From positions 1-32,243 of the forward strand of contig JAJDDZ010000285.1 of assembly GCA_029260025.1 (NCBI GenBank): DNA of 32,243 bases. The letters are read 5' to 3'. Below, in pieces: positions 1 through 32,243 of the stretch (within the stretch, counting starts at the first letter, position 1; every line of letters begins with the position of its first letter). The notes under the pieces are model-generated. The model made no database searches. It had not been told where the DNA came from and worked only from the letters and a program-made list of their open reading frames with translations. Both the position numbers and the translations under genes were made by a program. This stretch comes from Phycisphaerae bacterium. Lineage in GTDB: Bacteria; Planctomycetota; Phycisphaerae; UBA1845.

Positions 1-2
1 AC

Positions 3-1682
3 GCTGTCCAACCCGAACTAGACATCAGCGCGGGCAGCGTATTTTGCTGTAACCCGCTAAGCATCGAATTCGCTCCGGAGTTCGCCAATGACCAGACAGA
101 ACGATCCGCATCCAACCACAAATGGGACTTCGGCGACGGACGCACGGCTTCAGAGGAAGCCCCCACCCACACTTTCGCACTAGCAGGAACCTACCACGTC
201 ACCCTTGAGGTAACCATCTCCGCAGGAACAAAGCTCAACGCGACCTCAACACTAACCCTGGGTCGCGAAGGTATCCTCGACAATCGCCAGGACGACGCAG
301 ACGACCTGGGAGGCACCGACGACACAATCTCCCCCGCCATCATTGACGTAATAAACCTCAGCGCAGACGCCGGACCAAACCAAGTCGCCATCATCGGCGA
401 CATCGTTCTACTAAACGCCACCCCAACTGGAAACCACGCCATTGATCAACTCACCTTCCGCTGGCGCCAACTATCAGGACCACAAGCGACACTCACCGGC
501 GAGAACGAACCGCGCGCGACCTTTACAGCACCAGACACCGCCGAACTCGCGCGCGACCTGATCTTCGAGGTAACAATCACAACCGGAGACCTAACAGCAA
601 CAGACACCGTTTCCGTGACAGTCTCCCCCACAGAAGAGGTCGTCGTAGTGCGCGACGACCCAACACTACCCACAGAAGCGGAAGTCGTAGCATCGCTCGC
701 AGCCCTGGCCCCCCTCCAGAAACCACACTTCTCCTTTCCGCTCCCGGACAGAATCCTCGTTAATCCCAACGACCCACTACTCAAAGAGTTGGTTCGCGTA
801 ACCCACGGAGCAAGTGTAAGAGGCGAAAACGTCAAAGAAGCACAACTAAAAACCGCAATCACGGCATGTAGAAACATCAACAGAACAGCACCCGACATCC
901 CCGCCGCAATCGCCATTAACTACTCGCCCTGGCATCGCGTCTTTCCGGCGAACGCTCCCCCAACGGACACAGGCCCCGAGCACGACGGCGAAGTTGTGTT
1001 CTTTAGAGAACGCATGACCTTTATAAGGGACACCGTCGCGTCACTAAATCACTCGCTGGGCGCCGACGTACCCGTGGCCACAATCCTTCTCGATACCGAA
1101 CGTTTTCATATAAAAAACGCCGCCGAGTCCGGCGCAACCGCGTGGAACGACGCCATCACCCAAAAATATGAAGTCATTTTCGACCTCGCGAAAGACATCT
1201 TCCCCGGCGCGACCATCTCCTGGTACGGCCGAGGAATCCAGGAGTCAGACAGCGCAAGCGGCTGGTCACCGTTCCCGTGGTTCACCTTCGACGAACCCGG
1301 CGAAACCTTCGCTTGTTCCCTCTACCGAGTGCCCGAGCTTGGAACAATGAGAGAAACATTCCGCCGTACCCACGACCTCGCATCCTCCGCAGGAAACCCG
1401 ACCGTCATCCCCTGGGTCGCACTGGGAGCCGGCTATAGAAGAGACATCGCCGATTTCCAAAACTGGTTTCAAGACTGGGACTACGACACCGTCTACTCGA
1501 ATCTACTCGGAAGAGAGATAAACAACTGGTGGTACTCGCAGACCCCAGAAAGATTCGCCCCCTACGACGCCGCCGACTTCGTCGTGTTCTACCCATCCCC
1601 TTTCGACCCAGACACACCAGCATGGGGAAAACACTTCGTCGCATACGTCAGAGGATCAAACGAACTCAACGACCTACCGTAA
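3..1682 (+). CDS. 3' part of a secreted/surface protein: at least one clear PKD domain, a second PKD/REJ-like Ig domain, then a C-terminal TIM-barrel-like putative glycosidase domain (5' end outside window)
   Basis: The reading frame of ORF 615..1682 is open without stops back to position 3. The upstream translation contains 'HKWDFGDGRTASEEAPTHTFALAGTYHVTLEVT' (PKD signature WDFGDG...HtY...G.Y.VtL.V) and 'ADAGPNQVAIIGDIVLLNATPTG...RWRQLSGPQATLTGENEPRATFTAP'. The GTG at 615 is internal. Confidence 0.85.
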   Translation, partial: AVQPELDISAGSVFCCNPLSIEFAPEFANDQTERSASNHKWDFGDGRTASEEAPTHTFALAGTYHVTLEVTISAGTKLNATSTLTLGREGILDNRQDDADDLGGTDDTISPAIIDVINLSADAGPNQVAIIGDIVLLNATPTGNHAIDQLTFRWRQLSGPQATLTGENEPRATFTAPDTAELARDLIFEVTITTGDLTATDTVSVTVSPTEEVVVVRDDPTLPTEAEVVASLAALAPLQKPHFSFPLPDRILVNPNDPLLKELVRVTHGASVRGENVKEAQLKTAITACRNINRTAPDIPAAIAINYSPWHRVFPANAPPTDTGPEHDGEVVFFRERMTFIRDTVASLNHSLGADVPVATILLDTERFHIKNAAESGATAWNDAITQKYEVIFDLAKDIFPGATISWYGRGIQESDSASGWSPFPWFTFDEPGETFACSLYRVPELGTMRETFRRTHDLASSAGNPTVIPWVALGAGYRRDIADFQNWFQDWDYDTVYSNLLGREINNWWYSQTPERFAPYDAADFVVFYPSPFDPDTPAWGKHFVAYVRGSNELNDLP

Positions 1683-2063
1683 CGAATCGACGTTTAGCCG
1701 CCCTAACCACCTGATCGCATAAAAACAATCCTTAATAGATCACCCGTCAAGTTATGACCGTAGAGAGCGCGGGAGTTCCGCGCCACCCGAGCCGTACGAA
1801 TCAGCCTGCGCGGACAAAGTAACCAAATGGTGCCTAAAAGATCGACGAGTATCCCAAAATGCCTCGTAAAAACCCCCAGACGCCCAGCGCGAAAGAAAAC
1901 ATACAAACAAACCCATTTACCCCCGACAGCCGCCCCGAAACGAGATTTCGCCTCAGAACAAACCCATCGAAAAGCCATTCCCAGCCCATTGAGGACCCAA
2001 AACGAGCGCGCAAGAACACCAAGATGTCAAGTTAGGGGGCATCAACAAGAAAATGAAAAGACC

Positions 2064-3461
2064 CTACTGACCATCACCAAGGCGGCGAGGCCAATAGTCA
2101 TCAGGCGGAGGAGCATCCCGATCCCCGTCGGGGCGGATGTGCGAGAAAAGCGAATCTTTTTTCTTATCGTAAACCAAACGACCGTTCACAACCGTCCAAC
2201 GAACATGCGTCATGTAATGAAGAGGATCACCATCGGTTATCATGAAATTACCATCCTTGCCAATCTCAAGTGACCCAACCCGGTGGTCAATCCCAAGAAT
2301 ACGCGCAGCATCGATCGTAATCGAGCGAAGGGCAGCCTCCTCCGGAAGTCCGCCGCGAACAGCAAACGCAGCCTCCATATTCAGGTGTAACAGATCGCGA
2401 CCGGCAAGTCCCCAAGCGGTAATTGAGGCCGTCGACGGAACGATCGCGATGGATACCCCGTACTTATGCAGCGTCGCCGCATTTTCGATAGAGCGACCCG
2501 TCGGACGATTAAGACGCTCGTCCACGCCCGTATCCGTGCTAAAGATCGGCGGTCGAATCGAAATGATCGCAGACACCCCCGCACGCGCCATCCGACGAGC
2601 GACCGTCCATCCCTCAAGCGCACCGTCGATAACGATGCGAATCCCGTATCGCTCAGCAAGATCGCAAAACTGGTTAATCTCGTGGGCGGTATTAGCAGAA
2701 ACCTTCGCGACCGCCTCATGCTTGAGCAACTTGAAATACGTCTCGAAGTCGCCCTTCAACCATTCCTTGTCAGGTTCTTCCGCTTTCGGATCAGTCTTTT
2801 TCTTCTCGACATGCGACTGCAAGTCGCGCATGTACTGTCGAACCTTTTCAAACCCTTCGCGCACCTTACGTCGCTGTTTGGGATCCGAGGTCGAGTACCG
2901 AAGCCCAACAAAAAGGTCGCGCTTCACAACCATATCTTCTACCGAACCATACGTCAGAGAGACAGCCGTCTCACCCGAAACCGCCGTCGTAATTCCACTA
3001 GCCAGCGCGATCGTCATCCAAAGGGAGTAAACATCCGTCGTCTCTTCAGCCCTTCCGCTGCCAATAATGTTCCCGCCGCGAACGGCAACCAGCCCCGGAT
3101 AAAGATGAAAGCCAGAAGCATCAAGTGTTTCCGCGTCTTCAGGAATAACAACACCATGCCCCATTTCAGCAAGTCGGCCATTCTTTACGAGCACGGTAGC
3201 GTCATAAAGATCGCCACGAGAAAGCGTATGAATCGTCGCGCCAGTAACCGCGAAGTAAACATCCTTCTTCTCTTCCTTCTTGTCTTCGTCGTCTTTCTCC
3301 TCGTCGTCGCCTTTGGAGTCGGGGTCGTCCGTTTTCGTATCGACCGCTTCTTTCTTCTCTTCGGGCTTTGGATCTTCAGCAAAAGCGCGCGACGATGGTA
3401 GCACACAGCACGCCAAGCAAGCGAGAAGACAAAGTTGGATTAGCGATTCAAGTCGTCGCAT
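2064..3461 (-). CDS. Amidohydrolase-superfamily protein A, signal peptide, catalytic motifs lost (predicted pseudoenzyme)
   Basis: ORF 2064..3512 trimmed to ATG at 3461 (MRRLESLIQLCLLACLACCVLPSSRAFA = signal peptide; GAGAG upstream). C-terminus 'ARILGIDHRVGSLEIGKDGNFMITDGDPL' is amidohydrolase-like. 'LYPGLVAVRGGNIIG' stands where PGxIDxHxH is expected. Confidence 0.85.
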   Translation of the reverse strand: MRRLESLIQLCLLACLACCVLPSSRAFAEDPKPEEKKEAVDTKTDDPDSKGDDEEKDDEDKKEEKKDVYFAVTGATIHTLSRGDLYDATVLVKNGRLAEMGHGVVIPEDAETLDASGFHLYPGLVAVRGGNIIGSGRAEETTDVYSLWMTIALASGITTAVSGETAVSLTYGSVEDMVVKRDLFVGLRYSTSDPKQRRKVREGFEKVRQYMRDLQSHVEKKKTDPKAEEPDKEWLKGDFETYFKLLKHEAVAKVSANTAHEINQFCDLAERYGIRIVIDGALEGWTVARRMARAGVSAIISIRPPIFSTDTGVDERLNRPTGRSIENAATLHKYGVSIAIVPSTASITAWGLAGRDLLHLNMEAAFAVRGGLPEEAALRSITIDAARILGIDHRVGSLEIGKDGNFMITDGDPLHYMTHVRWTVVNGRLVYDKKKDSLFSHIRPDGDRDAPPPDDYWPRRLGDGQ

Positions 3462-3462
3462 G

Positions 3463-4818
3463 TTACTCTCGCCCCGCCAGTTTCTTGTCCCGCGCCCAAA
3501 CAATCTCACCAAGAATCATCACCCGAGTAACCTCGCTAAGCGGATCAAGAGGATCGCCATTGAAAAACGCCAGGTCGGCAAATTTGTCCTTCTCAATGGT
3601 CCCGAGCTTATCCTCAAGACCGATCGCCTTGGCTACGTTTTGCGTCAGCGCCTTCAACCCAGCCTCACGCGACAATCCCGTGCGAAGAAGCGATGCGACA
3701 CGACCTCGATACATCAAGAGTTCCTCTCGAGAATCATCCCACGGCATGGCAGCAACGTTGCACCCCCCTTGATCCAAGCGATTCATAAGGTTGTAGCGAA
3801 ACGTCGTATTCGGCATGTAGTGTGTCCACGGACGAAGGACAACCGTCGCCTTCCGCTCTCCGAGTTTTTCGACAGCAAGATGATAGTCGCTCGAACGCGA
3901 GGTCGCGAGATACAGTGTACGAGAAAGGTCTTTGTACTGGTCCATCACCGCGTCAAGGTGCAGCAAGTCGGACGCACGGGTTATCGTGACCGTCATCTGC
4001 CTGCCCTCTTTCTTCTCGATCAAGTCAACAAGTGGCTGATGCTTGGGATCGATCTTGGGAGGCTCAAACTTCTCCGCTTCCTTCTCTTCCTTGGCGTCTT
4101 CGGCATCACTTTCGTCATCCTCATCGGAGTCGCCCTCTTCTCGATAGGACTCGCCGCCCTCATCGTCGTATTCCTCGTCCGAGTCCGCTTCCTCCTCTGC
4201 CGCTTCTTCTTCCGCTTTTTCTTTCTGTTTCTTGTCCCACTCCTCGCGAGCTTTCTTGACCTTCTCTATTTCGTCTTTGGCTTTCTTCAGCGCACCGCCG
4301 AGCATCTTTCGACCACTGCTCCGCCAGTTCGGCGCGACCTGGAGATAGCTGTTGTCATCAAGCAATCGAAAATCATCGGGACCAGCAGTTCGATAGGTAG
4401 CGGCGGTCCCCGGAATGTCCGTACCAGCGGGCACAAGCGCCACAGCGACAAAACCCGCTTCGAGGAGATCGGCGAAATGCATTTGCGAAAGAGAGACTTC
4501 ATCAACAACGCTCTGATCGCCCTGCACACCGGTACGAGTGTACTTATCCAACCCAAACCGCGACCGCGGATGAATCAGACCGGGCATGACCGTTTCGCGC
4601 GGAGCGCGAATCAACTTTGCAGAGGAAGGATATTCAAGGTCGCTGCCAACGGCAGATATTTTTCCGTTTTCGATGACAACGACACCGGGCGAATACTCTT
4701 CACCAGAAACCGTGATGACGCGTCCAGCCTTGATAACAACAAAACCCTCATCGACGCCTCCGAGAACCGGAGAGGACATCACAAGAGCGATCGCAAAGGA
4801 GCAAAGCGTGTATCGCAT
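3463..4818 (-). CDS. Amidohydrolase-superfamily protein B, signal peptide, long acidic insert, HxH lost
   Basis: ORF 3463..4965 trimmed to ATG at 4818 (MRYTLCSFAIALVMSSPVLGG). 'VMPGLIHPRSRFGLDKY' and 'AIGLEDKLGTIEKDKFADLAFFNGDPLDP'. Starts 4 nt after the stop of gene C. Confidence 0.85.
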   Translation of the reverse strand: MRYTLCSFAIALVMSSPVLGGVDEGFVVIKAGRVITVSGEEYSPGVVVIENGKISAVGSDLEYPSSAKLIRAPRETVMPGLIHPRSRFGLDKYTRTGVQGDQSVVDEVSLSQMHFADLLEAGFVAVALVPAGTDIPGTAATYRTAGPDDFRLLDDNSYLQVAPNWRSSGRKMLGGALKKAKDEIEKVKKAREEWDKKQKEKAEEEAAEEEADSDEEYDDEGGESYREEGDSDEDDESDAEDAKEEKEAEKFEPPKIDPKHQPLVDLIEKKEGRQMTVTITRASDLLHLDAVMDQYKDLSRTLYLATSRSSDYHLAVEKLGERKATVVLRPWTHYMPNTTFRYNLMNRLDQGGCNVAAMPWDDSREELLMYRGRVASLLRTGLSREAGLKALTQNVAKAIGLEDKLGTIEKDKFADLAFFNGDPLDPLSEVTRVMILGEIVWARDKKLAGRE

Positions 4819-4822
4819 GGTT

Positions 4823-6064
4823 TTAGAACCGCCTCTTAACTTTGGCATCGTATGCGACCTTTCCCCGAATGACGGTGATTTCGCACGAGGACCGAGGGTC
4901 CAGCGGGTCGCCCGTCCAGATTCCGAAGTCAGCAGACTTACCCGGTTCGATCGAACCGACTTCACTGTCGATCATCAGCGCTTCAGCTGGGATCTTTGTC
5001 ACGCCCTTAAGCGCTTCGTAGGGAGTCCATCCGTACCAGCACGCCATGGCACCTTGGTAGCTAAGCTCCGCCTGGGGTACGACTGGGGCATCGGTATTGC
5101 AGCCGAGTTTTTTCTGACCGCTCTGCCACCATCTGGCGCAGTTTCCGTGCATCTTGCGCTGCGACCTGTCGAACCAATACTGTCGTGGTCCGTTAATCGT
5201 GTAAACGTCACTGCCCTTCAAGATCGCGGTTGTCTTGAATCCGTCGAACGTACCGTGGTCGATGATGGTTCGAATTTTGAGCTTCTTTGCGAGCATGTCC
5301 ACGGTCGTCATGACAACTTGATAGGCCTGCGTATGCACGGACGCGGGGAACTTTCGCTGAAAGAGGCCGCGAAAACCTTCGAAGATTGGATCAAACAATG
5401 GTGCATTGGCCACCTTTTTTTCCTCGAACGCGACCCACTTCTTGTGGTACCCGAGCGCCTTCTCCAGGGTCTGCCGGGTGTTATAGTTCATATAGCTTCG
5501 TCCGACGCCGTACCAGTACCACTCGGGGTTTCCAGCTTGGGCGATTTTCAGCGAGCCGGGCGCACGCATAACGACTTCATCAACGGTTCGCCCGGCGGTC
5601 TTGGTGATCGTGCCGAACCCGCTCATGTTTGTTCCGCTACCGGGAATCAATAGCACGGAGGTCACCCCGCCCGCTCTCGCTTGTTTGATGAGTTCGTTGT
5701 CGGGGACGATGGTCTCAAGCGTGCGAAGACCGGGGTTACTCAGATAAACCATGTCGTTGAGATCCGCCAAACTACCAGCGGTATGGTTGTGAGCATCGAC
5801 CAATCCGGGGACGACCCATTTATCGCTCGCGTCGATGACGCTGTAACCATCAGGGATCGGTGTCTTACCTTGCTGACCCAGTCCTTTGACGAGGCCGTCC
5901 TCGACGAAGACGATCGCGTTGTTGTAGACCGCGTCCTCACCGTTCATCGTGATGACTTTACCCGCTTTGATCGCGAGGCCACCGGCTTGCACGCTGTAAA
6001 TGCACCCTGCGAACGCGATACACGTCGCAGCAAGTCGAACATGTTTCCTACGTGTCGTAATCAT
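4823..6064 (-). CDS. Amidohydrolase (imidazolonepropionase-related) C: the only array member with intact canonical metal/catalytic motifs
   Basis: Signal peptide-like N-terminus. 'VVPGLVDAHNHTAG' (HxH at 5783..5791), 'SVHTQAYQVV', 'IRTIIDHGTFDG', 'LGCNTDAP', 'VGSIEPGKSADFGIWTGDPLDPRSS'. Confidence 0.93.
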   Translation of the reverse strand: MITTRRKHVRLAATCIAFAGCIYSVQAGGLAIKAGKVITMNGEDAVYNNAIVFVEDGLVKGLGQQGKTPIPDGYSVIDASDKWVVPGLVDAHNHTAGSLADLNDMVYLSNPGLRTLETIVPDNELIKQARAGGVTSVLLIPGSGTNMSGFGTITKTAGRTVDEVVMRAPGSLKIAQAGNPEWYWYGVGRSYMNYNTRQTLEKALGYHKKWVAFEEKKVANAPLFDPIFEGFRGLFQRKFPASVHTQAYQVVMTTVDMLAKKLKIRTIIDHGTFDGFKTTAILKGSDVYTINGPRQYWFDRSQRKMHGNCARWWQSGQKKLGCNTDAPVVPQAELSYQGAMACWYGWTPYEALKGVTKIPAEALMIDSEVGSIEPGKSADFGIWTGDPLDPRSSCEITVIRGKVAYDAKVKRRF

Positions 6065-8832
6065 TCGACTTCCTCTCCACCGACGAGCACTCGTTTGACG
6101 CGCGTCCGAGCTTCAAACGGATGGCCATCAAAAATCACGAGGTCGCCATGGCAGCCTTTTTTCAGCGAGCCGATCTCATCTTCGAGTTTGAACATCTTGC
6201 TTGGGCGTGTCGTGAAAGCAGAGAGGGCAGCGTCGGGCGACATCCCGCGTTGGACGGCGTGCAGTCCGAGATTGCGAAGGGATCTTGCGCCGTCCTCGGC
6301 GTCGCTTTGAAAAGCAACCGAAACGCCCTTTCGAGAAAGGTCGTCCGCCTGATGATACGGTGTATGGTTCAACCATCTAACGATCTTCGTTGGAACGACA
6401 ACGCCAATCGCCAACTCTATGAGTTTTTCGAAGTGGACAGCTGCCCCTTCTGCGTCGAGCAGAACGATTCCGACTTCAAACTCGCTGGCGAGCTTGAGAA
6501 CTTGTGCGATCTGCTGTTGATTCGAGGCTGCGATCAGCAGCGGAATCTTCTTTTCCAGGGCGGCGCGAATCGGTTCGAGACCGTCGTCCGTCTTCGGCGG
6601 AAGCGGGCGACCATCTTTGCCTCGCTTGCGACTCTTGACGACTTTGAACTGAACATCTTCCTTGTCGGTTCGAGTTGCATCGAGATCAATCACGATGTCT
6701 GATATCTTCAGCTCTCCGACGAGGTGGTCGGGTTCGGTCAAATCTGCTTCAATTGCGGGCGGACCAAACGGGGTCTCGACATCGATTTGCCCGGAGACAT
6801 GTTTCCCGTCGAACGTCGCGGTCACTTTCGCTTCGTCGGGTTGCCCTGGGATTCGGATTCGGCCTTCGATATCTGCGCCGTCGAGCTTCAAGAGCATCTT
6901 GGCTTGTTGCGGTTCGGGAATCGGACCGCCGGAGATTGTTACCTCCCATGTGCCGGTGATGGGATCTTCTTCTTGTGCTTCCTCGTCAAGGGCGTCGCCG
7001 TTCTTCTTGATCTCGATCTTCTCGCCTTTGGCTTTCTTTTCTTTCCACTCGGCGAGTTCCTTTTCGTACTTCTGCCACTTCTCCAAGTATTTCTTTCCTG
7101 CTTCGAGTCGCGGCTTGAGTTTTCCCAAGACTCCAGCGGGGTCGCCCTTTCGTACGTCGAAGTAGACGCTTGCGGCGTTTCGGACGAGCCGTTTGTCGCG
7201 TGTTGTTCCCGCTGTCTTGATGGCTGCGATTTGCGAACCTTGAGGGGAAGCGGCGTATGGGGCTGTTAGTACCGTAGTCACGCCCGACATTGCGACACGA
7301 TGTTCGCTTACGTCGGGGACGCCGACCATTGATGCCAGAGAGAGGTTTGGATTTAGCGAGCTGGTATCGCCATCTAGTCCGAGGTGACCGAAGGCGTCAA
7401 TGAATCCGGGCGTCACGAACGAGTTAGCACCAGCATCGATATAGTCTGCGAAACGCGGACGTGGGACGCTCGTGCCAACGGCGGAGATTCTTCCTTTTTC
7501 GATGAGGACCGACCCGTCCTCGATACGAGTATTCTCGTCGATCCAGATTGTTCCCGCGTGAACAACGACGGCGTCAACGTATGGCGCTTCGAACGCAACT
7601 AGACCTCCGACGTACACGCGTTTGACATGCGATGATGTTTCAAGGGGTGGCCCGCTCATAATGACGAGGTCTGCTTGTTTGCCTCGCTCGATGCTGCCAG
7701 TTCGATCGTCGATGCCAAGAATCTCGGCCGGAATACGGGTGATGGCAGCGAGCGTTTCCGCTTCGGTGAGTCCGGCACGCATAGCTGTCGCTGCAGAGAG
7801 ACGGAGTTGATCGACTCTCGCTCCCGCTGGTGGAGCGAGGGCGATTGTCGCGCCGCGGAGTTTCTTGAGCGCTTGAATGTCGCGATCGACGACATCGGGA
7901 TCGGGGCCTAGATCGTTTGAGATTGCGTCGAGCGGTTCGCCCATTACGAAAACCAGCGGCACATGTGCCTCGGCGATTTCTTGGGCGGTGATGTCCGCTT
8001 GTGCTCCGCCGACGAGGTACCCGCTGCGCTTGTGATTGTAAAGAAAACGGACGGCGCCAGTGATGTCGACCGATCGGTCAACGTGGATTCGCAGCGGGGC
8101 GTTGTTTCTCCACGCATTGGTTAGTGCGGCTGGGTGTAACCCCGACTTTGTTCCACTTTCTGCAACGCGAAGTGCTTCTTCAAGCGCAACGAATTGTCCT
8201 AGTCTTGAATCGGGTCGCTGCCGAACGCCCGGCGGGATCGCCACGTCCGAAGAAGCGGGGGTTTGGTAGGTTACGTCGTTGGGTGGGCCGTAGGCGGACT
8301 CGTTGAAGTTGATCGTGAGGTCCGAACGCTCATTCAGGATGCGCGACATCGGCGACCCGCCGAGTCGAACGATGGCCCCTTGGCCTGTTAGCAGTCGATG
8401 CGATCCGGGATCGAGATGAACGGTCGTGACGCCCTCAGCCAATGCTTCTTGAAAATCGCCGTAGTTATCGAACGCATCGAGCGCCAGGTACCCGGCGGCG
8501 ACCGACTCATCGCCTGCGTGCTTGGGGGTCATCGAATTCGCCGCGGCGATGAAACCCGGTACGACGTGGGCATCTTTGAGGTTGATCACTTTGAGGTCGG
8601 GTGGAATCGCCAAGTCTTTGCCAACTGCGACGACCAATCCATCGCGGACGATGACCATACCAGGTTCAAAGACTTCTGATGATTCTTTCGCTACGGGATA
8701 GACGCGTTTTGCTTTAATGACGAACGAATCTCCGTCGGCGAGGGTCGGCGTCGTTCCAAGCGCAAGCGCCGTGAGCGCAAGGGCGAAGGCCCTTGTCTTG
8801 AGGCGGCGTAGTTTCACGGTGGGAGAGATCAT
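6061..8832 (-). CDS. Two-module amidohydrolase-superfamily protein D (923 aa), both HxH sites degenerate, beta-rich insert in module 2
   Basis: Two copies of the N-terminal start motif ('FVIKAKRVYPVAKE', 'VVHAGTIWIDENTRIEDGSVLIEKGRISAVG') and two of the C-terminal motif ('GSIERGKQADLVIMSGPPLE', 'GSLKKGCHGDLVIFDGHPFE'). 'VPGFIAAANSMTP' and 'TPGFIDAFGHLGLDG'. ATGA overlap with gene C. Confidence 0.9.
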   Translation of the reverse strand: MISPTVKLRRLKTRAFALALTALALGTTPTLADGDSFVIKAKRVYPVAKESSEVFEPGMVIVRDGLVVAVGKDLAIPPDLKVINLKDAHVVPGFIAAANSMTPKHAGDESVAAGYLALDAFDNYGDFQEALAEGVTTVHLDPGSHRLLTGQGAIVRLGGSPMSRILNERSDLTINFNESAYGPPNDVTYQTPASSDVAIPPGVRQRPDSRLGQFVALEEALRVAESGTKSGLHPAALTNAWRNNAPLRIHVDRSVDITGAVRFLYNHKRSGYLVGGAQADITAQEIAEAHVPLVFVMGEPLDAISNDLGPDPDVVDRDIQALKKLRGATIALAPPAGARVDQLRLSAATAMRAGLTEAETLAAITRIPAEILGIDDRTGSIERGKQADLVIMSGPPLETSSHVKRVYVGGLVAFEAPYVDAVVVHAGTIWIDENTRIEDGSVLIEKGRISAVGTSVPRPRFADYIDAGANSFVTPGFIDAFGHLGLDGDTSSLNPNLSLASMVGVPDVSEHRVAMSGVTTVLTAPYAASPQGSQIAAIKTAGTTRDKRLVRNAASVYFDVRKGDPAGVLGKLKPRLEAGKKYLEKWQKYEKELAEWKEKKAKGEKIEIKKNGDALDEEAQEEDPITGTWEVTISGGPIPEPQQAKMLLKLDGADIEGRIRIPGQPDEAKVTATFDGKHVSGQIDVETPFGPPAIEADLTEPDHLVGELKISDIVIDLDATRTDKEDVQFKVVKSRKRGKDGRPLPPKTDDGLEPIRAALEKKIPLLIAASNQQQIAQVLKLASEFEVGIVLLDAEGAAVHFEKLIELAIGVVVPTKIVRWLNHTPYHQADDLSRKGVSVAFQSDAEDGARSLRNLGLHAVQRGMSPDAALSAFTTRPSKMFKLEDEIGSLKKGCHGDLVIFDGHPFEARTRVKRVLVGGEEVE

Positions 8833-10313
8833 TCCTTCTTTTTCTCAGCGTCTTTTGTCATTTCATTGGGTGCGGGTGCTTCTAGCTTGTCGGCGTCACC
8901 TTTGGAGTGTCCCGCCTTCGGATCAACGGGTGCTCCTTCGTTTTTTTCACCCTTTACCTGCTCGGGAATTTCCGGTTTCTCTTCTCCTAGAAGCTGCTTG
9001 AGGCGTACGTCGCTCTCTCGCTCGTAGGCGCGAATCCCGTTGATGTAAACCAAGTCTACCCAACTGGAAAAATCTAGCGGGTCCCCGCTCATGACGACGA
9101 CATTGGCCGTTTTGCCTACTTCAATCGATCCGAATCGGTCGCCAATACCGATCGCACGAGCCGGGTTGATCGTGATCGCTTCCAATGCTGTCTTGCGGGC
9201 GATGCCGTTTCGGACGCAACGAGCTGCCTGGTAATTCAAGTATCGCTCGGCGAGAGAGGTATCGCCGCTTGGTAAGAGCGAGAAGGCGACTCCGGCGTCG
9301 GCATAGACTTTTGGGATGAATGTTTCGGTGATCTTGCCGGTAATTGGGTTTTCTTCGCGATAGAGTAGTTGCGAATCGAGCACCACGGGGCGACCGGTCG
9401 CTTTGATCTCTTCGATCGCTTTGTAACAGCGCGGACCGAGGACAAGCGTCGTTTGATCGAAGAAGCCGTGCTGTTTGGCGAGACTCTCTGCGGCCGCGAT
9501 GTCAGCGGCACGGCCCGCGTAGACGAAAGCGCCGAGTTGTCCGCCTGTGAGCTTTACGAGGTTTCTGTGCTTGTCATCGTAGTCTTCTGGTTTGATTAGG
9601 TCCTTACCAAGTTTTTTGGCTTCGTCGGGACCGACTTTGATTTTCTCGTCTTTCTTCTCCAGCGATTCTTCGTACTTGGTCTCGGCTAAGTCGTCGAGAT
9701 ACTCGGCAAGTTCGCGAAATGTTTCGCGGAAGGTGGCCAGCTGCGCCATACGGTCGGAACGGTTTTGCGGTGCAACGCTTAGTTTCAGGGAAACGGAGGG
9801 TTGTTGGGTCATCTCGTCGGGGGTGATTCCGATAGGGTGGATGGCGCGACTGAGACCACCGATGACGCAGTTGTGACCGACGATCGCGTGAATCGTGGTG
9901 ATTCCGTCGCGCAACGCGTCTTCGAAGTAGAGTTTCGATGGGTCGATCGCATCGTAGACGTCAAGGAATGGGGTGACGTCTAGGTTTTCGTTTCGAATGT
10001 CTAGACCCCGCGCCGAATGGGCGTCGATCATGCCGGGCATGACGACTTTTCCGGTCACGTCAACGACCATTGCGTCGTAGGGGATTTCGACATCCTTGCC
10101 TACCGCTTTGATCTTACCGTGTTCGATCAGGATGGTTCCTACGGGGATGTCTTCACCGACGATCGGGATGATTCGCCCTCCCTTGAGAGCGATCTTCGCG
10201 GGTGGTGACGCGAAAGTGGCTGTCGCGATAAGCAACGCGGCGAGCGCGGTCATGAATTGTATTGAAAAGCGACGGTTCACAACTATCTCCGTTCGATCAC
10301 GATTTGACTTCAT
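8829..10313 (-). CDS. Amidohydrolase-superfamily protein E, HxH degenerate, charged C-terminal tail
   Basis: 'VVMPGMIDAHSARGLDIRNENLD' and 'ARAIGIGDRFGSIEVGKTANVVVMSGDPLDFSS'. Lys/Glu/Pro-rich C-terminal tail. ATGA overlap with gene D. Confidence 0.88.
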   Translation of the reverse strand: MKSNRDRTEIVVNRRFSIQFMTALAALLIATATFASPPAKIALKGGRIIPIVGEDIPVGTILIEHGKIKAVGKDVEIPYDAMVVDVTGKVVMPGMIDAHSARGLDIRNENLDVTPFLDVYDAIDPSKLYFEDALRDGITTIHAIVGHNCVIGGLSRAIHPIGITPDEMTQQPSVSLKLSVAPQNRSDRMAQLATFRETFRELAEYLDDLAETKYEESLEKKDEKIKVGPDEAKKLGKDLIKPEDYDDKHRNLVKLTGGQLGAFVYAGRAADIAAAESLAKQHGFFDQTTLVLGPRCYKAIEEIKATGRPVVLDSQLLYREENPITGKITETFIPKVYADAGVAFSLLPSGDTSLAERYLNYQAARCVRNGIARKTALEAITINPARAIGIGDRFGSIEVGKTANVVVMSGDPLDFSSWVDLVYINGIRAYERESDVRLKQLLGEEKPEIPEQVKGEKNEGAPVDPKAGHSKGDADKLEAPAPNEMTKDAEKKKE

Positions 10314-11809
10314 CCTTTGCGTCGATCCACAACAATTTTTCCGCCGGAAATAACCACGACTGGCTTTGAAGCCCCGTCAAACGGTTCGCCGTTCCAGAGA
10401 ATCAGGTCGGCGCGTTTCCCTGATGCGACAGTTCCGACTTCGTCGTCGATACCGAGAAGCTTGGCGGGGGTTTCTGTGACACATCTAGTCACATCTTCGA
10501 GCGACACGCCGAAGCGCCTCGCGTACATCGCTTGTCTTGCGAGTCCGTCTTCGTCGCGAAGCTCGTGGGCGGTTAGTGCCGTCGGGATTCCGGCGCGAAG
10601 CAATTCTTTGAGCGTGTGCAGTCTCGCGTTGTCGACCTCCGAGCTAAACGCCCGTGCGCCAGGCGCGTCAACATATACAGGGCCGTATACGACGGGGGAT
10701 TTAGAATCTCTTAATTCGTCGAGACACCGATGGGCTTCGGTAGCTTCGATGAGCGTGAATTCTAGTCCGAACTCATCGGCGAGGCGAAGGGCGGCGAGAA
10801 TATCGTGTTGCATTCGAGCCTGTATTCGTAGTGGAATCTTACCGGCGAGCACATGGCGAAGCTCTTTCATGGCTGGCTCTGTCGGGGCGTCTGCGCCGTA
10901 GACAATCTCGCCTTTGTCGAATCGATCCGTGTCATACATCGCTTTGCGGAAGACCCACGCGACGCCCATGCGCGTTGTCGGTCTTCGGTTGTAGAAGTTG
11001 ACGAATTCGCGGAAAGGCAAATTATTGCTGAACCCGCGACGCGCCGGATCCGAACCCATCGAAGCCATGACGGCGCCCGACTCTCGAACGACTCTATCGT
11101 GCAATGACCCCGCCGTTCTTAGGATTGCGCCCTGAGAACTGATGACCGCTGCTGAGTCTGGTGCCGCGAAGACCGTTGTGACACCACCGCCCGCGAGACG
11201 ATCGAAGTCGGGTGATCTAAGATTGACCGAGTCGATAACGCGTGTGTGAGGAATAACTTCTGAAGAATGCTCCACCGACATCGCCGAGCGTCGAACGCCG
11301 ACTGCCATTGCTGGACTCGTATCGGGGAAACCGCACTGTTTGCACTTTGCACCGGATGCATGCTGAAGCTGACGGGGACAACTTGAACCGCAGCACCCGA
11401 CGGATTCGTTTTCATGACCTTTGTGGTCGCCGTGAAAGAGGTCGGCGGCGACTTGTCTGGCGTTGCGCCGATCGACCATCATGACATCTGTTGGTTCGAG
11501 GGCTGCGTTGGCATCGATCAGACCTGGGGTGATTGAACCGCCTGCAAGCTCGATGACTTTCGCGTCGGCGGGAATCGTAAGGTTGGCACCGACTTGTGTG
11601 ATGCGCCCGTTGCGAATAACGACGACGCCGTGATCGATAATCTCGCCGTTTCCAATGTGGACGGTGGCACCTTTTAGCACGATCGCATTATCAGCGGCGC
11701 GAACGGGCGGAATGGTCAACATCCCCGCGATCACGGCGGCGATACCGAGCTGGACGATATGCAAACCCTTCAAACATAGGGGCTTCTGATGATTGGCGCT
11801 AATCTTCAT
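10310..11809 (-). CDS. Amidohydrolase-superfamily protein F, HxH lost, Cys/His-rich insert
   Basis: 'SITPGLIDANAALEPTD', 'LRIQARMQHDILAALRLADEFGLEFTLIEATEA', 'AKLLGIDDEVGTVASGKRADLILWNGEPFDG'. ATGA overlap with gene E. Confidence 0.88.
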   Translation of the reverse strand: MKISANHQKPLCLKGLHIVQLGIAAVIAGMLTIPPVRAADNAIVLKGATVHIGNGEIIDHGVVVIRNGRITQVGANLTIPADAKVIELAGGSITPGLIDANAALEPTDVMMVDRRNARQVAADLFHGDHKGHENESVGCCGSSCPRQLQHASGAKCKQCGFPDTSPAMAVGVRRSAMSVEHSSEVIPHTRVIDSVNLRSPDFDRLAGGGVTTVFAAPDSAAVISSQGAILRTAGSLHDRVVRESGAVMASMGSDPARRGFSNNLPFREFVNFYNRRPTTRMGVAWVFRKAMYDTDRFDKGEIVYGADAPTEPAMKELRHVLAGKIPLRIQARMQHDILAALRLADEFGLEFTLIEATEAHRCLDELRDSKSPVVYGPVYVDAPGARAFSSEVDNARLHTLKELLRAGIPTALTAHELRDEDGLARQAMYARRFGVSLEDVTRCVTETPAKLLGIDDEVGTVASGKRADLILWNGEPFDGASKPVVVISGGKIVVDRRKG

Positions 11810-13014
11810 CGCTGTCCCCCTGCCAAGGCGGTCTGTTGTTCGTCGGCGCTGTAAACGCGAATTCCATCGATGTAAACCGCAAGTACGCGCGAATCCAGTC
11901 GTAGCGGGTCACCTGAGAAGATTACCAGGTCAGCATCCATCCCCGGGCGGATCGCACCGATCCGATTGGAAACGCCGGCTGCCTTCGCAGCGTTCAGTGT
12001 GATCGCCAAACGAGCTTTGGCTGGATCCATCCCGTATCGAACCGCGAGGGAAGCGGTCTGACGCAACGCATGTCCGCCTTCGATCGGCATGCGCCCGGCG
12101 AGCGCAACATCAACCCCGGCACCAGAGAGAACGCCCGCAGTAGAGAGCGTCCGTTGGGTCATCGAGAATGAATATGGGCCAACGATCATCATGGCCTTTG
12201 ATCCGGCGACTTCTTCTGCGAGATCGTGAACGTCGCTTGTGTGGACGATCGATACATTAGCTGCGAGCTTGCCGACGGATCGGAGGGCAGCCCCTACGTC
12301 CATGGCGTCATTGCAGAAAAGCATTGCGTCGAGTTTCCCGGAGGCGATCGCTTGTAATTTTGCATGTTGGGGGTGTTGCGAACTTCCCCGACTATCTGCT
12401 AGCGTTGAACGAAGCATCGCCATCGCACCGATTCGCGAGGTCGGCTCTCGGTCATATTTCCAAGTCGCGGGACCGAACCCGAACACAAGGGGGCCGTCGT
12501 CACGAAGAACGCTTCCTGCTCGTGCGGAGGTCTTTCCGCCGGTCTTGACCACCGCACAACTACCCGCGACGAGATTTGCCGGCGCGGGGGCGATCAGGGC
12601 GGCCGTGATTCCTGATTCAACGGCGAGGCGGAAATCGCGATGATCCGGAACGAACGAGTCGATGACTGAGACGCCCGGATCGACGGAAAACGCGGATTCT
12701 ACAGTGTTTCCGTAAGCGCCCATTGACGAACGAACGTCGATCAGACCCGGACAAACGACGGCATCGTTGTAGTATGCGATTTTTGCGTCGTCGGCGATCT
12801 TTGCGTCTGGTAGAATCGCGGCGATCTTCCCGTTGGACAGGGTAATGATTCGCTTTGGTCCGATGGTGCCATCAGGTGCCACATAGCGACCTGCGACAAT
12901 CGCCGTGGGGGCACGTTGCGAATTCTGTGCGCGAGCATGAGCGCCTGAGGCGACCACGGTCGTCGCAGCGGCAATGAGAGAGCAAACCATAGGCGTCGAT
13001 CGAACGAACTGCAT
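11806..13014 (-). CDS. Amidohydrolase-superfamily protein G, HxH lost
   Basis: Signal peptide 'MQFVRSTPMVCSLIAAATTVVASGAHA'. 'VVCPGLIDVRSSMGAYG' and 'IGAIRPGMDADLVIFSGDPLRLDSRVLAVYIDG'. ATGA overlap with gene F. Confidence 0.87.
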   Translation of the reverse strand: MQFVRSTPMVCSLIAAATTVVASGAHARAQNSQRAPTAIVAGRYVAPDGTIGPKRIITLSNGKIAAILPDAKIADDAKIAYYNDAVVCPGLIDVRSSMGAYGNTVESAFSVDPGVSVIDSFVPDHRDFRLAVESGITAALIAPAPANLVAGSCAVVKTGGKTSARAGSVLRDDGPLVFGFGPATWKYDREPTSRIGAMAMLRSTLADSRGSSQHPQHAKLQAIASGKLDAMLFCNDAMDVGAALRSVGKLAANVSIVHTSDVHDLAEEVAGSKAMMIVGPYSFSMTQRTLSTAGVLSGAGVDVALAGRMPIEGGHALRQTASLAVRYGMDPAKARLAITLNAAKAAGVSNRIGAIRPGMDADLVIFSGDPLRLDSRVLAVYIDGIRVYSADEQQTALAGGQR

Positions 13015-14639
13015 TACGATCCACCTTCCGATAGCTGCGGGGCTAAGTAGGCGAGTTTCCCGCCTACGAAAACGCGTTCGACAATTGAACTAGGATCACC
13101 GGGATCGCCCGACCAGATGACTAAATCGGCTTCCATTCCTTGCTCGATGCGTCCGATCCTTCTTGACATCGAAAGAAATCGAGAAGCGTCTCCGGTGAGC
13201 TTGTAGAGCCAAGCGTATTGTGTTGAGCCATTGAAACTCTTCTTGTAGCCGTTTGATGTTGCCAGTTGCGAGTTGAAGGCGATGAAACGTGCCGCCGTTG
13301 GGTCGTGGCCACCGCTTCCGATCATCCATCTCACCCCAGCACTCGTGAGAAGCTCGGCGTTGCGCGTTGTATGGCGGCGGAACTCTGTGTCTTCGAAGAC
13401 CGCAGTTCTGCCAACCTGCCCCAAGACGACCGGAACCTCAGACGTCGCCAGCGCGTCCGCGACGAGATACGCTTCGGTAGCCCCTTCGATGACGATATCA
13501 AGATTGAACTCGTCTGCGAGGGCAAGGGCATTGAGAATGCCGTCGGAGCGATGGGCTTCGATTCGGACTGGGAATTCGTGGTCGATGGACTTGAGTATCA
13601 CGTGGGAGACGGCGTCGAACGCTGGTTTTGCAGGTTTTTTTAGCTCGTCTTCGTCTTTTTTCTCGTCCCCGTTGTTGTCGCCGTCCTTACCGCTATCGCC
13701 CTGCTTGTCGTCGTCTGAACCATCCTCAGCCAGGGGCGTCTTCTCCGAGCCCGGAGCGAAGAAACTGCGAAGACTGGTATGCTTACCATCTCCGTCCTCT
13801 TTTTCTTCCTCTTTGTCGCCATCTTCCTTTTCGTCGTCGCCTGGATCGGGAGCGGGCGTCTTGTCATCGGTGGACTTTTCGTCTTTTGGGGACTCATCCC
13901 CCTTCTTGTCGCCGTCCTCTTTGTTGCGAAGTTCTTCGAGCTTTTTGACGTACTCTTTCAAATCTTCGTCATAGTCTTCGAGTGATTCGCGGTAGTCGAT
14001 GGCGGATTGAAATTGCTTGCGGATGGCGGCAAATGTCTTAATGCGTGCGATCGGGGAACGGTCTGATCCGAAGTTGACGCAGAGCGCGGCGTCCTTCTCG
14101 CGAACGATGCCGGCGGACTTTCCTGCACCGGGTGCGAGCTGAATGATGGCTGCGGTTCCGTTGATTCCAGCCCCGCCGTCTGCGCCGATGTAGATCGTTG
14201 TTACGCCGTGTCTAAGTGCTTCGCGGAAGTCGTTTCGAGCGTATCTGTCGAACCCGTCTTGGGCGCGGGAAGTCGCTTTGCCATCGCTGGCGCCTCCGGT
14301 TCGACCGAGCGTGCTCCAGACATCGATGAGACCGGGCGTGACTGTCTTGCCGGCGCCGGCCACCTTTTTCGAGAGAAATGGCGCTTTCGCAGTTGCTCCG
14401 ACGGCTTCGATCTTACCGCCCTTGATGATGATGGAACCTTTCTCGATGACCAACCCACTACCGGTCATGATCCTAGCGTCGGTGATGACGGTCGCTCGTT
14501 CTAGGAGTTGCCCGTGGGCGGGGGCAACGTGTAACGCAACAAAAAAAGCGATTGCGAATAGTCGGACGTAGCGCCGGCGCAGAAGCCCCCCGGCCATCGA
14601 AAATGTGAAGTGGCGGGTTTTCATCGCGAGAAGGTGCAT
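13014..14639 (-). CDS. Amidohydrolase-superfamily protein H, HxH lost, large Asp/Glu/Lys-rich insert; first gene of the array
   Basis: ORF 13014..14837 trimmed to ATG at 14639 (alternative 14624). Hydrophobic 'YVRLFAIAFFVALHVAPAHG' segment. 'TVTPGLIDVWSTLG', 'FPVRIEAHRSDGILNALALADEFNLDIVIEGATEAY', 'IGRIEQGMEADLVIWSGDPGDPSS'. TAATG overlap with gene G. Confidence 0.86.
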   Translation of the reverse strand: MHLLAMKTRHFTFSMAGGLLRRRYVRLFAIAFFVALHVAPAHGQLLERATVITDARIMTGSGLVIEKGSIIIKGGKIEAVGATAKAPFLSKKVAGAGKTVTPGLIDVWSTLGRTGGASDGKATSRAQDGFDRYARNDFREALRHGVTTIYIGADGGAGINGTAAIIQLAPGAGKSAGIVREKDAALCVNFGSDRSPIARIKTFAAIRKQFQSAIDYRESLEDYDEDLKEYVKKLEELRNKEDGDKKGDESPKDEKSTDDKTPAPDPGDDEKEDGDKEEEKEDGDGKHTSLRSFFAPGSEKTPLAEDGSDDDKQGDSGKDGDNNGDEKKDEDELKKPAKPAFDAVSHVILKSIDHEFPVRIEAHRSDGILNALALADEFNLDIVIEGATEAYLVADALATSEVPVVLGQVGRTAVFEDTEFRRHTTRNAELLTSAGVRWMIGSGGHDPTAARFIAFNSQLATSNGYKKSFNGSTQYAWLYKLTGDASRFLSMSRRIGRIEQGMEADLVIWSGDPGDPSSIVERVFVGGKLAYLAPQLSEGGS

Positions 14640-14976
14640 CAATCCCCTCAACCTCGTAAACTCTGTATTTGCAGACTGCGTCCGGCGTCGAACTAACCTA
14701 AGCTCAACAACTTCACTATACTCGGCGCTACAGGATGAGAAAATACATAGAAATGGTTTCTGGGGCAAAACAGAAAATATGCACAAGTATTTACAAACCG
14801 TCGCGTCAACACAGTTACGCGTTGCTTGCGATGGCAACCAGTCCGTATCAATATAGATATGGCTATGGCGGGAGGAAAAAGATTTGCGCGGAGTCGCGGA
14901 AACTTTTTTTTGGACGGGGTCTATTCGAGCCGCCCGTCAGACAGACGAGGGTCTCTGGCTTCAAGGAAATCGCAGA

Positions 14977-15651
14977 CTACTCGTCCTGCGAGTCTTCCGA
15001 CTCGCCGCAGCTTGCATTGGGGTCAGTTTCGTAGGGAGTGGCGGGACCTTCTGCGGGCACGGCTTTTAGCGCCGGAATCGAATCAGCTTTGTCGTCGTCG
15101 ATCTTGGGTAGATCTTTGAGGGAAGAGAGGCCAAACACCTCTAGGAACTTGGTCGTTGTCCCGTATAGCAATGGTCTCCCGATTTCTTCGGCGCGTCCGA
15201 CGATGCGGGCGAGATTCACATCTCGCAATCGCGACAACATCTCGCCGCATGCGACGCCGCGAACCGCCTCGACCTCGGCGCGGAGGACTGGCTGCTTATA
15301 GGCGACGATCGCGAGGGTTTCCAAAAGCGCTGGCGATAGTCGCGAGTCAGACCGCGCTTTGAAGAGCTTACTGATCCAGCGATCGTACGTTGGCTGGGTC
15401 ATGATCTGATAGCCCTTGGCGATAAGCTCGACTCGAAACGATGCGCCCTCTCGCTCGTATCGCTCGTTGAGGGCTTCGACGTGGTTTTTCACATCGCTCG
15501 CCGTCCCAACTCCGAGAATTTGGGCGATCTTTCCTCCCGAGAGAGAGTCGTCCGAGGACATCAACAAAGCCTCAACAATCGCTTCGGGCGAGACTTCTTC
15601 GTGTTGGTCTTGAACTTCTTGATTTTCAATGTTGTCCACTGTCTCAGTCAT
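14977..15651 (-). CDS. scpB: Segregation and condensation protein B
   Basis: ORF trimmed to ATG at 15651 (MTETVDNIENQ). 'SPALLETLAIVAYKQPVLRAEVEAVRGVACGEMLSRLRD...GRAEEIGRPLLYGTTTKFLEVFGLSSLKDLP' is diagnostic of ScpB. Confidence 0.95.
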   Translation of the reverse strand: MTETVDNIENQEVQDQHEEVSPEAIVEALLMSSDDSLSGGKIAQILGVGTASDVKNHVEALNERYEREGASFRVELIAKGYQIMTQPTYDRWISKLFKARSDSRLSPALLETLAIVAYKQPVLRAEVEAVRGVACGEMLSRLRDVNLARIVGRAEEIGRPLLYGTTTKFLEVFGLSSLKDLPKIDDDKADSIPALKAVPAEGPATPYETDPNASCGESEDSQDE

Positions 15652-15793
15652 AGCCCACCAATATAATGGACGGGAGGCTGTTGGGGTAGCACCTTCGACA
15701 AAGTCGCTCTTCATGCAGCCAAGAGTGAGCCTTTTTTCGCTTGCCGCTTGGGTGTGAAACGTAGTTTTCAACTGAATGGACCCGCTGATGTTA

Positions 15794-15822
15794 TTGCGTA
15801 AACGAGGCCGTTTCGCTATACA
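15794..15822 (+). promoter_or_regulatory. Putative sigma70-type promoter for the 15863 gene
   Basis: TTGCGT (15794..15799), 17-nt spacer, TATACA (15817..15822), 41 nt before the start codon. Confidence 0.5.
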
Positions 15823-15862
15823 CTCCGCTTCGGATTCGAGTGATCTTTGAGGCAACAAACGA

Positions 15863-18001
15863 ATGGCAACCACGGTAAACAAAATCAAGAACGCTGACTT
15901 TTCGCGAGGAGCGAAGACGCCCACGAGCTGGACATGGTCAGGATCGCCCTCGGGAGCTTCCTGGGAGCGAACGCCTGCGACCAAGACGGCGAAAGCAATA
16001 ATGAGCCTCGATTGTACACGTCCGAGTGGGCGGGCGCTCTGGTCCCAGACGGTTGTCTGCAAACCCGATGAATATTACCGCATTGATGCGGTGGTCGCGG
16101 CTGACGCGACCGTGGCGGACGTTCGCGGCGGGGTTGTCATCGTAATCGAGGCACTCGAAGACGGCGAGGTCGTCGATACACGATCGACGCCGGGGATCCA
16201 TCGGGCTCTGACGCCGGAGACGGTTCGCGCATTCTATCTCGTTCCTGAGGGCGTGAGACGGCTTAAGATTTCTGTCGGACTGGTCGAGGCCTTCGGTAAA
16301 GCTGAGCTGCACGCAGTGCGATTCATTGAGATGATTGAGCCAGATGAGTTGAGTCATCCGTTGGCTGTCCCTCCGCCGCCTCACGAGGTGCCTGCGCCGC
16401 TCTTGGCGAAGAGCGTTTGCGTCTGCTCTGTCACGGCTGCCGACCGGCGGGTGGCGAGGCTTCTCGCGCAAGCATTGGGCGAACGGAGAGTTTCTAGTGT
16501 TGCGCCTGCCGCGTTTAAGCCAACGACTGCTTCCTCTGATGCGATTCTTTTCCCTGATGATACGCTCCCTCGTTCGATCCGCTCTGTTTCAACGCTTGCC
16601 AAGCTCGCGGAGGATCGCATTGTGATTGTATCGCTTCCGGCATTCTGTGCGATTGCCGGCGACGACGTGTCATTTCGCCGTGTCGAGCAAACCGACGATC
16701 CGATCAATGGAAAAATCATGTGGGGTTGTTATGCGTCGCGTGGATTCGCCTTGCACGATGTTTTTCCACATGCATGGGCTGGAAAAGCTGAGGCGAGCTA
16801 TGCGCATCATCAATTCCGCGGCGGGAAGAAGTTCAAGGAATTCTGCAAGAAAAACAAGTTCGAGGTCTTTCTCGACGCGATGTGCGACAAGGAGTCAACC
16901 TCGGATCAGCCGATGGCCCTGTACCGCGAAACCTCAAGCGGGGCGCTTTTCGTGCTGGATATCGAGCCGGTCGAGGCGGTCGGTACGACGATGAACGAAC
17001 CGGCGATTGCGATGCACCTGCTTCTTTCGGTCTTGGGACATAGTCAGCACAATCTGGGGCAGTTCGCGTCGCCGACTTACGAAGAAAAGAACCTACGGGA
17101 CTCGATTCGAGAGATGGCGGTTCGTATTGAAGCGATCCATGTGCTCGATGAAGACTTGCCAAGCGACCAAATCACAGAACAGCTCGTCACCATCGGGTCG
17201 GAAGACCAATCGTTCGGACTTCCGCTGGAAACCAAACCGGTTATTTTGGTTCGAAGTGGCTTACAGTCGGGCGATGCCGAAGCAATTCACGGCGCTTGGA
17301 CTTGGTTTAAGCAGCTCGTTCGGCCCGCGCCGTTCACTTGCCCCTATGGCGAGGCGATCGCGTCCGCGTTCAGGTTCGCCTGGATCCCGTCGATGGCCCC
17401 GCTCGACCAGCGCGCGGGGTTGATTCGCACGAACCGCGACCCCATCGCGGAGATGGCGATTGATACGGACGATGGCGAACTCGCGATGATGATCGATCTT
17501 GTATCGCGACCACGCAACCGAGTTCGGGTCTGTTTTTCTGAGCACAGCGACGAATTTGAGCGCTACGCAACGCAGCTACCACAGCTTTTCGCTGCTTTTC
17601 GACCGGGGAATTACTTTATGCCCACGGTCGGACCTGGCGGAGACTTTGGGGATCGTAGCGCGTACGAATGGCAATTCGCCCAGACGCCAATCGAGGTCGT
17701 GGTGGATTCCGAATCGTTCGATGCGCCGGAATACGCGCAACTTCGCGACACGAATGTCGGACTGGTGCGAATCGAAGTGCCAGGGTGTGACGCCGACTTT
17801 GCTGCATGTTCGATCCATCGAACAGACGTGGCAGCCACCGCTCTTGAGCACGTGATCGGTCTTCAATATGGACTGATCGGCGTTAACCGGACGAAATCAC
17901 GGATCCGGTACGATGGTTTCGCGCCGATCAAGCCCGGCGACGCAATCATCGCCCGCACGGACGGGACAGCCATCCTGCAAACGTCTGCAACGGCGAGCTA
18001 G
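15863..18001 (+). CDS. Hypothetical protein, 712 aa; N-terminal jelly-roll/CBM-like region, no recognised family
   Basis: Long ORF with ATG and an upstream promoter-like element. 'GRALWSQTVVCKPDEYYRIDAVVAADATVADVRGGVVIVIEAL' resembles carbohydrate-binding beta-sandwich modules. Confidence 0.8.
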   Translation: MATTVNKIKNADFSRGAKTPTSWTWSGSPSGASWERTPATKTAKAIMSLDCTRPSGRALWSQTVVCKPDEYYRIDAVVAADATVADVRGGVVIVIEALEDGEVVDTRSTPGIHRALTPETVRAFYLVPEGVRRLKISVGLVEAFGKAELHAVRFIEMIEPDELSHPLAVPPPPHEVPAPLLAKSVCVCSVTAADRRVARLLAQALGERRVSSVAPAAFKPTTASSDAILFPDDTLPRSIRSVSTLAKLAEDRIVIVSLPAFCAIAGDDVSFRRVEQTDDPINGKIMWGCYASRGFALHDVFPHAWAGKAEASYAHHQFRGGKKFKEFCKKNKFEVFLDAMCDKESTSDQPMALYRETSSGALFVLDIEPVEAVGTTMNEPAIAMHLLLSVLGHSQHNLGQFASPTYEEKNLRDSIREMAVRIEAIHVLDEDLPSDQITEQLVTIGSEDQSFGLPLETKPVILVRSGLQSGDAEAIHGAWTWFKQLVRPAPFTCPYGEAIASAFRFAWIPSMAPLDQRAGLIRTNRDPIAEMAIDTDDGELAMMIDLVSRPRNRVRVCFSEHSDEFERYATQLPQLFAAFRPGNYFMPTVGPGGDFGDRSAYEWQFAQTPIEVVVDSESFDAPEYAQLRDTNVGLVRIEVPGCDADFAACSIHRTDVAATALEHVIGLQYGLIGVNRTKSRIRYDGFAPIKPGDAIIARTDGTAILQTSATAS

Positions 18002-18022
18002 ACGAAACGATCGCGATAAGAC

Positions 18023-19147
18023 CTACACCGCGCGGCGAGCGAATCTGATTGCTTGCTTGAGCGGGACGATGGCAGCTTCGGGAATCATCCCAAGGTGTCG
18101 AACCGTTATGCCGAGAACATCCGCATCGACCGCCGCCTTGAGCGCCGCGGTAAGATCCGCAGCCTCCCCCGCAACCGCCAGCGCCGCTGGAAACGCAATC
18201 TCCACCGAGTTCTCGTTCTCTTCGGAAACGTCCTGAAACTCCTCGAGCGACCCGACGAACACCTGCAGGGTTGTCGAGGAAGAAGCGGCGATGTCGCACA
18301 TGTTCTCTTCTGCGAAAATCACCTCCCCGCCGCTCTTTGCTTCGACGATCTCGAACAGGTCCGCAACCGTCTCAAGATGCGTTGACCAATACGCCTGCAT
18401 CGCCGCATCCATATTCGGCATTGCGTCGTGGGCACATTCGTCTCGCGGACCTCGGTCGATCGCTTCGCCCACCGCTCGCCGAACATCAATATTGACCGCA
18501 GCAACATCGATTCCCTCGCGACCCGCCTTCGCTGCGCATGCGTCACAGAAACACCATGTCAGAAGAGCTTGCTCGACGGTATCGAGCAGGGCTGCGTCGT
18601 AGCTTCGCGGCGTACAGAGAAGATCATCGCAACCGGCGACCATATCCGAGACAACGAGCTCCGCGTCGCTTTTGAGTTCCTGCAGGGAGGCGGCGAGGCC
18701 ACCGACGTAGGTTTGCACATCGACGTTTGAGGGGCAGACGCAATCTTGAGACTTCGCGCCCAGCGCATTAATCGCGGCGAACTCAGGGTAGCGATTCGCC
18801 ATCCCACCGCCTCGTAGCGCCGAGCCGATGAAGCGCACGCCCAGTCCGTGATGATCGCACACGTCAATCGCCCGTCGCATCGAATCGTTTTCTCTTGCGA
18901 GGTCGGCGATGACGGGTTTGCAATCCGAGGACTCGAAATCTGAATCCTTCGGCTTGTATAGAAGCCCCCCGGACGATCGGACCATCCCCGCTGTCTCGCC
19001 GAACCGATTCATCGCTGAAAATGGCGGCGTGGACGCCCAGAGTGCGACACCGGTAATTCCGACTTCGCCGTGCAGACATTCTAGGCGTTTCTCTCCGGCG
19101 GGCGAGACTACATCCCAAGGATACGCTTCTACAAAGAATGGGAACAT
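18023..19147 (-). CDS. Hypothetical protein, putative TIM-barrel glycosidase-like
   Basis: ORF 18023..19162, probable ATG at 19147 (MFPFFVEAYPWD; AGG upstream). 'GITGVALWAS...', 'LTWCFCDACAAKAGREGIDVAAV' is a Cys motif resembling some putative bacterial glycosidases. Convergent with the 15863 gene. Confidence 0.7.
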   Translation of the reverse strand: MFPFFVEAYPWDVVSPAGEKRLECLHGEVGITGVALWASTPPFSAMNRFGETAGMVRSSGGLLYKPKDSDFESSDCKPVIADLARENDSMRRAIDVCDHHGLGVRFIGSALRGGGMANRYPEFAAINALGAKSQDCVCPSNVDVQTYVGGLAASLQELKSDAELVVSDMVAGCDDLLCTPRSYDAALLDTVEQALLTWCFCDACAAKAGREGIDVAAVNIDVRRAVGEAIDRGPRDECAHDAMPNMDAAMQAYWSTHLETVADLFEIVEAKSGGEVIFAEENMCDIAASSSTTLQVFVGSLEEFQDVSEENENSVEIAFPAALAVAGEAADLTAALKAAVDADVLGITVRHLGMIPEAAIVPLKQAIRFARRAV

Positions 19148-19259
19148 GTCCTGGCTTTCCAATATGGTGTTATTTGGTGCATCAAGGGGGTCATTCTAGC
19201 GTCCTGGCATCCGGAAACCAGAACCTCTTGGAACGAAAAATGCTCCGTACTGATTTTCG

Positions 19260-19288
19260 TTGACTCGCGGCCGATGGTTTTGTAAAAT
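19260..19288 (+). promoter_or_regulatory. Sigma70-type promoter upstream of the uspA-family gene
   Basis: TTGACT (19260..19265), 17-nt spacer, TAAAAT (19283..19288), then GGAG before ATG at 19334. Confidence 0.65.
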
Positions 19289-19333
19289 AGTGCTGGGAAA
19301 GGTTATCGCTGCGGTTTTTCTTGGAGACTGACG

Positions 19334-19807
19334 ATGGCAATTCGCTTTTCAAATATCTTGCTGCCGACTGATTTCTCCAAGGTCGGCGAACCGGCGACGT
19401 GCTACGCGCGCGAACTCGCCCAAACCTTCGACGCGCAACTACACTGCATCCACGTCGTTGACGACGCCTATCAATCGTGGAGTGCGATCGGACCGGAAAG
19501 TCTGCCCATGGGTCCGCCTCCCGAGGAAATGCTGGAGCTTGGTCGGACGCGAATGTCGAAGTTCTGCGCCGAAGCCTTTGACGACCTGAGCACCAAACCG
19601 ACGATGCACGTCGCCTACGGCAGACCGTTTGCCGAAATTATCGGGTACGCACGAGGACATGCGATCGACCTGATCGTCATGGGGACGCACGGGCGCGGCG
19701 CGATCGCGCACATGCTGCTAGGGAGTACCACGGAGAAGGTCGTGCGAAAATCTGCCTGTGCGGTCCTAACGATTCGAACGGGCGATGAACCGTTCACTAT
19801 GCCCTAG
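19334..19807 (+). CDS. Universal stress protein (UspA family)
   Basis: 'ILLPTDFSKVGEPATCYARELAQTFDAQLHCIHVVD' and 'DLIVMGTHGRGAIAHMLLGSTTEKVVRKSACAVLTIR' (ATP-binding G-2x-G-9x-G[ST] type motif). Confidence 0.96.
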   Translation: MAIRFSNILLPTDFSKVGEPATCYARELAQTFDAQLHCIHVVDDAYQSWSAIGPESLPMGPPPEEMLELGRTRMSKFCAEAFDDLSTKPTMHVAYGRPFAEIIGYARGHAIDLIVMGTHGRGAIAHMLLGSTTEKVVRKSACAVLTIRTGDEPFTMP

Positions 19808-19916
19808 CGACCCTTACGCCCTGCCCACGCCGACGCCGTCGAAAATAAGGTGACGCATGCCGCGCGTTGTGATAGGCTCGCAACGGAACCAAGCGCCAAC
19901 CCAGCAGACAACAAGC

Positions 19917-20582
19917 ATGGACACGCACCCAAGACATGACACGAACGCTCACGTTGCAGAACGCGTACGGGCTTGTGGAATGTCAGCCGCAATCGGGGCT
20001 GCGTGTCTGCTTTATTTTGGTTTCGCTCGTCTCTTGGAACCCAACGCGACTGACTTGTTTTCAACGTCTTGGCTGATCCTCTATCACACCGCTCGATGGG
20101 GTGGCGTGCTGATGGCGGGGATTGCGCTTTGGCTGTGGTCTGGACATGTTGTAGCGATGCTCGCCGACGGTGTCATCGCGACTCTAATTGGCGTGCTTCT
20201 GGTTGTCACCGGACTTGGCATGGGCGTCGATGGCGGGGGGTTGTTTCAGACGCTGATCAACTTCTTTTGTGGGTACATGTTTTATTCATCTGGTGTGCAA
20301 AATGGGCGGGATTACTTTCGTCTCACAAAGAATGCAGACGCGCTAACCGTGAACGATGCTCGAGGACAAACTATAGCGAATGTCAAACATGAAACGACGT
20401 TACGCGAGATCTTTGTACCAGAACCGACCGCACCTGCTCCGCGAATCGAAGCACGCGATCCCGAGATACGTACCCCAAAACTGAAACCGGTCGTCGAACC
20501 TGAGTCCGTCCCCGATTCAAAGCCGCCAACGGGCGGGTATCTCGCTTCGTTCGCAAAGAAAGACCCGAATAAAGACGCGTAA
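19917..20582 (+). CDS. Membrane protein of unknown function, several TM segments and a Pro-rich cytosolic tail
   Basis: ORF 19857..20582; internal ATG at 19917 (MDTHPRHDT) more likely. Hydrophobic segments 'MSAAIGAACLLYFGFARLL', 'VLMAGIALWLWSG', 'VIATLIGVLLVVTGLGMGV'. Confidence 0.7.
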   Translation: MDTHPRHDTNAHVAERVRACGMSAAIGAACLLYFGFARLLEPNATDLFSTSWLILYHTARWGGVLMAGIALWLWSGHVVAMLADGVIATLIGVLLVVTGLGMGVDGGGLFQTLINFFCGYMFYSSGVQNGRDYFRLTKNADALTVNDARGQTIANVKHETTLREIFVPEPTAPAPRIEARDPEIRTPKLKPVVEPESVPDSKPPTGGYLASFAKKDPNKDA

Positions 20583-20615
20583 CCAGATCGCACCGCCGAC
20601 CAAGCGATACAATCC

Positions 20616-21683
20616 ATGGACCCAACCCACGACACGCCCACGATCCCACCTGAACTAGCACGTTACTCGCGGCAAATTCTCCTTGAAAAAATTGGCATGG
20701 CGGGACAGCGTAAATTGGCTGAGTCCCGGGTATTGCTGGTTGGGTGTGGTGCATTGGGGACTGTCCTCGCTAGCACGCTGGTTCGCTCTGGCGTGGGGTT
20801 CGTCCGCCTTTGTGACCGGGATTTCATTGAGCCGAATAACTTGCAGCGGCAAATTCTCTTTGATGAGGACGACATCGCCGCTAATTTACCCAAGGCTGTG
20901 GCAGCGACGAAGAAGCTTGCAAAGATTAATAGCGATGTCACGGTCGAAGCGGTCGTTGATGACGTGAACGCAACAAATTTCGAACGTCTCGCGGGTGACG
21001 TGTCCCTCATACTCGATGGGACCGACAATTTCGAGACGCGCTTTTTGATTAACGATTACTGCGTGAAAAATGGCAAACCCTGGGTGTATGGTGCCGTGAT
21101 CGGGACGACGGGCCTTTGCATGGCAATCGTTCCGCATGATACGCCTTGCCTTCGGTGCGTGTTTGAAGACGCCCCGCCGCCAGAGATGAGCCCGACGTGC
21201 GACACGGCTGGCGTACTCGGTCCGGCGGTCAATCTTGTGGCGAGTTTTCAGGCGACAGAAGCAATCAAACTGCTCACCGGGCAAAATAACCAGATCAACA
21301 GGAGTCTGATGCACATCGACGCATGGGCCGGTCGGGTATCGCAAATGAAAGTCCAATCCGCCCGTGAGGCGGGTAACTGCCCATGCTGCAAGCGAGGCGA
21401 GTTTCCCTATTTGAGCGGCGAGCTTTCCTCGACGACGACGACACTTTGCGGGCGGGATGCTGTGCAGGTGCAGCCCGGTGGAGCGTTGACCGTTGATTTC
21501 GCTTCGATCGCCAGGAAGCTCGAACCGCTGTCTGGGGGCCAAATTCGTTTCAACCGATTCATGCTGCGAGCAACTGTCGAAACGTGCGAGATGACGCTTT
21601 TTCCTGACGGGCGAGCGATCATCAAGGGCACATCCGACTCAAAGCGTGCCCGATCCCTTTACGCAAAGTACATCGGAACGTAG
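20616..21683 (+). CDS. HesA/MoeB/ThiF family adenylyltransferase (E1-like) with C-terminal extension
   Basis: 'RYSRQILLEKIGMAGQRKLAESRVLLVGCGALGT', 'DRDFIEPNNLQRQILF', 'DGTDNFETRFLINDYCVKNGKPWVYGAV', zinc CxxC pairs 'CLRC' and 'CPCC', 'CDTAGVLGPAVNLVASFQATEAIKLL'. Confidence 0.94.
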   Translation: MDPTHDTPTIPPELARYSRQILLEKIGMAGQRKLAESRVLLVGCGALGTVLASTLVRSGVGFVRLCDRDFIEPNNLQRQILFDEDDIAANLPKAVAATKKLAKINSDVTVEAVVDDVNATNFERLAGDVSLILDGTDNFETRFLINDYCVKNGKPWVYGAVIGTTGLCMAIVPHDTPCLRCVFEDAPPPEMSPTCDTAGVLGPAVNLVASFQATEAIKLLTGQNNQINRSLMHIDAWAGRVSQMKVQSAREAGNCPCCKRGEFPYLSGELSSTTTTLCGRDAVQVQPGGALTVDFASIARKLEPLSGGQIRFNRFMLRATVETCEMTLFPDGRAIIKGTSDSKRARSLYAKYIGT

Positions 21684-21710
21684 AAACTATTGGGAACGTA
21701 GAAACTATCG
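21675..21710. repeat. 18-bp tandem duplication (2 copies, 1 mismatch) spanning the stop codon of the ThiF-family gene
   Basis: ggaacgtagaaactattg / ggaacgtagaaactatcg, read directly at 21675..21692 and 21693..21710. Confidence 0.9.
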
Positions 21711-21783
21711 GCATGTTGAAACCGCGCGGGGGCAGGCCTATTACCCGTTCGCAAAGCAAGAGCCAAAGGAAAATCGAATCGCG

Positions 21784-22962
21784 ATGACCGGACCGGACAC
21801 AAATACCAAGACCATCTACCTCGACAACGCCGCGACGAGTTGGCCTAAACCGCTGGCAGTCGTTGAAGCGGTCACGCGGTTTCTCGTCTATTGCGGCGGA
21901 AGCTCTGGGCGGGCAGGGCACCGGGCGTCGCGCGACGCGGAGCAGATTGTTTTCACGGCGCGAACGCACATCGCGAAAATGCTCGGCGTCGACGATCCAC
22001 ACCGCGTCGCGGCATGTTTTAACGGAACCGATGCGCTGAACATCGCGATCAAAGGTACGCTCAGCGAAGGCGATCACGTCGTATGCACAGCCATCGATCA
22101 CAACAGCGTATCGCGCCCGCTTGAAGCGATGGCGGAGCGTGGATTCATCACACTGACACGAATCCCGGTCGGCGAAAACGGATGCATCGATTCGGCGGAC
22201 GTTGGCAGCGCGATGACACCCGCCACGAAACTCGTCACGGTCTGCCATGCCAGCAACGTGACCGGAGTGATTCAGCCAGTCGTCGAAGTCGGGAAGATTG
22301 TCCGCGAACACGAAGCTTTCTTTCTTGTTGATGCAGCCCAGACCGCCGGTGTGCTTTCGCTGAATGTGGAAGAATGCAAGGCTGACCTTGTCGCGTTTCC
22401 TTGTCACAAGTCACTCCTAGGACCACCGGGACTTGGGGCGTTGTACGCCGGTCCGCGTACGAACCTTCGCCCTTTCCGCGAGGGCGGAACAGGAGCTGAC
22501 TCAGAGAACCCGGTTCAACCAAGTGAGTTACCGACACGTTTGGAAGCAGGAAGTACCAACGTCGCGGGGTGGGCTGGATTGTGCGCCGCGATGGCGCAAC
22601 TTGAACCCGAAAAGACCCTGGAACACGAGCGAGGCCTGCTTTCTCAGTTGACCGACTCCATAGCAAACGTTGAGGGTATTCATCTCGTCGGGAACCCGGA
22701 CCATCGCCAGCGCGTCGGCGTTATGTGTGTGAACGTCGACGGATATTCGCCGCAGGAAGTCGCCGCTATTCTCGATGAGTCATTTGATGTCGCCGTTAGA
22801 CCCGGTCTTCACTGTGCGCCTTACATGCACCGAGCGCTAGGAACGTTTCCGGACGGGGCTGTTCGGATCGCTCCGGGACCGTTTACGACGTCCGATCAAA
22901 TCGCTCGTGTGAGCGAGGCTCTTTCGCAAATCGCGATCGTTGCAGATGGTGTATCGCGATAG
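21784..22962 (+). CDS. Cysteine desulfurase family / class V aminotransferase
   Basis: ORF 21646..22962 with probable ATG at 21784. 'IYLDNAATSWPKP', 'DAAQTAGVLSLNVEECKADLVAFPCHKSLLGPPGLGALY' (PLP Lys), 'VRPGLHCAPYMHRALGTFPDGAVRIAPGPFTT' (Cys motif). Confidence 0.92.
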   Translation: MTGPDTNTKTIYLDNAATSWPKPLAVVEAVTRFLVYCGGSSGRAGHRASRDAEQIVFTARTHIAKMLGVDDPHRVAACFNGTDALNIAIKGTLSEGDHVVCTAIDHNSVSRPLEAMAERGFITLTRIPVGENGCIDSADVGSAMTPATKLVTVCHASNVTGVIQPVVEVGKIVREHEAFFLVDAAQTAGVLSLNVEECKADLVAFPCHKSLLGPPGLGALYAGPRTNLRPFREGGTGADSENPVQPSELPTRLEAGSTNVAGWAGLCAAMAQLEPEKTLEHERGLLSQLTDSIANVEGIHLVGNPDHRQRVGVMCVNVDGYSPQEVAAILDESFDVAVRPGLHCAPYMHRALGTFPDGAVRIAPGPFTTSDQIARVSEALSQIAIVADGVSR

Positions 22963-23377
22963 ACATCGCGCCCCTCTTCCCTGCGACGACAACGAATACA
23001 ACCTAATGAGCACGAGTCGGATTTCGATACGCTAACGCCTCCCTTCTCGGACCACCGCGAATTTCTTCGAAGTGATGATACGGACCTTGCTTGATGCAGG
23101 GGAAATATCGTACGTTTCTCATGAGTATGAATCCGCCTGCATGGTGATGACACGGTGGAGGCGGACGCCGGAACCGACACGACGGGGTTCACTCGCTGAC
23201 GACGTCGCGTTTTTGACATCGATCGCACAGGGGGGGAGACCGTTCGTTACGCGTCAGCGTTTGCGCGGTGGTTGAGGAAGTCGTTCCCGCCGTATCGACA
23301 TGATACATACCGATGGCTAACTTTGCGTAGTCACCCGGCGATGTGCAGTCAGCAACGGGAAGAAAGAGAGAGGGGGC

Positions 23378-24562
23378 GTGATGAAGAAGATGATCTGTTC
23401 ACATAAGACGCCGAATAGGCGCCGGGGCGCTGTCGCCGCGATGGTGATGGTCTGTCTCGTGGTGCTGATCGGAATGACATCGCTGACGATTGACGTCGGA
23501 ATGATGTACCGCGCTCGCGCGGAAGCCCAGGCTGCGGCGGACGCGGCGGCGCTTGCCGCGGCGATGGAGCTTGCTGGGGGTAGCGTCGCGGACATGCCCG
23601 CGGCAATCGCCACCGCACGACTCGTCGCAGCCCAGTACGCGGGAATGAACGACGTTCTCGGCAGCAACGCATCGGTCGATACCAATGGGGGGAACTCAGC
23701 AACGGGCGATGTTGTCATCGGGTATCTCGCCGATCCACACGACCCGACCGAAGTGCTTTCGTTTGCTGACCCGAACCAGTTCAATACGGTTCGCGTTCGG
23801 GTGACACTTGACGGATCTCAAAACGACACTGTTCCCTTCTTCTTCGCGGGCATCTTCGGCAAAACCGAAACCACCGTCGAAGCGGAGGCCTACGCGACCA
23901 TGCAGTTGGGCAGCCCGAACGGGTTCGCGCCCGGCGGGGAAGCAGGAAATGCATCCCTGTTGCCCTTCGCACTCGATGAAGGGATCTGGCAACAACTCCT
24001 CGCGGGCACATTCACAACCGGCGACAACTATTCGTTCGACCCTGACACCGGAACCGTCAGCCCGGGTTCAGACGGAATCCTTGAGGTAAACATGTACCCA
24101 GGCGCTGGTCCTGTTCCGCTTCCTCCTGGAAACTATGGGACCGTGGATATTGGTTCTGCGGGGAACAGCACAGCTGATCTCGCCAGACAAATCACTGATG
24201 GCGTCAGCGAAGATGACATCATTGATCTTGGCTTCGAAGTTACTCTTGAGGATGGACCATTCTTGCTGAACGGCGATACGGGCATTAGTGCGGGCATCAA
24301 GGACGAACTTGCAAGCATCATCGGTGTTCCGCGCACGATCGTCCTCTTCGACTCCGTTAGCGGCAACGGTAACAATGCGATGTACAACATCACCGACTTC
24401 GCCGGGGTACGGATCATGGACGTCAAACTGACTGGTTCGAAGGCCAGCAAGTACGTCATTGTCCAGCCCGCGTTCGTCGAAGACGGGACGGGTACGTTCG
24501 GTCCCGGTGGATCCGGAGCGGGCGGCGGATTCATGCTTCGCCCCGTCGAGCTTATTCGCTAG
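23378..24562 (+). CDS. TadG-like (Flp pilus-assembly TadE/G-type) secreted protein
   Basis: 'RRRGAVAAMVMVCLVVLIGMTSLTIDVGMMYRARAEAQAAADAAALAAAMELA', the classic TadE/TadG N-terminus. Confidence 0.85.
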   Translation: MMKKMICSHKTPNRRRGAVAAMVMVCLVVLIGMTSLTIDVGMMYRARAEAQAAADAAALAAAMELAGGSVADMPAAIATARLVAAQYAGMNDVLGSNASVDTNGGNSATGDVVIGYLADPHDPTEVLSFADPNQFNTVRVRVTLDGSQNDTVPFFFAGIFGKTETTVEAEAYATMQLGSPNGFAPGGEAGNASLLPFALDEGIWQQLLAGTFTTGDNYSFDPDTGTVSPGSDGILEVNMYPGAGPVPLPPGNYGTVDIGSAGNSTADLARQITDGVSEDDIIDLGFEVTLEDGPFLLNGDTGISAGIKDELASIIGVPRTIVLFDSVSGNGNNAMYNITDFAGVRIMDVKLTGSKASKYVIVQPAFVEDGTGTFGPGGSGAGGGFMLRPVELIR

Positions 24563-24614
24563 CCGTGATCTGGCGACCGGAGTTTCGAACTGCTCCTTTG
24601 CAACAACTCTTGCG

Positions 24615-24645
24615 AAGCCCGTGGGTGCGACCCGCGGGCTTATTT
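24615..24645 (+). terminator. Rho-independent-like terminator after the TadG-like gene
   Basis: aagcccgtgggt-gcg-acccgcgggctt: 12-bp stem with one G.T wobble, then tattt. Confidence 0.7.
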
Positions 24646-24791
24646 GATGGTGCGGAGCTCCGAGAACGAGCCGAATGAGGTGATTACCGGAGCAAGGCGA
24701 TACGCTTGCGCGCGTTGCTTGCGTACGCCGATGCCGTATGCGACGCTTGAACTAGTTACGCTTTCTACAATTGACACAAGGATATTGGACC

Positions 24792-25856
24792 ATGCCATCC
24801 AAAGTTGGGAATAAGAAAACGAAGTCCTCGCCCGTGGAAAAGACCCACCATACCAAGACCAACGCAGTGGCTACCAAGTCTCGCAGACCGAAAAGTAAGA
24901 TCGAATCCAAGAAGCCGGTTCTTCATGAACCTACCCGCGACGATGTCGAAGGATGTGTGACCGTCACCGAGTTTTCGGAGATGATCGAATGCACCTTCGC
25001 TTCGCTGAACGCTCCAGACGCCGCCGACCACCTGGGAGGGCGGCAGACACCGCGCATCCAGGTGGATTTCGCCAAACCGCTTTGGGTTGTCTCCTACACG
25101 CACGAGCAGGAAGAGAAGCACGTCGGTGTTCGGGCGGAACTAATCGACGTTTCCGCCGACGGGCTGTGCGTTCTGATGGCGAAACCGATCCCCGTAGGGG
25201 CGATTGTTCGTTTCGCACTGGCGGACGAAGGAGGCGAACCTATTTTCGGATTCGCCGCTGTCGCACGAACCGCCCGTCGAGGCAAGAAATACTCGGTGGG
25301 CGTAACTTTCATGGACCGCGCTGACTCATTAGACCTCGATGAGCCGACCGACGCCGAAGAGCCGGAGAATCGATTGATTGACCGGTCAAGACTCGTCATC
25401 GCGCGAACGTTCCGACACGCGGGGTTAGTCGCTCGAAGATTCTTGGGCGGGCACCGATCTGTCAGAACGATCACCCGCCGCGAAGGGTGTAAGCGAGCTA
25501 CGTTTCGAGTCGAAGCAAAGCTATTTTCCTACCGAGCCTCGCTCGAAACGGACGGAAACCAAGTCGCATTCGCGTCTTGGCCAATTCAGACCGAATCAAA
25601 GCATCTTTCTTCGACGGCGACTCAACCTACCCTCGTCGAACTCGAAGGCGATGGGTTCCGCGCAATTGCGACCGTCCTACCGAGCCAAATTATGTCGTGT
25701 GAACTCGGACCTGGTAGCGGGGCGACCGGGCAACGCTGCGTCAAAGTTCCGAGCTACGACGCCGCCTCGCTGAATATCGACTTGGGTCCGCCGCGCAGCG
25801 ACAAGCACAAGCGGTGCGCCGCGCGAAACATAGCCACGCCCTCATCTCGCCGCTAG
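24792..25856 (+). CDS. PilZ-domain-like protein with basic N-terminal tail and uncharacterised C-terminal region
   Basis: ORF 24771..25856; ATG at 24792 follows AAGGA. 'RIQVDFAKPLWVVSYTHEQEEKHVGVRAELIDVSADGLCVLMAKPIPVGAIVRFAL...GFAAVARTARRGKKYSVGVTFM' has PilZ style (D/NxSxxG). Confidence 0.65.
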   Translation: MPSKVGNKKTKSSPVEKTHHTKTNAVATKSRRPKSKIESKKPVLHEPTRDDVEGCVTVTEFSEMIECTFASLNAPDAADHLGGRQTPRIQVDFAKPLWVVSYTHEQEEKHVGVRAELIDVSADGLCVLMAKPIPVGAIVRFALADEGGEPIFGFAAVARTARRGKKYSVGVTFMDRADSLDLDEPTDAEEPENRLIDRSRLVIARTFRHAGLVARRFLGGHRSVRTITRREGCKRATFRVEAKLFSYRASLETDGNQVAFASWPIQTESKHLSSTATQPTLVELEGDGFRAIATVLPSQIMSCELGPGSGATGQRCVKVPSYDAASLNIDLGPPRSDKHKRCAARNIATPSSRR

Positions 25857-25863
25857 AGAACGG

Positions 25864-27402
25864 GTGGCGGTTGCACGAAGCAAGGTTCGTGCTATTGATA
25901 GCGACATGTCATCGCAACGCCCGGCGTTTAACCCAGACCTCGTGAAAGCTCCTGAAGCCAAGAAGAAGACTCCCCTAAAGGGGCCGCTCACCGTTTCACA
26001 GGTCACCGCGATCGTTCAGCGAGCGATCCTAGACGCGGTCCCAGCGACGATCCACGTCGTCGGCGAGGTCAGCAACTTTAAAAGACATAGCAGCGGGCAT
26101 CTCTATTTTACGCTCAAGGACAACAGCAGCGAACTTTCGTGTGTCATGTGGCGATCGGACGCAGCCCGCCTCAAATTCGATCCCGAGAACGGGCTAGAAG
26201 TCATCGCGTCCGGAGCGGTCGAGGTCTTCGAGCGTGCGGGTCGCTATCAGCTCTACACGCGCAAGCTCGAACCCAAGGGGGTGGGCGCCCTCGATCTCGC
26301 CTTCCGGCAACTTTGCGAAAAGCTGAAGCAAGAAGGACTATTTGATCACAACACCAAGAAGCCGCTACCGCCCTTTCCGACGCGAATCGCCATCGTCACC
26401 AGCCCCACCGGCGCAGCGATCGCCGACATGATCCGAACGATTCAGCGGCGATACCCCTGCGTCCATGTGCTGGTCCACGCCGTTCGCGTTCAGGGTGAAA
26501 CGGCTGCGGGGGAAATCGCGAGCGCGATCCGCTCAATCAACCGAAACAGCAAAAACCTTGGTGGAATCGACTTGATGATCGTGGGACGCGGCGGCGGGTC
26601 GATCGAGGATCTCTGGGCGTTTAACGAAGAAGTCGTCGCCCGAGCGATCTTCGCGAGCCACATCCCCGTCATCAGTGCCGTAGGTCACGAGGTTGACTTT
26701 TCGGTGGCGGACCTCGTCGCGGATGTCCGGGCTGCAACGCCAACCGCAGCCGCAGAACTCGCCGTTCCAGAATTGGAAGAAGTCGCTGCTGGACTAACCG
26801 GTCTAGCGAGGCGTATAGCCCGCGCAACACAGACGCACGCAGAACTTGCGACCACCCGCGTCAACGGCGCAGCCCAAAAAGCCCCTCTTAAGAACCCACT
26901 CGACCTCATTCGTCGTCGGGAGCAAATCCTGGACGAACTCGAACATCGAATGACGCGAACCGAAAGCACCCAACTCCACGACTTGCGAAAGCGAATAGAG
27001 AATGTAGAAACGACGGTGCAGCGAATCGCCCCGCACGCATACCTCGCAAAGACCGGCGGCGCATTGCGCGACGCTAGCTACCGTTTGCGATGGGCGATCG
27101 ATGGGCGTATGCGCGATGCGTTTCAAAAACTTCGCCACCTCGCTCTTACACTTCCCGCGACAACATCCCATCGTTTCGACCTCTCGAGGGAGAAAGTTCG
27201 CACGGCTGAGACTGTCCTGGGCGCGGTTAGTCACAAGAGCGTCCTGGGTCGGGGATTCTCGATCACCCGGATCAAAAAAGGCGGGAAGGTTCTACGCTCT
27301 GTCAAAGACCTGACCGACCGTCAACGTCTCATCACGCACCTCGCCGACGGCGACGTCGAGACCGAAACCGTTAACATCAATCAAATGGAGCTATTCGACT
27401 AA
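25864..27402 (+). CDS. xseA: Exodeoxyribonuclease VII large subunit (GTG start at 25864; ATG at 25906 is an alternative)
   Basis: 'LTVSQVTAIVQRAI...IHVVGEVSNFKRHSSGHLYFTLKDNSSELSCVMWR', 'PTRIAIVTSPTGAAIADMIRTIQRRYP', 'LMIVGRGGGSIEDLWAFNEE', 'PVISAVGHEVDFSVADLVADVRAATPTAAAEL'. Confidence 0.97.
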   Translation: MAVARSKVRAIDSDMSSQRPAFNPDLVKAPEAKKKTPLKGPLTVSQVTAIVQRAILDAVPATIHVVGEVSNFKRHSSGHLYFTLKDNSSELSCVMWRSDAARLKFDPENGLEVIASGAVEVFERAGRYQLYTRKLEPKGVGALDLAFRQLCEKLKQEGLFDHNTKKPLPPFPTRIAIVTSPTGAAIADMIRTIQRRYPCVHVLVHAVRVQGETAAGEIASAIRSINRNSKNLGGIDLMIVGRGGGSIEDLWAFNEEVVARAIFASHIPVISAVGHEVDFSVADLVADVRAATPTAAAELAVPELEEVAAGLTGLARRIARATQTHAELATTRVNGAAQKAPLKNPLDLIRRREQILDELEHRMTRTESTQLHDLRKRIENVETTVQRIAPHAYLAKTGGALRDASYRLRWAIDGRMRDAFQKLRHLALTLPATTSHRFDLSREKVRTAETVLGAVSHKSVLGRGFSITRIKKGGKVLRSVKDLTDRQRLITHLADGDVETETVNINQMELFD

Positions 27403-27404
27403 TC

Positions 27405-27641
27405 ATGAGCAAGAAAAAACTATCTTTTGAACAAGCGCTCGATCAACTCGAGACGATCGCCGAACAAATCGAGCAGGGAAAGATTGGACTGGAAGAGTCG
27501 ATTGAAAAGTACGAGGAAGGAATGGGCCTAGTCAAACAGTGTCGAGATATTCTGTCCAAAGCGGAAATGAAGATCCAAAAATTACAAGAACGCGCCGACG
27601 GTACGCTCGAAACTGCACGTTTCGCCAAGCCAAAGACGTAG
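27405..27641 (+). CDS. xseB: Exodeoxyribonuclease VII small subunit
   Basis: 'LSFEQALDQLETIAEQIEQGKIGLEESIEKYEEGMGLVKQCRDILSKAEMKIQKL' is characteristic. Starts immediately after xseA. Confidence 0.96.
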   Translation: MSKKKLSFEQALDQLETIAEQIEQGKIGLEESIEKYEEGMGLVKQCRDILSKAEMKIQKLQERADGTLETARFAKPKT

Positions 27642-27698
27642 CGTGCTTCGCCGGTCAACCAAGTAGGCATCGCGGTTTGTTTCGACCAAGAGGCTCGA

Positions 27699-28859
27699 CT
27701 ACATCCGCTCCACGAGGCGATCGATCAAGAAGCTCGAGCGCTCCAGAGCCTGGTCCGTGAAAGTACCGAAAAAAGACCGGACACTCTCAAAGTTTTCCGC
27801 AAAGCTCTCGCGATCGCCGCAACGTACTACTTGTTGTAAGTGCTTCGCGGAGGAAACGAACGACTCCATCACCCGCTGCGTATCCGGATTGGACATTTGA
27901 ATCGACGCATACAGGTCAGGAGATTGAGCAAAGTGTCTCGCCGTCATCAGCAGCTCCATAAGATATACCGGTGACGTAAACTGAAGCGTTTCCTCGACCG
28001 AAACCCCAAGATCTGACAACGTCCGACCTGTCACCTCAGTCGCAAAATGCGTTAATACCTGGACGACCGCCATTGCTTTATCATGCGACTCAGGCGTGCA
28101 CTCCATCAGCACCAACCCTCTCGCTCCCAGCATCTGCTTCAACCAACTCAGCCATTCATCTCCGCGACCAGGACAAAGCACCACCCGCTGCCCCTGTAGC
28201 GAGTGAACGCTTGGGGCGAAGAGCGGATGCGTTCCGATGACGGATCCGCTACATGCGTCGAGCATTACCGACAACGGTTCACACTTGACGGAAGTAACAT
28301 CCAACAGCAGAGCGTCCTTTCGAACCATCGGTCCGATCTCACGAATCACGTCGCACGTCTTTTCGATAGGTACACTTACAATCACAATATCCGCAGTGGC
28401 AGCCGCAACCTCAGGACGAAGGTCCGTATCGACATCCGATATCATGATCGCGTGTCCGAGGTCACCGAACAGTTCCGCCATGCAACGCCCCATGCCGCCA
28501 CGACCACCGATCACGGCGACGGTACGCGGCGTGATGTCGAGCGGAACCTCGGCCTTCAGCGCAGCTTGGCGGTCGCGACTTCCCCACAGAATCAAACGAA
28601 ACAAACTCTCCGCTAGCTCTGTCGAAACGCCAACAGATCCCGCACGCTGGCGGCGGTCTTCGAGAATGGAACGTTCACGCGCGATATCTCGGATTCCGAT
28701 TTGATGCTCACGCTTGAACCGAGCGACTTCGCCAATATACCCGTTCCGCCGCGCGAGAAGCCCAATGATGTCGCGATCGACGGTGTCAATCATTGCCCGC
28801 AGTTCGTGCAGCGACCGGGCTGACGGCGATCCCTCGGGTTTACGTTCATTCGATGACAT
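27699..28859 (-). CDS. tyrA: Fused chorismate mutase / prephenate dehydrogenase (T-protein type)
   Basis: N-terminal CM AroQ-like 'LRAMIDTVDRDIIGLLARRNGYIGEVARFKREHQIGIRDIARERSIL', then 'TVAVIGGRGGMGRCMAELFGDLGHAIMISDVD', 'IGTHPLFAPSVHSLQGQRVVLCPGR', 'HFATEVTGRTLSDLGVSVEETLQFTSPVYLMELLMTARHFAQSPDLYASIQMSN'. Confidence 0.93.
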   Translation of the reverse strand: MSSNERKPEGSPSARSLHELRAMIDTVDRDIIGLLARRNGYIGEVARFKREHQIGIRDIARERSILEDRRQRAGSVGVSTELAESLFRLILWGSRDRQAALKAEVPLDITPRTVAVIGGRGGMGRCMAELFGDLGHAIMISDVDTDLRPEVAAATADIVIVSVPIEKTCDVIREIGPMVRKDALLLDVTSVKCEPLSVMLDACSGSVIGTHPLFAPSVHSLQGQRVVLCPGRGDEWLSWLKQMLGARGLVLMECTPESHDKAMAVVQVLTHFATEVTGRTLSDLGVSVEETLQFTSPVYLMELLMTARHFAQSPDLYASIQMSNPDTQRVMESFVSSAKHLQQVVRCGDRESFAENFESVRSFFGTFTDQALERSSFLIDRLVERM

Positions 28860-28943
28860 CTACGAAGCTCCGCTTTGATGCAATTCGTCGACTAAAATCA
28901 CCACACTCAACACTCGCTTGACCGATTGCTCCCTCGGCTCGGC

Positions 28944-30074
28944 CTAACCGATGACAGGAGTTGCCTTCGCTGCTTTAACAAGCTTCCCAATCGCCTCGTC
29001 GATCTCGGCTTCAGTCGAAAAACGACCAACACTCAATCGAACCGCACCGAACGCGACCTCTTCAGGAATATCCATCGCGGCGAGAGTGGCTGAGCGTTGC
29101 GCTTTTCCTGAATGACACGCAGCACCCGTGCTCGCGAGTACGTCGGGGCATCCCGCCATCACCTCGCCCCCGATTCGCCCGCGAAAACCAACACAAAGCG
29201 TATTCGACAGACGATCCGTTCGGTGACCGAGCAATACAACGTCGTCCCCCAATCCTTCCGAAAGACCCGCATGAAGTCTGTCGCGTAAGTTCGCGACGTG
29301 CGAATGATCCGAGTCCTTCTCCGCAAGCTCAGCCGCCTTCCCAAGTCCGACGATCAGCGCGACCGGTTCGGTTCCCGCACGAATCCCGCCCTGATGACCA
29401 GCCCCATGATGCAGCGGGTCGAGCGTCACACCCTTTTTAATGAAGAGCGCGCCAACTCCCTGCGGACCATAGAACTTGTGCCCAGCGATCGTGAGAAAAT
29501 CAACGCCAAGTTTATCCACACGCGTTTCAATCTTCCCGCATGACTGGGCAGCGTCGGTATGGACCAAGACCCCCGCCTCCCGCCCAATCGACGAAATCTC
29601 TGGGACATCCTGAATCGTTCCGACCTCATTGTTTGCGTGCATAATCGAAATCAGAATTGTTGTCGGTCGAATTTCGCTGGCAACCTCGTCGGGGTCAACA
29701 CGCCCCTTCGAGTCGACGCCGACGTAGCTAATCTCATACCCGAGCTTCTCGAGAAACTTACAAGGGTTCTTGATCGCCGGGTGCTCGATGCTCGAGGTAA
29801 TAATGTGCTTGCCCTTGTCCGCCAGCGCGAACGCGACTCCCTTAATCACATGATTGTTAGACTCTGTCCCGCCGGAGGTGAAAACGACTTCATCCGCCGA
29901 GACGCCCAGTAGCGACGCAACCTGGGCTCGTGCAGTGTCGATAGCCTTACGCAACGGAACACCAACCCCATGCGAACTGGTCGGGTTGCCGAAATACTCG
30001 CCGAGATACGGAAGCATCGCGGCACGCACGCCAGGATCCATGGGCGTCGAAGCGTTGTAGTCGAGATAGATCAT
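28944..30074 (-). CDS. Cysteine desulfurase (NifS/IscS type)
   Basis: ATG at 30074: 'MIYLDYNASTPMDPGVRAAMLPYLGEYFGNPTSSHGVG', 'HTDAAQSCGKIETRVDKLGVDFLTIAGHKFYGPQGVGALFI', 'STGAACHSGK'. Confidence 0.95.
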   Translation of the reverse strand: MIYLDYNASTPMDPGVRAAMLPYLGEYFGNPTSSHGVGVPLRKAIDTARAQVASLLGVSADEVVFTSGGTESNNHVIKGVAFALADKGKHIITSSIEHPAIKNPCKFLEKLGYEISYVGVDSKGRVDPDEVASEIRPTTILISIMHANNEVGTIQDVPEISSIGREAGVLVHTDAAQSCGKIETRVDKLGVDFLTIAGHKFYGPQGVGALFIKKGVTLDPLHHGAGHQGGIRAGTEPVALIVGLGKAAELAEKDSDHSHVANLRDRLHAGLSEGLGDDVVLLGHRTDRLSNTLCVGFRGRIGGEVMAGCPDVLASTGAACHSGKAQRSATLAAMDIPEEVAFGAVRLSVGRFSTEAEIDEAIGKLVKAAKATPVIG

Positions 30075-30315
30075 TGGTGTCGTCACCTTTCGTAAAGTCC
30101 GGGCAGTACCCGATTGCTTGCGGGCGAGTTTCGTCCGATCATACCGCACCTATCGACTCAGGACGAATCACGCCCTCCAATCCGAGGTCGGTGCTCAACC
30201 AACCTTTCGCGAGCGTCGATCTTCTACGCGGGGAAGCCCTAAAAAGCTGACCCGTTTGGGGTTCGACCGATAACCGTACGCGAAGTTTCAAGCAAAAGTT
30301 CAGGAGTACTCAGCA

Positions 30316-30858
30316 ATGACCACGCAGACCGACCAACTAGGCGACACGATTCAAGACTTGCGAAACGCAGCCGACTCCGCCCTGAACAGCGGAACCGCGG
30401 ACGACTTCGCATCCTTCGAGAGATTCGTCAACGAAGTTGAAGCATATGCTCGCGAGCTTCAACAATCCATGTGGGGCGACGAAGCGCGCACTGCCATTTC
30501 ACATCTCAAGGCAGGCAAGCCACTGACAGCGGACGATCATGACGTGATCCGAGCCTTCATGATCTCCGACGCACAGGCCTACCTCGAACACGAAAACGAT
30601 TTCAACAACTGGATCAGCGAATTCAAACGCCTGGTCACCGATCTAGAGAAACGCGCAAACAACATTGATCGAGATACGATCGCCGACTTCCGAGGCGTCC
30701 TCAAGGACACCATCCGAGTCGTCCCAGACATTCGCAACTTCTACGCCGAGAAACTTCGCGTCCAGAAGTTCGAAGAAGCGCTCCTGTCGCTCGACGACGC
30801 GTCACGCAAGATGCTCGCCCAGGTGATGACCGAGCAGATTCGCAGCAGCAAGCGCTAG
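30316..30858 (+). CDS. Hypothetical alpha-helical protein, 180 aa
   Basis: ATG preceded by AGGAG; followed by a terminator hairpin. Composition is helical and charged; no family recognised. Confidence 0.8.
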   Translation: MTTQTDQLGDTIQDLRNAADSALNSGTADDFASFERFVNEVEAYARELQQSMWGDEARTAISHLKAGKPLTADDHDVIRAFMISDAQAYLEHENDFNNWISEFKRLVTDLEKRANNIDRDTIADFRGVLKDTIRVVPDIRNFYAEKLRVQKFEEALLSLDDASRKMLAQVMTEQIRSSKR

Positions 30859-30889
30859 GCGCTAGGCCTGATAAAGCAAATCGACACCG

Positions 30890-30931
30890 AACCCGTCCGC
30901 CGCTAGCTTTGACAAGCGTCGGGCGGGTTTT
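30890..30931 (+). terminator. Rho-independent-like terminator after the 30316 gene
   Basis: aacccgtccgccgc / gcgtcgggcgggtt stem (one mismatch, one wobble) followed by T-rich ttttc. Confidence 0.7.
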
Positions 30932-31003
30932 CTCATCACGCATCCCACCAAACTCGAGCGCACGGTCGCGACGTCCCGAAGTTCGTTGTAAGCTACCCGT
31001 GTC

Positions 31004-31564
31004 ATGACGTACGATTCCCGCATCCAACTCCCCGTATCATTCTCGCTCAAGGACGGGCGCGAATCTAGAATTCGCCCCACTACCGAAGACGACGCCCGGG
31101 AGCTTTGTTCGATACTTCCACGAATGCACGACGAATCGGAGTGGCTAAACTACATGCCAGGGGAGTTCGACAAGGACGAGCGGTGGGAACGGAACTTTAT
31201 TCGTGAACAGATCGCAAAACCCACGGCGATCATGATCGTGGTCGAGGTGGGCGGGAAAATCATCGCCACCGGTGGCGCGGGGTCGCTCGAGTACAAACGA
31301 TACGCTCACCACGCCGAGGTAGGACTCGCAATTCTCAAGGACTATTGGGGCCAGGGTCTAGGGCGGAAGCTGATGGAATTGCTCGTCCAATGGGGTCGCG
31401 ACCGCGGACTTCGCAAGATGTACTTGAAGACCTTCGACGGAAACGATCGGGCGATCGCGATATACGACTCACTTGGTTTCAAGATCGAAGCTCGTCTTAG
31501 ACAAGACTTCCGACGCAACGACGGAACCTTTGGCGACACGATCATCATGAGCTTGAATTACTAG
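31004..31564 (+). CDS. GNAT family N-acetyltransferase
   Basis: 'IRPTTEDDARELCSILPRMHDES', 'VGLAILKDYWGQGLGRKLMELLVQWGRDRGLRKMYLKTFDGNDRAIAIYDSLGFKIEARLRQDF' (GNAT acetyl-CoA motif). Confidence 0.95.
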   Translation: MTYDSRIQLPVSFSLKDGRESRIRPTTEDDARELCSILPRMHDESEWLNYMPGEFDKDERWERNFIREQIAKPTAIMIVVEVGGKIIATGGAGSLEYKRYAHHAEVGLAILKDYWGQGLGRKLMELLVQWGRDRGLRKMYLKTFDGNDRAIAIYDSLGFKIEARLRQDFRRNDGTFGDTIIMSLNY

Positions 31565-31574
31565 CTAGTCCGCC

Positions 31575-31907
31575 TCATCGCCAAAATTGATCCGGGTGGT
31601 CGGGGTGGTCGGGGTGGTCGGGGTCAGGGTGGTCGGGGTCGTCATCTTGAAGCTTCCAACTATCTGCTTCTTCCGCTTCATCAATCTCGCGTTCCATGTG
31701 CTGAAACATCTTCTCTTGAAGGGGCGCGAGCCGGCGATACATCGCGAGTGTCGCCTTGTGCGACTGAGCGATCACGCCCAACTGTGCAATCTGCCACTTA
31801 CTCAAACACGCGGACTCTTTGATGTTCGAAAACGGATCGCAAAGAAGCTCCGGGGACCCATCAGATTGCCTACGAAAGAATTCACAGTCTTCGCATCGTA
31901 ACATCAA
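31575..31907 (-). CDS. Small Cys-containing hypothetical protein with repetitive D-H-P tail
   Basis: 'MMLRCEDCEFFRRQSDGSPELLCDPFSNIKESACLSKWQ' (CxxC...C...C, possible metal site) and tail 'DDDPDHPDPDHPDHPDHPDQFWR'. Confidence 0.75.
   Translation of the reverse strand: MMLRCEDCEFFRRQSDGSPELLCDPFSNIKESACLSKWQIAQLGVIAQSHKATLAMYRRLAPLQEKMFQHMEREIDEAEEADSWKLQDDDPDHPDPDHPDHPDHPDQFWR
31594..31641. repeat. 9-bp minisatellite (gggtggtcg), 3 tandem copies plus interrupted copies; G-quadruplex-capable on the + strand
   Basis: gggtggtcg at 31594, 31603 and 31612, then gggtca, then gggtggtcg at 31627 and ggg. Confidence 0.92.
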
Positions 31908-32057
31908 TTATTCTCCAATTACCCCGCAACGGCTTTTCCAAACTTTGTAATCACCGCATCTTACGCGCAGTTTTTGCCAACCGAGTATTGAACGCGAGGA
32001 ACTTCCCTCGCCTTGCCACGTAGTGACACTGTCGCAAAATTAAAAATGAGAATTCTC

Positions 32058-32086
32058 TTGCCAACCGATCCGATTTCGAGGATACT
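32058..32086 (+). promoter_or_regulatory. Putative sigma70-type promoter of a candidate small RNA
   Basis: TTGCCA (32058..32063), 17-nt spacer, GATACT (32081..32086); no supported + strand CDS immediately follows. Confidence 0.35.
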
Positions 32087-32144
32087 ACTTCGTATTCAAT
32101 AAGTCCACTTACCGACCCGTCCCCCCCATGGGTCGGTTCCCCAA

Positions 32145-32175
32145 GGCCCGGTCCACCCCACCGGGCCTCTTTTTT
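32145..32175 (+). terminator. Strong rho-independent terminator
   Basis: ggcccggt-ccacccc-accgggcc: perfect 8-bp GC-rich stem followed by tctttttt. Confidence 0.85.
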
Positions 32176-32243
32176 GCGCTGTCCTCGCGAAACAACAAAG
32201 TCCAAGCACAGCGCACGAAAAAAGGGCGCGCCCGTGATGGACA

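Follow-up and report, generated by a model that had tools for sequence, protein, structure and literature searches.

The window (the whole 32,243-nucleotide stretch analysed, contig C207 of a 4.13-Mb draft host genome) carries a minus-strand run of eight successive open reading frames (ORFs; 2064 to 14837). The likely start of the last ORF is at 14624, giving a gene span of 2064 to 14624 (−); genes were named g8 (transcribed first) to g1 (transcribed last). All eight proteins passed the Pfam gathering scores of Amidohydro_1 and Amidohydro_3, and no foreign gene lies inside the array. The initial annotation, which had described an eight-gene array made entirely of amidohydrolases, was correct in this respect, and the gene order is conserved in relatives. 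Its count of eight paralogs holds for genes; domains number nine, because the 923-aa gene g4 is a fusion of two full domains, N-terminal (4N) and C-terminal (4C). Junctions (overlaps of 1, 4, 4, 4, and 4 bp; gaps of 4 and 1 bp) resemble those of a translationally coupled operon. Promoter and terminator scans returned no more signals than were found in shuffled sequence. The 'PG[LFM]I/V' and C-terminal 'G.I..GK.AD' motifs reported earlier are present, but the HxH expected after 'PG[LFM][IV]' was absent or incomplete in eight of the nine window domains.

Array members

The first gene, g8 (13014..14624, −; 536 aa; ORF open to 14837), has a predicted signal peptide and a predicted non-catalytic amidohydrolase-fold domain (Amidohydro_1/3 over cut-off) with a long acidic/lysine-rich insert; none of six metal ligands was found in 43 of 47 orthologues (dN/dS, 0.13). 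It is overlapped by 1 bp by g7 (11806..13014, −; 402 aa; predicted signal peptide; dN/dS, 0.13), predicted to be non-catalytic in the window, with HxH kept by some distant orthologues and the full site by none. Gene g6 (10310..11809, −; 499 aa; 4-bp overlap with g7; predicted signal peptide) is also predicted to be non-catalytic. Its residues ~135 to 185 form a His/Cys-rich insert (H..H, CC..C, C..C) that sits after the lost HxH, is conserved in near relatives, seems to be weak or missing in distant families, and is a possible separate metal site. A profile alignment placed an HxH of g6 on this insert; a second alignment method disagreed, and the assignment was rejected.

The best conserved of the predicted non-catalytic members is g5 (8829..10313, −; 494 aa; 4-bp overlap with g6; predicted signal peptide), which matches PDB 3ooq over its full length and typically retains just one His of HxH plus the Lys. 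It is followed, with a 4-bp overlap, by g4 (6061..8832, −; 923 aa), in which both fused domains are predicted to be non-catalytic; an insert in 4C (g4 residues ~625 to 723) has no Pfam match and is predicted, at moderate confidence, to consist of successive beta strands. A complete set of metal site residues (H92, H94, K173, H244, H270, and D325) is found only in g3 (4823..6064, −; 413 aa; predicted signal peptide), whose dN was also the lowest among the eight genes (dN/dS, 0.065). Two further predicted non-catalytic members with predicted signal peptides complete the array: g2 (3463..4818, −; 451 aa), with a long acidic insert, and the last gene, g1 (2064..3461, −; 465 aa; dN/dS, 0.064), for which 45 of 47 orthologues lack all six ligands.

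Flanking genes and export

Likely N-termini were Sec-type signal-peptide-like in all eight genes of the window. A simple signal-peptide test was passed by 81% of array genes versus 24% of flank ORFs, a control that includes ORFs that are possibly not genes; these values suggest that the array products are exported. A search for conserved neighbours returned only scpB and a divergent 712-aa gene, both in five near relatives, and no conserved transporter or receptor gene. The conserved unit has sharp limits at g8 and g1, because the flanks are conserved only in those five relatives. The scpB gene (segregation and condensation; 14977 to 15648, −) sits immediately upstream of the array in the same orientation. 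Beyond it are two proteins without a Pfam match (15863 to 18001, +, and 18023 to 19162, −), the first of them divergent to scpB and kept beside the array in the five near relatives. Further along, the gene of a ThiF-family protein overlaps with the next gene, for a class-V aminotransferase (20616 to 22962), and a second, cysteine desulfurase-like class-V aminotransferase is encoded nearby (28944 to 30149); the ThiF and class-V aminotransferase genes are predicted sulfur transfer genes.

Conservation and gene order

Within the host's taxonomic order, full-length g4 relatives were found from the same genus out to other families, and g3 in 34 of 114 genomes. A phylum sample of 393 genomes (each species represented by a single genome, often a draft; all counts depend on the chosen E-value cut-offs) contained g5 in 96, g3 in 104, and g1 in 103, the last count leaving out six weak matches, mostly long double-domain proteins. 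All three were present in 90/393 genomes and any of them in 107/393 (Fisher P < 1e-70).

Arrays were read in stretches of up to 20 kb around matches; some missing members fall at contig ends. The order 8-7-6-5-4N-4C-3-2-1 was complete in 37 stretches; two further arrays were completed from overlapping stretches (L064 with L075 and L074 with L076), and two more (L073 and L095) deviate only by one weakly assigned member. In total, at least 23 family-level groups of Planctomycetota contribute about 40 complete arrays, with one order throughout and no lineage missing from any complete array. The array is therefore far above chance, the order being identical in every complete relative examined, and the conserved neighbourhood that the initial annotation proposed looking for in Planctomycetota does exist. 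Every named record carrying the array belonged to Planctomycetota, and several were from Phycisphaerae. Plasmids searched with g3 yielded nine distant relatives in other phyla; identity was ≤30% in those of full length. One genome (G119) carries two complete, divergent arrays (L059 and L099).

Domains 4N and 4C are fused in nearly all arrays, 8-7 are fused in four genomes (G382, G193, G075, and G119), and 8-7-6 form a single 1356-aa frame in G177. In one genus (G209 and G238), the set is split, with 8-7-6-5-4 and 3-2-1 on different contigs; all members are retained, and in G238 the break is far from contig ends. Clear tandem duplication was limited to g3, which reaches two to four copies in several families, nearly all of them site-complete.

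Metal site across lineages

The six ligands of g3 were invariant in 15 aligned orthologues and aligned to the matching residues of PDB 3ooq, and the ligand set of active enzymes (HxH, Lys, His, His, and Asp) was complete in g3 of 20/20 near orthologues; in these near relatives, few ligands are left in the other eight lineages. Phylum-wide (460 domains from all collected arrays), the six residues were complete in 64 of 65 g3 copies; the 395 domains of the other eight lineages kept at most four of six, and most kept none to two. In these eight, the His ligands of strands 5 and 6 are missing, as in most cases is the Asp, and g1, g2, g8, and 4N have no ligands in most genomes. Partial remnants occur in 4C (second His of HxH in 35/49; Asp in 18/49), g5 (H92 and K173 in most copies), and g7 (HxH in a few families), with the ligand columns of the most divergent lineages (g2, g7, and 4C) resting on remote alignment. 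HxH alone was dropped as a criterion of activity: some g7 and 4C copies keep it, with the rest of the site missing. Residual or ancestral activity can be envisaged in the distant families where g7 or 4C keeps HxH. On these alignments, g3 is the sole lineage with a full predicted binuclear metal site.

Selection and history

Against a congener, dN/dS was 0.064 to 0.134 across all eight genes; judged from these values, the eight site-less lineages are under purifying selection, with no decay. Median coverage of the common core was 82 to 92% per lineage, and g5 has 79 invariant residues versus 91 in g3. Mean identity across the phylum was 48% for g3 versus 29 to 41% for the other lineages, which share 20 to 25% identity with g3 (hhalign).

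A domain tree (FastTree; 158 domains from 17 genomes) recovered seven of nine lineages as strict clades, with g7 and g8 nearly so; the order of duplication is left uncertain because many branches are long. Neither of the findings named beforehand as fatal, genes not conserved together in relatives or members from unrelated superfamilies, was obtained. Pairwise evolutionary distances of the nine lineages correlate (r, 0.73 to 0.92), as expected from block inheritance or block transfer, although shared ancestry alone would also suffice.

Two cousins of the array were seen. On another contig of the host genome (C212), locus L053 is a two-gene pair (2945 to 4207 and 4574 to 5527, −), an amidohydrolase with HSH (frame only 317 aa) and then one with a degenerate HAT motif, possibly an active-plus-pseudo pair at its simplest. 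Locus L028 (1369 to 4119, −) encodes two amidohydrolase domains, the first with an intact-looking HxH and the second degenerate; proteins of this type (~1480 aa; frames of about 1.4 to 1.5 kaa) are widespread among many relatives. Together, the cousins suggest how a nine-member set could begin.

Relation to known systems

For the profiles tested, the nearest solved structure was PDB 3ooq, an uncharacterised amidohydrolase that we take to be Thermotoga maritima TM0814 (best full-length matches, 1.6e-52 for the g3 profile and 4e-61 for the g5 profile). The g3 and g5 profiles match along its length, as a TIM-barrel plus beta-sandwich fold would predict, but the structure predictions were of low confidence (pLDDT 42 for g3, from 6 sequences, and 53 for g4, from 5) and too poor for interfaces or a fold search. 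Unlike the array, 3ooq is encoded by a single gene and is not known with inactive operon paralogues. The earlier comparison with imidazolonepropionase was loose: the best array score for HutI (TIGR01224) was 76.8 bits against a cut-off of 298.15 bits, and 3ooq is the nearest structure. Scores for Xaa-Pro dipeptidase of the Caulobacter type (NF051886; cut-off, 500 bits) were 72.5 for g3 and at best 78.5 (g4).

Three described systems share parts of this arrangement. In the MetCaCb metformin hydrolase (ureohydrolase superfamily), a metal-binding paralogue requires an adjacent-encoded metal-free one in a single hetero-oligomer (PMC11271267). The array is similar, as far as genes alone can tell, in that catalytic and metal-site-lacking paralogues are encoded and conserved together; MetCaCb differs in superfamily, in having two paralogues rather than nine, and in that export is not shown for it. 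In Pseudomonas ATCase, an inactive dihydroorotase that has lost its zinc ligands is required for complex assembly and activity (PMC7053772). This too is a site-less chain of the amidohydrolase superfamily in a partnership, but there a single dead paralogue serves an unrelated enzyme and is cytoplasmic. Ochratoxinase, a COG1228 amidohydrolase of the same broad superfamily, is a homo-octamer with D4 symmetry (PMC11342369), which makes a multi-subunit particle natural for the amidohydrolase fold, although it is a homo-oligomer of one active chain. Literature searches on such an array, on pseudoenzyme amidohydrolases, and on relatives, which covered few subscription journals, returned no description of the array; a search on ClpPR also returned nothing.

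The CCT chaperonin, proteasome beta rings, and plastid ClpPR are many-paralogue rings that arose from homo-oligomers, with some subunits inactive. They are mainly eukaryotic and have unrelated folds, and the array would combine one active with eight inactive domains. Any ring formed by the array products would be hypothetical.

Interpretation

We consider it probable that the products of the operon form a single exported metallohydrolase, a hetero-oligomer in which one domain is catalytic and the other eight are pseudoenzymes. Gene g3 would supply the only catalytic chain of an exported metal-dependent amide or peptide hydrolase, with a predicted binuclear site formed by the two HxH His of strand 1, a probably carbamylated Lys of strand 4, His of strands 5 and 6, and Asp of strand 8. 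Having lost this site, g8, g7, g6, g5, 4N, 4C, g2, and g1 would be pseudoenzyme subunits that assemble with g3 into a particle, gate its active site or shape the way into it, and/or serve in substrate binding. The origin of the set may lie in repeated duplication of a homo-oligomeric enzyme from this family, after which every copy was fixed in a position of its own. Given the family, the likely target is an amide or peptide bond; export, contact between chains, what each subunit does, and which bond is cut are what we infer from the features above. The initial annotation had offered two interpretations. The first, a multi-subunit assembly, can be inferred with good support from strict co-occurrence, fixed order, fusions of neighbours, and one catalytic alongside eight non-catalytic paralogues. 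Division of labour among eight different metal-dependent hydrolases is contradicted, because one lineage alone keeps the metal site.

It is unlikely, though by no means far-fetched, that the non-catalytic members are instead independent exported receptors, carriers, or chaperones for g3 substrates, in one pathway with no particle. Their signal-peptide-like N-termini, their strong divergence from each other, and the one or two ligand residues that several keep (K173 or a single His), which could hold a ligand, would all fit, and a shared pathway, or transfer of the whole block, would likewise produce co-occurrence, order, and distance correlation. Contact is favoured, however, by the fusions between neighbouring members and by the scarcity of partial sets, and no transporter or receptor gene was found among the conserved neighbours. 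We think it improbable that each of the eight or nine is an active amidohydrolase with its own substrate, some relying on different metal sites or on chemistry without metal: every member belongs to an enzyme superfamily, and 4C, g5, and g7 keep partial ligands, but the losses on strands 5 and 6, the mostly ligand-free g1, g2, g8, and 4N, and the contrast with g3 would be unexpected if all were enzymes. Planctomycetes have unusual envelopes, and a large, predictedly exported assembly of many paralogous subunits might be a structural layer in which hydrolysis by g3 is incidental or regulatory; we give this little credence, as g3 is the most conserved member, has a complete predicted active site, and is the one found in extra copies. 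A tandem block in decay or evolving neutrally, an ordinary paralogue expansion with pseudogenes, would explain the missing catalytic residues but is rejected with near certainty because of dN/dS values of 0.06 to 0.13. Also against it, the frames are intact, as many as 79 residues are invariant in a dead lineage, and a single order holds phylum-wide with no member missing from complete arrays.

The hetero-oligomeric metallohydrolase can be given a more specific form, which we offer tentatively, as something that could well be wrong. In an exported particle with exactly one catalytic position, nine positions would have been fixed from a homo-oligomeric ancestor before planctomycete families diverged, and the two to four g3 copies would be interchangeable, making it a prokaryotic counterpart, on a metabolic enzyme fold, of paralogue rings of the CCT or proteasome type. 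A fixed stoichiometry of one of each member is hard to square with one to four g3 copies, unless these are interchangeable.

Routine annotation would label all eight genes 'amidohydrolase family protein' and so inflate the enzyme count in these genomes. A single complex of the array products, if it exists, would be a hetero-oligomer unusually rich in paralogues and encoded by one bacterial operon. The array is convenient for testing, being a single operon with defined boundaries and one predicted active site, and, if the reading is true, it would provide a test case for how a homo-oligomer becomes an obligate hetero-oligomer and why eight dead copies persist.

Follow-up and report, generated by a model that had tools for sequence, protein, structure and literature searches.

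Eight consecutive genes of a Phycisphaerae bacterium encode nine amidohydrolase modules, of which one, gene C, carries a complete metal site while the other eight have lost it. The conserved array of live and dead modules points to a multi-part enzyme not described before, most of whose parts would be retired copies of the enzyme itself.

The operon and the metal site of gene C

The array lies at positions 2064-14624 on the minus strand of the window, i.e. the whole stretch of 32,243 nucleotides that was analysed. The initial annotation had given it as 4823-13014, an interval that spans C to G only. Read along the minus strand, the genes are H, G, F, E, D, C, B and A, gene D comprising two modules. 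Their junctions range from a 4-bp overlap (ATGA at G/F, F/E, E/D and D/C) to a 4-bp gap and, since all of them lie within 4 bp, the eight genes almost certainly form one translationally coupled operon. A hydrophobic signal-like segment is found at the N terminus of all eight products, which points to their probable export. Neighbouring genes conserved phylum-wide were sought as a hint to the substrate and none was found; the array is therefore a self-contained unit. Scanning the region upstream of H for a sigma-70 promoter gave no hit. At the opposite end, a gene for a PKD-domain protein (3-1682), located on the other strand and cut by the contig start, adjoins the operon.

All eight products score above the curated cut-off of the Pfam superfamily models (PF01979/PF07969). 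The first gene of the operon, H (13014-14624), encodes a dead module with a long acidic insert and a signal-like N terminus (Amidohydro_1, 35.4 bits; residues at the six ligand positions WTCEGG) that belongs to a slot clade of its own; its start is taken as the ATG before MKTRHF, the open reading frame as listed beginning at 14837. Gene G (11806-13014; Amidohydro_1, 46.5 bits; RSVFTR) overlaps the stop of H by 1 bp and is followed by gene F (10310-11809; Amidohydro_1, 45.2 bits; NAMQAH), which shares an ATGA overlap with G; both encode dead modules. The dead module of gene E (8829-10313; Amidohydro_1, 54.9 bits; HAKYPG), whose start lies in an ATGA overlap with F, keeps the first His and the beta4 Lys. 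Gene D (6061-8832) encodes two fused dead modules, D1 at the N terminus (ANTHGP) and D2 at the C terminus (FHFAAD). Gene C (4823-6064) encodes the one module whose binuclear metal site is complete. Gene B (3463-4818, with an alternative ATG at 4848; Amidohydro_3, 34.3 bits; PSQITW) encodes a dead module with an acidic coiled insert, and the last gene, A (2064-3461; Amidohydro_1, 52.7 bits; VGGSGS), a dead module with an acidic N-terminal linker. Long acidic, low-complexity stretches thus occur at the N terminus of A and in the middle of B and H, those of B and H sitting in the region where D2 has an insert. The D2 insert (window about 6600-7000, minus strand) consists of a long helix and then a beta-rich domain between beta4 and beta5. 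It has no Pfam match. Its motif TGxW...SGGPLPEP is found again when a majority consensus is taken over 57 relatives.

Six ligand positions were located in C: H92, H94, K173, H244, H270 and D325. The initial annotation had listed five of them correctly and missed the sixth, the beta4 Lys173 in GSLKIAQAGN, a residue that E has retained as well. In the binuclear enzymes of the amidohydrolase superfamily this beta4 Lys is carboxylated and bridges the metals; it is intact in 86 of 86 C copies. The closest relative of known structure is the Thermotoga amidohydrolase 3ooq, which aligns over most of the length of C (E 6.6e-35) and whose HxH, Lys, His, His and Asp line up with the C ligands. Folds were modelled for C and D. 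The AlphaFold2 model of C (pLDDT 91.5, pTM 0.92) has 3ooq as its sole close Foldseek match (TM 0.85; next listed about 0.6), and that of D (pLDDT 89.9, pTM 0.76) has 3ooq as its best match (TMt 0.82; next listed 0.59). C is therefore 3ooq-like by sequence and fold and D by fold and, as D has kept the fold, it is the metal site that was lost and not the fold, at least in D. Among the NCBIfam matches listed, no operon product reaches the equivalog cut-off of a family. C and D score 72.5 and 78.5 bits against the Xaa-Pro dipeptidase NF051886 (cut-off 500 bits) and 42.5 and 76.8 bits against the imidazolonepropionase HutI TIGR01224 (cut-off 298 bits). We conclude that C is a binuclear metallohydrolase, of predicted metal content.

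Gene C alone possesses the HxH, the beta4 Lys, the beta5 and beta6 His and the beta8 Asp of a catalytic member; none of the other eight modules has the full set. At the HxH position C reads DAHNH, whereas the other modules read AVRGG (A), HPRSR (B), AAANS (D1), DAFGH (D2), DAHSA (E), DANAA (F), DVRSS (G) and DVWST (H). All nine motifs are as first quoted, and so is the combination of SVHTQ, IDHGT and NTDAP in C alone.

The array across the phylum

In the host order, 17 other genomes, which represent three families, contain relatives of C with 53-88% identity; gene order there is unchanged as far as the contigs extend. A scan of 84,980 species genomes, in data that are largely metagenome-assembled, gave 135 C relatives, the best 80 of which were analysed as loci. 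The record titles of these best 80 are nearly all from Planctomycetota (Phycisphaerae, Pirellulales, Gemmatales, Singulisphaera); two of them, L078 and L082, bear titles from outside the phylum and may be misnamed. A C-like match was found in 136 of 394 sampled genomes of the phylum. The system is widespread but patchy and, with its C family in only about a third of the sampled genomes, it is not essential.

The earlier description of one enzyme among pseudoenzymes holds in the window and phylum-wide. In the loci of the best 80 of 135 relatives, all 84 complete slot-C copies possess the six ligands (HHKHHD), as against none of 455 complete modules of the other eight slots, which retain three of six at most; some of these loci are near-duplicates, so that the copies are not fully independent. 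The contrast between the live C and the dead others is far beyond chance. Each dead slot has its own conserved polar residues, slots G and H being faster-evolving and weakly conserved.

Essentially all of the 52 loci flanked on both sides display the order H-G-F-E-D1D2-C-B-A with each dead slot filled once: eight non-C modules accompany one C in 42 loci and two C in five. In the remaining five, a module is split over two reading frames (L076, L079), the contig ends (L080) or the operon is split (L078, L101). Where the operon is split, the missing slots are located elsewhere in the same genome, the remainders consisting of H-G-F with a partial E (L173), or of H-G-F-E-D (L176) and C-B-A (L177). 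Modules are also fused in a lineage-specific manner, E, D1 and D2 forming one frame in L079 and H and G one frame in Pirellulaceae-like loci. Gene borders therefore shift with lineage while the module set is constant. In 12 further genomes, each dead slot that the contigs cover is occupied by one dead module, whereas slot C, the only one with extra copies, holds one to five tandem copies that are intact wherever complete. Three to five such copies, intact where complete, occur in otherwise standard arrays in L147/L148, L149/L150 and L157. These tandem copies possibly represent diversification of the catalytic subunit.

In a tree of 111 modules, every slot forms a single clade, with 11 changes, the minimum possible, although support for the clade of slot G is weak and not all deep joins are certain. 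The nine paralogs are therefore older than the split of the sampled lineages. Between the window and its nearest relative, dN/dS is 0.057-0.126 for all genes (0.058 for C, 0.06-0.13 for the dead genes), with dS near saturation. By this sequence measure, purifying selection acts on the dead genes as it does on C. The attributes that define a pseudoenzyme are thus found together, with the fold kept (as seen in the model of D only), the catalytic residues lost and the gene maintained by selection.

Simpler sets are encoded in the same genomes. Pairs of genes, one for an intact and one for a dead module, were found in, e.g. L027, L028, L030, L032, L033, L057 and L058, the pair members forming separate clades in the 111-module tree. 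The live gene of the host genome's own pair (L057:10179-11532) is represented by two overlapping reading frames, through a frame break or an assembly error. One fused protein of ~1430 residues (L031:1-4044) comprises three modules, of which the central one is near-intact (HHKHQD) and the two flanking it lack the site; long reading frames of this kind are common in the relatives. Two two-gene loci (L174, L175), from a genome titled Gemmatimonadota bin75, each encode a long protein of two modules and another protein of one; of these three modules, one is near-intact and two are dead. The association of a live module with dead relatives is therefore a habit of this family, and the nine-module array is the extreme of it.

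Readings of the eight dead modules

The array probably encodes one exported heteromeric metallohydrolase with one type of catalytic subunit, C, and eight pseudoenzyme subunits, the assembly and the substrate being predicted from the genes. C would be a TIM-barrel amidohydrolase that binds two metals through H92/H94, the carboxylated K173, H244, H270 and D325 and hydrolyses a substrate that is probably peptide-like or a cyclic amide. A, B, D1, D2, E, F, G and H would be formerly active modules that, having lost their metal site, occupy distinct positions as non-catalytic subunits of an assembly derived from an ancestral homo-oligomer. Their possible tasks are construction of the complex, shaping or gating of the entry to C, and substrate binding. 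Fixed order and near-zero spacing would keep the subunits stoichiometric, and lineages with two to five intact C copies would swap the catalytic subunit, or diversify it, on an unchanged pseudo-scaffold.

Several lines of evidence support the dead modules as dedicated non-catalytic partners of C, a role that the initial annotation had already proposed: order, copy number, fusions, purifying selection and co-retention when the operon is split all speak for it, while the loss of activity is read from the residues. On indirect grounds, they are most likely subunits of one exported hetero-oligomer, because order is fixed, each dead slot is single-copy, the genes are tightly coupled and neighbours fuse in some lineages, and because the slots are retained together when the operon splits, are under equal selection and gain extra copies in the catalytic slot only. 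Counted against the heteromeric reading are the pTM of only 0.76 for the D fusion, the weak conservation of G and H, the presence of the C family in about a third of genomes and the partial metal site of D2 in some lineages. It is conceivable, at somewhat less than even chances, that the system represents a new exported multi-subunit hydrolase class of Planctomycetota: at least nine different homologous TIM barrels would form an obligate complex, with eight pseudoenzyme types providing the fixed scaffold or chamber and enclosing one catalytic type that can be exchanged.

An unlikely alternative is that the dead modules act in the pathway of C as independent exported binding proteins, receptors or carriers with emptied barrel pockets, and do not form a single complex. 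The fold retained in D, the slot-specific conserved polar residues and the signal-like N termini would all suit such proteins. However, fixed order, single copies and fusions of neighbouring slots are hard to explain without physical contact, and no transporter or receptor gene is conserved nearby.

It is slightly less probable still that some dead modules are active, through another chemistry or ligands recruited elsewhere, E and D2 being those that might bind one metal. The dead slots are indeed unequally stripped, E and D2 retaining partial sites. Slot E keeps the first His in 53 of 63 cases and the Lys in 58 of 63, and slot D2 keeps the HxH in 16 and the Asp in 22 of 59 complete orthologs, the second His being often kept. 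Nevertheless, the positions kept vary among orthologs of the same slot, and D2 lacks the beta5 and beta6 His in all complete orthologs from the loci of the best 80 of 135 relatives. The ortholog comparison showed no alternative invariant set of His, Asp or Lys in any dead slot. The initial annotation had named intact ligands from alternative residues in several paralogs as a finding that would overturn it, and only the partial sites of D2 and E were seen.

That the array is a decaying tandem duplication, with dead modules as relics on the way to loss, is very improbable: the lost catalytic residues and the lower conservation of G and H would fit, but the frames are open, dN/dS is low, the modules are retained in order phylum-wide and the slots predate the sampled lineages. 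The reading of the modules as relics or pseudogenes was thus rejected on selection, slot clades, ligand counts and conserved order. Alignment or assembly artefacts, for which the largely metagenome-assembled data would speak, are hardly credible as the cause of the ligand losses and were rejected on the ligand counts and on the recurrence of identical losses in independent assemblies, C copies on the same contigs being always intact and AlphaFold2 confirming the fold of C and D.

Relation to known systems and meaning

The heteromeric reading has partial parallels. The Thermotoga maritima amidohydrolase 3ooq, the best match of C by sequence and fold and of D by fold, is a single intact protein in its crystal, unlike the planctomycete system with its eight diverged dead partners; neither a paper on 3ooq/TM0814 nor a function was found in the open-access literature searched. 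The CRMP or dihydropyrimidinase-related proteins, which are among the PDB matches, possess an amidohydrolase fold without enzyme function, but they are eukaryotic cytosolic proteins and not products of a bacterial operon that includes a live member. Live and dead paralogs share one assembly, the dead ones in fixed positions, in cyanobacterial ClpP/ClpR and in the eukaryotic proteasome beta ring. These rings have other folds and a lower ratio of dead to live types, and the planctomycete assembly is a predicted one. The pairs and one-live two-dead sets described above belong to the same family and likewise join a live module to dead partners, but their dead modules number one or two, not eight. 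In the Pseudomonas aeruginosa ATCase dodecamer, an inactive chain of the amidohydrolase superfamily, the pseudo-dihydroorotase pDHO, is needed for the activity of its partner (PMC7053772). It provides a precedent for dead partners beside an active enzyme; unlike the array, in which a live module is joined by eight dead types that are its own paralogs, it is one dead chain type beside an unrelated enzyme.

No paper describing the array was found in the part of the open-access literature covered, and no family model matches it. A 2026 preprint on metal-dependent bile salt hydrolases concerns other amidohydrolases, and the text of the Tuwongella subcellular proteome paper does not mention amidohydrolases.

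For eight of the nine modules, the automatic label 'amidohydrolase' misleads. The conserved planctomycete operon, which has no known role, is now a defined target, and the simpler sets of one live and one or two dead modules provide a series for testing how pseudoenzyme subunits accrue and what they contribute. Overall, the array is an extreme conversion of enzymes to pseudoenzymes, with eight dead paralogs for one live and with order and number fixed across the phylum.
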